This document shows, piece by piece, positions 1 to 64,000 of a stretch of 64,000 bases of DNA; positions within the stretch are counted from its first letter, which is position 1; each line of letters begins with the position of its first letter. Location of the stretch: the NCBI RefSeq assembly GCF_003054225.1, contig NZ_QBKQ01000002.1, forward strand, positions 186,001-250,000, given 5' to 3'. The notes under the pieces were generated by a model. That model worked only from the letters and a program-made list of their open reading frames with translations, was not told the DNA's origin and made no database searches. The position numbers and the translations under genes are program-made. Source of the stretch: Christiangramia gaetbulicola (lineage in GTDB: Bacteria > Bacteroidota > Bacteroidia > Flavobacteriales > Flavobacteriaceae).

Positions 1-2352
1 ACCAATGAGAAAATTGAAACCGTTAAGATTGGTAGGGAAACAGGGACCTTAAGTAAAAGAAAGTTTGTTATAAAAGGAAGGATCACCGAAAAGGAAACCA
101 ATGCTCCTTTATCTAATGTGGCCATTATTTTAGGGGATGGGCAAACCGGTACCGTTTCAGATATCGATGGATACTATTCTCTTGAGCTCCCCCAGGGAAT
201 TCATATGCTTACAACCCGTTCTATGGGGAATACCAGTGTTACGAAAAGGGTGATCATCTACAATAACGGGGAATTGAATTTTAATCTGGGCCAGAATCTC
301 GAGATGTTGAACGAGGTGGTAATTGAATCTGAATCTGATAAGAACGTCAGACAGGCTTTCGCAGGAGTATCTCAAATTAAAGCCCAGGAGATCAAAACGA
401 TTCCGCTGGTTCTTGGAGAAAGAGACCTTCTTAAAGTTGCTGCCACTTTACCTGGTATTTCCAAGGCAGGTGAGGGGTCTTCAGGATACAACGTTAGAGG
501 AGGTAGAGCAGATCAAAATCTTATTCTGTTAGACGATGCGGTAATTTATAATCCAAATCATTTCTTTGGAATATTTTCAGCCTTGAATCCTTTTACCACT
601 GGAGTGGTTGATATCTATAAAGGTACTATCCCTGCCAAATACGGTGGGCGGCTATCCTCAGTGATCGATATTAAAACGAAGAACGGAAACTCACGAGAGT
701 TTTCAGGAGAAGGATCAATTGGGCCCGTTACCGGAAATCTAAGCCTGGAAGTTCCTGTTGTTAAAGAAAAGTCCTCGTTGGTTCTTGGTGCCAGGGCAAC
801 TTATTCAGACTGGATATTGAACAGTCTTGATGAAGAGTCTCTTAAAAACAGTGAAGCTTCATTTTATGATGTTATTGCGAAATATAATCACCAGATCGAT
901 GCCAAAAATGAACTTAATTTTACGGCATACTTAAGTAGTGATAGATTCAGTATAACTTCAGATTCCCTTTTTGCCTATAAGAACCGTATGTTCTCTGTTT
1001 CTTATGAAAAAGAGTTCAATCGCGATCTAACTGGTTCCCTGATACTTTCAAATAGTAATTATGAGTTCAATATCGATTATGATAGTGATTTCAATAACAA
1101 TTTTAAATCAGGTTTCAGCATTAATGATTTTCAACTGCAGGCAATTTTAGATCATAGAATTTCTTCAGATCATACCCTTAATTATGGGATCTCTTCAAAA
1201 TTCTATTCCTTGATTCCTGGTATTATCGATCCCCTTGGTGATGACTCTCTTATAGAAAGTAGGGAACTGGCCAAAGAAAAAGGATTGGAGTCGGCAATTT
1301 TTATTTCAGACGATTTCGAAATCTCACCGGACTTTACTATTAACGGCGGATTGAGATTTTCGGTCTTTAATGCTCTTGGTCCAGATGAAGTAAACATATA
1401 TGATCCGGGACAACCTAGAACTGAAGCCAGTGTTATTTCTACCGAGAACTATGCTAATAATGAGGTCGTGAAGACTTATTCAGGGTTGGAATACAGGTTG
1501 ACAGGCCGTTATTCAATTCTGGATGATCTGTCTATTAAAGGTGGGTATAGTACAACCTACCAGTATATTCATACCCTATCTAATAATACTACGGTTTCTC
1601 CCACAGATATTTACAAGCTTTCAGATTTTAATGTTGAACCTCAAAAAGCAACTCAGTATTCATTAGGTGTTTTTAAGAACTTCAATGAGAACATGTATGA
1701 GTTAAGCCTGGAAGGTTATTTCAAGCAAACTGAAGGTATTATTGATTTTAAGACCGGGGCGACACTATTTCTGAATGAGAATATAGAAACCGAGATCCTT
1801 GATGGGGAAGGTCAGTCTTATGGGATTGAAGTTCTTCTAAGAAAGAACCTGGGCGATCTTAATGGTTGGTTAGGTTATACCTATTCCAGGTCCTTGATAA
1901 AGTTGGACAGTCCTTTTGAATCCGAGGTGATAAATAATGGTGAATATTTTCCTTCTAATTTTGACAAGCCCCATGATTTTAGTGCGGTGCTTAATTATAA
2001 ATTCACCAAGCGCTTCAGCATATCTTCAAATCTAATCTATCAAACGGGGAGACCTGTGACTGTGCCTATTGGTAAGTATGACTATAATGATTCAGAATTT
2101 GTGGTTTACAGTGAAAGAAATCAATATAGAATTCCTGATTATTACAGGCTGGATTTGAGTTTGAACATTGAAGGAAATCATAAGATCGAAAAGCTGGCCC
2201 ATAGTTTCTGGAATATTTCAATTTATAATGTTCTTGGAAGGAATAATCCATATTCGGTATTTTTTGTGACCGAAGATGGCAGCGTTCAGGCATACCAGAG
2301 CTCTATCTTTGCAGTTCCAATTCCAACCATCACTTATAACTTTAAATTTTAA
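1..2352 (+). CDS. TonB-dependent outer-membrane receptor (5' truncated by window)
   Basis: The reading frame is open from base 1, so the true start lies upstream. The visible part begins with a carboxypeptidase-regulatory-like beta-sandwich (KGRITEKETNAPLSNV, then a GTVSDIDGYYSLELP segment), followed by a TonB plug (YNVRGGRADQNLILLDD, then KYGGRLSSVIDIK) and a long outer-membrane beta-barrel ending in an aromatic-rich strand (TITYNFKF). Family knowledge: such receptors import large substrates through the outer membrane using TonB energy. It heads a tight unit with the DUF4249 lipoprotein that starts 5 bp downstream and an MG2-like protein. The substrate cannot be told from sequence. There is no SusD partner, so this is not a classical polysaccharide SusCD pair. 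Confidence 0.93.
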   Translation, partial: TNEKIETVKIGRETGTLSKRKFVIKGRITEKETNAPLSNVAIILGDGQTGTVSDIDGYYSLELPQGIHMLTTRSMGNTSVTKRVIIYNNGELNFNLGQNLEMLNEVVIESESDKNVRQAFAGVSQIKAQEIKTIPLVLGERDLLKVAATLPGISKAGEGSSGYNVRGGRADQNLILLDDAVIYNPNHFFGIFSALNPFTTGVVDIYKGTIPAKYGGRLSSVIDIKTKNGNSREFSGEGSIGPVTGNLSLEVPVVKEKSSLVLGARATYSDWILNSLDEESLKNSEASFYDVIAKYNHQIDAKNELNFTAYLSSDRFSITSDSLFAYKNRMFSVSYEKEFNRDLTGSLILSNSNYEFNIDYDSDFNNNFKSGFSINDFQLQAILDHRISSDHTLNYGISSKFYSLIPGIIDPLGDDSLIESRELAKEKGLESAIFISDDFEISPDFTINGGLRFSVFNALGPDEVNIYDPGQPRTEASVISTENYANNEVVKTYSGLEYRLTGRYSILDDLSIKGGYSTTYQYIHTLSNNTTVSPTDIYKLSDFNVEPQKATQYSLGVFKNFNENMYELSLEGYFKQTEGIIDFKTGATLFLNENIETEILDGEGQSYGIEVLLRKNLGDLNGWLGYTYSRSLIKLDSPFESEVINNGEYFPSNFDKPHDFSAVLNYKFTKRFSISSNLIYQTGRPVTVPIGKYDYNDSEFVVYSERNQYRIPDYYRLDLSLNIEGNHKIEKLAHSFWNISIYNVLGRNNPYSVFFVTEDGSVQAYQSSIFAVPIPTITYNFKF

Positions 2353-2357
2353 ATTTC

Positions 2358-3545
2358 TTGAAGAAATCTTTATACATATCATATTCATTCGTTCTAGCTC
2401 TAGCCGTTCTTTTATCGGTAGCAAGTTGTGTAGAGCCAATTGAAATAGAACTGGACGAACCGGAGAGTATTCTTGTGGTTGAAGGGATCATAACCGATGA
2501 ATTAAAACAACAGGAGATCAAATTAAGCCGGAGTTTTCCTGTAGATGAAAATGGTCCTAATCCGGTTTCTGGAGCAAAGGTAATAGTGAGTTCCTCCAAT
2601 GGTGCTAACTATACTTTTTTTGAAAGCGAAGCCGGAACCTATTTATCTAACTCGGCATTCCAGGTAAACCTGGGCGAGGATTATACCCTTGAAATAGAGA
2701 CAGAGGAAGGGGTTTATGAATCTACTACGGCGAGATCTGAAACTACTACCCAAATTAGTGAGGTTTCGAGTGAAAAGGCTGTGCTTAACGGAGAAGAAGG
2801 AGTTGCTATCACTGTAAGCAATACTGGAATTTCTGGAAATGGCGGCAGTTATTATTTGTTTAAATACCAGGAGACTTACGAAATAAGGTCGCCTTATGAA
2901 AAACTCTATGATCTTATTATAAATGAAAATGATGATCCAGATACCGATAGAGACGATTTCCTGGTAGTTCCCAAACCAGAGCAGGATTATATTTGTTACG
3001 TGACAGAACCCTCTTCAGATATTATTCTTTCCAACACAGAAGGTCTTACTGAAGACTCTTTAAATGGTATTTTGATTAGGTTTATTTCAAAAAAAGAGTA
3101 CGAGCTAGCTTACAGGTATAGTATTAATGTCACTCAGTTAAAGGTGTCTCCTGTAGCATTCGATTATTATGAAACCCTGAAGAATCTTTCTGAGAATGAA
3201 TCGGTTTTCTCGCAATATCAGCCTGGTTTTTTAAATGGGAATATAAGAAGCCTGAACAATAGCAAGGAAAAGGTAATTGGCTATTTTACAACAGCAACTA
3301 CAGATTCAAAAAGACTATTTTTTGATTATACAGATTATTATGATGGGAATAACAGGCGACCATCTCATACCGGTGATTGCGAAGAATATGTTCCAAACAG
3401 GGAATCGCTTAGAGAACTTCTGGAAAATGGACAGGTAAAACTTTTCGCGGAAGATCCGCCAAATGTATATCAGGTTATACGTAGAGGCTGTGTAGACTGC
3501 ACTCAGTTTGGTTCCAATCAAAAGCCCGAATTCTGGATAGATTAA
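2358..3545 (+). CDS. DUF4249 family lipoprotein
   Basis: A 395-residue protein with a short N-terminal hydrophobic stretch ending in a lipobox-like Cys (LLSVASC, about residue 24), so it is probably a lipoprotein. The text after the Cys (VEPIEIELDEPESILVVEG, then SFPVDENGPNPVSGAKV) matches the start of the DUF4249 family as I remember it. That family is found in Bacteroidota next to TonB receptors and has no settled function. A surface or periplasmic accessory role for the receptor is inference. The best start is TTG, 5 bp after the receptor stop, because no ATG lies before the signal peptide. A C-terminal pair CVDC may form a disulphide. Confidence 0.85.
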   Translation: MKKSLYISYSFVLALAVLLSVASCVEPIEIELDEPESILVVEGIITDELKQQEIKLSRSFPVDENGPNPVSGAKVIVSSSNGANYTFFESEAGTYLSNSAFQVNLGEDYTLEIETEEGVYESTTARSETTTQISEVSSEKAVLNGEEGVAITVSNTGISGNGGSYYLFKYQETYEIRSPYEKLYDLIINENDDPDTDRDDFLVVPKPEQDYICYVTEPSSDIILSNTEGLTEDSLNGILIRFISKKEYELAYRYSINVTQLKVSPVAFDYYETLKNLSENESVFSQYQPGFLNGNIRSLNNSKEKVIGYFTTATTDSKRLFFDYTDYYDGNNRRPSHTGDCEEYVPNRESLRELLENGQVKLFAEDPPNVYQVIRRGCVDCTQFGSNQKPEFWID

Positions 3546-3549
3546 ACCT

Positions 3550-5244
3550 ATGAAAACAAAACTTATAATTTTTTGTCTCCTATTAGTCCAATTTGGTTTT
3601 GCACAACAAAACAGGGATGGATCTGTTTTTTCCGCTGAAGCTGCAGAGGAGATTTTTATCCATTATAACGCTCCATTACTAATACCTGGGGAGTCCCTGT
3701 ATTACAAAGTATATAATCTTATAAACGCCAACCACCAGAAAAGTGATATAAGCAAGATCGTAAATGTAAAACTACTGAAAAGCAACGGCGATGTAGTTTT
3801 TCATCATATACTCAACCTTGAGGAGGGAGCTTCCTATTCAGATTATCTTATACCAGCAGACCTTCCTTCAGGAATCTATTCATTAATTGGATATACCAAC
3901 TGGATGAAGAATCATGGGCTTAAGGGAATATTCGATTCGAAGATCCTAATCATTAATCCTTATTTAAAAAATGCAGATGAGAATATAAGTATCTCTGAAG
4001 AGCAGAAAAGTTCTGGTTTCACTAATAATGAATTGAGCGCCGAAAGTGATTTTCAGATAAACCTGAACAAGGATATTTTTGATAGAAGAGAGAAGATCGA
4101 AGTTAGCTTATTGGGCGACCTCGATGTATTGGAGCAGGCAGATTTTTCTGTTTCAGTGAGAAAAGTAGAGGAGGTTCCAGGATTACAAACAGTTTCAAGT
4201 AAGAATTTAGATAAAGACCAGGTAAACGACTTTCAGGTAAAATTTATTCCTGAAATGAGGGGAAGAATATTATCAGGAAAAATTGAAAATAAAAACAATA
4301 CGGTTCTGGATAAGGATTTGTCCGTTGCATATTTTGTCCCAAATTCACCAGAAAAATTCAGAGTATTTGAAACCTCAAAAGATGGTAGTTTCAAGTTTGT
4401 TCTGCAAGAACCCATAAAAGATGAAAAAGCTTATCTAAAGGTAATTGATGATTCAGACTACGACTACCAGATCCTTATAGATTCTTCATTGATCGATTAT
4501 GAAGTAAAGCAGGCAGGAAAAGTGGTAATTCCGAATTCTGTTAAAAATGAAATTGAACAAAGAGCTATATATAATCAGATCCAGCAATCATACCTGGCGA
4601 AGAAAGCTGATGCTGTTGTAAACAAGAATTCTAAAGGCAATTTTTTCGGTGATAAAGCGATGTTATACGACCTGGATAATTATACCAGGTTTTCCACTGT
4701 GCCAGAGGTATTTGTTGAAATAATCCAGTTCGCATCTTTCAAAAAAGAAGGAGACATGTTTATTCCGAACATCAGGACCTATAATACGGAAACAGATTTT
4801 GGAAATCCACCTTTACTAATTATAGATGGTGTGGTTATACTGGACTATAATACTTTCTACTACATGGACGCAAAATTGATCGAGAAGATCTACGTAGTGC
4901 GCGATAAGTATTTCTATGGCCCAGAAGTTTACCAGGGGATCATTTTGGTAGAAACAGTAAAAGTTGATACACCTGCTTTTAGCGCAGATCATTCCTTAGA
5001 AATGATCCCAACAGAACCGATCAAAGACTATTATTCTCCGGATTATTCTACAGCCGAAAAAAGAGCTGAGCTTTCCAGGATCCCTGATTACAGGTCTCAG
5101 CTTTTCTGGAGTCCTGAATTGTCAGCAAATAAATTTGAATTTTTCACCTCTGATATCATCGGAACCTTCCAGATAAAAATTGAAGGCTTTCAAAAAAACG
5201 GTGAAGCGATCTCGCTCGAAAAAACTTTTCAAGTTAGAGACTAG
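3550..5244 (+). CDS. Exported MG2-like protein with TonB-plug-like segment
   Basis: A 564-residue protein with a clear signal peptide (KLIIFCLLLVQFGFAQQ). The next about 110 residues (IHYNAPLLIPGESLYYKVYN, then LPSGIYSLIGYTNWM) look like the macroglobulin MG2-type domain seen in large Bacteroidota proteins beside TonB receptors. A later stretch (PPLLIIDGVVILD, then IEKIYVVRDKYFYGPEV and QGIILVETVK) resembles the plug region of TonB receptors, but no barrel follows. It starts 5 bp after the DUF4249 gene and is surely co-transcribed with it. Function unknown; the likely site of action is the periplasm or the outer-membrane face, with the receptor. The assignment rests on motif resemblance only. 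Confidence 0.75.
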   Translation: MKTKLIIFCLLLVQFGFAQQNRDGSVFSAEAAEEIFIHYNAPLLIPGESLYYKVYNLINANHQKSDISKIVNVKLLKSNGDVVFHHILNLEEGASYSDYLIPADLPSGIYSLIGYTNWMKNHGLKGIFDSKILIINPYLKNADENISISEEQKSSGFTNNELSAESDFQINLNKDIFDRREKIEVSLLGDLDVLEQADFSVSVRKVEEVPGLQTVSSKNLDKDQVNDFQVKFIPEMRGRILSGKIENKNNTVLDKDLSVAYFVPNSPEKFRVFETSKDGSFKFVLQEPIKDEKAYLKVIDDSDYDYQILIDSSLIDYEVKQAGKVVIPNSVKNEIEQRAIYNQIQQSYLAKKADAVVNKNSKGNFFGDKAMLYDLDNYTRFSTVPEVFVEIIQFASFKKEGDMFIPNIRTYNTETDFGNPPLLIIDGVVILDYNTFYYMDAKLIEKIYVVRDKYFYGPEVYQGIILVETVKVDTPAFSADHSLEMIPTEPIKDYYSPDYSTAEKRAELSRIPDYRSQLFWSPELSANKFEFFTSDIIGTFQIKIEGFQKNGEAISLEKTFQVRD

Positions 5245-5335
5245 AAAACGTATATATGAATCAAGTCCGGCAAAGCCAGACCTGCTTGAATTAGGGTAAA
5301 TAATTCCTAATCTTAAATAAAGATTTGAGATCGAT

Positions 5336-5794
5336 TTAGTTCTTACTGAAAGTAAGGCTTGCAGTATCTCCATTGCCATTTTGCTCCATGATGAGCCTGA
5401 TTTCAGAATTGGTTGCAGCAATGACATCGTAATTGTTAGCCAGTTCACCAAGTTTACCTTGCGAGCTAAAGAAGATATGGAAATCTACATCATCGTAAGG
5501 ATCAAATTCATCACCAGAATCATTGCTTACTCTCCATGTTCCAGATACTTCATCTATAGAACCAAAGGCCGTAAGGTTATTACCTTCTTCGAACACAAAA
5601 ACGTAATCTGAATAATTCGCAGTATTTTCTATTTCGTTAATGGTGAATTTAGAAATTTTCCATTCTCCATTTTGAGTGATTAGGCTGAGTTCTTTGGCTT
5701 CGGCCTCAGAAATACTAATATCATCCTGGTCTGTATCACAAGATAAAAGTAGGCTTACCATAAGAAGTACTAATACAATTTTAAATCTTTTCAT
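5336..5794 (-). CDS. Small lipocalin-sized lipoprotein, function unknown
   Basis: A 152-residue protein with an N-terminal signal and lipobox (VSLLLSC, Cys at about residue 19), followed by an acidic linker (DTDQDDISISEAEAKEL). The body (GEWKISKFTINEIENTANY, then VSGTWRVSNDSGDEFDPYD and SEIRLIMEQNG) has the alternating strands of small lipocalin-like Bacteroidota lipoproteins in which WKI/TWRV strands recur. I do not recognise a specific family. It converges on the MG2-like gene with a 91-bp gap containing only short imperfect inverted repeats. Confidence 0.72.
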   Translation of the reverse strand: MKRFKIVLVLLMVSLLLSCDTDQDDISISEAEAKELSLITQNGEWKISKFTINEIENTANYSDYVFVFEEGNNLTAFGSIDEVSGTWRVSNDSGDEFDPYDDVDFHIFFSSQGKLGELANNYDVIAATNSEIRLIMEQNGNGDTASLTFSKN

Positions 5795-5955
5795 AGGGTA
5801 TAAGATCTTTTGTTTAGGGGGAACGTAAAGCTAAAAAACCTATTGTATTTATTTAAGTAAAATTTAAGAATTAACATTTACCCGGATTTTTACCAAAATA
5901 AATAAACGGCTGTTTCATAGTTATATAGGAAAAGACAGTTTAATAGATTTCTATA

Positions 5956-6023
5956 AAAATTTCATAATTAAATCTTGGTGATAGCTCCTAAGATTTTTGA
6001 ATGCATCCTGATTATGAAATTTT
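5956..6023. repeat. Nested inverted repeat in a 386-bp gap
   Basis: A perfect 13-bp inverted repeat (AAAATTTCATAAT at 5956-5968 and its complement at 6011-6023) encloses a second 7-bp repeat (AAATCTT at 5970-5976 and AAGATTT at 5990-5996). It lies in the otherwise AT-rich 5795-6180 gap between divergent genes. It could be a structured leader, a terminator-like element without a clean U tract, or a protein-binding palindrome. Nothing else is recognisable in this gap. Confidence 0.5.
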
Positions 6024-6180
6024 AAATACCTAAAAATCTATTTAAGTTTTAAGTCTTGTATAGTCCTTCTGTTTCTTTTTATTTGCTAATTTAGAATTTA
6101 ACAAACTGATTAACAGTAGTTAGTATTTGTTTTAGCTGAAAGAGTAAGTGTGATAGATTAATTTCTCAAAATAGGATCTT

Positions 6181-6408
6181 ATGAAGCTTATCAACGTTTC
6201 CCGAAATAATGAAGGTTATATCGTAAAAGCCTTGTTGAGCTACAGATTATTAGGATTACAACTCTTTTCCAGAGTTAAGGTTTATGAGCTTAAGGAAAGC
6301 CATAATGCCTGGTACGAGGCTAGTAGTAAAAAGAAAGTATCTAAAAGAAAAAGGCTGAAGTTGAATAAATGGCTTAAAGACCATCAAAAATTTATCGAAA
6401 AGATCTGA
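6181..6408 (+). CDS. Small basic protein, unknown function
   Basis: A 75-residue ORF starting with ATG. The N-terminal half reads like a compact folded protein (MKLINVSRNNEGYIVKALLS) and the C-terminal third is very basic (SSKKKVSKRKRLKLNKWLK). I do not recognise a family; a nucleic-acid-binding role would be guesswork. No Shine-Dalgarno site is evident, which is normal for this phylum. It stands alone with long flanking gaps. The codon use looks like that of its neighbours, so it is plausibly real. Confidence 0.55.
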   Translation: MKLINVSRNNEGYIVKALLSYRLLGLQLFSRVKVYELKESHNAWYEASSKKKVSKRKRLKLNKWLKDHQKFIEKI

Positions 6409-6528
6409 TTTTATTTTTCAATAATTTATGTAAATTTAACTTGCTAAACATTGATTAGCAGTATTTAATGTTTGTAAATCCCTACAGGTTCACCCCCAGC
6501 AAATAGATATTAATTCTAAATTTATTTT

Positions 6529-6624
6529 ATGGATTCTCAAACAAAAAGAGAAGATCAGGTGAAATTTGTGATCTTTTTAATTAGCGTTTTTCTAATACTC
6601 GTTATTACGTTTTTCAAAGCATAG
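6529..6624 (+). CDS. 31-residue single-pass membrane miniprotein
   Basis: A short ATG ORF with a charged N-terminus (MDSQTKREDQVK) followed by one strongly hydrophobic helix (FVIFLISVFLILVITFF) and a short KA tail, closed by TAG. The hydrophilic-then-transmembrane layout and amphipathic charge split are typical of small bacterial membrane proteins. Its stop lies 3 bp before the 3' end of the cyclase gene on the other strand. No homologue is known to me; it could be a chance ORF. Confidence 0.4.
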   Translation: MDSQTKREDQVKFVIFLISVFLILVITFFKA

Positions 6625-6627
6625 GAT

Positions 6628-7755
6628 TTAAACATTTAATTTTTGATCCTTAAGATCTACTCCGTAAAGATGGCATTTATTCATTTTGCCTCTTAAGGCC
6701 ATTTCGCCCAGATGTAGGAGTACATATTTCTGCTTTTTATCCTTAGGGATTAGTTCTGCAACTTCGTTAGAAATGATCAATTTCTGCTTGAAGATGCTGC
6801 ATTGTTCCATTAATCTGGAAGTAGTATTCAATATATCCCCAGAAAAGACAATTTCTCTTTTTATGGCACCCATTTCTCCAACAACTACATGGCCTTTATG
6901 TATAGCGGCCTTAAATAAAGGTATGATTTCGTATTCCTTTAAGTAATATTCACTTCTATCCTGAATGCTTTTTTCGATTCTAAAAAAACAGGCAATAGGT
7001 TGCATATGCTTTATTACAGATCTTTTTACCGGCCAGTAGATCACGATCTCATCACCAACATATTGGTAAACCTCTCCCTGGGAATTCAAAATAGGATCTG
7101 TCATATCACTAAAAAAATCTTTAAGCAGGTCAAAGAATTTGATATGTCCTAGTTTCTCCGCAATGCTTGTTGAATTTGAAAGATCTAGAAACATGAATAT
7201 TCTCTCAACTTCATGGGGCCTGTGAAAACGACCAAGGAATAAGGAGATCAGTGTAGAAGGTGTGTATTTTTCATAAATATTCAGTCCCTGTATGGTCATC
7301 CAGGCTATGATAAGCCAGGTGACCACGTTTCTAATTGCATACGGACTTAGAATAAGAAGGTCGAGAGCTTTACGCAGCGGCCTTTCGGCATTTGCTATTT
7401 CTTCCCGGTAATAGAAAATATATGGGACCAGGGTATTTAGAAATAGAATAAAACCTATAAAGAACAAAAAGTTTATAAGCATATAATACCAGTAACTTTT
7501 TCTTCTTAAACTTTCACTTAGATAGAATACAAGAATACTCCCGCCAATAAAACCGCCTACGGCTGGTCCTATAATATTGATCAATAAAAATTGAATAAAA
7601 CTAAGATGGTTTGGAACTATAAAGGCGAACTCGTTGGTAGCAGGTATATAGTTCACACATTTATAAAAAGCCATGAATGCACCGCTACCAATCCAGAACA
7701 AGGTGATACCAAGGACTAAAAATAGTTGAACCTTTATTTTTGGACGTAAGCGCAT
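6628..7755 (-). CDS. Membrane-anchored class III adenylate/guanylate cyclase
   Basis: A 375-residue protein. The first about 170 residues hold four or more transmembrane helices (VQLFLVLGITLFWIGSGAF, FLLINIIGPAVGGFIGGSI, YMLINFLFFIGFILFL, VVTWLIIAWMTI). The rest is a class III cyclase catalytic domain: first metal Asp in FMFLDLSNSTSIAEKLG, second in YQYVGDEIVIYW, and a transition-state Asn/Arg pair in GDILNTTSRL. All key positions look intact, so nucleotide cyclisation is likely; ATP versus GTP preference cannot be read safely. The cytoplasmic domain would make cAMP (or cGMP) in response to an unknown membrane signal. Single gene; its neighbours do not reveal the signal. Confidence 0.85.
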   Translation of the reverse strand: MRLRPKIKVQLFLVLGITLFWIGSGAFMAFYKCVNYIPATNEFAFIVPNHLSFIQFLLINIIGPAVGGFIGGSILVFYLSESLRRKSYWYYMLINFLFFIGFILFLNTLVPYIFYYREEIANAERPLRKALDLLILSPYAIRNVVTWLIIAWMTIQGLNIYEKYTPSTLISLFLGRFHRPHEVERIFMFLDLSNSTSIAEKLGHIKFFDLLKDFFSDMTDPILNSQGEVYQYVGDEIVIYWPVKRSVIKHMQPIACFFRIEKSIQDRSEYYLKEYEIIPLFKAAIHKGHVVVGEMGAIKREIVFSGDILNTTSRLMEQCSIFKQKLIISNEVAELIPKDKKQKYVLLHLGEMALRGKMNKCHLYGVDLKDQKLNV

Positions 7756-8042
7756 AATATAATATCACAGCCATGAATAATTAGAAGAAATGAGTTTCGA
7801 GTATCTCTTTTCAGGATGTACCGTTAGATCACATCTTTTATTTGGTACAAATATCGAAACGGATAAATGATCTAATGAAAATTATATAGCAGCTGGTAGG
7901 TTAAAGCTTGTCTTAAAAGGAGAATCAAATTTATTAAATCTTCCAGATTTAGCTAAAATTAGCATAAAGTTTTTCTAATTAATTAGACAAAAATCCTTAA
8001 TCCAATAACTTTACTAGAGATAATCAACCAAAAATCAATAAA

Positions 8043-8825
8043 ATGAGTAATAAAAAAGAGAATTTTGCAAGATTTGGTATGGCTGCAAAAGGAGCTGTAT
8101 ATTCTTTAATCGGAGTACTTACGGCACTAGCTGCTTTCGGGCAGGGTGGGCAGCAAACAGGATCTAAAGGAGCATTACAATATTTAGCCCAACAGTCTTA
8201 TGGGCAGATTTTGTTAGTGATCCTGGGAATTGGATTACTTGGATATGTTTTTTGGAGAATGTACCAGGTTTTCGCCAATCCAAAAGGACTGGAAGATAAT
8301 GCTAAAGGTTATGCGAAAAGAGTTGCTTATTTTATTAGTGGACTAATTTATGGAGGTTTTGCATTTTATGCTTTCAAACTTGCTTTCGGAAGCAGCTCTG
8401 GTAGTTCAGGTTCTATGATGGGATCCTTAATGTCTGGTTCTAATGGTGATACAATCGCTATAATTATTGGGATTGGTATGGCCATAAAAGCTTTATATGA
8501 CCTGTACCGTGCATATTCTAATAAATTCAGAGAAGAGGTGGAAGAAGCAGGGCTCGATCAAAAGGAACAAAAGCTATTGATAAATGCCGGAAAGTTTGGA
8601 CATACCGCAAGAGGTGTGGTGATTGGTCTAATGGCTTATCTTACTCTAAAATCTGGTTTGGCCAGTGGTAGTAAAGTAAGTACCCAGACCGATGCCTTCA
8701 GTTATATCCAGAACGAATTTGGATCTTTTGTACTGGGAATTGTAGCTCTTGGTTTTGTAGGTTATGGAATATATATGTTCATTAAAGCAAAGCATCCAGC
8801 AATTAGTGTTGCCAGCCTTAGATAA
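8043..8825 (+). CDS. DUF1206 family integral membrane protein
   Basis: A 260-residue hydrophobic protein with internal repeats of the DUF1206 type: each unit begins with an FGMAAKGAVYSLIGV-like helix (also KRVAYFISGLIYGGFAFYA and GHTARGVVIGLMAYL) and ends in a glycine-rich helix (GLLGYVFWRMYQ, GFVGYGIYMFIKA). Six transmembrane segments are expected. Family function is unknown. Single gene, followed by a strong terminator; a 287-bp AT-rich leader region lies upstream (7756-8042) with no further gene. Confidence 0.85.
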   Translation: MSNKKENFARFGMAAKGAVYSLIGVLTALAAFGQGGQQTGSKGALQYLAQQSYGQILLVILGIGLLGYVFWRMYQVFANPKGLEDNAKGYAKRVAYFISGLIYGGFAFYAFKLAFGSSSGSSGSMMGSLMSGSNGDTIAIIIGIGMAIKALYDLYRAYSNKFREEVEEAGLDQKEQKLLINAGKFGHTARGVVIGLMAYLTLKSGLASGSKVSTQTDAFSYIQNEFGSFVLGIVALGFVGYGIYMFIKAKHPAISVASLR

Positions 8826-8849
8826 TAATTTTTAAACAAACCAAAATAT

Positions 8850-8890
8850 AAAGCCTGTTGATGAATGCATCGACAGGCTTTCTTATTTTG
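8850..8890 (+). terminator. Rho-independent terminator after the DUF1206 gene
   Basis: A 14-bp stem (AAAGCCTGTTGATG at 8850-8863, paired with 8868-8881 with one G-T wobble) around an AATG loop, followed by a T-rich tail. Confidence 0.85.
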
Positions 8891-9005
8891 TTTAATCAAA
8901 TTGCCTTTTTCTTTAATAGTGTTCGCTCAATTTTCCAGAAATAGTGGCTGTCTAAAACGACTTCCGGGTAATTTTAAGCTAAAAACAAGACCGAAAAATA
9001 TGTTA

Positions 9006-9049
9006 AAATAATAGTAATACTATTATTTAATAATGTAATACTATTATTT
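9006..9049. promoter_or_regulatory. Double operator in front of the TetR gene
   Basis: A perfect palindrome with 10-bp arms (AAATAATAGT, then AAT, then ACTATTATTT; 9006-9028) is followed by a second, near-perfect copy. The 15-mer GTAATACTATTATTT occurs at 9014-9028 and again at 9035-9049, exactly 21 bp apart, that is two helical turns. Twin sites on one face of the helix directly before a TetR gene are the classic layout for autoregulation. Regulation by this TetR is inference. Confidence 0.7.
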
Positions 9050-9052
9050 TTG
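9045..9052 (+). promoter_or_regulatory. -7 box (TATTTTTG) of the tetR-ABC operon
   Basis: Matches the Bacteroidota -7 consensus TAnnTTTG and overlaps the downstream operator copy. A repressor bound there would block RNA polymerase. The predicted transcript start lies only about 10 bp before the ATG at 9069. Confidence 0.5.
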
Positions 9053-9068
9053 AAATAAAATTGGAAGT

Positions 9069-9743
9069 ATGAAACATCTTCTACAGGATATAAAAATATC
9101 TGTAAGTGACAGGATATATCTTAAAGATCCCGAATCTACGGCCCTTGGAAAGCGGATCGTAGAGCATGGTATTTTATTGATAGACGATATAGGTTTTGAG
9201 AATTTTACTTTCAGAAAACTGGGAAAAGAGATAAAATCCAATGAAAGTTCGATCTACAGATATTTTGAAAATAAGCATAAATTCCTGGTGTATATCACTT
9301 CCTGGTTCTGGGGTTGGAAAGAATATCAACTGGTATTTGCAACCCATAGTATTTCAGACGATCTGGAAAAACTGAACAGGGCAATAGAGGTGATTACAAA
9401 ACCTGTTGAAGAAGACTCCCAATTTGGTCATATCAATGAAGTTGCCTTAAGTAACATCATCGTGAATGAATCTTCGAAATCTTATTTAACCAAAGAGGTG
9501 GACGAGGAGAACATGGACGGATATTTTTCAATTTACAAACGTCTGGTAAAAAGGCTTTCAGAGATGCTTTCTGCAGTAAACGATTCATATCCTTATCCGG
9601 CTAGTCTGGCAAGTACCATAATAGAAGGAACGCTGCATCAGCATTTTCTTAGAGAACATTTTACATCCATCACCGATTGTAACGATAAAATTACGCCAAC
9701 AGAATATTTCAAGGATATGGTAAACAGTATAATCAAGAGTTAA
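9069..9743 (+). CDS. TetR/AcrR family transcriptional regulator
   Basis: A 224-residue protein. The helix-turn-helix lies at about residues 27-70 (RIVEHGILLIDDIGFENFTF, then RKLGKEIKSNESSIYRYFEN), with the usual TetR signature of SxxSIYRYF followed by KHKFLVYI. The helical ligand-binding part follows. Its stop is 1 bp before the ABC transporter start, so it leads the export operon and probably represses it through the operator pair at 9006-9049. The ligand is unknown. Confidence 0.88.
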   Translation: MKHLLQDIKISVSDRIYLKDPESTALGKRIVEHGILLIDDIGFENFTFRKLGKEIKSNESSIYRYFENKHKFLVYITSWFWGWKEYQLVFATHSISDDLEKLNRAIEVITKPVEEDSQFGHINEVALSNIIVNESSKSYLTKEVDEENMDGYFSIYKRLVKRLSEMLSAVNDSYPYPASLASTIIEGTLHQHFLREHFTSITDCNDKITPTEYFKDMVNSIIKS

Positions 9744-9744
9744 G

Positions 9745-11412
9745 ATGAAGGAAAATACACTTTCACCCTGGAGACGTTTTGTTGGATTATTAAAACTTGA
9801 AAAGAAAGATTTCCTGCAGATCTTCTACTATGCTATTTTCTCGGGGCTGGTTAGTTTATCTGTTCCTTTGGGTATTCAGGCTATTGTAAACCTTATGCAG
9901 GGAGCCCGTATTTCTACCTCATGGATAGTGCTGGTAGTGCTGGTGACCCTGGGAGTTGCTTTTGTGGGAATTCTTCAGTTGATGCAGATTAGGATTCTGG
10001 AAAATATTCAGCAGAAAATTTTTACCCGGGCTTCTTTCGAATTCATTTACCGCTTTCCGAAGATCAAAATGGATGAACTTAAGAATTTTTATCCGCCAGA
10101 ATTAGCTAACCGATTCTTTGATGTTCTTACGATTCAGAAAGGTTTGACCAAGGTAATGCTTGATTTTCCAGCAGCCTTGACCCAGGTAGTTCTTGGTATC
10201 ATTCTTTTATCCCTTTACCATCCTTTCTTTATCCTTTACGGATTGTTGCTGGTATTGCTTATTTATATAGTATTCAAGATCACCGCGAAAAAAGGACTGG
10301 ATACGAGTATCATAGAATCCAAGCATAAATATAAGATCGCCCACTGGATACAGGAAGTAGCCAGAACCCTGGTAAGTTTTAAAGTTTCCGGAAGAACGAA
10401 TCATGCGATCACAAAAAATGATCGCATGGTAAGTGATTATCTTGATGCCCGGGAAAGCCATTTCCAGATCTTGAAATTACAGTTCATTCAGATGATCGGT
10501 TTCAAGGTCCTGGTGACTGCGGGTCTGCTCTTGATTGGAGGTATCCTGGTTCTTAATCAACAGATGAACATCGGGCAATTCGTTGCGGCAGAAATTATTA
10601 TTCTTTTGATCATCGGTTCTGTTGAAAAAATGATTCTTGGCCTTGAGTCTTTTTACGATGTACTTACTTCGCTCGAAAAGCTTGGACAGGTCGTAGACAA
10701 GCAATTAGAAGATCAGGACGGGGAACAGCCGTTTTCAAATAATGAGCCTTTGCATATAGAGCTTGATAATATTGTTTACAATGGATTTAATGGCAAAGAG
10801 ATCATTAATGGGATAGATTTAAAGATAAGTCCGGGTGATAAGATTCTTTTAAGGGGAAAAAACGGAGCTGGAAAATCAACATTATTGAGGCTTATTGCGG
10901 GACTAATTCGGCCGACTTCGGGAGAGATCTTTATCAATGATATTTCCCTTAAAAGTTTAAAACTGAATCATTACAGGGCGTTATTGGGGCAGTCTCTTTC
11001 CGAGGAAAGTCCTTTTGAAGGTACTTTACTGGATAATCTGACCTTCGGAGATAAAAGTATTTCTCAACAGGATATAAGATGGGCACTCGAAAAAACCGGG
11101 TTATCAGATTTTGTCAAGCAGCAACCTAAAGGACTTAATACCGTAATACATCCTGAAGGATTGCAGATACCTTATTCGGTAAGTAGAAAGATACTACTTG
11201 CCAGAAGTATTGTAAGGAAACCTTCTTTATTGATCCTTAACGATCCATTGGACCAATTAGATCCGGAAGAAGAGGATAAGATCCTTGATTTCCTTTTTAG
11301 TCCGGAAAATCCATGGTCTATAATCGTGAGTAGTAAAGAAAAGAAATGGGAAAAATATTGTGACAGGATTCTGCATATCGAGCAGGGCAAATTAGTAAAT
11401 AACGGTAAATAA
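9745..11412 (+). CDS. Type I secretion-like ABC transporter with degenerate ATPase
   Basis: A 555-residue half-transporter: membrane domain about residues 1-310 with six helices, then a nucleotide-binding domain at 335-550. There is no C39 peptidase domain. Walker A is intact (GKNGAGKST, 371-379) and a Q-loop Gln is present (416). The ABC signature is lost (the LSGGQ position reads roughly IPYSV, 475-479). Walker B reads LLILND, so Asp becomes Asn499 and the catalytic Glu becomes Asp500. The H-loop His is replaced by Ser (529-530). ATP binding remains plausible, but efficient hydrolysis is doubtful unless a second subunit helps. Operon mates are an HlyD adaptor and a TolC channel. Confidence 0.85.
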   Translation: MKENTLSPWRRFVGLLKLEKKDFLQIFYYAIFSGLVSLSVPLGIQAIVNLMQGARISTSWIVLVVLVTLGVAFVGILQLMQIRILENIQQKIFTRASFEFIYRFPKIKMDELKNFYPPELANRFFDVLTIQKGLTKVMLDFPAALTQVVLGIILLSLYHPFFILYGLLLVLLIYIVFKITAKKGLDTSIIESKHKYKIAHWIQEVARTLVSFKVSGRTNHAITKNDRMVSDYLDARESHFQILKLQFIQMIGFKVLVTAGLLLIGGILVLNQQMNIGQFVAAEIIILLIIGSVEKMILGLESFYDVLTSLEKLGQVVDKQLEDQDGEQPFSNNEPLHIELDNIVYNGFNGKEIINGIDLKISPGDKILLRGKNGAGKSTLLRLIAGLIRPTSGEIFINDISLKSLKLNHYRALLGQSLSEESPFEGTLLDNLTFGDKSISQQDIRWALEKTGLSDFVKQQPKGLNTVIHPEGLQIPYSVSRKILLARSIVRKPSLLILNDPLDQLDPEEEDKILDFLFSPENPWSIIVSSKEKKWEKYCDRILHIEQGKLVNNGK

Positions 11413-11413
11413 G

Positions 11414-12760
11414 ATGCTGAATATCACAAATAATACATTGCACGAAAAAGTTGATCTCGGCCAGTTTGAGGCCGGTAAAAAGGTGCTTAGAGGTTCTCAT
11501 TATAAGTACCTAAACCGTTTTTTGAAAATATTTGCGGTCTTTCTGGTTATTTTCGTTTTTCTGCCCTGGACGCAAACTGTTTCCGGTACCGGATCTGTAA
11601 CTACACTTACCCCAGAACAACGACCACAAACCATACAATCTCCTATTCCCGGGAGAATTGAGAAATGGTACGTAAACGAGGGTGATTTTGTGGAAAAAGG
11701 AGATACAATTCTTTTTATATCTGAGATAAAGAATGAATATTTTGATCCACAACTAGCTGAAAGAACCGGTGACCAGGTAAATTCCAAAAAGCGTTCTTTA
11801 AATTCTTATGAAAATAAGATTAGTTCCCTTGGTAGCCAGATTGGTGCTTTACAGGTAGAAAAAAATCTTAAGCTAGAGCAGGCAAGGAATAAACTGAAAC
11901 AAAGTATTCTGAAGGCTGAAAGTGATAGTATAGATCTTGAAGCATTTAAGATCAATCTGGAAATTGCAGAGAGACAATTCAATCGTATCAAGCAACTAAA
12001 TGAAGAAGGCTTGAAGTCACTGACCGATCTGGAAGAAAAGCGATTGAAATTACAGGAATCCCAGGCAAAACTTATTTCACAGGAAAATAAACTTTTGAAT
12101 AGCCGGAACAATATTATCAATGCTGAAATCGAATTGAACAGGATCGATGCTGAATATGGAGAAAAGATCTCTAAAGCCAGGAGTGATAGAGCTACGGCTG
12201 AAAGTGATATGTTCCAGACTGAAGCCGACGTTTCAAAACTGGAAAGCTCATTTACCAGTTACCAGATGCGTAATGATCTCTATTACATCAGGGCACCACA
12301 ATCTGGGTATATCAACAAAGCCATAAAATCTGGATTAGGAGAGACTTTTAAAGAAGGAGATCCTTTGGTGGGAATCATGCCTTCTGAATACGAACTGGCT
12401 GTAGAAACCTTTGTAGAGCCTATTGATCTTCCTTTGTTGCATATTGGTGAAAAGGTTAGAATAAGGTTTGACGGATGGCCGGCGATCGTTTTTAGCGGCT
12501 GGCCTAACGTTTCTTATGGTACTTACGGGGCAGAGATCGTAGCCATTGAAAACTTTATAAGTCCGAATGGAAAATACAGGGTATTGCTGGCTCAGGATGA
12601 AGATGATCATCCGTGGCCGACAGCGGTTCGGGTTGGTTCTGGCGCAAATACTTTAGCTCTTCTGGAAGATGTGCCTATCTGGTACGAAATATGGCGACAG
12701 CTGAACGGCTTCCCGCCTAATTATTACACTCCGGAAGGAAAAGAAATGGCAGAAAAATGA
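11414..12760 (+). CDS. HlyD-family periplasmic adaptor protein
   Basis: A 448-residue protein with one N-terminal transmembrane helix (LKIFAVFLVIFVFLPWTQTV), a split biotinyl-lipoyl domain (PIPGRIEKWYVNEGDFVEKG, then later YIRAPQSGYINKAIKSG), a long coiled-coil hairpin at about 130-290 rich in Glu/Lys/Leu, and a beta-barrel domain (VRIRFDGWPAIVFSGWP). It bridges the inner-membrane ABC protein and the outer-membrane channel. It starts 1 bp after the ABC stop and overlaps the TolC gene by 4 bp. Confidence 0.9.
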   Translation: MLNITNNTLHEKVDLGQFEAGKKVLRGSHYKYLNRFLKIFAVFLVIFVFLPWTQTVSGTGSVTTLTPEQRPQTIQSPIPGRIEKWYVNEGDFVEKGDTILFISEIKNEYFDPQLAERTGDQVNSKKRSLNSYENKISSLGSQIGALQVEKNLKLEQARNKLKQSILKAESDSIDLEAFKINLEIAERQFNRIKQLNEEGLKSLTDLEEKRLKLQESQAKLISQENKLLNSRNNIINAEIELNRIDAEYGEKISKARSDRATAESDMFQTEADVSKLESSFTSYQMRNDLYYIRAPQSGYINKAIKSGLGETFKEGDPLVGIMPSEYELAVETFVEPIDLPLLHIGEKVRIRFDGWPAIVFSGWPNVSYGTYGAEIVAIENFISPNGKYRVLLAQDEDDHPWPTAVRVGSGANTLALLEDVPIWYEIWRQLNGFPPNYYTPEGKEMAEK

Positions 12761-14160
12761 GAAGAATATTCATCATACTAGCTTTTGTAATTTCTTCTAC
12801 CGGAAGTTTTGCTCAGAGTACAGATAGTCTTGCCCTGGGCTACACCGAGTATATTGCCATGGTAAAGAAGTTTCATCCCCTGGTAAAACAGGCCAATCTT
12901 TTACTGGATGAGGGAGAGATGAAATTACTGAAAGCCAGGGGTAGTTTCGATCCCAAGATCGAGGCAGATTATTCCACGAAAAATTATAAGTCTACAGATT
13001 ACTATAGTAATTTCAGCTCAGCATTTAAGATACCAACCTGGTATGGTCTTGAATTCAATGCGAAATTTGAGGATAATTCAGGAGTCTATCTTAATCCACA
13101 AAATACCGTTCCAGAGAACGGGCTTTATTCGGCAGGAGTAACTCTGAATGTAGCCGATGGATTATTTATGAGTGAAAGAATGGCCTCTTTGAAACAGGCT
13201 AAGATATATCGTGATCAGTCCAGGTTAAAAAGACAGCTTCAGGTTACCGAAGTGCTGTATAAAGCATCCCTGGCATATTTTGAATGGTATGCTAATTACA
13301 GGAAATATCAATTGTTTCAAAATTTCCTGCAGAATGCAGAAATGCGTCTGGGCGGAGTAAAGAATCAGTACAGGGTAGGGGATAAACCTGCAATAGACAC
13401 GGTAGAAGCTGGTTTAAGCATACAAAACAGAAGGATAGATCTCTCTCAAAGTGAACTGGAGCTAAAAAACTCAAGATTGAACCTGTCTACTTTTATCTGG
13501 GCAGAGGACAATATTCCCCTGGAACTTACTGCTGAAGTGATCCCGCAAAACGATATTCAGGAGGAAGTTTCTGAAACCTTGAGAATAGATGAGATCGCTT
13601 TTGGTATCGATATTACAGAGCATCCAAAGGTTAGATCTCTGGCTTACGATATCGATATGCTTGAAATCGAAAAGAAATTCAGGGCGAATAAATTATTACC
13701 AAAATTAGACCTGCAATATAATTTTCTGACGGATACTGCAGATGATATCAATACTTTAAATAACCGGGATTATAAATTCGGGATGAAATTCAGTTTTCCA
13801 CTATTTCTTAGAAAAGAAAGAGGAGAGCTGCAACTGGCTAAACTGGAACTTAACAATGCCGAGCTGGACCTGGCTAATGCGCGTTTAAAGATACTGAACG
13901 ATCTGAAGGCATTACAGAACGAGATACAGGCCCTGGCAGATCAAAACGTCATGATCAGTGAATTGGTTAGGGATTATGCCACAATGATGAATGCTGAAGA
14001 GCGAAAGTTCGAATTGGGAGAAAGTTCCCTTTTCTTAATTAATAGCCGGGAAAATCAGCTTATTTCAGCAAAATTGAAAGAGATCCAGATGAATCAAAAA
14101 TTGCTTAAGAGCAAAGCCGAACTGTTTAAGAACACAGCTGCTTCTGTTGATATTCAATAA
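12757..14160 (+). CDS. TolC-family outer-membrane channel
   Basis: A 467-residue protein with a signal peptide (IFIILAFVISSTGSFAQ) and two TolC-like halves of long helices (DEGEMKLLKARGSFDPKIE, then LAKLELNNAELDLANARLKI). It is the outer-membrane exit duct of the preceding ABC/HlyD pair. ATG overlaps the adaptor stop, indicating translational coupling. Last gene of the tetR-ABC-hlyD-tolC operon; the cargo gene is not adjacent. Confidence 0.88.
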   Translation: MRRIFIILAFVISSTGSFAQSTDSLALGYTEYIAMVKKFHPLVKQANLLLDEGEMKLLKARGSFDPKIEADYSTKNYKSTDYYSNFSSAFKIPTWYGLEFNAKFEDNSGVYLNPQNTVPENGLYSAGVTLNVADGLFMSERMASLKQAKIYRDQSRLKRQLQVTEVLYKASLAYFEWYANYRKYQLFQNFLQNAEMRLGGVKNQYRVGDKPAIDTVEAGLSIQNRRIDLSQSELELKNSRLNLSTFIWAEDNIPLELTAEVIPQNDIQEEVSETLRIDEIAFGIDITEHPKVRSLAYDIDMLEIEKKFRANKLLPKLDLQYNFLTDTADDINTLNNRDYKFGMKFSFPLFLRKERGELQLAKLELNNAELDLANARLKILNDLKALQNEIQALADQNVMISELVRDYATMMNAEERKFELGESSLFLINSRENQLISAKLKEIQMNQKLLKSKAELFKNTAASVDIQ

Positions 14161-14246
14161 GGTCTAATTAAGAATTCAGTTAGATTTGCAAGGCCTTCAA
14201 AGAAGTGCAAAAAAATTGTTGAGAGGAATTCAATTCTGGAACATAA

Positions 14247-14279
14247 AAAAGTCCTATGATTTTACTTCATAAGACCTTT
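14247..14279 (+). terminator. Probable terminator after the export operon
   Basis: An imperfect hairpin (AAAAGTCCTATGA against TCATAAGACCTTT) with a short loop and A/T flanks, about 90 bp after the tolC-like stop. Two mismatches lower confidence. The rest of 14161-14414 shows nothing recognisable. Confidence 0.42.
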
Positions 14280-14414
14280 AAACGCAGATGAAAAATTTCC
14301 TACAATTACTCCATCTACTCCCCAAATTAAATCGTTTATACAATGGCTTGGAGGTGCAATATCAGTAAATTATAAGGTTATAGCTTACATAAGACACTTT
14401 TAAACTTACATAAA

Positions 14415-14975
14415 TCACAGGTCTTCGAGATTTTTACTTCGCATTTTTTTAATTTTTTTGAAATAAGAGGGGGTGAGACCCGTGATTTTTTTAAACTGAT
14501 TGGATAAATGAGCGACGCTGCTATAATTTAATAAGTAAGATATCTCGGTTAGGCTCAATTCGTTATAAAGCAAAAGTTCCTTTACCCGCTCGATCTTATG
14601 TATGATGATAAACTGCTGTAGGGTGATCCCTTTTACTTCAGAAAATATGTTGGACAGGTAGGTACAATCATATCCCAGTTCATTACTAAGATGATCTGAA
14701 AAATTAATCTTAGGTAGCTCCCTGGAATGATGTATCATCTCCACGACCACAGATTTGATCTTTTCTATTAGAATATTCCTTTTATTATCCAGTAACTCCA
14801 GGCCGTAATGGAGCAGTTTTTTTTTCAATTCTTTTTTTTGAGCTGAAGTGATCTCCTCAATGATCTCAACCATTCCCAGGTCTACCTTTATATTATTCAG
14901 GCCCAGCTTGTTCAACTCTTCCTTTACAACCATCTTACATCTTAAGCTCACCATATATTTAATATATAGAATCAT
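14415..14975 (-). CDS. AraC-family regulator with short N-terminal domain
   Basis: A 186-residue protein. The C-terminal about 100 residues form an AraC double helix-turn-helix (LSNELGYDCTYLSNIFSEVK, then LSLTEISYLLNYSSVAHLSN and QFKKITGLTPSYFKK). The N-terminal part (KYMVSLRCKMVVKEELNKLG) recalls a small Bacteroidota AraC subgroup that keeps this segment; its ligand is not known. ATG codons at residues 8 and 15 are alternative starts; I keep the first because the MVSLRCKMVV segment looks conserved. It is divergent from the desaturase gene, with 516 bp between. Confidence 0.82.
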   Translation of the reverse strand: MILYIKYMVSLRCKMVVKEELNKLGLNNIKVDLGMVEIIEEITSAQKKELKKKLLHYGLELLDNKRNILIEKIKSVVVEMIHHSRELPKINFSDHLSNELGYDCTYLSNIFSEVKGITLQQFIIIHKIERVKELLLYNELSLTEISYLLNYSSVAHLSNQFKKITGLTPSYFKKIKKMRSKNLEDL

Positions 14976-15491
14976 GGGTAATAAAATTTTTAACGGATTA
15001 ATTGAAAGGATAAAGTGAGGGAGCTAAGACTTTATAATTAATAGTTATATTATTATAACCATTTATGGTATTTTTATGTTACCTTATAGGATATTTCTAA
15101 CGCTAAGTTTTTTAGGCGTTCCAGAATGTAAATAAGGATCTTGAAGAATTCTTGAATTTAGTCTTTCCCTTTGTAATAATTCCCTGAAAATTACGAGAAT
15201 TAAAATGGAAACTCTGCGTTTCTGAAGTAAATAACAGGATTGGTCTTTCAATTCGATTAAAAAATCAACCTTTGTCGCTGATAATCGGGTTGGTTCGTAC
15301 AAACCAAAGACCAGGAATATAAAATGAAAACATGTTGCTTTCTCTTTCTTCAGGATATTATGATCCAAAAAGCTGTATTATAATATTTAAAATCTCCTTT
15401 CCCCTCGATCCTACATTTGACTTTTAAAGAATAAGAAGACTTTATTTTATTAAAAAGTGGGAACTAAAAGCTTTAATAAAATAATGACGCC
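14976..15491. other. 516-bp divergent intergenic region
   Basis: An AT-rich gap between the AraC and desaturase genes. It contains a small GTTATA/TATAAC palindrome near 15043-15058, a weak hairpin near 15093-15128 and the desaturase -7 box at 15412-15419. A 94-codon minus-strand frame at 15084-15368 looks non-coding to me. Confidence 0.5.
15412..15419 (+). promoter_or_regulatory. -7 box (TACATTTG) of the desaturase gene
   Basis: Exact match to the Bacteroidota TAnnTTTG consensus, 73 bp before the ATG, giving a leader of about 65 nt. Confidence 0.5.
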
Positions 15492-16592
15492 ATGAATGCC
15501 CCAAGTTTTTCTACCAATAAAAACACTGCCTTTTCCAAGTCCTTAAAAAGCCGTGTAAATAATTATTTCAAAACGAATAATTTAAGCAAGAATGCCAACA
15601 GCAGTATGGTCGCTAAAACCATATTAATGCTTTGCCTGTTTTTTGGTCCGCTCATAGCAATTAATACCGGTCTTATTTCAAGTGTATGGCTATTGTTTGC
15701 TTTGTATATTATAAGCGGACTGGGGATGTCTGGTATTGGGATGGGAATTATGCATGATGCCATTCACGGTTCTTATTCTAAAGACAAAAAGCTAAATAAT
15801 GTCCTGGGGCTAACCTTTAATCTAATTGGTGCCAATGCATCTGTATGGAAGATACAGCATAATGTGCTGCATCATACTTACCCAAATGTGAATGGAGCCG
15901 ATGATGATATTAATCCTCCATTTTTCCTTAGGTTTTCGCCCAATACCAAATGGCACTGGACTCATAAGTTTCAATTTATCTACGTCTGGTTCTTTTATGG
16001 TATATCAACTATTCTCTGGGTGACCGCGAAAGATTTTGTAAGGATCACCCGATATAAGAACATGGGGTTTATCGATAAAAAAAGCGAATACAGAAAAGAA
16101 TTAGTTTCCATAGCAGGCTGGAAGATTTTGTATTTCATGTACGCCCTTATTCTACCACTGATCATGGTGCCCTTATCCTGGTGGATTATTCTGCTGGCAT
16201 TTATAAGTATGCATCTTGTAACCGGGTTTCTGGTTAGCACTGTTTTCCAGATCGCACATATAATACCAGATACAGATTTCCCACTTCCCGATGATGAAAA
16301 TAAGATCGAAGGTGACTGGTACAGGCATCAGTTATTGACCACCAGTAATTTTTCTCCGCGGAGTAAGATATTTTCCTGGTTAATTGGAGGATTGAATTAC
16401 CAGGTGGAGCACCACTTATTTCCTAATATATGTCATGTGCATTACCGTAACATCTCCAAAATAGTGGAAAAGACGGCCAGGGAATATGGCATACCTTATC
16501 ACGTAAAAAAGACCTTTGTTGGCGCGATATGGGACCATATCAAAATGCTTAAAATGTTGGGGAATAAAAAGCCTGCTTTTAGTAGTACCTAG
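15492..16592 (+). CDS. Fatty-acid desaturase (front-end/acyl-CoA type)
   Basis: A 366-residue membrane di-iron enzyme. The three His boxes are visible in order: HDAIHG, HNVLHHTY and QVEHHLFP. The QxEHHLF form of box 3 is typical of linoleoyl-CoA/delta-6-like desaturases, although no cytochrome b5 domain is fused. Four transmembrane helices surround the boxes. It introduces a double bond into membrane fatty acids; the position of the bond is not predictable here. A role in cold or membrane-fluidity response is inference. Convergent with the DeoR gene, 10 bp apart. Confidence 0.9.
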   Translation: MNAPSFSTNKNTAFSKSLKSRVNNYFKTNNLSKNANSSMVAKTILMLCLFFGPLIAINTGLISSVWLLFALYIISGLGMSGIGMGIMHDAIHGSYSKDKKLNNVLGLTFNLIGANASVWKIQHNVLHHTYPNVNGADDDINPPFFLRFSPNTKWHWTHKFQFIYVWFFYGISTILWVTAKDFVRITRYKNMGFIDKKSEYRKELVSIAGWKILYFMYALILPLIMVPLSWWIILLAFISMHLVTGFLVSTVFQIAHIIPDTDFPLPDDENKIEGDWYRHQLLTTSNFSPRSKIFSWLIGGLNYQVEHHLFPNICHVHYRNISKIVEKTAREYGIPYHVKKTFVGAIWDHIKMLKMLGNKKPAFSST

Positions 16593-16602
16593 GAAGAGTT
16601 TA

Positions 16603-17382
16603 TTATGTATTCGACGGTTTAGGCACCATGGTAACTTTAATTCCTATATCGGCTAATTTCTTCTGGATCGATTTCTCCAGGCGATCATCAGTAATGATTT
16701 CATCTATATGTTCTAATCCGCAAATTCTTCCAAAACTTCGCTTGCCGAATTTTGAAGAATCGGCCAGGATGGTTGTCCTCTGTGCACAGCTTATCATTTT
16801 CTCATTCAGAACGGCTTCCTCCAAGCTGGTTGTAGTACATCCATAATCAAGGTCGATTCCGTCAACGCCAAGAAAAAGCTGGTTACAGGAAATATTGTTC
16901 AAAATTTGCAAGGCATAGTGCCCAATCACAGAGCTGGAGCTATGCCTGACATTTCCTCCAAGTTGTATCACCTCGATTTCTTTATGTTTCAGAAGCTCGA
17001 GAGCAACGAAAAAAGAAGAAGTGATCACATTTAATTTCTCCTTGGGCTGGATCGCCCTGGCCAGCTGTTGTACGGTAGTACCAGAAGCGATTATAATTGA
17101 ATCATTGGGTTTGATCAATTTCGCCGCAACTTCTGCGATCCTCGATTTTTCCTCTATGGATATCTTTTCCTTTTCCTGTATAGGTCTTTCGTTGATATAG
17201 GGGTTTTCCAGGGATGCTCCTCCATGGGTTCTGAACAAAAGACCTTTTTCTTCAAGTAGTTTCAAGTCCTTTCTTATAGTTACCGCGCTTACGTCTAGAA
17301 TGTCACAAAGCTCCAGCACTTTTATGTGCTTTTGTCTTTCCAGCCTCTCTAAGATTAGTTGATGTCTTTCCATGTAAAACAT
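16603..17382 (-). CDS. glpR: DeoR/GlpR-type repressor of glycerol genes
   Basis: A 259-residue DeoR-family protein. The N-terminal helix-turn-helix (HIKVLELCDILDVSAVTIRK, then DLKLLEEKGLLFRTHGGASL) is followed by the sugar-phosphate sensor domain (IIASGTTVQQLARAI, then LFLGVDGIDLDYGCTT and LADSSKFGKRSFGRI). Divergent from glpD with 135 bp between, so it very probably senses glycerol-3-phosphate and represses glpDKF. An ATG three codons in (17373) is an equally good start. The gene symbol is by context; the ligand is inferred. Confidence 0.83.
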   Translation of the reverse strand: MFYMERHQLILERLERQKHIKVLELCDILDVSAVTIRKDLKLLEEKGLLFRTHGGASLENPYINERPIQEKEKISIEEKSRIAEVAAKLIKPNDSIIIASGTTVQQLARAIQPKEKLNVITSSFFVALELLKHKEIEVIQLGGNVRHSSSSVIGHYALQILNNISCNQLFLGVDGIDLDYGCTTTSLEEAVLNEKMISCAQRTTILADSSKFGKRSFGRICGLEHIDEIITDDRLEKSIQKKLADIGIKVTMVPKPSNT

Positions 17383-17482
17383 TGTATAACAATGATTTTA
17401 GTTTCTTAATAATTTAATAAAGGGATCGAAGTTGAACAGTCGTTAAAACTTTCGATTATCTTCTTTATGACCTTAAAATAAT

Positions 17483-17490
17483 TATATTTG
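17483..17490 (+). promoter_or_regulatory. -7 box (TATATTTG) of the glpDKF operon
   Basis: Exact TAnnTTTG match, 27 bp before the glpD ATG, immediately followed by the direct repeats taken as the GlpR operator. Confidence 0.6.
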
Positions 17491-17508
17491 AAAGTAAACG
17501 AAAGTAAA
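17490..17508. promoter_or_regulatory. Putative GlpR (DeoR-type) operator
   Basis: GAAAGTAAA occurs twice, 10 bp apart (17490-17498 and 17500-17508). Read on the other strand it gives ACTTTCGTTTACTTTC, close to the CTTTCGTTT-type sites of DeoR-family repressors. A further ACTTTCGATT lies at 17448-17457. The position over the transcript start fits repression; binding is inferred. Confidence 0.5.
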
Positions 17509-17517
17509 TAAAAATTA

Positions 17518-19095
17518 ATGAAACCAAATATATATTCACGTAATTCTATAATTAGCCAGCTTAAGGCTACCTCCAAATGGCAGGTTATTGTGATAGGAGG
17601 AGGGGCTACAGGTTTAGGAATTGCTTTGGATAGTGTTACCCGTGGATATAAGACCTTGTTATTGGAACAGGTGGATTTTGCTAAAGGAACTTCCAGCCGC
17701 AGTACAAAATTGGTACATGGCGGAGTACGATATCTTGCGCAAGGTGATATAGGCCTTGTGATGGAGGCGCTTTACGAAAGAGGATTACTTTCTAAAAACG
17801 CTCCGCATTTAGTTGAAAACAGAACTTTCGTAATTCCAAATTATAGATGGTACGACGGTATTTACTACACTTTAGGGCTGAAAACTTATGATTTATTGGC
17901 CGGTAAATTGAGTCTGGGAAAATCAACACGTATCAGCAAAGAGGATACGCTCAAAAGATTACCCAATTTAAGGACAGATGGGCTACAGGGAGGAGTCATC
18001 TATAAAGATGGACAGTTCGATGATGCAAGACTGGCTATAAATATTGCCCAAACCTGTATAGAAAAAGGGGCGACGCTTTTAAACCATTTTAAAGTCACCG
18101 ATCTCCTGGAAAATAATGATGGTCACATTGCTGGTGTATCGGCCACAGATGCAGAGACCGGGGAATCTTACGAGATCGCAGCAGATCTGGTCATTAATGC
18201 CACCGGGGTTTTTGCTGATAATATCCTGAGGATGGAAGACCCCGATGCTAAAAAGACTATAGTTCCCAGCCAGGGAGTACATCTGGTTTTTGATAAATCT
18301 TTTCTACCGGGAGAAGATGCTATTATGATCCCAAAAACCGAAGATGGCAGGGTGCTTTTTGTAATTCCGTGGCATAATAAGGTTCTGGTAGGTACAACAG
18401 ATACCAATCTGGAAAGTGATAGTCTGGAGCCCCAACCATTGGAAAAAGAGGTTGATTTTATATTGAACACATTTAATAATTACAATGAAAAACAGGCTAC
18501 AAAGGCCGATATTAAAAGCATTTTTGCCGGTCTCAGACCTCTTGCTGCTCCAAAGGATAAATCTGAAAAGAGCAAAGAGATTTCGCGAAGTCATAAGATA
18601 ATTGTTTCAGATTCAGGATTGATCACCATTACAGGAGGAAAATGGACTACTTATAGAAAAATGGCTGAAGATACTATCAATAAAGCTATTGCCCTGGGTA
18701 AACTTCCTAAAAAGGAATGTAAAACTAAAGATCTGAAATTACACGGAGCTAGTGAGAATTATAAGAAAAACGGCCATTTACAATTCTATGGCAGTGACAG
18801 GAATATGATCGAAGAATTAATATCTGAAAAACCTGAATTAGGAGAAAAGCTGGATAAAAGATTGCCATTTGTAAAAGCTGAAGTTATCTGGGCGGTGCGA
18901 TATGAAATGGCCAGGACCGTTGAAGATGTGCTTGCCAGAAGAGTGAGGGCTTTATTTCTAGACGCTAAGGCGGCTATCGATATGGCACCAACCGTAGCCC
19001 ATTTAATAGCTGGAGAGTTAGGGAAAGATGATGCCTGGGAAAAGGAACAGATCCAAATATTTACAGGTATGGCCAGGCGCTATTCCTGTAGTTAA
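17518..19095 (+). CDS. glpD: FAD-dependent glycerol-3-phosphate dehydrogenase
   Basis: A 525-residue enzyme oxidising glycerol-3-phosphate to dihydroxyacetone phosphate and feeding electrons to the quinone pool. The N-terminal FAD fold is intact (IVIGGGATGLGIALD), followed by the family signature SSRSTKLVHGGVRYLAQGD and the late GLITITGGKWTTYRKMAED motif. The C-terminal helical domain (VRYEMARTVEDVLARRVRAL) is present. Length is normal. First gene of the glycerol operon, under the box at 17483 and facing glpR. Confidence 0.95.
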   Translation: MKPNIYSRNSIISQLKATSKWQVIVIGGGATGLGIALDSVTRGYKTLLLEQVDFAKGTSSRSTKLVHGGVRYLAQGDIGLVMEALYERGLLSKNAPHLVENRTFVIPNYRWYDGIYYTLGLKTYDLLAGKLSLGKSTRISKEDTLKRLPNLRTDGLQGGVIYKDGQFDDARLAINIAQTCIEKGATLLNHFKVTDLLENNDGHIAGVSATDAETGESYEIAADLVINATGVFADNILRMEDPDAKKTIVPSQGVHLVFDKSFLPGEDAIMIPKTEDGRVLFVIPWHNKVLVGTTDTNLESDSLEPQPLEKEVDFILNTFNNYNEKQATKADIKSIFAGLRPLAAPKDKSEKSKEISRSHKIIVSDSGLITITGGKWTTYRKMAEDTINKAIALGKLPKKECKTKDLKLHGASENYKKNGHLQFYGSDRNMIEELISEKPELGEKLDKRLPFVKAEVIWAVRYEMARTVEDVLARRVRALFLDAKAAIDMAPTVAHLIAGELGKDDAWEKEQIQIFTGMARRYSCS

Positions 19096-19156
19096 AGAGA
19101 TTTCTTAAATTAATAACCGGTTTCTGTTCATTTACAGAGCCTTAATTCAAATTTCT

Positions 19157-20650
19157 ATGGAACAATATATTTTAGCTTTAGACCAGGGGACTACCAGTTC
19201 CCGGGCAATTGTTTTCGATAAGAAAGGATGTATCGTATCTATAGCACAAAAAGAATTCAGGCAGCATTTCCCAAAGCCGGGTTGGGTGGAACACGATCCA
19301 GATGAGATCTGGGCAACCCAGGCAGGAGTAGCTGCTGAGGCGACCACTAAAAAAGGACTTAACGGAAAAAATATTGCAGCGATCGGGATCACCAACCAAA
19401 GGGAAACCGTTGTAGTTTGGGATCGGAAAACAGGAAAAGCAGTCTATAATGCCATCGTTTGGCAGGATAAACGTACGGCAGATTATTGCGAAAAATTGAA
19501 GAAGAACGGTGATGGAGAAATGATCAGGGAAAAGACCGGACTGGTCATCGATGCATATTTCTCCGGAACCAAGGTTCAGTGGATCCTGGATAATGTGGAA
19601 GGAGTAAGAGAAAGAGCAGAGGCTGGTGAACTTGCCCTGGGTACTATAGACAGTTGGATCATCTGGAATTTCACTAAAGGTGATCTTCATGTTACAGATG
19701 TGACTAATGCTTCTCGTACTTTACTTTTCAATATTAATACCATGGAATGGGATGATGAACTCCTCAAATTCTTCAATATCCCAAGAAGTATGTTGCCAGA
19801 GGTAAAGGATTCCAGTGAAATTTATGGCATCACCAAGACCACTGTTTTCGCTTCGAAAATTCCTATTGCCGGTATTGCCGGAGACCAGATGGCAGCTTTG
19901 TTCGGCCAGATGTGTACTAAGAAAGGAATGGTTAAAAGTACTTATGGTACCGGCTGTTTTATGTTGATGAACATAGGGAAGAAACCTATTTTCTCAAAAA
20001 ACAATCTTTTAACCACTGTGGCCTGGAGAATAAACGGAAAAACTCAATACGCCCTTGAGGGAAGTATTTTCATAGGTGGAGCCGTGGTACAGTGGTTGCG
20101 GGACGGACTCGGAATCATAAGAAGATCGTCAGATGTGGAATGGCTGGCGGCTTCAGTAGATAATACAGGCGGAGTTTATTTTATTCCGTCTTTCGTGGGT
20201 CTCGGTGCACCATACTGGAATCAAAAAGCGCAGGGAACAATTTTCGGAATAAGCCGTGGAACCACAGATGCACATATTGCCAGGGCATCGGTTGAAGCCA
20301 TTGCATACCAAATTATGGATATTTTAAAAGCAATGCAGGCAGATTCGGAGATTCAGATCAAAGAAGTTAGAGTAGATGGAGGTGCAGCAGTGAACGATAC
20401 TTTGATGCAGTTCCAGGCAGATGTCCTTGACTCAATAACCATAAGGCCTAAGATCACTGAAACCACTGCGTTGGGAGCTGCTTATCTTGCGGGTCTGGCA
20501 GTTGGTTTCTGGGATAGTCAGGAGCAGATTCAGGAGATGTGGCAGGAGGAAATACGCTTTGATCCGGTGATAGAAAGAGAAGATATTCAAGGGAAAATAG
20601 ATGGATGGTACAGGGCAGTTAAAGCACTGGAACACTGGACAACCCTCTAA
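19157..20650 (+). CDS. glpK: Glycerol kinase
   Basis: A 497-residue FGGY-family kinase that phosphorylates glycerol to glycerol-3-phosphate. The N-terminus [20 protein letters not shown] is the family hallmark; later [25 protein letters not shown] and [20 protein letters not shown] complete the ATP and glycerol sites. Full length. It lies 61 bp after glpD and 16 bp before glpF. It works with GlpF (uptake) and GlpD (oxidation). Confidence 0.96.
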
Positions 20651-20666
20651 AATAAATTCTCAAAAC

Positions 20667-21395
20667 ATGACTCCATTCGTAGCTGAAATCCTGGGAACCG
20701 GTATATTGATCCTTTTAGGAGGAGGAAACGTGGCCAATGACATTCTAAATAAAACCAAGGGAAATGGAGGTGGCTGGATTAGTATTACCACCGCCTGGGG
20801 ACTTGCGGTATTTGCGGGAGTTGTGGTTGCCGGTCCATATAGCGGCGCCCATATTAACCCAGCGGTATCCATTGGTCTCGCCCTGGCAGGTTTGTTTCCC
20901 TGGGCTGAAGTTCCTACATATATCGCTGCCCAAATGATTGGTGCCATGCTCGGATCTTTCCTGGTGTATGCCATGTATAAAGATCATTTTGATGCTACCG
21001 AAAATGGAAATCTTAAAAGAGCTGTTTTTTGCACAGAACCTGCTATTCCTAATAATTTTAGGAATATCCTCAGTGAAATAATCGGGACTTTTGTCCTTCT
21101 TTTCTGTGTATTTTATTTTTCTGAAGCCGAGATCAACGATAGTTCTGGTACGACGGTAGGATTAGGTTCGATCGGGGCAATTCCTGTTGCATTCGTGGTT
21201 TGGGGAATAGGTCTTTCTTTGGGAGGTACTACAGGTTATGCGATCAACCCGGCAAGAGACCTGGGGCCAAGGATCATGCATGCTATTCTACCAATAAAAG
21301 GGAAAATTGACAGTGGCTGGAGTTACTCCTGGATACCTATCGTAGGCCCTATAATTGGTGCTTCAATGGCCGCGGTATTATTTATGATACTATGA
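20667..21395 (+). CDS. glpF: Glycerol uptake facilitator (aquaglyceroporin)
   Basis: A 242-residue MIP-family channel with both NPA motifs (GAHINPAVS and GYAINPARDLGPR) and six transmembrane helices. The Arg and following Asp after the second NPA are the aquaglyceroporin type, favouring glycerol over water only. The frame extends 22 codons upstream into glpK, but the ATG at 20667 (MTPFVAEILGTGILILLGGG) is the right start because MIP proteins begin just so. Last gene of the operon. Confidence 0.93.
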   Translation: MTPFVAEILGTGILILLGGGNVANDILNKTKGNGGGWISITTAWGLAVFAGVVVAGPYSGAHINPAVSIGLALAGLFPWAEVPTYIAAQMIGAMLGSFLVYAMYKDHFDATENGNLKRAVFCTEPAIPNNFRNILSEIIGTFVLLFCVFYFSEAEINDSSGTTVGLGSIGAIPVAFVVWGIGLSLGGTTGYAINPARDLGPRIMHAILPIKGKIDSGWSYSWIPIVGPIIGASMAAVLFMIL

Positions 21396-21464
21396 TTTAT
21401 ATGGGCTGATTGAAAGGTTCCCAAAGCTACCTCTTTAGTGGTTTCTTTTAGATTAAAAATGAAT

Positions 21465-22616
21465 TTATTCTGTGATCAAAGGAAAAGTCCCTTTAGTTAA
21501 AAACCGGGCATCTTCCTCAAAGTCTTCACCATTCTTAATTATCGTAAATCCGTTAAATGTATCGCCAGTAATTACTTCTCTTCGGCTAAATGAATATTCG
21601 CCGTTTGATTGATCTTCCAGCAATAGAACATAATTCCTATCTTCCATGGAAACCACGCTGTTTTCTGGAAGAGCTTTTTGCCTGCTTTCATTGGTAATGA
21701 TCTCTGCCTGCACGAACATTCCTGTAGCAAGCTTGCTTTTCGCTTCTTCATCTTTAAAATGACCGTGTACCTTTACCGTTCTCTTTTGTCCGTCTATAGA
21801 GGTTCCTACAAGATGCACCAGTCCTTCAAGAGTGTCTGACTGCGCTTCGGGGATCATGAATTTAATTTCCTGATCTTTTTCAAGTTTCATTATATCTTTT
21901 TCAAATACATCCAGTTCAAGATGCAGGTGATCCCGGTCTATGATTTCCATGAGCGGAGTAGATGAGCTAACATACATACCATTATTGATATTCATTTTTG
22001 TGATGCCTCCAGAAATGGGAGCATAGATTCTAATCACCGAAGAAATATTGCCATTTTCGATCGCTACAGGATTCAGATTCAGCATTTTCAATTTTTCCTT
22101 AAGGGCATTATATTTTGAAAGGTTGCGTTTATAATCGCTTTCGGCCTTCAGGTAATTTTTTTCTGAAGTGATATTTTCATCCATAAGGGTTTTTTGGCGT
22201 TCATATTCAGATCTTAAATATTTCATTTGTTCCATCGCATCCAGGTAATCCTGTTGCATCTGTATGTATTCTGGATTCTCCAGGCTTAGTAGAAATTGCC
22301 CTTTTTTTACTTCATCGCCTACGAGCAAAGGAGCTTGCTTCACATAGCCGCTCGTATAGGAGTTTATCATAGCTTTATTTTCTGGTGGAACATCGATTAT
22401 ACCCGTAGCCTGAACAGTTAGAGGGAACATCATTTCCTGCATTTTCCCCAATTCCATTTCACTGCTTTCAAATTGCTTAAGGCTAAGGCTTATTCCCCCA
22501 TTCTTCTTTATTTCTTCAGGCTGGTCGTTTCCGCTATCTCCTTCAGAATTTCCGCAGGAGAAAAATAAGAGAAGCAGAGGAAATATAAGTATAGGTTTAA
22601 GGATATATCTATTCAT
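21465..22616 (-). CDS. RND efflux periplasmic adaptor (CusB/CzcB-like)
   Basis: A 383-residue membrane-fusion protein with a lipoprotein signal (LLLLFFSC, about residue 21). The order is lipoyl half (GYVKQAPLLVGDEVKKGQ), alpha-hairpin (QQDYLDAMEQMKYLRSEYER, then KNYLKAESDYKRNLSK), second lipoyl half (IRIYAPISGGITKMNINNG), and beta-barrel (DIMKLEKDQEIKFMI). It couples the RND pump encoded 9 bp upstream to its channel domain. No Met-rich copper-binding stretch is visible. Confidence 0.88.
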   Translation of the reverse strand: MNRYILKPILIFPLLLLFFSCGNSEGDSGNDQPEEIKKNGGISLSLKQFESSEMELGKMQEMMFPLTVQATGIIDVPPENKAMINSYTSGYVKQAPLLVGDEVKKGQFLLSLENPEYIQMQQDYLDAMEQMKYLRSEYERQKTLMDENITSEKNYLKAESDYKRNLSKYNALKEKLKMLNLNPVAIENGNISSVIRIYAPISGGITKMNINNGMYVSSSTPLMEIIDRDHLHLELDVFEKDIMKLEKDQEIKFMIPEAQSDTLEGLVHLVGTSIDGQKRTVKVHGHFKDEEAKSKLATGMFVQAEIITNESRQKALPENSVVSMEDRNYVLLLEDQSNGEYSFSRREVITGDTFNGFTIIKNGEDFEEDARFLTKGTFPLITE

Positions 22617-22625
22617 AAATCGTGA

Positions 22626-25600
22626 TTATAGCGTTAGATAATTTAACTGCAATATGGTTTGATTGTACTCATTCAGATTCTCATAATAAGAGAGGATGAT
22701 CTGGTATGAGCTTTCCAGGCTTTGGATGTACTCAAAATAATCGATCTCTCCATTCTTATAGCTCAAATTAGCTGTTTTTATGATCTCTTCAGAAAGTGCT
22801 TTTCCTTCATTTTCATAATATTTAAGCGCCTCCTCGTGTTTGTTCAAAAGTTGTAAAAGCTGGTTATATTCTGAATTCAGCCGGATCTTATAATCGCTGC
22901 TTTCGTATTCAGCAGCCTGCCTGGCAATATTAGCGGCCTTTATTTTGGAAGAATTTCCGAAGAATAACAATGGAACATGAATTCCCACCTGGTAACCTTG
23001 TAAGGGATCCTGTACCACATCATTGTTCCACCGAAAATAAGTTAGACTGATATCTGGTAATAAGTTCTGTTTTTCAAGGCTTGCCTCGGCCTGAAAATAC
23101 CGGTTTCTGGAGTCATAAAAATCCAGGCCTGGATTATTTTCGATTCCCAGGCTGGTCATGCTTAACTTTTCCAGGCTAACCTTTTCTATAAGTATATCTG
23201 TGTCGCTATTAATTAATGCTTTCAGTTTTTCATGTGATATATTCTGGTCATTTCTTGCCTGTTTAAGCTCTGTCTCCAGTTGTTTCTGTTTCGACCTCGC
23301 AGTGATCTTTTCCAGGTAATTGGTCTCTCCCAGCTCGAACCTTCTTTTCGCGGCATAGGCAAATTTCTGATATAAACTATCCAGCTCTTCCAGCACCGAG
23401 ATCCTGGCTTTCTCATATTGAATTTCATAATAGACCTGGGCGATCTCCTGTTTCAATTGAAGTTCCTTCACGCGATAGTTACTCTGCTGCTGTTCGAACA
23501 GGCTTTTATTTACTTTTTTCCTGGCGAAATAAAGCGTTGGGAAATTAAATAGTTGCTTCACACCAAATACATCCAGGGTTTCTTCGTTCGCCCGGTTGCT
23601 TTCATCGGTACCAAAATAAGCTTCTGTTTTATCGAAAGTAAACGCGCTGCCAATCTGAGCGTCTGCTTCATCAACTCTTAAAGAAGAGGCCTTGAGTCCG
23701 GCATTATTCTCTATGGCCAATGCCTGAAGATCTTCAACCGTATGTATGGTCTTTACTTCTGTTTCCTGGGAAAAACCACTGAAACCTACGAGGAGTAATA
23801 TTATGGTTAGAGGCTTTATTCTGGATTTACTATCCATATTCTTTTCGCTTTCTTCTTTACTGAAAATAGAATAGATCACCGGCAAGACAATTAAAGTAAG
23901 CAGGGTAGAGGTGATCAATCCGCCAATCACCACGGTTGCTAAAGGACGTTGAACTTCTGCGCCGGCACTGGTAGAAACTGCCATAGGCAAAAATCCCAGA
24001 GCTGCTGCAGAAGCCGTTAATAATACGGCTCTTAACCTGTCTTGCGCACCATTCACAATGAGTTCATCACTTTTCTTAATCCCTTTTTTCTGTAATCCTT
24101 TAAAGTGTTCTATGAGTACAATTCCGTTTAGAACCGCGATCCCAAAGAGGGCTATAAAACCAACTCCAGCGGAGATACTGAAGGGCATTCCACGTATCCA
24201 AAGCAAAAGAATCCCTCCAACGGCTGCTAATGGGATTGCTGAAAATATCATAATGGCTTCCCTGAAGGTTCCGAACGCAAAATATAGCAGGATAAAAATG
24301 AGAATAAGAGCAATAGGAACAGCTACTTTTAACCTGGCAGTGGCGCTTTGCAGATTTTCAAATTGGCCGCCATAGGTAATACGGTAACCCGAAGGCAAAG
24401 TGATATTAGCATCAACTAATTTTTTGATCTGGTTTACGACAGTTTGGAGATCGCTTTCCCTAACATTAACCCCGACCACGATTCGCCTTTGTGTGTTATC
24501 CCTTGATATTTTTGCGGCACCCTTTTGATAGGTAATATCTGCTAGTTCACTCAGCGGGACTTTTTCTCCCGATGGAGTATCTACGTAAAGGTTCTTTAAA
24601 TTCGAAATATCTTTTCTATTCTCTTTTTGAAGCCTAAGGACCATATCGAAACGTTTTTCTCCTTCGAAAACGCTACCCATAGTCTCTCCTGCAAAGCCCA
24701 TGGTAATGATCTTATTCAGGTCTGCGATGTTAAGTCCGTAGCGGGCGATCTTTTTCCTATCGTATTTCACGTTCATCTGTGGCAGGCCTACGATCTTTTC
24801 AACTGTTATATCTGAAGCTCCTTTCACGTCCTTGATAAGGGTTTTTATTTCCTGTGCTCTTGAGTTCAGGATTTCCAAGTTCTCTCCGAAAATCTTTATG
24901 GCGATATCTGCCCGTACCCCGGTAATAAGTTCATTAAAACGCATTTCTATGGGCTGGGTAAATTCAATTTCCATCCCGGGAATTACCGAGAGCGCTTTTT
25001 TAAATTCATCGGCCAGTTCATCTTTAGTTTCAGCAGAGACCCATTCATCTTTTGGTTTAAGTGAAATAATAACATCGCTTTCCTCCATAGACATGGGATC
25101 TGTAGGAACTTCGGCCGCTCCAATTCTACTAACCACCTGGTCTACTTCCGGAAAACTATCCCTTAAGATATTTTCTATCCTGGTTGTTATCTCTATGGTT
25201 TGAGATAGAGAAGTTCCTGTTTTCAGAACCGGCTGTATCACAAAATCTCCTTCATCTAACTGCGGAATAAATTCGCCACCCATTCTGCTAAAGATAAACC
25301 CGGTCACAATAAGTAGTAATGCTGCTATTCCCAGGACAAGTTTTTTTCTGCCCAATGCCCAGTAAATAGAAGGTTTATAGATCCGGTTCAGAAATCGAAT
25401 AAGTCTAACTGAAATATTCTTATCTGATGGCTCTTTAGATTTTAAAAATATTGCCGAGGCTACCGGGACATAGGTCAAACATAGGATCATGGCACCTATC
25501 AAGGCAAAACTGAAGGTGAGAGCCATGGGCCGGAACATTTTCCCTTCTACACCACTTAGGGACAGAATAGGGATAAAAACGATAAGGATAATTAACTGTC

Positions 25601-26966
25601 CGAAAATCGCTGAATTCATCATATGAGAAGAACTTTCAAACGTGATCCGGTCCTTTAAATGATGTATCTCGTGTTTTTCCAGGCCTTCATATTCCTTTTG
25701 TTTGCTAGTCATCTTGTAGGCTGTGTATTCAACGATGATCACTGCACCATCGATGATGATCCCGAAATCTATAGCTCCCAGGCTCATTAAATTGGCATCT
25801 ATACCGAAGAGATACATCATGGAAAGCGCAAAAAGCAAACACAGAGGAATGACCGATGCTACTACCAGCCCGGACCTTAAGTTTCCTAAAAGAAGAACGA
25901 CCACGAAAATGACGATAAGACAACCAAAGATCAGGTTTTCAGCGATCGTGAATGTAGTTCTGCCAATTAATTCGCTTCGATCTAAAAAAGGCTTGATAAC
26001 AACTCCCTCGGGAAGAGATTCGGAGATTTCATTTACCCTTTCTTTTACATCCTCAATTACTTTATTGGAATTTGCCCCTTTCAGCATCATGACCTGTCCC
26101 AACACGGTTTCACCTTTTCCATTTGCGGTTATAGCCCCGAAACGAGTAGCATTACCAAAGCCTACTTCAGCAATATCCTTTACATAGACCGGTACTCCTT
26201 CCTCATTTTGCACAACAATATTCCTGATATCATCCAACGAGGTCACCCGCCCTTGTCCTCTTATGAAATAAGCCTGATTTACCTTTTCAATATATCCGCC
26301 ACCTGCGACACTATTATTATTTTGGAGAGCTGCAAAAACCTTGGAAATGGAGATATCCATCGCGTTAAGTTTCCTTGTATTTATGGCTACCTCATATTCC
26401 TTAACGTATCCACCCCAGGCATTGATCTCTACTACGCCTTTAATTCCTGAGAGTTGTCTCTTTACGATCCAGTCCTGAATAGTTCTTAGATCTTCAGCAT
26501 TGTAACGATCTTCGTAACCGGGTTTGGTGTCCAAAGTGTATTGATAGATCTCGCCCAGTCCCGTGGTTATTGGTCCCATTTGAGGTTTCCCAAAGCCTTC
26601 AGGGATCTCTTCTGAAGCAGACTTGATCTTCTCTGCAATGAGTTGCCGAGGCAGGTAGGTGCCGAGACTTTCCTCGAACACAATGGTCACCACGGAGATC
26701 CCAAATTTTGAAACTGAGCGAATTTCCTTAACTCCGGGTAAATTTGCCATTTCAAGTTCGATAGGATAGGTGATATACTGCTCCATATCCTGGGTAGAAA
26801 GGTTCTGAGAAGTGGTGATTACCTGCACCTGGTTGTTGGTAACGTCTGGTACTGCGCCTATTGGGATCTGTGAAAGAGAGTAGACCCCAAAACCAATGAT
26901 AAAGACCGTAAAGAGCAGTATTATTAATTTATGGGTGATACTAAACTTTATGATTCGGTCAAGCAT
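22626..26966 (-). CDS. Heavy-metal RND pump fused to a TolC-like channel
   Basis: A 1446-residue fusion. Residues 1 to about 1040 are a CusA/CzcA-type RND pump (FSITHKLIILLFTVFIIGFG at the N-terminus; helix 4 reads AIDFGIIIDGAVIIVEY). The DFG/DGAV pattern is that of divalent-cation (Co/Zn/Cd/Ni) exporters rather than Cu/Ag ones. From residue 1044 a signal-peptide-like stretch begins (MDSKSRIKPLTIILLLVG), then about 400 residues of TolC-type helices (IENNAGLKASSLRVDEADAQ, then SYKNGEIDYFEYIQSLESSY). Such fusions occur in Bacteroidota. Co-transcribed with the adaptor gene. Metal choice is inference. Confidence 0.9.
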   Translation of the reverse strand: MLDRIIKFSITHKLIILLFTVFIIGFGVYSLSQIPIGAVPDVTNNQVQVITTSQNLSTQDMEQYITYPIELEMANLPGVKEIRSVSKFGISVVTIVFEESLGTYLPRQLIAEKIKSASEEIPEGFGKPQMGPITTGLGEIYQYTLDTKPGYEDRYNAEDLRTIQDWIVKRQLSGIKGVVEINAWGGYVKEYEVAINTRKLNAMDISISKVFAALQNNNSVAGGGYIEKVNQAYFIRGQGRVTSLDDIRNIVVQNEEGVPVYVKDIAEVGFGNATRFGAITANGKGETVLGQVMMLKGANSNKVIEDVKERVNEISESLPEGVVIKPFLDRSELIGRTTFTIAENLIFGCLIVIFVVVLLLGNLRSGLVVASVIPLCLLFALSMMYLFGIDANLMSLGAIDFGIIIDGAVIIVEYTAYKMTSKQKEYEGLEKHEIHHLKDRITFESSSHMMNSAIFGQLIILIVFIPILSLSGVEGKMFRPMALTFSFALIGAMILCLTYVPVASAIFLKSKEPSDKNISVRLIRFLNRIYKPSIYWALGRKKLVLGIAALLLIVTGFIFSRMGGEFIPQLDEGDFVIQPVLKTGTSLSQTIEITTRIENILRDSFPEVDQVVSRIGAAEVPTDPMSMEESDVIISLKPKDEWVSAETKDELADEFKKALSVIPGMEIEFTQPIEMRFNELITGVRADIAIKIFGENLEILNSRAQEIKTLIKDVKGASDITVEKIVGLPQMNVKYDRKKIARYGLNIADLNKIITMGFAGETMGSVFEGEKRFDMVLRLQKENRKDISNLKNLYVDTPSGEKVPLSELADITYQKGAAKISRDNTQRRIVVGVNVRESDLQTVVNQIKKLVDANITLPSGYRITYGGQFENLQSATARLKVAVPIALILIFILLYFAFGTFREAIMIFSAIPLAAVGGILLLWIRGMPFSISAGVGFIALFGIAVLNGIVLIEHFKGLQKKGIKKSDELIVNGAQDRLRAVLLTASAAALGFLPMAVSTSAGAEVQRPLATVVIGGLITSTLLTLIVLPVIYSIFSKEESEKNMDSKSRIKPLTIILLLVGFSGFSQETEVKTIHTVEDLQALAIENNAGLKASSLRVDEADAQIGSAFTFDKTEAYFGTDESNRANEETLDVFGVKQLFNFPTLYFARKKVNKSLFEQQQSNYRVKELQLKQEIAQVYYEIQYEKARISVLEELDSLYQKFAYAAKRRFELGETNYLEKITARSKQKQLETELKQARNDQNISHEKLKALINSDTDILIEKVSLEKLSMTSLGIENNPGLDFYDSRNRYFQAEASLEKQNLLPDISLTYFRWNNDVVQDPLQGYQVGIHVPLLFFGNSSKIKAANIARQAAEYESSDYKIRLNSEYNQLLQLLNKHEEALKYYENEGKALSEEIIKTANLSYKNGEIDYFEYIQSLESSYQIILSYYENLNEYNQTILQLNYLTL

Positions 26967-27125
26967 AGGTTGGTTTATAGGTGCTTAATGATCTTCCTGT
27001 TTCTTTAAAAATATTGAATTCTGAGATAAGAATAGGTAAAATACCAAAATTTGCGCTCGAAATGAATCTAGTTAATCAAGAAAGAATCATCTGAGGTGAA
27101 ATTATATTCTACCTGATTTTTGTAA

Positions 27126-27158
27126 ATAAAAAAGCCTCACATTATTTTGTGAGGCTTT
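27126..27158 (-). terminator. Terminator shared in sequence with the tRNA-Pro terminator
   Basis: An 11-bp stem (AAAGCCTCACA at 27131-27141 with 27148-27158) and a T-rich tail on the minus strand. The first 20 bases (27126-27145) are identical to 33832-33851, the terminator after tRNA-Pro. Confidence 0.7.
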
Positions 27159-27161
27159 AAG

Positions 27162-27243
27162 TCGGTGTTTCAAAACGCGAACCTGATTCCATTTTTCTTG
27201 CTAACAATGATGTTTCAAAATTTCCTTTTCAAAAGGTCACCGA
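27162..27243 (-). pseudogene. Probable decayed tRNA gene (tRNA-Pro-like)
   Basis: On the minus strand this 82-bp stretch ends next to a terminator that is a 20-base copy of the tRNA-Pro one. Its 3' part aligns without gaps to the T-arm and acceptor of tRNA-Pro: about 20 of 30 bases match, including eight in a row, CGAACCTG on the plus strand. TCGGTG/CACCGA at the two ends can still pair like an acceptor stem. No proper anticodon arm can be drawn. Read as a dead duplicate; a chance resemblance is possible. The remaining gap up to 27333 shows nothing else. Confidence 0.4.
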
Positions 27244-27333
27244 ATCGGCCACAAATAACCTTTAAGGTGATTTGAAAGGCTGGAATCTCACTCCTACAAA
27301 TAAGTTTTAATATTAATTAGAATGATGTCAATC

Positions 27334-28545
27334 TCAAGAAAAACTTCGCTCTTTATGATAAGCCTTATCAATTCCATTGAGTTCGGTTGCCTCATCTACT
27401 CTGGTACCTCTTGTAAGGAATCCGGTAATTTTATATAGAATAAAAGTTCCTGCAAGTGAATAAATTATGGTCACTAAAACCACTGTTATTTGAGGGATCA
27501 TTTGATAGGGATTGCCGTAGAATAAACCTGCTTCTCCACTTATAGAAGGATCAGCAAAAAGGCCGGTAGCCAGGGCGCCCCAAATACCTACGAGGCCATG
27601 AATTCCAAAAACATCCAGCGTATCGTCATAGTTCAAAGCCTTTTTCAAGTGTACCACTCCGTAGTAACCCACCAATCCCGACACAAGTCCAATTATTAAA
27701 GCTCCATCTATGCCTACATAACCAGCCGCAGGCGTAATTCCCACCAGGCCTGAGATCGCACCAGAGGCCAATCCTAAAATTGAAGGTTTTTTCTTTGAAT
27801 ACCATTCTATAGCCATCCACGCGAGTCCTCCGGCGCACGCAGCAACATTGGTAACTAGAAAGGCATTCGCAGCAATCCCGTCTGCAGCAAGTTGACTACC
27901 GGCATTAAAACCAAACCAGCCAAACCATAAAAGTGCAGAGCCTAAAATGGTCAATTTTGAAGAAGAAGGGGAAGCCTCGAATAAATTTTTCTCTTTCCTT
28001 TTTCCCAGTAAAATTGATAATAGTAAACCTGCAACTCCGGCATTTATATGAATCACCGTGCCGCCTGCAAAATCCAGATCTCCCAATCCATTTAACAATC
28101 CTTCTCCCCAAATCATCCTCACTAGAGGAGCATAAACGAATAGCACCCAAAGAATAGAAAATATGATCCAGCTTTTAAATTTCAAACGTCCAACTACCGA
28201 CCCGCAAACCAGGGCAACAGCAATAGCGGCAAAAACACCCTGAAAGGCTACGAACAACATTTCTGGAATAGACCCAACTAACTGATCTACAGGAATGTTT
28301 TTCAAAAACAGATTTTTCATCGATCCAAAAATGGGATGCCCTTCTGGCCCAAAAGCTATGCTATAACCAGCGACTACCCATACAATAGTGGCCAAGCAAA
28401 AAGCGACATAGCTCATCCCAACCGTATTCATTACATTTTTTTTATTGGACAATCCTCCATAAAAAAGTGCTAGACCTGCCGGCGTCATTAGCATTACCAG
28501 TGCTGTTGCAATTAGCACCCAAGCGGTATCTCCTGAATTCATCAT
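27334..28545 (-). CDS. amt: Ammonium transporter
   Basis: A 403-residue Amt/Mep channel with eleven transmembrane helices. Family motifs include DTAWVLIATALVMLMTPAGL, LLWFGWFGFNAGS and LDVFGIHGLVGIWGAL, the last with one of the twin pore His. The C-terminal tail (GTRVDEATELNGIDKAYHKE) is the conserved element that contacts PII proteins, yet no glnK is adjacent. It follows the glutaminase gene by 7 bp, so both are probably one transcript. Confidence 0.94.
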   Translation of the reverse strand: MMNSGDTAWVLIATALVMLMTPAGLALFYGGLSNKKNVMNTVGMSYVAFCLATIVWVVAGYSIAFGPEGHPIFGSMKNLFLKNIPVDQLVGSIPEMLFVAFQGVFAAIAVALVCGSVVGRLKFKSWIIFSILWVLFVYAPLVRMIWGEGLLNGLGDLDFAGGTVIHINAGVAGLLLSILLGKRKEKNLFEASPSSSKLTILGSALLWFGWFGFNAGSQLAADGIAANAFLVTNVAACAGGLAWMAIEWYSKKKPSILGLASGAISGLVGITPAAGYVGIDGALIIGLVSGLVGYYGVVHLKKALNYDDTLDVFGIHGLVGIWGALATGLFADPSISGEAGLFYGNPYQMIPQITVVLVTIIYSLAGTFILYKITGFLTRGTRVDEATELNGIDKAYHKERSFS

Positions 28546-28552
28546 TTCTTCC

Positions 28553-30145
28553 TTATTTTTTAGTGGCTAAAACTTTAGACTTGTTGTGATCTTTATTTTG
28601 AGATTTGATCGCGTCCTCAAGGAGGCTTACGATATCTTTATTTTTAAATTTCTTGGCATCCTCCAAAGGAGTATTGCCCCATCGATCTTTTGGTGACAAC
28701 TGGACTTCTTTCTGAATAAAATGCTTGACCACTTCAATTTGATCTTCACAGGCCGCCAGATGAAGCGGCGTACGCCCATCATAATCGGAAATATTTGGAT
28801 TCACTCCTTCAGCCTCTAATCTTAATATTTCATCCAGGTCTCCGTGACTGGAAGATCTTATTAGCTCCATAACTTTTGAAGCCATCAATTCATTTTCTTT
28901 TTTTCGAGGATTTACCTTCGTTGAATTTCCCGTAAGCGAATCGTATTGATGAAAACTGAAACGTTCCACAAGGCGTTCGCAGAACTCCACACCTCGAACA
29001 CTATTTCCTACTTCATCTAATCTTGGCGACCAGATGCTTATTCCCATAAGATTTGGAATTACCAGCATAAGTGCTCCAGAAACTCCACTTTTGGCAGGTA
29101 ATCCTATTTTAAAAGCGAATTCACCGGAGAAATCGTACATCCCGCAGCTTAGCATTAGGGAAAGGCAATTCTGAACTGTAGAAGACTTGAAAATTGCTTT
29201 TCCGGTTAATGGATTTGTGCCTGCGTTTGCTAGAGTCGCGGCGGCAACCGAGAGATCATATGAACTGGATTCAATTGAACAACATTGAAAATAAAATTCC
29301 AGCGTTTCCGTAAGATTTGTGTTTTCTGGAAAGGCATTTTTTTCCCGCATGAAGTACGCTAAGGCAAAATTTCTATCGGCGGTTTGACGTTCAGATAAAT
29401 AAACCGAGTTATTAAAACTCATCTTTTTTCCGCCGCAGAGTGCCTGCCAGGTTTTGTTTACTTTATCAAAACGATCGGCACTATTGTTTTTATTATCGAT
29501 AAGCGAACAGCTCATCATAGCCCCTGCGTTTATCATAGGGTTATGGGGCAGACCTTTAAGATTCAAGGCCAATTCATTAAAAGATTGCCCGCTGGGCTCA
29601 CGGCCTACATGCGTATGTACTTTTTCCTCTCCCAACTCCTCTAGAGCCATACAGTAATTTATAGGCTTACAAGAGGATTGCAGGCAGAAATTAGTGTTTG
29701 AATCTCCAATGGAATATCGTTGACCGTCTACCGTACAAATTGAAATAGCAAACTGCTCTGGATCTACCCTTGCTAATTGAGGGATATAATCGGCTACTTC
29801 CCCTCCTTTATTTCTTTGAGTATCTAGAAAAATATCCTGAATTTGTTGACAGAAAACTTCAAAATCTGGGATAACCAGATTTTTCGAAAGCGATTTTTTA
29901 ACAAGTGCATTCTGCTGTAGAATTTCATTGAATTCGGTTTTCGCTATTTGATTTCCTTTCTTGATCTGCTGTCTAAACTGTGGCAGGTCTAAAAGTTCCC
30001 TCAATCTCGGATCATCCTGGAGAATACCAGCTCCAGATAACTGATTCAAAAATTTACCTGGATCTATACTGTTTTTGCCTTCAGGATCCAGCATTCTAAA
30101 AAGTGAATCAGCAGCATTACTATCAATTTGTGTGGTGGTAATCAT
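28553..30145 (-). CDS. glsA: Glutaminase with EF-hand-like and ankyrin domains
   Basis: A 530-residue glutaminase hydrolysing glutamine to glutamate and ammonia. An N-terminal about 100-residue helical region (FRMLDPEGKNSIDPGKFLNQ) resembles the EF-hand-like part of animal glutaminases. The serine-lyase-like core has the Ser157-x-x-Lys160 pair (CLQSSCKPINYCMALEELGE) and VGREPSGQSFNELALN. Two ankyrin repeats end the protein (DYDGRTPLHLAACEDQIEVV, then RWGNTPLEDAKKFKNKDIV). Ordinary bacterial GlsA is about 310 residues, so this is the long, kidney-type layout. Next to amt and a GSII gene. Confidence 0.92.
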   Translation of the reverse strand: MITTTQIDSNAADSLFRMLDPEGKNSIDPGKFLNQLSGAGILQDDPRLRELLDLPQFRQQIKKGNQIAKTEFNEILQQNALVKKSLSKNLVIPDFEVFCQQIQDIFLDTQRNKGGEVADYIPQLARVDPEQFAISICTVDGQRYSIGDSNTNFCLQSSCKPINYCMALEELGEEKVHTHVGREPSGQSFNELALNLKGLPHNPMINAGAMMSCSLIDNKNNSADRFDKVNKTWQALCGGKKMSFNNSVYLSERQTADRNFALAYFMREKNAFPENTNLTETLEFYFQCCSIESSSYDLSVAAATLANAGTNPLTGKAIFKSSTVQNCLSLMLSCGMYDFSGEFAFKIGLPAKSGVSGALMLVIPNLMGISIWSPRLDEVGNSVRGVEFCERLVERFSFHQYDSLTGNSTKVNPRKKENELMASKVMELIRSSSHGDLDEILRLEAEGVNPNISDYDGRTPLHLAACEDQIEVVKHFIQKEVQLSPKDRWGNTPLEDAKKFKNKDIVSLLEDAIKSQNKDHNKSKVLATKK

Positions 30146-30166
30146 ATCTAATATTTTTAAAAGAAT

Positions 30167-30235
30167 AAAAAGGCTGCCCGGGCTATAAAATCATAATCCT
30201 ACTAATGAAAAATTTAAATCTACAGGCAACCTTTT
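30167..30235 (-). terminator. Long-loop hairpin between glutamine synthetase and glutaminase
   Basis: An 11-bp stem with one mismatch (GGCAACCTTTT at 30225-30235 against AAAAGGCTGCC at 30168-30178) and a loop of about 46 nt, with a short T run on the minus strand. It may stop most transcripts after the GSII gene or act as an attenuator for gls-amt. Confidence 0.45.
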
Positions 30236-30260
30236 ATCATTAAGCCTTGATCACTGAATT

Positions 30261-31271
30261 TTAATAAGCCAATTCTTTTTCAGTAACCGTTTCAACGATT
30301 TTTGATGTGATTAGGTAAGGGCAGGCATTAGAAGCTGGACGTCTGTCTTCCAAATAACCTTTCCATTCATTTTCTACGGTTGTGATAGGAATTCTAATGG
30401 AAGCTCCACGATCACTTACTCCAAATGAAAATTGATCTATAGATTGAGTTTCATGCAGCCCTGTTAACCTTTCATGGTTCATGGAACCGTAGTTTGCAAT
30501 ATGATCCTGATGTGTGATATCTAAATTCTTAAGGATATTCTTGAAGTATTCCTCCCCGCCGACAGATCTCATTTGTTCATTGGAGAAATTAGCATGCATT
30601 CCAGAACCATTCCAATCGCCTTTTACCGGTTTGGGATGTAATTCGATTTCCAGACCATGCTTTTCAGCAACTCTAAAAAGTAAATATCTCGCCAGCCATA
30701 GATCATCTGCAGCTGCTTTTGCAGTTTTTCCTAATAGTTGAAATTCCCATTGCCCCACCATTACTTCGGCATTTATCCCGGTAATATCCAGACCGCAAGC
30801 CAGGCAAAGGTCAAGGTGTTCTTCAACAAAATCACGGGCAACGGCATTCTTGGTGCCAATACCACAATAATATTTACCCTGAGGCGCTGGGTATCCTTCT
30901 GTTGGGAAACCTAAAGGAAGTCCGTTTTTAGTAATAACGTATTCCTGTTCAAAACCGAACCAGAAGTCTAAAGCATCTTCATATTTGGCCCTGTTATTTG
31001 TCTTATGAGGTGTAAGGTCGGCATTGAAAACTTCACACATTACCAAATACCCGTTATCTCGGCCTGCATCTTTCCAGACCTTTACCGGTTTCAAAATACA
31101 ATCTGAAGAACTTCCCGCAGCCTGCTGGGTTGAACTTCCATCATAAGACCATAAAGGCAGGTTTTTAAGGGAAGGTTCTTCCTTTCCTGATATAATTTTT
31201 GTTTTACTTCTTAAGTTGGCTTCCGGCTTATAACCATCAAGCCAGATGTACTCACATTTAAACGTTTTCAT
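30261..31271 (-). CDS. Glutamine synthetase, eukaryote-like type II
   Basis: A 336-residue enzyme joining glutamate and ammonia with ATP. Short length and motifs (EYIWLDGYKPEANLRSKTK, LPLWSYDGSSTQQAAGSSSD, FGFEQEYVI, GINAEVMVGQWEFQ, GDWNGSGMHANFS) are those of GSII, the form typical of eukaryotes and some bacteria including many Bacteroidota. There is no adenylylation loop like that of GSI. It lies upstream of glutaminase and Amt, so synthesis, breakdown and ammonium uptake are genetically linked. Confidence 0.94.
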   Translation of the reverse strand: MKTFKCEYIWLDGYKPEANLRSKTKIISGKEEPSLKNLPLWSYDGSSTQQAAGSSSDCILKPVKVWKDAGRDNGYLVMCEVFNADLTPHKTNNRAKYEDALDFWFGFEQEYVITKNGLPLGFPTEGYPAPQGKYYCGIGTKNAVARDFVEEHLDLCLACGLDITGINAEVMVGQWEFQLLGKTAKAAADDLWLARYLLFRVAEKHGLEIELHPKPVKGDWNGSGMHANFSNEQMRSVGGEEYFKNILKNLDITHQDHIANYGSMNHERLTGLHETQSIDQFSFGVSDRGASIRIPITTVENEWKGYLEDRRPASNACPYLITSKIVETVTEKELAY

Positions 31272-31439
31272 AATTATTGATTTTTAAAATTGAACATAGT
31301 TGTGCGATGTCTTCTTTTTGTATTCCATTTAGTTCTTATGGATGATTTAGTTTTTGCTCTTAATTGATCATTAGTTCTCATAATTTTCTTTTTTAAATGC
31401 TCACCAATGAATTTTATAATTGATGATATGGGAAGGGTT

Positions 31440-31652
31440 TTACTTCCTAGGATTTGAATTATAGAATTGTGGGCTTTTTAATTTTGAACCTGTAACGATG
31501 GTCCTTTCCAATGGAATAAACTTGTAGGTATCATAATCAAGCTTCTTACGATGGCTATTTTCAGCTTTGGGCCCGGTTATATTTTTCTGTTGTGAAAATG
31601 CGCACAAGCTTAATAAGCTGATTACTAATGTTGTGAGAATGTTGGTTTTCAT
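31440..31652 (-). CDS. Small exported protein, unknown
   Basis: A 70-residue ORF with a clear signal peptide (NILTTLVISLLSLCAFSQQ) and a basic, Pro/Asn-rich mature part of about 50 residues (YDTYKFIPLERTIVTGSKLK). A TACATTTG -7 box lies at 31685-31692, about 33 bp upstream, which supports a real gene. No family recognised. Confidence 0.6.
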   Translation of the reverse strand: MKTNILTTLVISLLSLCAFSQQKNITGPKAENSHRKKLDYDTYKFIPLERTIVTGSKLKSPQFYNSNPRK

Positions 31653-31684
31653 AATGTCCGGTATTTTTATTGTTTTTACCTGGA

Positions 31685-31692
31685 CAAATGTA
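31685..31692 (-). promoter_or_regulatory. -7 box (TACATTTG on minus strand)
   Basis: Exact TAnnTTTG match ahead of the small exported protein at 31652. The rest of the 31653-31914 gap shows nothing clear. Confidence 0.5.
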
Positions 31693-31914
31693 GATTGAAT
31701 AAGAACCTTTTTATTAGAACTAAACCGTCCAAAAAATCAACATTCCCGACATACCTTATAACAATTCCGACAGGCTATTACATTTCCGACATATTGATCC
31801 TAAAAAACTGAATAACAGTATTTTGAAATAAGTTTTATTCAACATTAAAGAGGAAAAAGAATAGCGTTTTTTCTAGTCTGAAAACAAAAATGGTGTCCTG
31901 GAAAGAGGTATCTA

Positions 31915-33585
31915 TTATAACTCCTTTTGCTGCAAAGCTGATGGAGTTATTCCGAATTCTTTTTTAAAGGATTTCGAAAAATAGGAAGGATTGGAAAAAC
32001 CTGTTTGGTAGGCAATTTCAGAGATATTAAGTTCTCCTTCCAGAAGAAGTTCCTTGGCGCGGTGGAGGCGAACAGAAGAGATTAATTGTATGGGAGACTT
32101 GTTGGTAATTGCTTTTAGCTTTCGCTGTAACTGTCTATCACTAATCGCTAATTCATTACACAAGATCTCCACGCTGAAAAATTCATCCCCCAGATGATCA
32201 TCTATATGCTGGAGCACATTTTCCAGAAATGAATCGTTTTTAGGAAGCTGTAATTGATAAGTAGTATCAATTTGGAGATCAAGTTTGGATTCATCTATAA
32301 CTGAATACAGAATAATAGATTCACCTGTGTTCGGATCAAAGATGGTTTTATTTTGATAAAAGCTTAAGCCTGATCCAGAGAGAAGATATTTTACCGTTTG
32401 GGTAACCAGGATTTGGTTGGGATTAGCCTGTTCCAGGATAGACCCTATGGTTAGATTTGTTTCTTCACTTATAAAATGCGCTTCGTCTACTGGAGATTCC
32501 TTGATATGAACACCTAAAACAAGTTGGGCGTTTAAAGTTTTTGCGGTTTCAATTAGACCAAGACCACAATTTACCGCCTTACTGGGGCCTTCAAACGTAG
32601 CTATAAATTTTTGCCCATCGCTTTCAATAACTTTTCCCCGATACTGTTCGACATATTGGGTAAAAAATTCCTGCTGACTTTGATTAAGCCTCTGGTCTGA
32701 AATGATCTTTGCAGCCCCTATGGTAAAAAGTTGCTGCTCATAATTTTCAACGATATTTTCCTTTGAAATAAAGGCTTTCATGTGATCCAGTACTTCTTTC
32801 GTATTACCTACCCAAAAAAGATGGTCGTCTCCCTCCAGTTCTACAAACCTGGCTCCTTCAATCCTTTCGGCAATAAATCTTCCCTCTTCAATTTTTACGT
32901 CGATATCGTTAGTACGCTGCATGATGAGGGTAGGGACTTTGATGGATCCCAGAATATCAATGATATCTACCTCGGTATTCATTTTAGTTAGCACTAAAGC
33001 GGCACTAGGGCTGGCACCAGATCGAAGGTAATTTGCCAGCCAGTCCATAAAGACCCTATCATTCGCTTTGGAAGGCGCAAGAGACTCTAAGTTCATTTCT
33101 CCACTTCCCCAGCTGTTTTCAATCATATCATAAACCAGCTGGCGCTCTTCATTGGTAGGTGCCCAGGGATAATTTGGAGAATAAATTCGCTTAGCAAATA
33201 TTCCAAAAGTGATAAGAGAAATAGTACGTTTTGGATAGGTGGCTGCAAATAATGCCGAAACAGATCCCCCTTCTGAATGACCAAATAATACAGCTTTTTC
33301 TGAACCCACAGCATCCATCACCGCGCGTAGATCATCCATTCTTTCTTCTAAAGTAGAAAGCTCGGTAACACGATCTGAGAGTCCGGTTCCTCGTTTATCG
33401 AATAAAATAACACGAGCTATTTTACCTAGTTCAGTAAAAAAATTGACCAGTTCCGGGCATCCCCACATCCAGTCTATATTAGAAACCCATCCGGGGATAT
33501 ACACAAGATCTATAGCACCCGATCCAAAGACCTGATAAGCGATATTGATACGCGAATTTTTGGTGTATTGAGTTGTGGGTTTCAT
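31915..33585 (-). CDS. Alpha/beta-hydrolase + pseudo-cyclase + AraC fusion regulator
   Basis: A 556-residue three-domain protein. Residues 1-275: alpha/beta hydrolase with an apparently intact triad (Ser104 in FGHSEGG, Asp227 or Asp229, His255 in EGDDH). Residues 280-430: a domain that follows class III cyclases (KFIATFEGPSKAV, then GVHIKES and ILVTQTVKYLLSGSGL), but the first metal Asp is Gly, the second is Gln325 and the Asn-x3-Arg pair is missing, so it should be inactive. Residues 455-550: AraC DNA-binding domain (ISDRQLQRKLKAITNKSP, then ISEIAYQTGFSNPSYFSK). Likely a one-component regulator sensing a small ester or acyl ligand; target genes unknown. Confidence 0.85.
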   Translation of the reverse strand: MKPTTQYTKNSRINIAYQVFGSGAIDLVYIPGWVSNIDWMWGCPELVNFFTELGKIARVILFDKRGTGLSDRVTELSTLEERMDDLRAVMDAVGSEKAVLFGHSEGGSVSALFAATYPKRTISLITFGIFAKRIYSPNYPWAPTNEERQLVYDMIENSWGSGEMNLESLAPSKANDRVFMDWLANYLRSGASPSAALVLTKMNTEVDIIDILGSIKVPTLIMQRTNDIDVKIEEGRFIAERIEGARFVELEGDDHLFWVGNTKEVLDHMKAFISKENIVENYEQQLFTIGAAKIISDQRLNQSQQEFFTQYVEQYRGKVIESDGQKFIATFEGPSKAVNCGLGLIETAKTLNAQLVLGVHIKESPVDEAHFISEETNLTIGSILEQANPNQILVTQTVKYLLSGSGLSFYQNKTIFDPNTGESIILYSVIDESKLDLQIDTTYQLQLPKNDSFLENVLQHIDDHLGDEFFSVEILCNELAISDRQLQRKLKAITNKSPIQLISSVRLHRAKELLLEGELNISEIAYQTGFSNPSYFSKSFKKEFGITPSALQQKEL

Positions 33586-33614
33586 TAAATTGATATTCGT
33601 TTTTGATCAATATT

Positions 33615-33640
33615 TGTAGATAATAGGCTTATTATCTGCA
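33615..33640. promoter_or_regulatory. Palindrome upstream of the fusion regulator
   Basis: AGATAATA, GGCT, TATTATCT (33618-33637) extends to 11-bp arms with one G-T pair. It sits 30 bp before the ATG of the regulator and could be its autoregulatory site. The remaining bases to 33833 hold nothing recognisable. Confidence 0.4.
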
Positions 33641-33833
33641 AGTATTTTATTTTTCAAACTTTCTAAAAAGTTTAATTTTCTAAATGTAGTATTTAGACAA
33701 CGACATTTTTCTATTCTTTCGGTTTATATTAAATCTTTTAGTCCTTTTTAATTCCTCGAATCTTCTTTTCTGATTAAGATGGTGAATAAAACTGCGAAGT
33801 GGAATGGAAAAATCATGGGAAGTATTTTTGCAT

Positions 33834-33867
33834 AAAAAAGCCTCACATTATAAAATGTAAGGCTTTT
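33834..33867 (-). terminator. Terminator of tRNA-Pro
   Basis: The minus strand has an AAAAGCCTTACATT/AATGTGAGGCTTTT stem with one mismatch and a T run directly after the CCA of tRNA-Pro. Confidence 0.8.
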
Positions 33868-33944
33868 GGTCGGGGTGGCAGGATTCGAACCTGCGGCCTC
33901 CTGCTCCCAAAGCAGGCGCGATAACCGGGCTACGCTACACCCCG
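33867..33944 (-). tRNA. tRNA-Pro (UGG anticodon), CCA encoded
   Basis: A full cloverleaf can be drawn: acceptor CGGGGTG/CACCCCG, anticodon arm CCTGC-TTTGGGA-GCAGG with TGG in the loop, T-arm GCAGG-TTCGAAT-CCTGC. Discriminator A at 33870 and genomic CCA at 33869-33867. Confidence 0.96.
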
Positions 33945-34074
33945 AATAATTACAATTTATTTTTAGTCTTTTCCGATCCAAATCACTTTAAAAAAGCACC
34001 CGGGATGCGGAGGAAATTTATCCCAATTTTTCAGCCAGAAAAAGAGAATAAAAAACCGCAGACTAAAAATCTAG

Positions 34075-34157
34075 CGGAGAGACCGGGATTCGAACCCGGG
34101 CATCCAAGAAGGATGACAGCTTAGCAGGCTGCTGCATTACCACTCTGCCACCTCTCC
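34075..34157 (-). tRNA. tRNA-Ser (GCU anticodon)
   Basis: Acceptor GGAGAGG/TCTCTCC, anticodon arm GCAGC-CTGCTAA-GCTGT with GCT, long variable arm CATCC-TTCT-TGGATG typical of class II tRNAs, T-arm CCGGG-TTCGAAT-CCCGG. The next bases are CTA, so CCA is not encoded. It lies 130 bp upstream of tRNA-Pro on the same strand. Confidence 0.96.
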
Positions 34158-34373
34158 GTTATTTAAGAACTTCGCAAGTATTTTTGCGGTTGCAAATGTA
34201 ACTTTTACTTACGTACCTTCCAAACCTTTTATTCCTTTTTTACTCTTTTAAATTGAGAATTTGTTTCAATATTCTAAGCTTCAAAGAAATAGAAAATGGA
34301 TTTTTTTTAAATAAAAGAGCGATGATTTATTTCGGAAGTGAAATGAGGCCAGATTAAAGTTTTTTCACTGTAA

Positions 34374-35336
34374 TTAAATTCGGAATCCCAGCCTGAAACC
34401 ACCCCAATTCTCCGCTCGTCCAGATTCGAATTCCTTGGTGATGGTACTAAATGTATATTCGAAATAAACATATTTGTTCTTAATTACCAACCCATAGTCC
34501 ATTTGTCCCTTGATCCTTGAAACTTCGGATGATTTTATGGTATAAACGCTTTCGCTAAACAATCCGCCCTGCAAAGTGGCGTCATACCCAACTAAATAAA
34601 GTTTAGGATTAGCATAGCAATAGACCTGAAATTTTCTATAATGGGTTGATTCATTCAGGCCAGAATTGAATAATCCTAAAATAGCCGTAGTTCCTGCTGA
34701 AATATCTGTATACATGGATCCTAATCTAAGTCCAGCATCAGTATTTAGATAAAACAGCTCGCCAAGATCCAGAAGGTTTTTTTCATGCTTGACTTCGTAG
34801 TTCAATATGATATCATTGCTTAACTGATTTCCCCAGCCGTAAGGAATCCAGTTATCTGTAATTTCATGTATATAAGATTGACCTTCTTCACCATAAGCCA
34901 TTGGGCCAATTACTCCCGCAGTGAATGATGAATACAGCCTGGATTTATTCTTGATCCTGGATTCCGTTTTAAACAATTTTAAATAAAGAGCCGCAGCAAA
35001 TGGCCTGAAGCCATATTGAATGTCTTTGCTGCTAATAACATCTGGGGTAAAAGAAACATGCTCAAGGGCAATTCCATATTGATCTGATGCTTCTGAATCC
35101 AGAAAAATAAAATTTAGAGGATTCTTTTCGAAAATAGGATCTACAAATTCAAGGCTTATTCCTTGCGTATAATTGTCATCTGAATGCGTGAAAAAATCAT
35201 TATCGAAATTAAGTCTGAAATAAGTTTTCTGAGAAAAATCCCTGTATGATGGAGCGTTCGTAAATTTTTGTGAGAAACCTTTCTGACAAAAAGCAAAAAA
35301 GAAGATAAAGATGATGGGTACTGACTTAAAACTCAA
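34374..35336 (-). CDS. LpxR-like outer-membrane lipid A deacylase
   Basis: A 320-residue protein with a signal peptide (VPIIFIFFFAFCQKGFSQ) and the LpxR/DUF2219 start motif FRLNFDNDFFTHSDDNYTQG, in which Asn, Asp and the following DxxYTxG residues form the calcium and catalytic site. Later segments are beta-barrel-like and the protein ends in Phe-Arg-Ile. Family members remove the 3'-acyloxyacyl chain of lipid A at the cell surface. It lies 11 bp after the halogenase-like gene, so the two are probably co-transcribed. Activity is inferred. Confidence 0.82.
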   Translation of the reverse strand: MSFKSVPIIFIFFFAFCQKGFSQKFTNAPSYRDFSQKTYFRLNFDNDFFTHSDDNYTQGISLEFVDPIFEKNPLNFIFLDSEASDQYGIALEHVSFTPDVISSKDIQYGFRPFAAALYLKLFKTESRIKNKSRLYSSFTAGVIGPMAYGEEGQSYIHEITDNWIPYGWGNQLSNDIILNYEVKHEKNLLDLGELFYLNTDAGLRLGSMYTDISAGTTAILGLFNSGLNESTHYRKFQVYCYANPKLYLVGYDATLQGGLFSESVYTIKSSEVSRIKGQMDYGLVIKNKYVYFEYTFSTITKEFESGRAENWGGFRLGFRI

Positions 35337-35347
35337 AATTTAAATTT

Positions 35348-36574
35348 TTATTCTTTTTGGATGAAATAATGTAAACTATCCAGGGCTTTTTTATGATTTC
35401 TAACAAATGGATTTTTGTTATTCCATACATACCCGGCTAGAACGGCGCATATTTGTTTTTTGATCTGTGGTGAAGGACTCGGATGAAAGAAAATATCCTG
35501 TAACTTACCGGTATACCACTCTTTTACATAAGTGGAAAATACTTTGACACCTTTTCTGATATAGCCAGAATATTCTTTTTCCCAATCTACTTTTTCTCCT
35601 GCCAGTTCTCTCAAGGCAAGTTTGGCCGCCAGTAATCCAGATTCGGTTGCAAAAGCCACACCCGATGAAAATACGGGGTCAAGGAACTCGGCTGAGTTGC
35701 CCGTAAGAGCAAATCCCTTTCCATGAATGTACTTTACATTTCTGCTGATATTATTGAATTGGATTGGCTTGAATTCAAATGCGTAATCATCAAACCTTCC
35801 CTTGTAATAATCTGTTTCCTGAAGCATTTTTTTAAAATTTGCTTCCGCACTGCCAGTAAAACGGTCGAACCAGGAGTCTGGCCCTACAAAACCAAGACTG
35901 GATTTTCCATTTGAGAAAGGAATATACCAGAACCAGGTTTCGGTACTTAAAACTTCAAAAGTTATTTGTTCTCCTTCAATTCCCGTGGGCCTGGAGGTTT
36001 CGTTAATGTGGGTGAAAATGGAGGAGTGGTCGTATATTTTTGGTGGAGCTTCCAGGTCTAACTGTTTCGCCAGAACCCGACCGTTCCCGCTGGAATCTAT
36101 AATAAACTTGCACTTGATTACCTTTTCCTCCCCGGAATTATTTTTTGTTTTAATGGTCCAGGATCCGTTTTCGTGTAAGACAGAAGTTACTTCCGTTTCA
36201 AACCTGATATCTACACCGCGCGAAATAAGATCATCTGTAAGAACCTTATCAAAATCGGCCCTGGGAACCTGCCAGGTCCAATCCCAGCCTTCGCCAAACT
36301 TTTTACTGAAATCGAATTCAGCTACCTTTTCATTTCTGATAAAGCGAGCCCCAAACTTTTTCTGAAATCCATGTCTATTCAGGGTTTCCATGAAGCCAGC
36401 TTCCTCAAAATTATCCATGCACCTGGGAATCAGACTTTCCCCAATAGTGAATCGGGGAAATTGCTGTTTTTCAAGGATCAGAATTGATGCATCCTGTTGT
36501 TCTAAATAGCCTGCAGCAACACTTCCGGAGGGGCCGGCGCCGATGATCACTATATCCCTGATTTCAATATTCAT
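35348..36574 (-). CDS. Flavin-dependent halogenase-like oxidoreductase
   Basis: A 408-residue FAD enzyme: dinucleotide fold IVIIGAGPSGSVAAGYLE, then TIGESLIP, a Lys pair at 72-73 (GFQKKFGARF) where halogenases carry the catalytic Lys, and the WxWxIP motif typical of flavin halogenases (W214-F-W-Y-I-P219). It may halogenate the phenolic polyene made by the divergent operon; hydroxylation or another oxidation is the alternative. The frame runs 18 codons further upstream, but a -7 box at 36597-36604 lies inside that extension, so ATG 36574 is preferred. Confidence 0.83.
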   Translation of the reverse strand: MNIEIRDIVIIGAGPSGSVAAGYLEQQDASILILEKQQFPRFTIGESLIPRCMDNFEEAGFMETLNRHGFQKKFGARFIRNEKVAEFDFSKKFGEGWDWTWQVPRADFDKVLTDDLISRGVDIRFETEVTSVLHENGSWTIKTKNNSGEEKVIKCKFIIDSSGNGRVLAKQLDLEAPPKIYDHSSIFTHINETSRPTGIEGEQITFEVLSTETWFWYIPFSNGKSSLGFVGPDSWFDRFTGSAEANFKKMLQETDYYKGRFDDYAFEFKPIQFNNISRNVKYIHGKGFALTGNSAEFLDPVFSSGVAFATESGLLAAKLALRELAGEKVDWEKEYSGYIRKGVKVFSTYVKEWYTGKLQDIFFHPSPSPQIKKQICAVLAGYVWNNKNPFVRNHKKALDSLHYFIQKE

Positions 36575-36596
36575 TAGAATTAATGCAGTCTTTGCG

Positions 36597-36604
36597 CAAA
36601 CATA
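36597..36604 (-). promoter_or_regulatory. -7 box (TATGTTTG on minus strand) of the halogenase-lpxR unit
   Basis: Exact TAnnTTTG match 23 bp before the chosen halogenase ATG; it also decides that start. Confidence 0.55.
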
Positions 36605-36640
36605 AACAGAAACGGGGAATTGGAGCAAGCTATTTTATTG

Positions 36641-36673
36641 AAAAAAAGCCCTAACCGGTTTGTTAGGACTTTT
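36641..36673 (-). terminator. Orphan intrinsic terminator
   Basis: A 12-bp stem with one mismatch (GTTAGGACTTTT at 36662-36673 with AAAAGCCCTAAC at 36644-36655), loop of 6, and seven T on the minus strand. No protein gene ends here. Confidence 0.7.
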
Positions 36674-36785
36674 CATGAGATATTAGCAATAGATTAAAAT
36701 AAAAAGGTCGGTGGTGGTTAGAAAAGGAAGATCGATATCAAATCTGAAAATCCGTTTACAGCGACCTTTATTATTAAATTAATCA
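36641..36785 (-). ncRNA. Candidate small RNA upstream of the halogenase gene
   Basis: On the minus strand a TAAATTTG box at 36790-36797 could start a transcript near 36785. It would contain an 8-bp stem (AAAGGTCG/CGACCTTT, 36762-36769 with 36703-36710) and end at a strong hairpin with seven T at 36641-36673, just before the separate halogenase promoter. There is no ORF in it. A free-standing promoter-structure-terminator set of about 145 nt is what a small RNA looks like, but this is inference. Confidence 0.4.
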
Positions 36786-36822
36786 TTCTCAAATTTAGAT
36801 AACCAGAATTGAATTTTAAGAC

Positions 36823-36848
36823 ATGGTTGGGATATCTAACCATTTTTT
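36823..36848 (+). terminator. Plus-strand hairpin with T6 tail
   Basis: ATGGTTGG/CTAACCAT (8 bp, one G-T wobble) around a 5-nt loop, followed by TTTTTT. It could be a terminator for an unseen plus transcript, an attenuator, or an operator palindrome; no plus-strand gene precedes it. Confidence 0.45.
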
Positions 36849-36972
36849 AAAGTCGGCTTGATATTGGTAAGATTAAATTTATCTTCTCTTAAAATTGAGG
36901 GGCTTTGTCATAGGTTTTGATAAAATTTTAGAGATATAAAGGATGATCATCTGCTGTGTTTTCGAATTATGC

Positions 36973-36980
36973 TACATTTG
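36973..36980 (+). promoter_or_regulatory. -7 box (TACATTTG) of the aryl-polyene operon
   Basis: Exact TAnnTTTG match 53 bp before the TAL ATG at 37033. All 17 downstream genes abut or overlap closely, so this may drive the whole operon. Confidence 0.6.
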
Positions 36981-37032
36981 TTAAAAGCTTTAACAGCGAC
37001 CCCAAACCTTTAATTATTTGCAGAAACGGTAT

Positions 37033-38571
37033 ATGCTGAATTTAGACAATGCCCTCGATTTTAATGATTTTTACCGGGTACTATTTGAGAATGAAAAGAT
37101 TGAACTAGGAAAAAAGACTCAGGTAAGACTCGAAAAAAGTTATCATTTCCTAAGGGAATTTTCCCAAAACAAGATTATTTATGGCGTAAATACTGGCTTT
37201 GGACCCATGGCTCAGTATAAGATCAATGCTGAAGATAAGATCAAATTACAACTGAACCTTATTAGAAGCCATTCTACCGGTGCTGGTGCAATAATGGAAC
37301 CATTATATGTGAAGTCCCTGATGCTTGCCCGCTTAAATACCTTATGTCTGGGGAAGTCCGGAATTCATAGCTCTATTGCCGAAACCCTGATCCAACTTAT
37401 AAATAAGGAGGTGACCCCGGTGATATTCGAACACGGTGGGGTAGGAGCATCGGGAGACCTCGTCCAACTGGCTCATCTTGCCCTGGTGCTAATTGGCGAA
37501 GGTGAAGTGATCTATAATGGAGAAAGAAGGAAGACAAATGATGTTTTTCAGGAACTAGATATTAAGCCGGCCGAAATAAAAATTAGAGAAGGCCTGGCGG
37601 TGATGAACGGTACCTCTGCCATGACGGGAATTGGGATCGTAAACCTTATCTATTCTCAGCGATTATTGAATTGGGCAGTTTTCTGTAGTTCTGTGATCAA
37701 TGAGATTGTAGAAGCATATGACGATCACCTTTCTAAAGAACTTAATTCCTCTAAACTTCATAAAGGGCAGCAGAAGATCGCCGAAGAAATGCGCAAGCAT
37801 CTTAAAGATTCAAAGCTTACGCGCGATCGTAATGATCACCTTTATTCGAATGGGGCAGATAAGAATAGTTTTTTCAAAGAGAAGGTGCAGGAATATTATA
37901 GTTTGAGATGTGTTCCGCAAATTTTAGGACCGGTTTCAGATACACTTGAAAACTCCCTAAAGATCCTGATAGAAGAAGTTAACTCTGCCAACGACAATCC
38001 TATCATAGATGTGGAGACTGAACATGTCTATCACGGAGGGAATTTCCATGGAGATTATGTTTCGCTGGAAATGGACAAATTGAGACTGGCCATTACCAAA
38101 ACGTCCATGCTGGCAGAGAGGCAGCTTAATTATTTATTGAATGCCAAGCTTAATGATATCCTACCTCCATTTGTGAATATGGGTACACTGGGGCTTAATT
38201 TCGGGATGCAGGGAGCTCAATTTACCGCGGTTTCGACCACGGCCGAGAACCAGATGCTTTCCAATTCAATGTACGTGCATAGTATTCCGAATAACAACGA
38301 CAACCAGGATATAGTGAGTATGGGGGCTAATTCGGCGAATATGACCAAAAAGGTTATAGATAATAGTTTCGAGGTGCTTTCAACTGAATTGGCCACGATC
38401 GTTCAGGCCTTATATTTCCTTGATTTTGATGAGAGATTATCTTCGGCTACCAGGTCTAAATTAAAGCAATTAAGAGAGATCATTCCGCAGATTAAAGAAG
38501 ACCGGCCATTATACAAGGAAATAAAAGATTTAAAGGAATTTATTAAGAATAACGAAGCTTACTCATCATGA
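37033..38571 (+). CDS. tal: Tyrosine ammonia-lyase
   Basis: A 512-residue member of the MIO ammonia-lyase family. The Ala139-Ser140-Gly141 triad that forms the MIO cofactor is present (HGGVGASGDLVQLAHLALVL), as are Tyr50 in IIYGVNTGFGPMAQY and the NLIRSHSTG selectivity region, which matches the characterised Flavobacterium johnsoniae TAL as I recall it. It makes 4-coumarate (and ammonia) from tyrosine, the starter unit for aryl polyenes and flexirubins. An in-frame TTG at 37018 is possible but ATG 37033 fits the family. First gene of the operon. Confidence 0.92.
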   Translation: MLNLDNALDFNDFYRVLFENEKIELGKKTQVRLEKSYHFLREFSQNKIIYGVNTGFGPMAQYKINAEDKIKLQLNLIRSHSTGAGAIMEPLYVKSLMLARLNTLCLGKSGIHSSIAETLIQLINKEVTPVIFEHGGVGASGDLVQLAHLALVLIGEGEVIYNGERRKTNDVFQELDIKPAEIKIREGLAVMNGTSAMTGIGIVNLIYSQRLLNWAVFCSSVINEIVEAYDDHLSKELNSSKLHKGQQKIAEEMRKHLKDSKLTRDRNDHLYSNGADKNSFFKEKVQEYYSLRCVPQILGPVSDTLENSLKILIEEVNSANDNPIIDVETEHVYHGGNFHGDYVSLEMDKLRLAITKTSMLAERQLNYLLNAKLNDILPPFVNMGTLGLNFGMQGAQFTAVSTTAENQMLSNSMYVHSIPNNNDNQDIVSMGANSANMTKKVIDNSFEVLSTELATIVQALYFLDFDERLSSATRSKLKQLREIIPQIKEDRPLYKEIKDLKEFIKNNEAYSS

Positions 38572-39299
38572 AATACGCACTGGTAACCGGTGGATCAAGA
38601 GGAATAGGAAAGGCGATATGTTTAAAGATCGCTGCTGAACTGAAGTATAACATCCTGCTTAATTATAATTCGAATACCGAAGCTGCTGAAGAAACCCAGG
38701 TTGAAATCGAAACATTCGGAGTTAAATGTGATCTTCTGAAATTTAATGTGGCAGATGCTGATGCCGTCCAGAATTCGCTTGAAAACTGGAAGGCTGAAAA
38801 TACTGAGGCTAAAATCGAGATCCTGGTGAACAACGCGGGAATTACCAAAGATGGCCTATTCATTTTTACGAATAAAGAATCGTGGAATTCGGTTATCAAC
38901 ACTAGTTTGAATGGATTCTATAATGTGACGCAGGCCGTTCTGAAAGATATGCTGAGAAGCAGGTATGGTCGGGTGATAAATATAGTTTCACTTTCAGGAT
39001 TAAAAGGAAATCCCGGGCAGGTGAATTATTCGGCAGCAAAAGGAGCAGTGATCTCTGCTACTAAAGCCCTGGCCCAGGAGATAGGGAAACGTAAAGTAAC
39101 CGTGAACGCAGTTGCTCCCGGCTTTATTCAGTCTGATATGACCAAAGATTTCGATGAAGAAGAATTTAAAAAACATATTCCTTTAAATCGATTTGGCGAA
39201 GCCGAAGAAGTTGCTGAACTAGTTAGTTTCCTGGCTTCTGATAGGTCGTCCTATATCACCGGCGAGGTGATCAATATAAACGGAGGATTATACTCTTAG
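38568..39299 (+). CDS. 3-oxoacyl-ACP reductase (SDR, FabG-like)
   Basis: A 243-residue short-chain dehydrogenase: NADPH site VTGGSRGIGKAI, NNAGITKDG, catalytic Ser in VSLSGLKGNPGQ and Tyr/Lys in YSAAKGAV, end ITGEVININGGLYS. It should reduce the 3-keto group after each elongation of the polyene. It overlaps the TAL gene by 4 bp. Confidence 0.9.
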   Translation: MKYALVTGGSRGIGKAICLKIAAELKYNILLNYNSNTEAAEETQVEIETFGVKCDLLKFNVADADAVQNSLENWKAENTEAKIEILVNNAGITKDGLFIFTNKESWNSVINTSLNGFYNVTQAVLKDMLRSRYGRVINIVSLSGLKGNPGQVNYSAAKGAVISATKALAQEIGKRKVTVNAVAPGFIQSDMTKDFDEEEFKKHIPLNRFGEAEEVAELVSFLASDRSSYITGEVININGGLYS

Positions 39300-39303
39300 A
39301 ATT

Positions 39304-40182
39304 ATGGCGACCTGGAAAGGAAAATCTCGGGGTACGCTCTTAGGCTTCAAAATCTATGTGCAAATAATTAAAAAGACAGGGCTTTATTCGGCCTATTTTG
39401 TGCTTCTTTTCGTGGCTCTTTATTTTATATTTTTCTCCTTTACTTCTACCAGGAGTACCTACTATCTTTTTAGAAAAAGACTGGGGTATTCACCAATTAA
39501 CGCGGCCTTTAATGTTTACCGGAGTTATTTCACTTTTGGCAGAATACAGCTGGACAGGATCGCTATCACCAGTGGTTTAAAACATAAATTCACTTTCGAA
39601 TTTGACGGAGTAGAACATATAAACAACCTGCTCAAACAAAATAAAGGCGGAATTTTACTAACCGCCCATATTGGCAATTTCAACCTGGCCAAGCATTTTT
39701 TTGAAGAAAGGCATTCAGAAGCTGTGGTGAACCTTGTCATAACCGATTTTGAACACAGGCAGATAAAGAATTATCTCGAATCTGTTACCGGTACTTCTGA
39801 GGTCAAGATCATTGTACTTAAAGAAGATCTTAGTCATATCTTTAAAATGAAGGAAGCTTTAGCTAATAATGAATTACTGGTATTTGCGGCAGACCGTTAT
39901 TTGAAACATTCCAAGACCTATAAAGCAGAGTTTCTTGGCGAGCAGGTGAAATTTCCGCAGGGACCTTTCAAACTTGCAGGTAGAAATAAGATACCTGTGC
40001 TATTCGTTCATTTAATGCGGGAAAAGAATTTTCACTATCATTTCTATGCCAGGCCTTACAAACCTGAAAAATTCACTCCTCAGGAAATTTTAAAATATTA
40101 TCTTGACGACCTTGAAAAAATGGTAAAAAAATATCCTCATCAGTGGTATAACTACTACGATTACTGGAACGATTTTAGTTAA
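39304..40182 (+). CDS. LpxL/HtrB-like lysophospholipid-type acyltransferase
   Basis: A 292-residue membrane protein with an N-terminal transmembrane helix (YFVLLFVALYFIFF) and the acyltransferase motif HIGNFN inside GGILLTAHIGNFNLAKHFF. A second conserved part is LVFAADRYLKHSKTYKAEFL. Related enzymes add the last acyl chain to lipid A; in aryl-polyene clusters such a protein is thought to link the polyene acid to a lipid or glycerol anchor. Substrate inferred. Confidence 0.82.
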   Translation: MATWKGKSRGTLLGFKIYVQIIKKTGLYSAYFVLLFVALYFIFFSFTSTRSTYYLFRKRLGYSPINAAFNVYRSYFTFGRIQLDRIAITSGLKHKFTFEFDGVEHINNLLKQNKGGILLTAHIGNFNLAKHFFEERHSEAVVNLVITDFEHRQIKNYLESVTGTSEVKIIVLKEDLSHIFKMKEALANNELLVFAADRYLKHSKTYKAEFLGEQVKFPQGPFKLAGRNKIPVLFVHLMREKNFHYHFYARPYKPEKFTPQEILKYYLDDLEKMVKKYPHQWYNYYDYWNDFS

Positions 40183-40184
40183 AA

Positions 40185-40634
40185 ATGGCAGAAAACCTAT
40201 TACATCATCCAATTACCTCGCATGAGGAGATCATAAATCTTATTCCCCAGAAAGAACCATTTGTCTTTGTCGACACTCTTTATGAATACACCGCGTTAAC
40301 CGGTGTTACGGGGTTTACAGTTCCAGAAAAGAATGTTTTGCTTGATGGAAATAAGCTTACCGAAAGCGGATTGATAGAACATATGGCGCAAAGCATGTCT
40401 CTGCATAGAGGTTACCAGGGTTCTCTTAGTGGGAATACAAAGCCGAAAACAGGATTTATTGGAGTCATCAAAACCGTAGAGATCTTTTCTCAGCCAGAAG
40501 TTGGTGAGGTTCTAAAAACTTACGTAGAGATCCTGCATGAGATCATGAATGTGACTTCAGTTTCGGCCAGGACCGAGAATGAAAAAGGGGTAGTGATCGC
40601 AACTTCTGAAATGAAAACCGTAACGGTAGAATGA
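40185..40634 (+). CDS. FabZ-like hot-dog 3-hydroxyacyl-ACP dehydratase
   Basis: A 149-residue single hot-dog protein: IINLIPQKEPFVFVDTLYEY is the FabZ/FabA-type start and LIEHMAQSMSLHRGYQ carries the catalytic Glu helix. The His-containing loop is less clear than in FabZ. It probably dehydrates the 3-hydroxy intermediate to a trans double bond, working with the second dehydratase at 46689. Starts 2 bp after the acyltransferase. Confidence 0.75.
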   Translation: MAENLLHHPITSHEEIINLIPQKEPFVFVDTLYEYTALTGVTGFTVPEKNVLLDGNKLTESGLIEHMAQSMSLHRGYQGSLSGNTKPKTGFIGVIKTVEIFSQPEVGEVLKTYVEILHEIMNVTSVSARTENEKGVVIATSEMKTVTVE

Positions 40635-41053
40635 AGCAACAGGGATTGCAGACCACTACCAGGATGAAAGTACGCTTTCATGAATGCGATCCCTTACAGA
40701 TCGTATGGCATGGCAATTATTACAAATATTTTGAAGAAGGTAGGGAAGATTTTTGCAGGCAACATGGTATCTCTTACCTGGATGCGAAAAGAAATGGTTT
40801 TGCCACGCCTATTGTAAAAACAGAATGTGAGCATAAACTACCTTTAAAATATGGCGACGAATTTGAAGTAGAAACCACTTTTGTAAATTCTGAAGCTGCC
40901 AAGATCATTTTTGAATACAAAATTTTTTCCGAAAGCAAATTGATCTGCACTGGCAGGACGACCCAGGTTTTTACCGATAAAAATTCTGAATTGGTACTTA
41001 ACAATCCACCGTTTTTCTTAGATTGGAAAATGAAAATGGGATTGATTAAATGA
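40631..41053 (+). CDS. 4-hydroxybenzoyl-CoA-type thioesterase
   Basis: A 140-residue hot-dog thioesterase of the YbgC/4HBT kind: RFHECDPLQIVWHGNYYKYF contains the Asp and His/Tyr expected for this group, followed by EEGREDFCRQHGISYLD. It may release the finished polyene acid or clear misprimed chains from the ACP. Four-base overlap with both neighbours. Confidence 0.85.
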   Translation: MKQQGLQTTTRMKVRFHECDPLQIVWHGNYYKYFEEGREDFCRQHGISYLDAKRNGFATPIVKTECEHKLPLKYGDEFEVETTFVNSEAAKIIFEYKIFSESKLICTGRTTQVFTDKNSELVLNNPPFFLDWKMKMGLIK

Positions 41054-42192
41054 GCAGAAACTACCTTTTAAGTGATTCGATAATTTCTCCACTAGGCTTT
41101 AGCACGAAAGAAAATCTTGCTGCTATTCTTAGATCAGAATCAGCTTTAAAATGGCATAATAATTCAAGATTTTTCGAAAATGGATATTACGCTGGGTTGA
41201 TCGATGAATCAATCATAGATGATAAGTTCAATGAACTTGGAAGTCCTGATGATTATACCAAACTTGAGAAAATGATTATCCTGGCTATTCAGCAGGTGCT
41301 GGATGAGCAGCCGGATCTTGAGATCGAAAATACCGGACTTATCATTTCCACCACTAAAGGAAATATAGATGAGCTTGAGAAAAGCAAATTTTCACCTGAT
41401 AGAGTCTATCTCTGGAAAATGGCTGAAGTTATCGCAGATTTCTTTGGATTTAAAACCAAGCCTATCGTAGTTTCTAATGCCTGTATATCTGGTGGTTTAG
41501 CCATTAAGACGGCGAACGATCTTATTTCAACCGGAAGATTTATTAATGCTATTGTTGCCGGTGGAGATCTAATTTCAGACTTTGTGTTATCTGGTTTTCA
41601 ATCTTTTCAGGCTATAAGCCCTGAACCATGCCGTCCTTTTTCAAACGATAGGCAAGGGGTAAGCCTTGGTGAAGCAGCAGCGGCAATTTTAATTGGTCCA
41701 GCTAATTCAGATGCTTCTGAAAAAGTAGCTTATTTAGATGCTACCACGGCCAATGATGCCAATCACATTTCCGGCCCCAGTAGGACTGGCGAAGGACTTT
41801 TTCAAAGTATTTCAAGACTGTTTCAGCATAACAATATTGAGCCTTCTCAAATAGATTTTCTCTCAGCACACGGGACGGCAACGATCTACAATGATGAAAT
41901 GGAAGCCATCGCCTTTAACAGGGCTGGTTTAGACCATGTACCGGTTAATAGTTTTAAAGGTTATTATGGCCATACTCTTGGAACTTCAGCTTTGATAGAA
42001 AGTATACTCACCAAGCATAGTCTTTTGAGTGGTCAATTATTCAATTCTATAAATTATTCAGCTTCGGGAGTATCACAGGACCTGAACATTATAGAGAAGA
42101 ATAAAAAAAAGGATTTGACACTGGCGTTAAAATCTGCCTCTGGTTTTGGAGGTTGTAACCTGGCTATGCTGCTTAAAAAGGGAGGTATATGA
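41050..42192 (+). CDS. Beta-ketoacyl-ACP synthase (complete active site)
   Basis: A 380-residue thiolase-fold ketosynthase. Cys145 (VVSNACISGGLAIK), His in SAHGTATIYNDEMEA and His in YYGHTLGTSALIES form the Cys-His-His triad. It condenses malonyl-ACP with the growing chain. It lies next to a Cys-less partner at 42189, suggesting a KS/partner heterodimer as in type II polyene synthases. Confidence 0.88.
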   Translation: MSRNYLLSDSIISPLGFSTKENLAAILRSESALKWHNNSRFFENGYYAGLIDESIIDDKFNELGSPDDYTKLEKMIILAIQQVLDEQPDLEIENTGLIISTTKGNIDELEKSKFSPDRVYLWKMAEVIADFFGFKTKPIVVSNACISGGLAIKTANDLISTGRFINAIVAGGDLISDFVLSGFQSFQAISPEPCRPFSNDRQGVSLGEAAAAILIGPANSDASEKVAYLDATTANDANHISGPSRTGEGLFQSISRLFQHNNIEPSQIDFLSAHGTATIYNDEMEAIAFNRAGLDHVPVNSFKGYYGHTLGTSALIESILTKHSLLSGQLFNSINYSASGVSQDLNIIEKNKKKDLTLALKSASGFGGCNLAMLLKKGGI

Positions 42193-42794
42193 GTCAGAAT
42201 CTATTCATAAGAAATTCCGTAGTGATCAGAGATTCCAGGGTCTGGAGAGATGGAGAGCTTATTTTTAAAAATGAAACCGAAACTACCTTATCTAAATTCC
42301 TTAAGGCTATTTACAAGCATCAGAACCTGAAGTACCCGAAATTCTTTAAAATGGATAGTCTTTCTAAACTGGGATATTTAGGAGCGGAGATATTGATCAA
42401 TGGTGAAATTCAGGATAAAAATACTGCGCTGGTATTTTCTAATTCTGCCTCCAGTCTCGAAACCGATGAGGCTTATGCTCAAACCATGCAGGATTTTCCT
42501 TCACCGGCGCTTTTTGTTTATACGCTACCTAATATAATGCTTGGCGAAATAAGCATCAGGCATCAACTTAGATCTGAAAATGTTTTCTTTGTATCGAGAG
42601 AATTCGATGCGTCCCTTTATATTGACTATTCCAAGGCCTTATTTCAGGAGAAAAAAGCTGATAACGTGCTTTGTGGATGGGTGGACTTGCACAATAACGA
42701 TTATGATGTATTTTTGTGGCAAATTGCCCGTAGCGGCGGAATTGATTTTAACGAAGAGGAGCTAAAGAAATTATACTTACCTACCCATGAGTGA
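42189..42794 (+). CDS. Short Cys-less ketosynthase-like protein
   Basis: A 201-residue protein seen in Bacteroidota pigment clusters between a KS and an ACP. The segment ALVFSNSASSLETDEAYAQT is followed by FVYTLPNIMLGEISIRHQLR, which follows the N-terminal half of a thiolase fold, but there is no active-site Cys and no C-terminal half. It may be a structural partner of the ketosynthase upstream. Overlaps both neighbours. Confidence 0.65.
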   Translation: MSQNLFIRNSVVIRDSRVWRDGELIFKNETETTLSKFLKAIYKHQNLKYPKFFKMDSLSKLGYLGAEILINGEIQDKNTALVFSNSASSLETDEAYAQTMQDFPSPALFVYTLPNIMLGEISIRHQLRSENVFFVSREFDASLYIDYSKALFQEKKADNVLCGWVDLHNNDYDVFLWQIARSGGIDFNEEELKKLYLPTHE

Positions 42795-43044
42795 CCTGCA
42801 TACCGAATTAAAAAAAAGCATTATTGAACAACTCAACCTCGAAGATATGGAGGTGAGCGAAATAGAAAATGATGAGCATCTTTTTGGTGATGGCCTAGGC
42901 CTGGACAGCATTGATGCTCTTGAACTTATCGTGCTCCTGGAAAAAGATTATGGTATTAAACTTACCGATCCCAACCAGGGCAAGGAGATTTTCAATTCCA
43001 TTAATACCATGGCCGATTTTATCGAGAAAAACAGGACACGCTAA
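42787..43044 (+). CDS. Acyl carrier protein
   Basis: An 85-residue acidic protein with the phosphopantetheine site in GDGLGLDSIDALELIVLLEK (Ser of DSI). It carries the polyene intermediates as thioesters. Needs a 4'-phosphopantetheinyl transferase, which is not in this window. Overlaps the upstream gene by 8 bp. Confidence 0.93.
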   Translation: MSDLHTELKKSIIEQLNLEDMEVSEIENDEHLFGDGLGLDSIDALELIVLLEKDYGIKLTDPNQGKEIFNSINTMADFIEKNRTR

Positions 43045-43047
43045 TTT

Positions 43048-44232
43048 ATGAGAGGCGTAGCCGTTACCGGAATGGGACTTGTTTCTGCTATTGGAAATAA
43101 TATTGTAGAGGCTCACACTTCCCTTAAGAACGGCAAGGAAGGTATTAGTTTACCCGAAATTCTAAAAACCGGTCTAAAAGACCTGCCGGTTGGCGAAATA
43201 AAGCTCAGTAATTCTGATATAAGTAATATTCTGCAGCTGCCAGACGATCATTCCTATACCCGGGCAGCATTGATCGGTACTCTGGCCATAAAAGAATTGC
43301 TTTCGAATAGCGGTTTTGATAACTTTCCAGAAGATACCGGATTTATCTCCGGTACAAGTATCGGTGGAATCGATAAGACCGAAGAGCATTTTCACAATTA
43401 TAAAGATCATCCGGAATATCGCAAATATATTCAGGCGCAGCATCCGGGTTTTACTACCGAAAAGATCGCGGAATATTTTGGATTGAAAGAAGTGGTAACT
43501 ACCATTAGTACCGCATGTTCATCTTCTGCCAATGCCATCATGATGGGCGCAAGGATGATTGAATCAGGGAAACTGAAACGAGTGATCGTTGGAGGTAGCG
43601 ATTGTTTGACTAAGTTTACCCTTAATGGATTTAATTCTTTAAAGATTCTTTCCGATCAAAAAAGCAAACCTTTCGATAACGACCGTAACGGTTTAAACCT
43701 GGGCGAAGCAGCTGCCTATATTATGCTTGAAGCTAGAGAGCTTATTGGAGATAAAAAGATTCTGGGTAGGGTTTCAGGATTTGGAAATGCCAATGATGCT
43801 TTTCATCAAACCGCATCTTCCGAAAATGGAGAAGGTGCTTACCTGGCCATTTCTCAAGCTATTAAGAAAGCTAAACTATCAGCTTCAGAGATAGATTTTA
43901 TAAATGCCCACGGAACCGGGACCAGGAATAATGACCTATCAGAAAGCGTTGCTTTGAAAAGGATTTTTGGTGATACTGTTCCAGATTTTAGCTCTACCAA
44001 AGCATTCACAGGCCATACACTTGGAGCCGCTGGCGCGGTGGAGGCGATCTTCAGTCTCCTGGCGATCCAGAATGCTGAGATCTATCCTAATCTTAATTTT
44101 AATTCTGAAATGGCAGAAACTGGATTGGTACCGGTAACCGAATTTCAGAAGAAAGAGATCAGGACGGTACTTTCCAATTCCTTTGGTTTCGGCGGAAATT
44201 GTACTTCTTTAATATTTCAGAAAGATGAGTAA
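43048..44232 (+). CDS. Beta-ketoacyl-ACP synthase, FabF-like
   Basis: A 394-residue ketosynthase with Cys157 (TTISTACSSSANAIMMGARM), His in NAHGTGTRNNDLSES and His in FTGHTLGAAGAVEA; GFGGNCTSLIF closes the fold. It is the second condensing enzyme of the operon and is paired with the Cys-less homologue at 44225. Confidence 0.93.
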   Translation: MRGVAVTGMGLVSAIGNNIVEAHTSLKNGKEGISLPEILKTGLKDLPVGEIKLSNSDISNILQLPDDHSYTRAALIGTLAIKELLSNSGFDNFPEDTGFISGTSIGGIDKTEEHFHNYKDHPEYRKYIQAQHPGFTTEKIAEYFGLKEVVTTISTACSSSANAIMMGARMIESGKLKRVIVGGSDCLTKFTLNGFNSLKILSDQKSKPFDNDRNGLNLGEAAAYIMLEARELIGDKKILGRVSGFGNANDAFHQTASSENGEGAYLAISQAIKKAKLSASEIDFINAHGTGTRNNDLSESVALKRIFGDTVPDFSSTKAFTGHTLGAAGAVEAIFSLLAIQNAEIYPNLNFNSEMAETGLVPVTEFQKKEIRTVLSNSFGFGGNCTSLIFQKDE

Positions 44233-45283
44233 GATTTATATCAATGGCATATCGTCTGTCTCTCCACAATCTGAAGATATCTATGAGAATGAAATTCCGC
44301 AGACCTATAATGAAAATATACTCCCAGCTATAAATATAGATTACAAATCGCTGATAAAGCCAATGATGCTCAGGCGTATGTCTAAAGCGGTGAAAATGGG
44401 ACTTTACTGCTCTAAAAAGGCTTTACAGGAGGCTGGGATTGCAGACCCTGGCGCTATTCTAGTAGGTACAGGTCAGGGTTGTATGCAGGATACCGAAAAA
44501 TTTATGAGTAATATGCTGGAATCTGAAGAAGGTCTTTTGAGTCCTACTTCCTTTATACAATCCACGCATAATACGGTTGCAGGCCAGATAGCCCTGGATC
44601 TAAAGTGTAAGGGACACAATATGACCTTTACCCAGAACTCCGCTTCCTTTGAAACGGCTCTTCTGGATACTGTTTTACTTTTTGAAGATGAGCAAGTGCA
44701 GAATATCCTGGTAGGTGGAGTAGATGAGACCTCCGAAGAATTTACTGGATTTCAAAAACTCGACGGGCAGATCAAAGAGGCGAGTATTAATAATCTGGAT
44801 CTATTTGCTTCTGGAACTTCGGGTACTATTATTTCAGAATCTGCAGCTTTCTTTACATTAAGTTCTGAAAAGAATGACAGCACATATGCTGAATTTAAGG
44901 ATGTGCAAATTATAAATAAGGTTGAAAAAAGCGACCTGATCTCAAAAATCGAGGAATTTCTTTCTAGGAATAAATTGCGGCTTGCAGATATCGATGCAGT
45001 GATACTTGGAAGAAATGGGGATAGTAGATTCGACCATTATTATGAAGATCTGCAGCAAGGATTGTTCGCAGAAAAATGCCAGGTAGGATTTAAACATCTG
45101 GTAGGAGACAATAATTCGGTTTCATCATATGCCTTCTGGCTGGCTTCCAAAATTCTGAAAGAAAAGAGGATCTCACAGATCTTTAAATTGAATGCTGTAA
45201 ATTGCAATGCTCCCCGGAATATTTTGATCTATAATCAATACCTGGGCAGAAACCACGGTCTAATTCTTTTACAAAGCCATTGA
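44225..45283 (+). CDS. Chain-length-factor-like ketosynthase partner
   Basis: A 352-residue thiolase-fold protein. At the active-site position TxSTACSS of true KS it reads TFTQNSASFETALLD, so the Cys is lost, and the two His motifs are not visible. Such inactive partners set chain length in type II polyketide systems, and heterodimers of this kind are known for aryl polyenes. It overlaps the FabF-like gene by 8 bp, supporting one complex. Confidence 0.78.
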   Translation: MSKIYINGISSVSPQSEDIYENEIPQTYNENILPAINIDYKSLIKPMMLRRMSKAVKMGLYCSKKALQEAGIADPGAILVGTGQGCMQDTEKFMSNMLESEEGLLSPTSFIQSTHNTVAGQIALDLKCKGHNMTFTQNSASFETALLDTVLLFEDEQVQNILVGGVDETSEEFTGFQKLDGQIKEASINNLDLFASGTSGTIISESAAFFTLSSEKNDSTYAEFKDVQIINKVEKSDLISKIEEFLSRNKLRLADIDAVILGRNGDSRFDHYYEDLQQGLFAEKCQVGFKHLVGDNNSVSSYAFWLASKILKEKRISQIFKLNAVNCNAPRNILIYNQYLGRNHGLILLQSH

Positions 45284-46050
45284 TCTATAAACTGATTAAA
45301 ATCCTATTCATCATTGCTGGAATTACTTCCATCGCTTTCTATTTTCTTAATGATTGGCCTGTCTGGCCCATATTTGTTATCCTGCTTGGATATATTGCAT
45401 TAATTCTGGTATTATCAACCAATATTCAACTGAATTTTTTTGTCAAGGCATACCATAATAATCCAGGTTTTTCAGAAAATGCCGTGGCCTTAAGCTTTGA
45501 CGATGGTCCTACGGAAGAAACCCTCGAAATCCTGGATATTCTGGATCGGCATCAGGCCAAAGCAGCTTTCTTTTGTATTGGCAGGAATATCGAAAAATAT
45601 CCAGAGATCTTTAAAGAGATCATTGATCGAGGCCATATTGTGGGAAACCATACTTTTTCCCATACCAGGAAAATGGGGTTTCTAAGCAGTAAAACCATTC
45701 AGGCTGAGATCGAGAAATGTGATGAGATCGTGCGGCAAACAGCCGGATTAAACCTTAACCTTTTCAGGCCGCCTTTTGGTATCATCAATCCCAAGACGAA
45801 AAGAGCACTGGAAAATACCGGTCATAAGGTGATGGGCTGGAATAAAAGGCCTTATGATGCCATTACAAAATCTCCTGAAAAGATCATCCACAGGATCACC
45901 AGAGATCTTAAAAAAGGTGACCTTATCTTATTACATGATAATATGCCTAAGACGGCACCCATATTGGAACAATTGTTGGTTATTTTAAAACAACGTAATT
46001 TCAGAACCGTAAGACCTGATAAATTATTTGATATTCATGCGTATAATTAA
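45280..46050 (+). CDS. NodB-type polysaccharide deacetylase, membrane-anchored
   Basis: A 256-residue protein: two N-terminal transmembrane helices (ILFIIAGITSIAFYFL and WPIFVILLGYIALILVL), then a NodB domain with ALSFDDGPTEETLEILD (catalytic Asp and metal Asp) and the metal His pair NHTFSH; FRPPFG and LLHDN follow. The active site looks complete. Start TTG overlaps the upstream stop. Its role in a pigment cluster is unclear; de-N-acetylation of an amino-sugar head group is a guess. Confidence 0.85.
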   Translation: MIYKLIKILFIIAGITSIAFYFLNDWPVWPIFVILLGYIALILVLSTNIQLNFFVKAYHNNPGFSENAVALSFDDGPTEETLEILDILDRHQAKAAFFCIGRNIEKYPEIFKEIIDRGHIVGNHTFSHTRKMGFLSSKTIQAEIEKCDEIVRQTAGLNLNLFRPPFGIINPKTKRALENTGHKVMGWNKRPYDAITKSPEKIIHRITRDLKKGDLILLHDNMPKTAPILEQLLVILKQRNFRTVRPDKLFDIHAYN

Positions 46051-46660
46051 ACTTTTCATTTTCCTTTTCAGCTTAAACCTGTTGGCTCAAAACGGAGCTT
46101 TAAGCAATTCAGAAAAACAGGCTTTTAAAGCCAGCGTGATCGAGAGATCGAACGATATTAAAAGTTTCTCTGCCGAATTCTCCCAGGTTAAGCATATGGA
46201 AATGATGGATGGCAATCCCGAAAGTCAGGGCAAAGTCTATTATAAATCTCCCAATACTTTAAAATGGGAATATACCAGGCCTTACGATTATCAGCTGCTT
46301 TTCAAGGATTCCAAATTATACATTGTAGAAGAAGGTCATTTGTCTGAAGTTGATCTTAGCTCTAATAAGCTTTTCGATAAGATGGGCGAATTGGTAGCCG
46401 GAAGCGTAAATGGTAAGATCCTGATGGCCGATAAGGATTTTGATATCTCTTATCATCATGCCGGTCCACACGTAAAAGCCTTGATCATCCCAAAAGATCA
46501 AAATCTACGTGGAATGTTCAAGGAGATCTGGATTAATTTTAATACCGAGCATCTTATTAGGTCTGTGAGACTTATAGATCCTTCTGGCGATTATACCGAA
46601 ATTTCCATGAAGAATATCAAAATTAATCAGCCTATTCCGCCTTCAGTTTTTCAAAACTAA
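46037..46660 (+). CDS. LolA-like periplasmic lipoprotein carrier
   Basis: A 207-residue protein with a signal peptide (IIKLFIFLFSLNLLAQ) and a LolA-type incomplete beta-barrel: KSFSAEFSQVKHMEMMDGNP, then GKVYYKSPNTLKWEYTRPYD and LRGMFKEIWINF. The ATG at 46037 gives a proper signal peptide; TTG 46028 is possible. In the cluster it could carry the hydrophobic polyene lipid across the periplasm, with the MMPL protein doing the inner-membrane step. Confidence 0.85.
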   Translation: MRIIKLFIFLFSLNLLAQNGALSNSEKQAFKASVIERSNDIKSFSAEFSQVKHMEMMDGNPESQGKVYYKSPNTLKWEYTRPYDYQLLFKDSKLYIVEEGHLSEVDLSSNKLFDKMGELVAGSVNGKILMADKDFDISYHHAGPHVKALIIPKDQNLRGMFKEIWINFNTEHLIRSVRLIDPSGDYTEISMKNIKINQPIPPSVFQN

Positions 46661-46688
46661 AGTATCTTGCCTGCACTAAAAACCACCT

Positions 46689-47054
46689 ATGATTTTAGAA
46701 GGCTTCTACAAAATATCCAATACCTCGGTCGCAGGAGATTCTGCGGTAACTACCCTGAAAGTAAATAAAGACCACGAGATCTATAAAGGTCATTTCCCGG
46801 GTAGACCGGTAACTCCAGGAGTTGTTCTAATGCAACTTTTTAAGGAGGAAGCCGAAAGGATATTTGACAGGAACCTGCAACTCGTACGTGCCGATAATGT
46901 AAAATTTACCGCGGTTTTTGATCCTACTCAGGATGATGAACTCATCCTGGATTCACATCTTACCGAAACAGGAGAATTCATTAAACTTAAAGGAGAAGCT
47001 AAGAATAAGAGTGGTATCGTTTTAAAGATCAACTCCTTATATAAAGTCCTTTAA
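46689..47054 (+). CDS. FabZ-type dehydratase, hot-dog fold
   Basis: A 121-residue protein with the FabZ signature YKGHFPGRPVTPGVVLMQLF, including the catalytic His. The Glu expected in the central helix appears in LFKEEAERIF. Probable second dehydratase of the polyene pathway, so that one enzyme may act on early aryl units and one on later polyene units. A 62-bp gap to the next gene is one of the two longest in the operon. Confidence 0.85.
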   Translation: MILEGFYKISNTSVAGDSAVTTLKVNKDHEIYKGHFPGRPVTPGVVLMQLFKEEAERIFDRNLQLVRADNVKFTAVFDPTQDDELILDSHLTETGEFIKLKGEAKNKSGIVLKINSLYKVL

Positions 47055-47116
47055 AACCTTGATTAGGTTATGTTGCTCTCTCAATAAATAATACTTTTGC
47101 AGTAAATGATTTCAGA

Positions 47117-48322
47117 GTGAAAAAAGAGCCGGTTTTTCAAAGAAGATTTGAAGATCTAAATTGCTGTGTTATAGTTCCTACCTATAATAACGCCCATTCA
47201 CTCGATCAATTTTTAGCAGACCTAAAGCTTTACACGAATAGGATCATTGTAATCAATGATGGTTCTACAGACGGTACCGCTAGCATCCTGCAAAAGCATG
47301 CCGAATTCCATCATAAAGAGCATCCAGAGAATAAGGGCAAGGGTATGGCTCTTAAGACGGGCTTTAATTTTGCTGAAAAACTTGGTTACGATTATGCTAT
47401 CACCATAGATTCTGATGGTCAGCATTACCCTGATGATCTCGATGTATTTTTAACGGAACTGGAATCCAGATCAGCAAGTGATCCTGAGCTATTACTGGTT
47501 GGTGATCGCAATATGGGGCGGGATGGAATTCCCGGGAAAAGCAGTAAAGGTAACAGGTTTTCCAATTTCTGGTTCCTGGTTGTTACCGGAATAGAACTTC
47601 ATGACACCCAAAGTGGATACAGGCTGTACCCGGTAAAACTGATCAACTCCCTGAAGCTTATTACCTGGAAATTTGAATTAGAAATAGAAGTACTGGTTAA
47701 GGCGGCCTGGAAAAAAGCAGAGGTAAAAAATATTCCTATCAAGGTTCTATATCAGGAGGGTGAAAGGGTAACGCACTTCAGGCCATTCTGGGATATTGTA
47801 AGGATTGTTTTGCTTTATATGTGGTTCGTGCTTGTAAGTTTCTTCTACATACATCCAAGAAATAAATACCAGGATTTTAAGAATAAAGGCTTCAAAAGAT
47901 TCTGGAAAGAGGATATTATCAAAAGTCAGGAGCCACCGCACAAAAAAGCTGCTGCGATCGCTTTAGGCATATTCGTAGGTATTTCACCATTCTGGGGTAT
48001 TCACACTTTGCTGGTTTTTACTCTGGCTGCAGTCTTTAAATTAAATAAGGTTATAGCCTTCTTATTTTCGAATATAAGTATACCGCCTTTAATTCCGTTT
48101 ATAGTCTATGCAAGTTACCAGGCTGGCTCATTTATTACCGGTAACGGGTTTGACTGGGATCTGAAACTACACAAATTCGACACCGGCACCGATGTTTTCA
48201 TGGGTTTATGGCAGTATATAATGGGGAGTTTCGCCCTGGCAATTGTCATGGCAATTAGCCTTTGGATTGTATTTTATTTTTTATTTTCGGTTTTTAACCA
48301 AAAGCAGGTGGTGAAACCTTAA
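47117..48322 (+). CDS. Family 2 glycosyltransferase fused to DUF2062
   Basis: A 401-residue protein. Residues 12-250 form a DPM-like GT-A transferase (CVIVPTYNNAHSLDQFLADL, NDGSTDGTAS and the DSDGQHYPDD metal motif). Residues about 280-395 form the membrane domain DUF2062 (LGIFVGISPFWGIHTLLVFT, then FSNISIPPLIPFIVYASYQA). GTG start. It may add a sugar to a lipid carrier or to the product; substrate unknown. Overlaps the MMPL start by one base. Confidence 0.85.
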   Translation: MKKEPVFQRRFEDLNCCVIVPTYNNAHSLDQFLADLKLYTNRIIVINDGSTDGTASILQKHAEFHHKEHPENKGKGMALKTGFNFAEKLGYDYAITIDSDGQHYPDDLDVFLTELESRSASDPELLLVGDRNMGRDGIPGKSSKGNRFSNFWFLVVTGIELHDTQSGYRLYPVKLINSLKLITWKFELEIEVLVKAAWKKAEVKNIPIKVLYQEGERVTHFRPFWDIVRIVLLYMWFVLVSFFYIHPRNKYQDFKNKGFKRFWKEDIIKSQEPPHKKAAAIALGIFVGISPFWGIHTLLVFTLAAVFKLNKVIAFLFSNISIPPLIPFIVYASYQAGSFITGNGFDWDLKLHKFDTGTDVFMGLWQYIMGSFALAIVMAISLWIVFYFLFSVFNQKQVVKP

Positions 48323-51312
48323 TGCATAAAGCTTTCCACAATATTCACAACTACTTGAAGAACCATAAGGCGATTGGTTTTTCAATACTGTTTTTGTACA
48401 CTCTCATCATTTCTTTTTTTGCCTGGAATATCAACCTGGAAGAGGATATTACCAAATTGATTCCTGGAGGTGATAAGCAAGAGATGCTGAAAAAGATCCT
48501 GAAGGAAACTGATTTTTCAGATAAGCTCATCGTGAGTATTTCAGCTGAATCTAAAGAAGTTTCGCCAGATTCCCTGGTGCTTTATGCCAATGAGTTTACC
48601 AATATTCTTGAAAAAGATTATTCAGATTATATCTTGGAGATCAAAGGAAAAGTTCCTGAAAAGGACCTTAAACAGATCTATAATTTCGTTTATGACAACC
48701 TGCCCATTTTCCTGAACGATCAGGATTATGAGGAGATCGAGACCAGGTTATACCAGGATAGTATCAAGGATCGCCTTTCTTCTGGCTACAGGCAACTTAT
48801 GTCACCCACCGGTTTTGTAACCAAAGATTATTTTTTGAGTGATCCCTTGAATTTCACAAATCTGGGCCTGGAAAAATTACAGGAATTACAGGTTGGTGAT
48901 AATTTCAGCATTTACAAGAACTACCTGGTCACCAACGACCGGCAGCATATTATTCTTTTTCTTGATCCTACTTTCCCAGCTTCAGAAACCAACAGAAATG
49001 AGAAGTTCATCAACGCTCTCGAACAGACAGTTCAAAATCTGAATAAGAATTATGCTTCAGTAGATGCAAATTATTTTGGAGGAGTACTTTATTCTCTGGC
49101 GAATGCAAACCGCATTAAAAAGGATATAAAGTTGACCATGGGAATTGCTATTAGTGTGCTATTGATATTGCTTGTATTTTTTTACAGGAAGATCTATGTG
49201 CCGCTACTATTGTTTCTTCCAAGTTTACTTGCGGGTCTAACTGCTATTGCCGTCCTGAGCATTTTTAAAGGAAGCGTTTCGGCTATCTCACTGGGGATTG
49301 GCGCCATTTTACTTGGGGTAACGCTCGATTATGCCTTGCATATTTTAACTCACTTCAGGATTAACCGGGATATAGGGCAGCTTTATAGAGATATTACGAA
49401 ACCGATTCTTATGAGCGGTATCACCACGGCCATCGCTTTTCTCTGTCTTATTTTTGTTCAAAGTGAGGCCCTGAATGACCTGGGAATCTTTGCCGCGATA
49501 AGTGTATTGCTGTCTTCAGTTTTTGCTTTGATCATAATTCCACTTTTATATGATCCCGGTTCAGATAAAACTGAAAAGACAACATTCCTGGACAGTATAG
49601 CAGCGATAGATTATTCAAAAGTAAAGCCATTGGTGCTTGGCGTGATCGCCATTTTTGTGATCTCACTTTTCTTTTTCAATAAAGTAAAATTCAATAGTGA
49701 TCTTTCAAAACTGAACTACCAACCTGAGCAAATTAAAGCTCTGGAAGAAAAAGTTGAAGGTTTGGCCGGTAGATCGGGCAAGAGCGTTTATATGGTCACT
49801 TATGGAAATACCGTTGATGAAGCCCTTCAGCAAAACAACAAGTTATATCAGCAGCTTCGAGAATTTGAAAACGAGGGATTTATCCAGAATTTCAGCAGTA
49901 TAGGCGGAGTTATTTCTTCTACCACGACCCAGGATGCTAGGATCGAAAAGTGGAATTCTTTCTGGACGCCCTCTAAAAAGGATAGCCTGAAAAGGGATCT
50001 TTTAAATACCTCTTCCAGCTATGGATTCAAGCCTCAAACATTCAGTAAATTCTACGATCAGCTGGATAAGGATTTTGAGACCATTGGCTTGAACGATTAT
50101 AAGAATGCCGGTTCTCTATATTTAAACGATTTCATTTCAGAAGGTGATGAGCTTGCTACGGTTACCAGTACGGTAAGTCTGCCAGAAGAAAATGCCGATG
50201 AATTTGTGTCTTATTTTCAGGACAAACAAGGAGTTTTTGCTCTTGATCGCAAAGCGATGAACCAGAACTTCCTGGGGAATCTGAAAGATGATTTCAATAA
50301 ACTTATCTTGGTTTCAGTTCTGGCCGTATTCCTTGTATTATTGATCTCCTACCGCAACCTCGAAATAAGCCTTTTTACTTTGCTACCCATTGCGGTCACC
50401 TGGATCTGCGCCCTGGGCATCATGGCATTGCTGGGGATCGAATTCAATATTTTGAATATTATCATTTCCACTTTCATTTTTGGATTAGGCCTGGATTACA
50501 GCATTTTTATTACCAATGCCTGTCTTGAGGAGTATGAGACCGGGAAAAACGAATTAAAGACCTACCAGACATCTATTCTCATTTCAGTAATTACAACTTT
50601 ACTGGGAATGGGTGCGCTCATTTTTGCGCAGCATCCAGCATTAAGATCGGTCTCTGTTGTATCTATAATTGGCGTGATCACTGCGGTTAGCGTTAGTTTT
50701 GTGCTCCAGAGAGCTATCTTCAGAAAATTAATCCTGAACAGGGTCGAGAGCGGAAGATCACCATTTTACCTGAGACAACTAGGAGATTTTAAAGGAAGGA
50801 TCACCGGGACCGAAAGTGAGAAACTTTACAAAAAGAGAGCCGTGCTGGATAATTTCAGGTATAAGTCTGTTTATCCCCTGGCGCGAAAGAGGTTCAGGGT
50901 TATCAGGGAAAAGAACCTGAGGATTAGCAATTATATTGAAAATGGGGAGAGTGTGGCCGTGATCAATTCCGGTTACGGAATTATACCCTTATTCCTTTCT
51001 TATAAATTTGAAGCATCCAGTATCCACGCGCTGGAAATCGATAGAGAATCTCTGAATATTTCGCGAAGCACTGCCAGATCGAATTCTGCAGATATTTCAT
51101 TCTACCAGGAGATCGAAGAACTTCCTGGAACAGTGGTCTATGTTATCTATGGGAATTTTGAAAATGAACAGGAGTTAAAAGAAATTATAAAGAAAAATGC
51201 CCAGAAGGTTATTTTCATAGATTCAGACTTTCCAAACAGGTGGCTGCTGGACCTTAATTTTGAGATCATTTATCGCCAGAATAATATCCTAGTCTTAAGA
51301 AAAGCAGAATAA
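48322..51312 (+). CDS. MMPL/RND-type lipid transporter fused to methyltransferase-like domain
   Basis: A 996-residue protein. Residues 1 to about 800 have two RND halves, each with a periplasmic domain and six helices (SVSAISLGIGAILLGVTLDY, IIISTFIFGLGLDYSIFITN), as in MMPL hopanoid/lipid exporters. Residues about 870-996 form a Rossmann-like domain (VAVINSGYGIIPLFLSYKF, then ALEIDRESLNISRS), like a SAM methyltransferase. Related Bacteroidota proteins usually carry a lysophospholipid acyltransferase between these parts; here only a short linker remains. It probably moves and perhaps methylates the polyene lipid. Confidence 0.82.
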   Translation: MHKAFHNIHNYLKNHKAIGFSILFLYTLIISFFAWNINLEEDITKLIPGGDKQEMLKKILKETDFSDKLIVSISAESKEVSPDSLVLYANEFTNILEKDYSDYILEIKGKVPEKDLKQIYNFVYDNLPIFLNDQDYEEIETRLYQDSIKDRLSSGYRQLMSPTGFVTKDYFLSDPLNFTNLGLEKLQELQVGDNFSIYKNYLVTNDRQHIILFLDPTFPASETNRNEKFINALEQTVQNLNKNYASVDANYFGGVLYSLANANRIKKDIKLTMGIAISVLLILLVFFYRKIYVPLLLFLPSLLAGLTAIAVLSIFKGSVSAISLGIGAILLGVTLDYALHILTHFRINRDIGQLYRDITKPILMSGITTAIAFLCLIFVQSEALNDLGIFAAISVLLSSVFALIIIPLLYDPGSDKTEKTTFLDSIAAIDYSKVKPLVLGVIAIFVISLFFFNKVKFNSDLSKLNYQPEQIKALEEKVEGLAGRSGKSVYMVTYGNTVDEALQQNNKLYQQLREFENEGFIQNFSSIGGVISSTTTQDARIEKWNSFWTPSKKDSLKRDLLNTSSSYGFKPQTFSKFYDQLDKDFETIGLNDYKNAGSLYLNDFISEGDELATVTSTVSLPEENADEFVSYFQDKQGVFALDRKAMNQNFLGNLKDDFNKLILVSVLAVFLVLLISYRNLEISLFTLLPIAVTWICALGIMALLGIEFNILNIIISTFIFGLGLDYSIFITNACLEEYETGKNELKTYQTSILISVITTLLGMGALIFAQHPALRSVSVVSIIGVITAVSVSFVLQRAIFRKLILNRVESGRSPFYLRQLGDFKGRITGTESEKLYKKRAVLDNFRYKSVYPLARKRFRVIREKNLRISNYIENGESVAVINSGYGIIPLFLSYKFEASSIHALEIDRESLNISRSTARSNSADISFYQEIEELPGTVVYVIYGNFENEQELKEIIKKNAQKVIFIDSDFPNRWLLDLNFEIIYRQNNILVLRKAE

Positions 51313-52973
51313 TGAAAGTAAAGGTTTTACTGATATTACTTGTTTTTTCAATGCTTTCCTCCTGCGGGGTTAAAAAGTCCATGCAGCAAAGACCGGATGT
51401 TTCCGGCATTGAAGAAATTGACACCACCAGGATAAAACACAGCGATTCTTTTTACAGTCTTGGTAAGAATCAGCTTCGGCAAAATAAGCAGGGGATCTGG
51501 GAACTCTACTTGGAAGGAGATGCGCTGGAAAGGGGAGTAGCCAACGGTAATTTGAGCCGGGAGCTTATTCATCACCAGGAAATCGCCTTTATGGATAAAC
51601 TTCAGGAAATGGTGCCCTCAAAAAGTTACCGCGGATTTTTAAAGAACGTGGTTTCCTGGTTCAACAGGAAAATGTATTTGCATGTTCCAGAAGAGTTTAA
51701 ACAGGAGATCTACGGAGTTTCGCGCTACGGATTGGAGCGTTATGATGATTTTGCGCCGGGATACGTTAGAATGCTTTATTTTCATGGTGCACACGATATT
51801 GGTCATGCCTTGCAGGATTTGATGCTGGTGGGCTGTACTTCTTTTGCCGCCTGGGATTCTAAAACCGAAGACGGGCAGCTAATATTAGGCCGTAATTTTG
51901 ACTTCTATGCGGGAGATGAATTTGGAGATCAGAAAATTGCCGCATTCATAAATCCTGATTCCGGACATAAATTCATGATGTATACCTGGGGAGGATTTAT
52001 TGGCGCTGTTAGCGGAATGAATGAAAAAGGAATTTCGGTAACTATCAACGCAGGCAAATCAAAAATACCCATGCAGGCTAAAACTCCCATAAGTCTCTTG
52101 GCTCGTGAGATACTGCAATACGCCTCCAGTACTTCAGAAGCTATCGAGATCGCCAGAAAGAGAGAAGTTTTCGTGTCTGAGTCTATTATGGTGGGTAGTG
52201 GGGATGAGCGCAAAGCCATCTTAATAGAGGTTTCTCCCAGGAATTTTGGGGTTTATGAAGTTCAGAATTCAAACGAATTGATCTGCAGCAACCACTTCCA
52301 AAGTGAACCATATCTGGATGATAACCGAAATTTAAAAACCATCGAAGAAAGCCATTCCAAATACAGGTATGACCGCATGCAGGAACTTGTTGCTGAAACC
52401 GAAAAGATCGATCCTGAAAAAGCCGTGGCAGTTCTAAGAAATATGAATGGACTCGAGGATAAAGAAATTGGTTATGGCAATGAAAAAGCCATTAATCAAT
52501 TACTGGCCCATCATGGCATTGTTTTTAAACCGGAAGAGCGAAAGGTTTGGGTTTCTTCCAATCCTTACCAGATGGGAGAATTTGTAGCTTACGACCTTGA
52601 TGAAGTTTTCGCAAAATTTGGAAACGGATTGGTGGAAGGCTCAGTTGCTGATGTGGAAAACAATATTCCTGAAAGTGATTTTATCAACTCCATAGCCTTT
52701 TATGATTACGAAGAATTCCGAAAAATGGAAGTTCAGGTAAAACAGGATCTAGCAGAAAACAAACCAGTATCCATCGATGATGCAGAAAAACTGGTGAGAT
52801 TGAATCCGCAATTCTGGGAAGCCTGGTATCTGGCAGGGCAGATCTTTTATCAGAAAGAAAATTATAAGCAGGCAGTAATTCACTTTAAACAGGCTGAAAA
52901 AAGAGAAATCACTACTCTTCCCGATGCCGAAATGGTCGAAAAAATGATCAAAAAAAGCTATCGAAAATTATAA
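51312..52973 (+). CDS. C45-type autoproteolytic acyltransferase-like lipoprotein with TPR tail
   Basis: A 553-residue protein. Lipobox Cys18 (FSMLSSC) marks a lipoprotein. Residues about 60-460 resemble the Ntn-hydrolase family of acyl-CoA:6-aminopenicillanate acyltransferase: the nucleophile would be Cys175 in LVGCTSFAAWD, followed by GQLILGRNFDF and TWGGFIGAVSGMNEKGISV. A TPR-like pair ends the protein (NPQFWEAWYLAGQIFYQKEN). It may form an amide or ester between polyene acid and a head group. Function inferred from fold resemblance and context. Confidence 0.75.
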   Translation: MKVKVLLILLVFSMLSSCGVKKSMQQRPDVSGIEEIDTTRIKHSDSFYSLGKNQLRQNKQGIWELYLEGDALERGVANGNLSRELIHHQEIAFMDKLQEMVPSKSYRGFLKNVVSWFNRKMYLHVPEEFKQEIYGVSRYGLERYDDFAPGYVRMLYFHGAHDIGHALQDLMLVGCTSFAAWDSKTEDGQLILGRNFDFYAGDEFGDQKIAAFINPDSGHKFMMYTWGGFIGAVSGMNEKGISVTINAGKSKIPMQAKTPISLLAREILQYASSTSEAIEIARKREVFVSESIMVGSGDERKAILIEVSPRNFGVYEVQNSNELICSNHFQSEPYLDDNRNLKTIEESHSKYRYDRMQELVAETEKIDPEKAVAVLRNMNGLEDKEIGYGNEKAINQLLAHHGIVFKPEERKVWVSSNPYQMGEFVAYDLDEVFAKFGNGLVEGSVADVENNIPESDFINSIAFYDYEEFRKMEVQVKQDLAENKPVSIDDAEKLVRLNPQFWEAWYLAGQIFYQKENYKQAVIHFKQAEKREITTLPDAEMVEKMIKKSYRKL

Positions 52974-52974
52974 C

Positions 52975-54249
52975 ATGAGCGATCTGTCTTTTGAAAAAAT
53001 AGAACAAATTAAAGCCGGGCAATTGAAATTGCTCAAACAGCAAGTAGAATATATTTCGAAGAATTCCCCGTTTTATAAGAAACTATTCAGTGAGAATTCC
53101 ATAGATCCTCAAGAACTTCAGATTTTTGAGGACCTGCAAAAATTACCTGTCACCACTAAAGAAGATCTACAGCGAAATAATTCAGAATTTATCGCGGTTC
53201 CAGAAGCCGATATCATAGATTATGTTACCACATCGGGAACATTGGGTAGTCCGGTGAATTTCGCGCTTAATAATGTCGATCTGGATCGCCTCGCCGAAAA
53301 TGAGTATCGATCTTTTGCACAGGTCGGAATTAAAAAGGAAGACAAGGTTCAGATCACTACCACCCTAGATAGAAGGTTTATGGCTGGCCTGGCTTACTTT
53401 CTTGGTTTAAGAAAACTAGGCGCTGGAATTATTAGGACGGGGAGTGGATTACCTCAATTACAATGGGAAAGTATAGAAAGATTTAAGCCAGACTACCTGG
53501 TTGCTGTACCTTCTTTTTTATTGAAAATGATTCAATACGCCGAGGAGAATGATATCGATTATCAGAATTCTTCTATAAAAGCTGCGATTTGTATCGGCGA
53601 ACCTTTGAGAGATCAGGAGTTCAATTTGAATGCTCTCGGAAAGAAGATCACTGAATTGTGGAATATCGAACTTTTCTCCACCTATGCGTCTACCGAAATG
53701 TCAACCGCTTTTACTGAATGCCCGGCGCATCTTGGTAATCATGTAGCTTCAGATCTTATCTATACTGAAATTCTAAATGAAGATGGACAGCAGGTTGAAC
53801 CGGGAGAAGTGGGAGAATTAGTAGTGACTCCGCTAGGAACTCAAACCATGCCTCTATTAAGGTTTGCTACGGGTGATATGCTAACATACTGTGAGGATGC
53901 CTGCAGTTGCGGCAGGAATTCTATGAGGCTGGGACCTGTATTGGGCCGAAAGCAGCAAAAGATCAAATTAAAAGGAACCAGTTTATATCCCCAGCATATT
54001 ATAGAGGTATTGAACGCCTATGGAAAAATAGAGAACTTCCTTATTGAGGCTTACCTTGATGATCTTAATAATGATAAAGTTATAGTGATAGCTCCTAATT
54101 CTTTTGATAAGCTGGAGGAATTGAAAGATTATTTCAGATCACGCTTGAATGTGGCTCCCGAAATAAGAGTTTTGCCAGTAGCAGAACTAATCAAAATGAA
54201 ATTCCCCAAGACAAGCAGGAAGCCTCAGATTTTCAGAGATTTTAGATAG
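52975..54249 (+). CDS. PaaK-like aryl-CoA/ACP ligase
   Basis: A 424-residue ANL-family enzyme of the phenylacetate-CoA ligase kind: YVTTSGTLGSPVNFAL is the phosphate-binding loop, FSTYASTEMSTAFTECPAHL the A5-type motif, and GELVVTPLGTQTMPLLRFAT then GDMLTY the A8 region; ACSCGRN is the Cys-containing element often seen in PaaK. It can activate 4-coumarate as an adenylate and load it on CoA or ACP. Last gene of the operon. Confidence 0.87.
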   Translation: MSDLSFEKIEQIKAGQLKLLKQQVEYISKNSPFYKKLFSENSIDPQELQIFEDLQKLPVTTKEDLQRNNSEFIAVPEADIIDYVTTSGTLGSPVNFALNNVDLDRLAENEYRSFAQVGIKKEDKVQITTTLDRRFMAGLAYFLGLRKLGAGIIRTGSGLPQLQWESIERFKPDYLVAVPSFLLKMIQYAEENDIDYQNSSIKAAICIGEPLRDQEFNLNALGKKITELWNIELFSTYASTEMSTAFTECPAHLGNHVASDLIYTEILNEDGQQVEPGEVGELVVTPLGTQTMPLLRFATGDMLTYCEDACSCGRNSMRLGPVLGRKQQKIKLKGTSLYPQHIIEVLNAYGKIENFLIEAYLDDLNNDKVIVIAPNSFDKLEELKDYFRSRLNVAPEIRVLPVAELIKMKFPKTSRKPQIFRDFR

Positions 54250-54327
54250 GAATTCCAAAACAGGCAGGTTAAGAATACAGAATAAATGTTTATTTTTAAG
54301 TAGTAAAAAGCTTTAAAACAGTTGATT

Positions 54328-55290
54328 ATGAAAAAAGTAGCATTTTTAATTCTCCTATTTTATTTCACAGGTATTACTACTTCTGTGGGACAGGATTATA
54401 TCACGGTTTATAAGGATTGTGATTTCAAAGGTAGTAGCAGCCGTCTTTATATTGGACAATATGGTTTCAGGGACCTCGGAGTTGGTAACGACCAGATCTC
54501 CTCTATAGACATTCCTAGAGGAATGAGAGTGATCGTATATCAGGACGATGGTTTTAGAGGGGGTAGTGAAGAATTTGAAGGGAGTCAGACCTGTTTATCT
54601 GGTTCCTGGAACGATAAAATTTCCAGTCTTCGTGTAGAGCGTATATATAGTGGTTCCTCGAAAAAGTATAATAACAATAACTCCAACAGGAATAGCAATG
54701 CAGTCTCCTTATACACAGATTGTGATTTTAGAGGAGAAGTAAGTAGCTATACTGCTACTGGTAGCTGGAATTCCAAAGATGCATTCAGGAATGATCAAAT
54801 TTCTTCAATAAGGGTACCTCGTGGCATGCAGATTACGGTATATACAGATGATAGGCAGCGTGGCCGTAGTAGAACATTTACTTCAGATGTTCGTTGCCTT
54901 ACCGAATACGGATTAAACGATAATATTTCGAGTATAACTATTGAAAGGATAAATAATCGAGGCCGTAGTTATAACAATAGTAATTATTCAAACAATAAAA
55001 AAGGCTATAATAATTACAGAAATAATAATCAGGCTGTCCTGTACAGAGATTGTGACTATGGAGGAGCTAGTCAGTCCTTCGGTCAAGGAGCATATGCAAT
55101 GAATAGACTTAGTCAAATAGGTAATGATAGATTATCCTCTATTAGACTTCCATATGGATGGGAAGCAGTGCTTTTTAAAGATGATAATTTCCGTGGAGAA
55201 AGCACTACTATTTACAGAGATACAAATTGTCTTTCGAGTAGTTTCAACGATAAGGTTTCCAGCATTATTATTAGACAAACTCAAAGATAG
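54328..55290 (+). CDS. Triple beta/gamma-crystallin calcium-binding exported protein
   Basis: A 320-residue protein with a signal peptide (VAFLILLFYFTGITTSVGQ). It has three two-motif beta/gamma-crystallin domains (about 24-106, 127-208, 236-316) joined by Asn/Tyr/Gly-rich linkers. Each half carries the calcium motif N-D-x-x-S-S (from residues 54, 95, 155, 197, 266 and 307). Each domain opens with a D/YRDCD-type Cys and has a second Cys. Likely secreted or surface-bound and stabilised by calcium, fitting a marine life. ATG 54328 is preferred over TTG 54322. Confidence 0.9.
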   Translation: MKKVAFLILLFYFTGITTSVGQDYITVYKDCDFKGSSSRLYIGQYGFRDLGVGNDQISSIDIPRGMRVIVYQDDGFRGGSEEFEGSQTCLSGSWNDKISSLRVERIYSGSSKKYNNNNSNRNSNAVSLYTDCDFRGEVSSYTATGSWNSKDAFRNDQISSIRVPRGMQITVYTDDRQRGRSRTFTSDVRCLTEYGLNDNISSITIERINNRGRSYNNSNYSNNKKGYNNYRNNNQAVLYRDCDYGGASQSFGQGAYAMNRLSQIGNDRLSSIRLPYGWEAVLFKDDNFRGESTTIYRDTNCLSSSFNDKVSSIIIRQTQR

Positions 55291-55380
55291 ATTGTATGAA
55301 TTTTCCTGAACTCAATTAATTTAAAGAGAGAACTTGAACTCTTAGTTATGTCTTTTTTATAACTTTTTATATAGTATATC

Positions 55381-56394
55381 ATGAAAGTAAAGGTTATAAC
55401 CGTATTCATCCTTGGAACACTTTTAGTTGTTAGCTGTAAAAACAAAACTGATGAAACAACTTCTGAAGACCAATTGGAAATTACGGAATCTGTGCAGGAA
55501 AAGAGGAAGGAAACTCAAGCAAAGCTTTCTAAAGCAGAAAAGTTAATTTTTGGTAGTTATGTTGATGATAGTTATGAAAAACGAAATGAAGGTTACGACT
55601 GGGTTTCTGTTGCTGTTAGTGATGCCGGGAATGATAGGATAAAAATAAAAGTAAGATCAAGAGCAGATAAAAAGAGGCCTACCTGTACTTTTGATGCCAC
55701 AGCCGATAGAGTTGATGATAATACCTATAGCTCTATTCTCGACGGAAAAACTATAATATATAAGTTCGAGGATTCTAACCTTACCATTTCACCTGAAAAA
55801 CCAGAATTTGAAGGCATACTTGCATTTTACTGTTCTGGTGGGGCCAATGTTGCCGGGACTTACAGTAAGATAAACGGGGAGCTGGATAGCACTCAAATAG
55901 ATAAAACACTGTTTAGTAAAGTTTTGTCGCTTCAGGATATAGGTTTTAATATTTCTTCTATCAAGGATAATGGTAAAAATACATTAACGGTATATGCCTT
56001 TGGCCTGGAGCAACCAGACCAAACGTTCACCATAGAAATTGAGGGGGAAGTAGAGGATGCTGAAGTTGAAGATCTTAATTCTGACGGTTCTCCAGATGTT
56101 GTTGTTTTTGCCCAGGCTTCTGGTGACAACCAAAAAGGACATGTCTATGGCTTTACCACGAATAACAAGAAATCCATGAGTTTAATTTCTTTTCCGTCTA
56201 TAGAGAATAGATCAGAACTTGCTGAAGGATATCAGGGACATGATGAATTTGCTTTGGTAGAAACTTCTCTGGTAAGACGATTTCCCATTTATGAGAATGA
56301 TCAACAGACTGGAAAAATGAGACAGATCTCTTACAAGTTAAAAGAAGAGGAGGCGATGCGACAGTTTGAAATTGATCAGGTAAATGAATTTTAA
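55381..56394 (+). CDS. Lipoprotein of unknown function
   Basis: A 337-residue lipoprotein (lipobox LLVVSC, Cys19), followed by a charged linker (KNKTDETTSEDQLEITESVQ). A central beta-rich part (TCTFDATADRVDDNTYSSIL) precedes an EF-hand-like loop DLNSDGSPDVVVFAQ, of the sort found in FG-GAP-like repeats. I do not recognise a family. It starts 90 bp after the crystallin gene. Confidence 0.75.
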   Translation: MKVKVITVFILGTLLVVSCKNKTDETTSEDQLEITESVQEKRKETQAKLSKAEKLIFGSYVDDSYEKRNEGYDWVSVAVSDAGNDRIKIKVRSRADKKRPTCTFDATADRVDDNTYSSILDGKTIIYKFEDSNLTISPEKPEFEGILAFYCSGGANVAGTYSKINGELDSTQIDKTLFSKVLSLQDIGFNISSIKDNGKNTLTVYAFGLEQPDQTFTIEIEGEVEDAEVEDLNSDGSPDVVVFAQASGDNQKGHVYGFTTNNKKSMSLISFPSIENRSELAEGYQGHDEFALVETSLVRRFPIYENDQQTGKMRQISYKLKEEEAMRQFEIDQVNEF

Positions 56395-56399
56395 ATATT

Positions 56400-57581
56400 C
56401 TAAACCTTATTACAGAAGATCACTATTTTCTCATTTCTCATATTGGTAGTAAAGAAAATATAATCATTCCCACCTTCTTTAATTTTGAATTTCTTTCGGA
56501 TATTTTCTACGGTTTCCGGGAAATTTCTGGTGGTGATATTAGCTTTTTTAGACTTAAAGTATCGCTTTAATTCAGAAAGTTTAAATTCTTTTATATCAAT
56601 TATTTTAAACGAGCGTCCTGGGAAATCTTTTAGCTCTTCTGAAGTGTATAAATGAGAATGCTGATGGAGTTTTTGAGTACCGGTTTTTTCTGATACCAGA
56701 TCAAATAATCCGCTCTTCATTATAGCGGCATTAGGCTCATATAAATATGCTTTAGGGGAACTATATTTTACTTCTGTTTTACTTTTTTCAAACCTCCCGG
56801 ATAACTCCTGAATCCTTTCTATTTCGAAATTCATAGTTTTAATTACGGGAGTTCCGGAAAGCTCTTTATTCAGGATCCATAATAATTCCTTGACTTCATT
56901 GCGAACTGCTATAATATGAACTTCCTTAACAAATCTCAATTCCTGGATTCCTGCAGTAATATCCAGAATAGGGGAACTCTTGACTAGTAAGTTACCTGAG
57001 TTCTGAAAGATCATTTTCAGATGCTTTGGAATGTTCGGCTCACAATCTTCAAACTTGTAAACTTTACCGCCATGATCATCTCTTCTGGCGGGATCTGTAT
57101 ATACCCAGTCAAAATTCTTTTTAAACTCATTAAGAACCTTTAAACCATCTCCAGGATGCACTACAATATTATCAGCCTTGAGGACTTGGAAATTATGCTG
57201 AGCTACTTCAGCGAGTTCTTCATTCAGTTCACAGTAGTGGAATTCGTCGAAATTTTTTGAAATGAAATAAGAATCTATACCTAATCCGCCGGTTATATCT
57301 ATTCCGCTTTCACCTTTAATTAGCGAAGCCTTATATATCGCAGTTACTTCAGAAGACGTTTGTTCCAGATTTAATTTAGGCGGATAAATGATATCAGGAT
57401 TCTTATAAAATTCAGGAAATTTCTTTTCGGCAATCTTTAATCCTTTTATCTGTGTTGCAATTTCCTGTATGCTGACGTTTTGAAACGGACTACCTTTTAA
57501 TATAAGGGAAGGCAAATCTTTCTTAAGATTCTTTTCAATGAATTTTGAAACTTCAGGAGAAAGGATCGCCTTGTTGAGCAT
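56400..57581 (-). CDS. SAM-dependent methyltransferase with THUMP-like domain
   Basis: A 393-residue protein. The methyltransferase core has GIDITGGLGIDSYFISKNFD (SAM loop), then HYCELNEELAEVAQHNFQVL and NFDWVYTDPARRD, where DPARRD sits at the substrate motif. The C-terminal part (GRSFKIIDIKEFKLSELKRY, then KKANITTRNFPETV) fits the THUMP-like domain. It probably methylates RNA. It lies 6 bp after the AI-2E-type gene. Confidence 0.85.
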   Translation of the reverse strand: MLNKAILSPEVSKFIEKNLKKDLPSLILKGSPFQNVSIQEIATQIKGLKIAEKKFPEFYKNPDIIYPPKLNLEQTSSEVTAIYKASLIKGESGIDITGGLGIDSYFISKNFDEFHYCELNEELAEVAQHNFQVLKADNIVVHPGDGLKVLNEFKKNFDWVYTDPARRDDHGGKVYKFEDCEPNIPKHLKMIFQNSGNLLVKSSPILDITAGIQELRFVKEVHIIAVRNEVKELLWILNKELSGTPVIKTMNFEIERIQELSGRFEKSKTEVKYSSPKAYLYEPNAAIMKSGLFDLVSEKTGTQKLHQHSHLYTSEELKDFPGRSFKIIDIKEFKLSELKRYFKSKKANITTRNFPETVENIRKKFKIKEGGNDYIFFTTNMRNEKIVIFCNKV

Positions 57582-57587
57582 GAGAAA

Positions 57588-58676
57588 TTACAGGTCTCTG
57601 GTTAACCTCTTAACGATCTTGTATTCGCTTAATGATTCTTTAGCGACCACCTTTAAGGCGGTGTAAAACGGTACTGCTACAACCATCCCAGCTATACCGA
57701 ACATCAAGCCCGCGATCAAAATAATGAGGAAGATCTCAAGCGGATGCGATTTTACACTGGCACCAAAGATCATTGGTTGAGAGATAAAATTGTCTATTAA
57801 CTGACAGATCCCGTAGCCCAACATCACATAAATAAGCCTGGGTAGGATCACCGAGGTGAAGTCTGCACCAAGGAAACTGGAGATAACAAAAAGTCCCATA
57901 AGAATCCCAGCTAGAAGCGGCCCCAGGTAAGGCACCAGGTTTAAAAATGCACATATAAATGCAATAGCGATAGGGTTATTGATCTCAAAGACCGTAAGAA
58001 GTATTGTATACAAAATAAAGAGTACAGAGATCTGCAAGGTCAATCCAACAAAATACCTGGATAGCAAGACCTTGATCTTGTTAAATACCCTCTGGAATTT
58101 TTGTTCTTCACCGCGATTGGCGAATACTAGAATACTGTTAAGCATTAGTTTGCTATCCTTCAAAAAGAAGAAGGATATGAACAGGATAGAAAAAACTGCA
58201 ATCAGGGTCGCTCCAAGAATTCCGAAGACATTGTTCAGAAACTGAGGGATAAGACTTATATCAAAATTTTTAACGAATTCACTTCTTTTAAGCCCTTCAA
58301 TGATGTTTATCTCTTCAACACCAAGGTAATTATTGATCTGGGTATTAAGGTCGTTCAGGTCGCTCTTAAAAGCTTCAATATCAATTTGACCAAGGTATTT
58401 GCTTTGCTCGATAACGATGGGAACAAAAACGAAAATGATGCCTACAAAAACAGAAAGCACGAGGATCAAAACGGTGATAACGGCAAGTTGATTTGGTAGC
58501 CGGAGTTTGTTTCTAAGGAAAATAACAATTGGTCTTCCAATAAGGGCAATTACTGCCGCAACGGCAACGTAAACGATCACTGACTGGACTTCCCATAAAA
58601 AGTAGAGCAGAAGAACGATACCAATCATGATACCTGTTGCTCTTAATATTCCGTTTGCAAATTCATGTGCTTTCAC
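57588..58676 (-). CDS. AI-2E family transporter (PerM-like permease)
   Basis: A 362-residue membrane protein with about seven helices: IVLLYFLWEVQSVIVYVAVA, AVITVLILVLSVFVGIIFVF, NLVPYLGPLLAGILMGLF and SHPLEIFLIILIAGLMFGIA; the last two contain signatures of this family. The family exports or exchanges small solutes; the substrate is unknown and a link to quorum sensing should not be assumed. In a run of minus-strand housekeeping genes. Confidence 0.88.
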   Translation of the reverse strand: MKAHEFANGILRATGIMIGIVLLLYFLWEVQSVIVYVAVAAVIALIGRPIVIFLRNKLRLPNQLAVITVLILVLSVFVGIIFVFVPIVIEQSKYLGQIDIEAFKSDLNDLNTQINNYLGVEEINIIEGLKRSEFVKNFDISLIPQFLNNVFGILGATLIAVFSILFISFFFLKDSKLMLNSILVFANRGEEQKFQRVFNKIKVLLSRYFVGLTLQISVLFILYTILLTVFEINNPIAIAFICAFLNLVPYLGPLLAGILMGLFVISSFLGADFTSVILPRLIYVMLGYGICQLIDNFISQPMIFGASVKSHPLEIFLIILIAGLMFGIAGMVVAVPFYTALKVVAKESLSEYKIVKRLTRDL

Positions 58677-58688
58677 AGCGTAAATATA

Positions 58689-59213
58689 TTATTTCTTAGC
58701 AAACTTGTTCAATGCTTTAGTAATTTCGTATAACGCTATTCCAACAGACTGTGCTACATTCATGCTGCTGTTTTCACCAAACATTTCTATATGGTGAAAG
58801 TCTTTACATAAGGCTAAAATATCTTCTGAAATTCCATGTCTTTCATTTCCAGCGACTAAGACCAGTTTTTCCTCGTCCTGAACATTGATCATGTGAATTG
58901 GCTTGCTGGTAGAGGTTATCTCTATGGCGATAGATCTATACCCGTTTTGCTGAAGATCCTTTAGAACCGCAACGGGGTCTTCCTGGAATTCATGTGCTAC
59001 CGAATTATAGGTGTTTCTGGCCGTACGCTTAAGCCTGTTACTTTTTAGGTTTGGAGCTGTTCGGCAGAAAATCATCTTTTCGATACCAAAGGCATCTGCC
59101 AGTCTAAACAGACTGCCAAGGTTTGCTTCACCCATTACATTGTCCAGTAACAGGATAATTGGAAATTCCTTTTTTTGAAACGAGGTTTCGTTATGCGTAA
59201 GTTGATCGATCAA
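58689..59213 (-). CDS. TrmH/SpoU-family RNA methyltransferase
   Basis: A 174-residue SPOUT enzyme: ILLLDNVMGEANLGSLFRLA, LVLVAGNERHGIS and SSMNVAQSVGIALYE are the three family motifs; the trefoil-knot SAM site is complete. It 2'-O-methylates an RNA ribose, tRNA or rRNA. No N-terminal extension, so the target is open. Overlaps DUF4159 by 4 bp. Confidence 0.9.
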   Translation of the reverse strand: MIDQLTHNETSFQKKEFPIILLLDNVMGEANLGSLFRLADAFGIEKMIFCRTAPNLKSNRLKRTARNTYNSVAHEFQEDPVAVLKDLQQNGYRSIAIEITSTSKPIHMINVQDEEKLVLVAGNERHGISEDILALCKDFHHIEMFGENSSMNVAQSVGIALYEITKALNKFAKK

Positions 59214-59860
59214 TTCTCGAAGGCGTATTTTACAATGTTAGCACCCATTTTTAAGGCTTTAAGGCGAACTTCTTCCGGATCATTATGAACTTCAGGACTT
59301 TCCCAGCCATCGCCAAGATCACTTTCAAAAGTAAATAGTAAAACTAACCTGTCTTCTTCAAAGATCCCAAATGCCTGTGGTGGGAGCGCATCGTGTTCGT
59401 GTATTTTAGGTAAACCATTTGGAAAATCGAATGCTGCAGAAAATATTTCATGATTCGCTGGAACTTCGGTTAGCTCTTTTTCCGGAAATAATTTTTTGAT
59501 CTCGGTACGGATGTATTTGTTCATTCCATAATTGTCATCGATATGTAAAAACCCGCCACTAAGAAGATAATTCCTGAGGTTCTCCACCTCTGCGTCGTTG
59601 AAAACAACATTGCCATGCCCGGTCATATGCACCAACGGAAACTGGAAAATATCGGTGCTTCCCGGTTCTACCGTTTCAGGTTTTTCATCTATGCGGGTAT
59701 TGATATTTGAATTGCAAAATTTAATAAGATTGGGCAGAGCAGTAGGATTAGAGTACCAGTCACCGCCACCGTTATATTTTAAAACCGCTATTTCCTGCGC
59801 ATTGACAATGCCAGAAAACCCGATGAGAATAATATAGATTAATAGCCGCAGCTTTTTCAT
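59210..59860 (-). CDS. DUF4159 family exported protein
   Basis: A 216-residue protein with a signal peptide (LLIYIILIGFSGIVNA). The core (FPLVHMTGHGNVVFNDAEVE, then LRNYLLSGGFLHIDDNYGMN) matches DUF4159, a ThuA/GATase-like fold of unknown function common in Bacteroidota. Its stop overlaps the TrmH-type gene start and it starts just before the rsmE stop; the set looks co-transcribed. Confidence 0.85.
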   Translation of the reverse strand: MKKLRLLIYIILIGFSGIVNAQEIAVLKYNGGGDWYSNPTALPNLIKFCNSNINTRIDEKPETVEPGSTDIFQFPLVHMTGHGNVVFNDAEVENLRNYLLSGGFLHIDDNYGMNKYIRTEIKKLFPEKELTEVPANHEIFSAAFDFPNGLPKIHEHDALPPQAFGIFEEDRLVLLFTFESDLGDGWESPEVHNDPEEVRLKALKMGANIVKYAFEN

Positions 59861-60574
59861 TTATAATTCCTGATTTTTCATCGCAACCGTATGGCAAGCG
59901 ACTATGGCAGCCGTTTCTGTTCTAAGCCTGCTGTCTCCTAGGCTTATTTGTTCCCAGCCATACTTTAGCGCGAGATCAATTTCTTCCTTGCTGAAATCTC
60001 CCTCAGGCCCGATCAAAATATTCACAGCCTGCCAGGGGTGAACTTTCTTTTGAAGGTATGGTTTTTCCATCACATCCTCACAATGGGCGATCAATTTAGA
60101 CCCATGAAGTTTCTTTTCCATGAAATCTTTGAAAGTAACTGGTTCATTCAGTTTTGGAAAACGAGAGTGAAGAGATTGCTTCATGGCGCTAAGAAGCACT
60201 CTTTCATATCGCTCAAGTTTCACCACTTTTCTTTCGCTATGATCACAGATGATTGGAGTAATTTCGTGAACCCCGATCTCCATGGCCTTTTCCAAAAACC
60301 ATTCATATCTATCGTTCATCTTGGTAGGAGCAACGATCATATGGAGATAATAGGGCGGGGGCGGTTCTTTTTCCGCTGAAATGATCTTTATCGTGCATTG
60401 TTTAACGTCGGCTATTATGATTTCAGCTTTAAAGATCAATCCTTTCCCATTGGTAATATTCAAAATATCGCCCTCAGACTTCCTTAAAACCTTGACAATA
60501 TGCTTGCTTTCATCTCTTGAAAAGGTGACCTGTGTGTCTTTTTCGGTGATTTCAGGATTGAAGAATAGCTGCAT
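59861..60574 (-). CDS. rsmE: 16S rRNA (uracil-1498-N3)-methyltransferase
   Basis: A 237-residue SPOUT enzyme: N-terminal PUA-like part (SRDESKHIVKVLRKSEGDIL), then MIVAPTKMNDRYEWFLEKAM and the C-terminal motifs NILIGPEGDFSKEEI and ISLGDSRLRTETAAI. It methylates N3 of U1498 in the decoding region of 16S rRNA. Full length. Confidence 0.94.
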   Translation of the reverse strand: MQLFFNPEITEKDTQVTFSRDESKHIVKVLRKSEGDILNITNGKGLIFKAEIIIADVKQCTIKIISAEKEPPPPYYLHMIVAPTKMNDRYEWFLEKAMEIGVHEITPIICDHSERKVVKLERYERVLLSAMKQSLHSRFPKLNEPVTFKDFMEKKLHGSKLIAHCEDVMEKPYLQKKVHPWQAVNILIGPEGDFSKEEIDLALKYGWEQISLGDSRLRTETAAIVACHTVAMKNQEL

Positions 60575-60575
60575 A

Positions 60576-61598
60576 TTAAAATTTATATCTGGATTGCGCG
60601 GTAATAGAAAAATTGGCGAAATCCTCTTTCAGGAATTTATGATACCCGGCAATACCTATCATGGCAGCGTTGTCTGTGGTATATTCAAATTTAGGGATAT
60701 AACATTTCCAGCCCCATTTCTTTTCAGAATCTTTTAAAGCCTGTCTAATTCCGCTGTTTGCTGAAACTCCGCCGCCGATGGCTACCTGGTTGATGCCGGT
60801 TTCCTTCACGGCTTTTTTCAGCTTATCCATAAGTATTCCTATGATGGTATATTGAATGGAAGCACAAATATCTTTCAGGTTCTTTTCAATGAAATCGGGG
60901 TCATTTTTAGTTTCTCGTTGCACAAAATACAGAACTGAGGTCTTGAATCCACTAAAACTGAAATTCAATCCGTCTACTTTTGGTTTCGGAAATTTGAAAG
61001 CTTTGGGGTTTCCTTCACGCGCATATTTATCTACTAAAGGTCCGCCGGGATAAGGCAGCCCAAGAATTTTAGCGCTTTTATCGAAAGCTTCTCCAACCGC
61101 ATCGTCTATGGTCTCTCCAATAACTTCCATTTCAAAATAGTCGGTCACCTTTACGATCTGGGTGTGACCACCACTAATGGTCATCGCCAGAAAGGGAAAC
61201 TCGGGTTTATCGAAATCTGGTTCTTCAATGAAATGAGCCAGGATATGCGCTTGCATATGGTTTACCTCGATTAGGGGAATATTAAGTCCCATCGCTAAAG
61301 ATTTTGCAAATGAAGTCCCTACAAGTAACGATCCCATTAATCCCGGTCCTCGGGTAAAGGCGATTGCAGAAACATCTTTTTTATCGATATTTGCCTTCGC
61401 CAGCGCCTGGTGGATCACAGGAACAATGTTTTGCTGGTGAGCCCGTGAAGCGAGTTCTGGAACTACTCCTCCATATTGCTGATGCACTTCCTGGGTAGCA
61501 ACAATATTAGAAAGGATTTTTCCGTTGCTGAGTACAGCCGCGGCTGTATCATCGCAGGAAGATTCAATGGCGAGAATGTTGATTTTTTGGTCTAGCAT
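60576..61598 (-). CDS. tsaD: tRNA threonylcarbamoyladenosine transferase TsaD
   Basis: A 340-residue Kae1/TsaD protein of the ASKHA fold: ILAIESSCDDTAAAVLSNGK start, metal-binding His pair in NHMQAHILAHF, MTISGGHTQIVKV, and GGVSANSGIRQAL. It makes t6A37 in ANN-reading tRNAs with TsaB, TsaC and TsaE, which are elsewhere. A -7 box TAACTTTG lies at 61635-61642 on the minus strand. Divergent from the TamB-like gene. Confidence 0.96.
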   Translation of the reverse strand: MLDQKINILAIESSCDDTAAAVLSNGKILSNIVATQEVHQQYGGVVPELASRAHQQNIVPVIHQALAKANIDKKDVSAIAFTRGPGLMGSLLVGTSFAKSLAMGLNIPLIEVNHMQAHILAHFIEEPDFDKPEFPFLAMTISGGHTQIVKVTDYFEMEVIGETIDDAVGEAFDKSAKILGLPYPGGPLVDKYAREGNPKAFKFPKPKVDGLNFSFSGFKTSVLYFVQRETKNDPDFIEKNLKDICASIQYTIIGILMDKLKKAVKETGINQVAIGGGVSANSGIRQALKDSEKKWGWKCYIPKFEYTTDNAAMIGIAGYHKFLKEDFANFSITAQSRYKF

Positions 61599-61634
61599 CA
61601 GAAATTATTGAACATAGAAGTTGTAAATTAGACG

Positions 61635-61642
61635 CAAAGTTA
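61635..61642 (-). promoter_or_regulatory. -7 box (TAACTTTG on minus strand) of tsaD
   Basis: Exact TAnnTTTG match 37 bp before the tsaD ATG, inside the short region shared with the tamB-like gene. Confidence 0.5.
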
Positions 61643-61701
61643 AAACATAAAAACGTATCAAAAAATTCTGGAAAATACTAACTAAAACGCTGGTTGCCCT
61701 C

Positions 61702-64000
61702 GTTTTGTTATTCATTATTTTATTGATAGTATTTTCTATTCCTGCAGTACAAACATCTGTTGCTAAAAGACTTACTGATTCTCTTAAGGAGAAGAATGAT
61801 GTAAACCTTTCTATTGGTCGTGTCTCTTTAGGATACTTTGGGAATATAAAACTCAATGAGATATATGTTGAGGATCATCATGAAGATACCTTATTAACGG
61901 CAAGAGAGATACGCTCTTCTATCTTAAGTTTAACCAATCTTATCAACAATTCACCTAATCTTGGGGACAGCCGGGTAGAGGGTCTGAACCTTCGTATGCG
62001 TCGGTATAAAAATGAGGATCGCGATAACCTGGGTATCCTTATCGAAAAATTGCGTAAGGAACCTACCGGTGATCCACCGCATTTTGAGCTAAATGCAAAA
62101 AATGTTCAGATCTTGAATAGTAAATACAGTTATATCGATGAAAATCTTGATGCACAGGATGTTTTGATCGTTGACAGTTTGAACATCTTTGCGAACGAGC
62201 TGCAGATAGATGATGAAAATATCGATATAGATATTGCTATGCTTCGCGGGTATGAGCACCGTGGGATCAAAATAAATAATCTTTCCACCCAATTCCACTA
62301 CGATCCTACCAAAATGCAATTGGAAGAAATGCAATTGCAAACACCGGGTTCTATCGTAAATGCCGACCTGTATTTTAATTATGAGCTTTCAGATTTCGCA
62401 GATTTTGAGAATCTGGTGCAGGTGGAAGCAGAATTCAGGGAAAGCGTTTTGTCCAGTAATGATCTCAAGGCTTTCTATGATGGGTTTGGACAAGATCAGG
62501 TTCTTAACTTCCAGACGAAACTAACTGGTACCCTCAATGATTTTAAGCTTGAAAATTTTCAATTACAGGGATTGGACAGGACAGAGATCTATGGAAATTT
62601 CCAGGTAAAAGGCTCATTTTCTAAAGATCCCGAAGAATTTAGTATGGATGGTAGTTTTTCAGATTTCAATACCAATTACTACGATATCGTGAATTTTCTG
62701 CCCGGCCCGTTATTAGGGAAATTACCTGAAAACCTTAGAGAATTCGGGAATGTGAATTTAAAGGGGCACACTTTCGTTACCAATTCTTCCCTGGACGCCG
62801 ATGTTTACTTAAGTAGCCAGCTGGGCTCTGCCGATGCAGATTTTGTTCTGAACGATTTCAATGAATCATCCACGGCTACCTATAAAGGGAAATTGATATT
62901 TAAGGATATCAACCTGGGCCGGCTTATTAAGAACGAACAGTTAGGTAAGACAAGTTTCAACCTGGATTTTGATGGTGGTGGTTTTAATCCTGAAGACCTT
63001 AATACCAAGCTTAAAGGAGGAATTTCCAAGATCACTTATAATAATTACACCTATAAGGATATTCGGTTGATCGGGAACCTGCGTAATCCTTTATTCAATG
63101 GTTATTTTGTTTCAGACGATCCTAACCTTCAGATGGAATTTAACGGTTTGATAGATGTTTCCGAGGATATAAACATTTACGATTTTGAAGCTTCTGTGGA
63201 TTATGCTGATCTAAACACGCTTAATTTCGTGAGCCGTGACAGCGTTTCGGTCTTTAAGGGAGATGTGATCATGAATATGAAAGGGACCAATATCGATAAT
63301 GCTTTCGGAGATATCTTATTGTTGAATACCTCTTATAAAAACCAAAACGACCTTTACTATTTCGATGATCTTAATATTACTTCCAGCTTCGAAGGGGAAG
63401 TACGTACGATTACGATAAACTCTCCAGACGTTATAAATGGTGAAGTGACCGGTATTTTCAAGATGAGCGAGGTAGGATCGCTGGTAGAGAATTCTATAGG
63501 TAGTATCTATACCAACTATAAGCCGAAGACGATCACCACGAATCAGTATATGGAATTCGATTTTGATATATATAATCAGATCGTGGAAGTTTTCTTTCCT
63601 GAGATAGAATTGGCGCCAAATACTTTTATTCGAGGAAGGGTTGAGTCTGATGAATCTGAATTCCGGCTCACTTTTAAATCCCCCAGGATCGATGTTTTCG
63701 ATAATATGATCGAGGATATTAACCTGCAGGTAGATAACACAAACCCTATTTATAATACGTTCTTTGAAGCAGATAGTGTTGCTACAGATCTTTATAATTT
63801 CTCAGAATTCAGTTTTATTAATGTTACCCAGAGAGATACCTTGTTTATTCGTTCGGAATTCAAGGGAGGGAAATCCAACAATGATGTTTTTAACCTGAAC
63901 CTTTTCCATACCATCAATGAAAACGGTAAATCTGTAGTGGGTATACAGAGGTCAGATTTTAAATTCAAGGATAATGTCTGGTATCTGAATGAAAACAGCA
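61702..64000 (+). CDS. TamB-like translocation/assembly protein (3' truncated by window)
   Basis: One frame is open from an in-frame TAA at 61648-61650 to the window end. It begins with a basic stretch and a transmembrane helix (LVALVLLFIILLIVFSIPAV), then VNLSIGRVSLGYFGNIKLN and EIYVEDHHEDTLLTAREIRS, the AsmA/TamB pattern of long beta-strand repeats. TamB proteins form an inner-membrane-anchored bridge that helps lipid or outer-membrane protein traffic. No ATG or GTG precedes the helix; TTG 61702 is the first standard start, but the residues before it (KRIKKFWKILTKT) look coded. The conserved C-terminal domain is outside the window. Confidence 0.8.

Follow-up and report, generated by a model that had tools for sequence, protein, structure and literature searches.

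What does a bacterial protein sense, and which genes does it control, when a single chain joins an alpha/beta-hydrolase, a domain resembling a class III nucleotide cyclase and an AraC-type DNA-binding domain? A gene of this kind lies in the window (the whole 64,000-nucleotide stretch of Christiangramia gaetbulicola DNA that was analysed), and had been proposed to encode a one-component regulator with a hydrolase sensor and an inactive cyclase domain. The gene occupies positions 31915..33585, as originally placed; its strand, for which no assignment had been given, is minus, and an ATG at 33585 opens a reading frame of 556 aa. We consider it probable that the product is a locally acting one-component regulator, in which the hydrolase serves as sensor, the dead cyclase domain as scaffold and the AraC domain as the part that acts on nearby boxes to switch neighbouring genes.

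Three domains on one chain

Both ends of the protein are recognized by Pfam. Residues 27-265 match an alpha/beta-hydrolase with a score over the gathering cut-off (Abhydrolase_1, 1.3e-12), within a sensor domain placed at residues 1-275 (32761..33585, minus strand). Residues 475-553 match HTH_18 at 2.8e-25, with 88.9 bits against a gathering score of 33.6, within an AraC/XylS two-HTH DNA-binding domain at residues 450-553 (31927..32238, minus strand). No Pfam match was obtained between the hydrolase and HTH_18. The NCBIfam model LipJ (Rv1900c, a lipase/adenylate cyclase) aligns with residues 3-411 at 245.6 bits, short of its cut-off of 800. An AlphaFold model of the full-length regulator has a pLDDT of 83.5, and all 50 PDB matches listed for it are proteins of the alpha/beta-hydrolase fold.

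The middle region, residues 280-433 (32287..32748, minus strand), is a degenerate class III cyclase-fold domain as judged by sequence, profile and fold matches. Searched alone as a single sequence, it finds 1ybt, the cyclase domain of Rv1900c, at E 4.2e-9, and Ma1120 more weakly; a profile of the 43 aligned middle domains finds 1ybt at E 6.5e-17 and Ma1120 at 6e-12; and when the AlphaFold model of this domain (pLDDT 90.6) is compared with the PDB, 1ybt comes out on top, at E 2.0e-11 and with a TM of 0.78 on the query. The best fit in all three types of search is the class III cyclase fold of Rv1900c, which bears out the originally claimed order of hydrolase, cyclase-like and AraC domains; another fold for the middle domain was rejected on the strength of the family profile and the fold match to 1ybt.

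A scan of genome contigs yielded 46 loci, five of which were left out of the alignment as fragments or HTH-only matches. The other 41 contributed 42 proteins, two of them from L054, and together with the window protein these form an alignment of 43, within which the L043 sequence lacks its start because the contig ends there. HTH_18 and Abhydrolase_1 are matched by all 43 at E up to 0.01. The identical three-part order is found in the 42 homologues, and the regulator is therefore not a chance, spurious or chimeric open reading frame. At L054 (positions 4995-8760) two copies of the regulator stand in tandem, and in the second the nucleophile-adjacent His103 is replaced by Gln.

These homologues are rare and patchy, and belong mostly to Bacteroidota and Balneolota; L028 and L031, on contigs labelled Alphaproteobacteria, may be mis-binned. 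Matches were found in 3 of 24 genomes of a genus sample at 1e-60 (full-length in 2), in 13 of 199 genomes of a family sample at E up to 1e-40 (full-length in 5, including the window's own), and in a single genome of 395 in a class sample at E up to 1e-120, namely the window's own.

The hydrolase had been described as retaining an apparently intact Ser-Asp-His triad, and this triad, Ser104-Asp227-His255, proves to be invariant, with each of Ser104, Asp227, Asp229 and His255 present in 43 of 43 aligned proteins. The catalytic positions of the cyclase domain were mapped by alignment with L013, a hydrolase-cyclase described below, and three proteobacterial hydrolase-cyclases. The regulator has Lys293 at the first metal Asp position, Gln325 at the second, Glu321 at that of the purine Lys, Leu378 at the Asn/His position and Ser382 at that of the transition-state Arg. 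The predicted loss of both metal Asp residues and of the Asn-Arg pair is thereby upheld, as is Gln325 at the second metal site; the first, which had been read as Gly, is instead Lys293. Gly290 was rejected for this position on the evidence of the motifs TVLFGQIV of L046 and TILFTDIV of L013, which put it at 293.

Over the 891 pairs of the 43 proteins with overall identity below 80%, the hydrolase has a mean pairwise identity of 78.4%, compared with 62.2% in the HTH and 35.7% in the middle domain; the sensor is thus much more constrained than the relay. A middle domain might nevertheless still bind a nucleotide (ATP, GTP or cyclic) without catalysis, in which case the regulator would integrate two signals. 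The cyclase fold is indeed retained in the AlphaFold model compared with 1ybt, and the stretches FEGPSKAV and VKxLLSGxGL are well conserved among the aligned middle domains, but the metal, purine and transition-state residues have all been replaced and the domain drifts far more than the hydrolase, which leads us to regard nucleotide binding as unlikely. That the modelled fold is kept while the sequence drifts fits a role for the dead cyclase domain as a dimer or relay module.

Neighbours of the hydrolase by sequence or fold include esterases, Est816, KAI2/D14 and RsbQ. Given these neighbours and the invariant triad, it is plausible that the hydrolase is a receptor for an ester or lactone, as had been suggested. 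RsbQ and the plant receptors KAI2/D14 have in common with the regulator an alpha/beta-hydrolase fold with an intact Ser-Asp-His triad; they act via a separate partner protein, whereas the output of the regulator is fused on the same chain.

Relatives with and without a cyclase

The Mycobacterium tuberculosis protein Rv1900c (LipJ) and relatives of it in Pseudomonadota likewise have a homologous hydrolase followed by a homologous cyclase-fold domain, and plasmid relatives show about 40% identity over 74% of the regulator. Unlike Rv1900c, the regulator lacks the cyclase residues, scores under the LipJ cut-off and carries an AraC domain. Two proteins appear to stand between these states. The L013 protein is a hydrolase-cyclase with FTD, K and GDG motifs and without an HTH (Guanylate_cyc, 3.2e-14). 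The L058 protein, known from one contig of a Saprospiraceae metagenome-assembled genome, has the AraC domain and keeps both metal Asp residues; it alone among the 43 aligned proteins matches Guanylate_cyc at E up to 0.01, with 22.0 bits against a cut-off of 21.9. In a phylum sample, the L058 protein was matched in 6 of 395 genomes at 1e-50, full-length in 5.

A FastTree phylogeny of hydrolase plus middle domain, which we rooted on proteobacterial cyclases, places L013 as sister to the AraC clade and L058 as the first branch of that clade, with support of 0.999 for the clade including L058 and 0.916 for the remainder, that is, for the position of L058. This arrangement suggests a series running from a hydrolase-intact cyclase (L013) through a form with an added AraC domain and the metal Asp residues (L058) to the dead cyclase. 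The regulator probably originated from an Rv1900c-like hydrolase-cyclase that gained an AraC domain and then lost catalysis. An IQ-TREE phylogeny of the hydrolase alone, whose bootstrap had not settled, also supports the AraC clade (99/96), gives L058 no resolved position, and groups L013 with L014 and L016 (94/88), both without a cyclase. Because L013 groups there with cyclase-less hydrolase-AraC proteins, the HTH may have been gained, or the cyclase lost, more than once. Among the cyclase-less proteins, L017 is recognized by Pfam as a hydrolase plus HTH_18; L014 and L016 were read by eye as hydrolase plus HTH without a cyclase, L015, L018 and L019 resemble the L017 type in length and share the cyclase gap, and L020 and L076 were placed by eye in a group of their own, distant from the others.

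A parallel arrangement occurs in two alphaproteobacterial plasmid proteins, from Shinella and Phyllobacterium (L132 and L136), in which a hydrolase and a cyclase-like domain are followed by a LuxR-type domain (GerE, 3.1e-18 and 1.5e-16) and in which Guanylate_cyc finds no match. They have in common with the regulator the homologous hydrolase, the loss of the first metal Asp and a C-terminal HTH, and they differ in that this HTH is of the GerE/LuxR type, presumably of separate origin. The second metal Asp is still present in the Shinella protein, and the Phyllobacterium protein no longer has the nucleophile Ser. Both proteins are annotated as hydrolases only, and downstream of each lies a carboxymuconolactone decarboxylase family gene, then an NTF2 family gene. 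Rv0386-like mycobacterial proteins also combine a class III cyclase domain with an HTH on one chain; unlike the regulator, they have no hydrolase, contain an ATPase region and carry a LuxR-type HTH. Our literature searches for the hydrolase-cyclase-AraC architecture found no papers, except that a looser one, asking for at least three of four terms, gave 45. Two-domain proteins, with cyclase domains beside alpha/beta-hydrolase or HTH domains, are listed in PMC4886424.

Tandem repeats downstream of the regulator gene

The gap 3′ of the gene was found by reading to contain TTCCGACA repeats, which correspond to TGTCGGAA on the coding strand. Within the whole window, TGTCGGAA has 2 matches against 1.5 expected, which is not above chance; it is unusual because of its recurrence at other loci, and not because of its frequency in the window. 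In a survey of 41 loci (40 fetched loci plus the window), 33 exact copies of TGTCGGAA occur within 700 bp downstream on the coding strand, distributed over 19 of the 41 loci, with none on the other strand of the same 700 bp and none in the upstream regions of up to 500 bp. A position weight matrix derived from these exact-word sites, and so partly circular, scores 71 boxes at 10 bits or more in the first 400 bp downstream, versus 1 on the reverse strand, and 28 of the 41 loci have at least one such box there on the coding strand. Boxes are mostly spaced by 19-22 bp, with up to four in a row. The window itself has four tandem 18-bp boxes with the consensus TGTCGGAAWTGTTMTA, a candidate operator at 31713..31791 on the minus strand, between the regulator and the downstream genes; they start at 31791, 31772, 31751 and 31730 and score 22.8, 21.7, 14.9 and 11.8 bits, respectively. 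In the 400 bp upstream of the 41 loci the matrix gives 2 reverse boxes that reach 10 bits and no forward one, and autoregulation through upstream boxes was rejected on this count.

Eight further regulator loci were considered, of which two duplicated training loci and were dropped; the other six, outside the training set, have 70-86% DNA likeness to the training loci. Four of them carry boxes of at least 12 bits just downstream on the coding strand, and L010 and L011 have no box of that strength. Among nine related loci without the triple fusion, none has any box.

We infer that these tandem direct repeats beside the regulator gene, which are a new finding, are candidate binding sites for it. 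The two-HTH C-terminal domain is common to the regulator and to AraC/XylS proteins, in which the sensor is a cupin-like domain in place of a hydrolase and a dead cyclase, and the I1/I2 sites of AraC are likewise tandem direct repeats about 21 bp apart. The original proposal that DNA binding has replaced the cyclase output finds support in the apparent evolutionary series and in this conserved, operator-like repeat beside the gene.

Alternatively, the boxes might be sites of another factor or a non-regulatory repeat, with the targets of the regulator lying elsewhere. Such an explanation would accommodate the 13 of 41 loci in which no box reaches 10 bits in the first 400 bp downstream, as well as some distant matches to a two-box pattern, though these are no commoner than those of a backwards control. 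Recognition helices look alike in loci with and without boxes, and a search of the box-less loci for other direct repeats established none. Against a separate origin of the boxes, they are strand-specific, they are found beside the regulator in several bacterial families, and at L129, described below, additional neighbours have box groups of their own ahead of them. Within the genus, moreover, 2 of 24 genomes contain the two-box pattern, at the regulator locus only, and these are also the two with the full regulator; the backwards pattern occurs once each in 6 other genomes. We therefore consider it very unlikely that the boxes are unrelated to the regulator.

The two-box pattern matches 12 of 199 genomes in the family sample versus about 33 for the backwards control, and the matches beyond G000 and G108 are scattered, unlike the box; of the five genomes in this sample that encode a full-length regulator, G177, G179 and G195 have no two-box match. 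Among the 36 carrier genomes of the 41 loci, the pattern is present in 16 and absent from 20. Of its 30 matches in carrier genomes, 22, from 11 genomes, are no more than about 12 kb away from the regulator, and the other 8 look like chance, the backwards control giving 11. A stricter two-box pattern matched 1 of 25 genomes and was too strict.

Neighbouring genes and a proposed mechanism

The first gene after the boxes in the window, and the first candidate target, encodes a small secreted-looking peptide of 70 aa (31440..31652, signal peptide by eye). It is followed by three further candidate targets, identified by Pfam: a glutamine synthetase (30261..31271), a glutaminase with EF-hand and ankyrin repeats (28553..30145) and an ammonium transporter (27334..28545), all four genes being on the minus strand. 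The flanking of a glutaminase by EF-hand and ankyrin domains resembles the layout of animal glutaminases. Glutamine synthetase also lies 3′ of boxes in L022 and L051. A 12-kb stretch at L129, which comes from the same Reichenbachiella faecimaris genome as L037, contains six groups of boxes ahead of four single genes or gene runs, and the final run consists of glutamine synthetase, glutaminase, ammonium transporter and peptide, named by their likeness to the window genes. The box groups there stand ahead of several gene runs, so the differing gene sets found downstream in different genomes look like parts of one local regulon. G108, whose locus is that of Saonia L023, has another two-box site, in front of the gene for a small secreted-looking protein.

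In 38 of 41 loci the downstream gene is co-directional with the regulator; among other adjacent pairs the figure is 185 of 240, so that the excess over background is modest (p 0.02). The genes themselves, some of them named by eye, differ by locus and include small secreted-looking peptides and crystallin-like repeats, a set in which a SprB-repeat lipoprotein, weakly cytochrome c-like, accompanies YceI and DUF5777, and Lipoprotein_15, DUF285 and cadherin surface proteins. In L040, L046 and L047, contractile injection system genes follow the regulator (Pvc16_N by Pfam in L040; tail-sheath-like by eye).

The small peptides form a family with repeated GPxxKN(xKPW) motifs (window 31440-31652, L138-L140, L143-L145 and L155), without a Pfam match in the two members tested. 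The window peptide is shorter than the copies from the same genus, with the first repeat missing as if lost between direct repeats. The peptide is not tied to the regulator alone, being present in 18 of 199 family genomes; it was found in 12 of 19 genomes searched, 18 of them reached via regulator loci and one a same-genus genome. Five of seven inspected peptide loci without an adjoining regulator are preceded by a histidine kinase and a response regulator, as judged by eye. Elsewhere in the window, positions 35348-46660 encode an oxidoreductase, an aromatic ammonia lyase, ketosynthases, a thioesterase and genes related to these, by eye resembling a flexirubin/aryl polyene cluster.

The variety of neighbours bears on a further alternative, namely that the protein is chiefly a metabolic enzyme, its hydrolase turning over a substrate and its HTH coupling the amount of that substrate to the expression of adjacent genes. 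The triad conserved throughout the 43 proteins and the many esterases among the fold neighbours would be expected of such an enzyme. However, the neighbouring genes vary widely between genomes while the hydrolase stays 78% identical, so that no one pathway fits all carrier genomes, and we have seen no recurring neighbour that makes or uses an ester. A primarily metabolic role accordingly seems improbable to us.

The reading that we favour, a locally acting one-component regulator, builds on what is observed: the domain order, the unvarying triad, the loss of cyclase residues, the conservation of the boxes and their association with the gene. A small molecule would be bound, and perhaps slowly hydrolysed, by the hydrolase domain, and the signal would be relayed through the catalytically dead cyclase domain, which would be a scaffold for dimer formation or relay. 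The tandem TGTCGGAAWTGTTMTA boxes that separate the regulator gene from the adjoining genes would then be bound by the C-terminal AraC domains of the putative dimer, and the box-headed neighbours would be switched, most likely by activation rather than repression; in the window these would be the genes for the small secreted-looking peptide, the glutamine synthetase, the glutaminase and the ammonium transporter. The candidate operator with its candidate local targets, the apparent intermediates, the cyclase-less hydrolase-AraC proteins and the LuxR parallel are all additions to the original prediction.

More speculatively, the protein might be a receptor that consumes its ligand and carries its own transcription factor on the same chain; a single conserved signal molecule would be sensed and hydrolysed throughout by the 78%-identical hydrolase and, after the cAMP output had been discarded, would control a portable cassette of regulator and tandem operators into which varied genes (surface, nitrogen-cycling and injection-system) are plugged in carriers across Bacteroidota and Balneolota; this is a possibility that we entertain only tentatively. 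The case illustrates how an enzyme that makes a second messenger can become a transcription factor, with apparent surviving intermediates and the sensor almost unchanged. To our knowledge, no natural ligand is known for hydrolases of the Rv1900c type; through the boxes at 31713-31791 the signal of this hydrolase could be approached directly, and perhaps that of Rv1900c-type hydrolases as a class.
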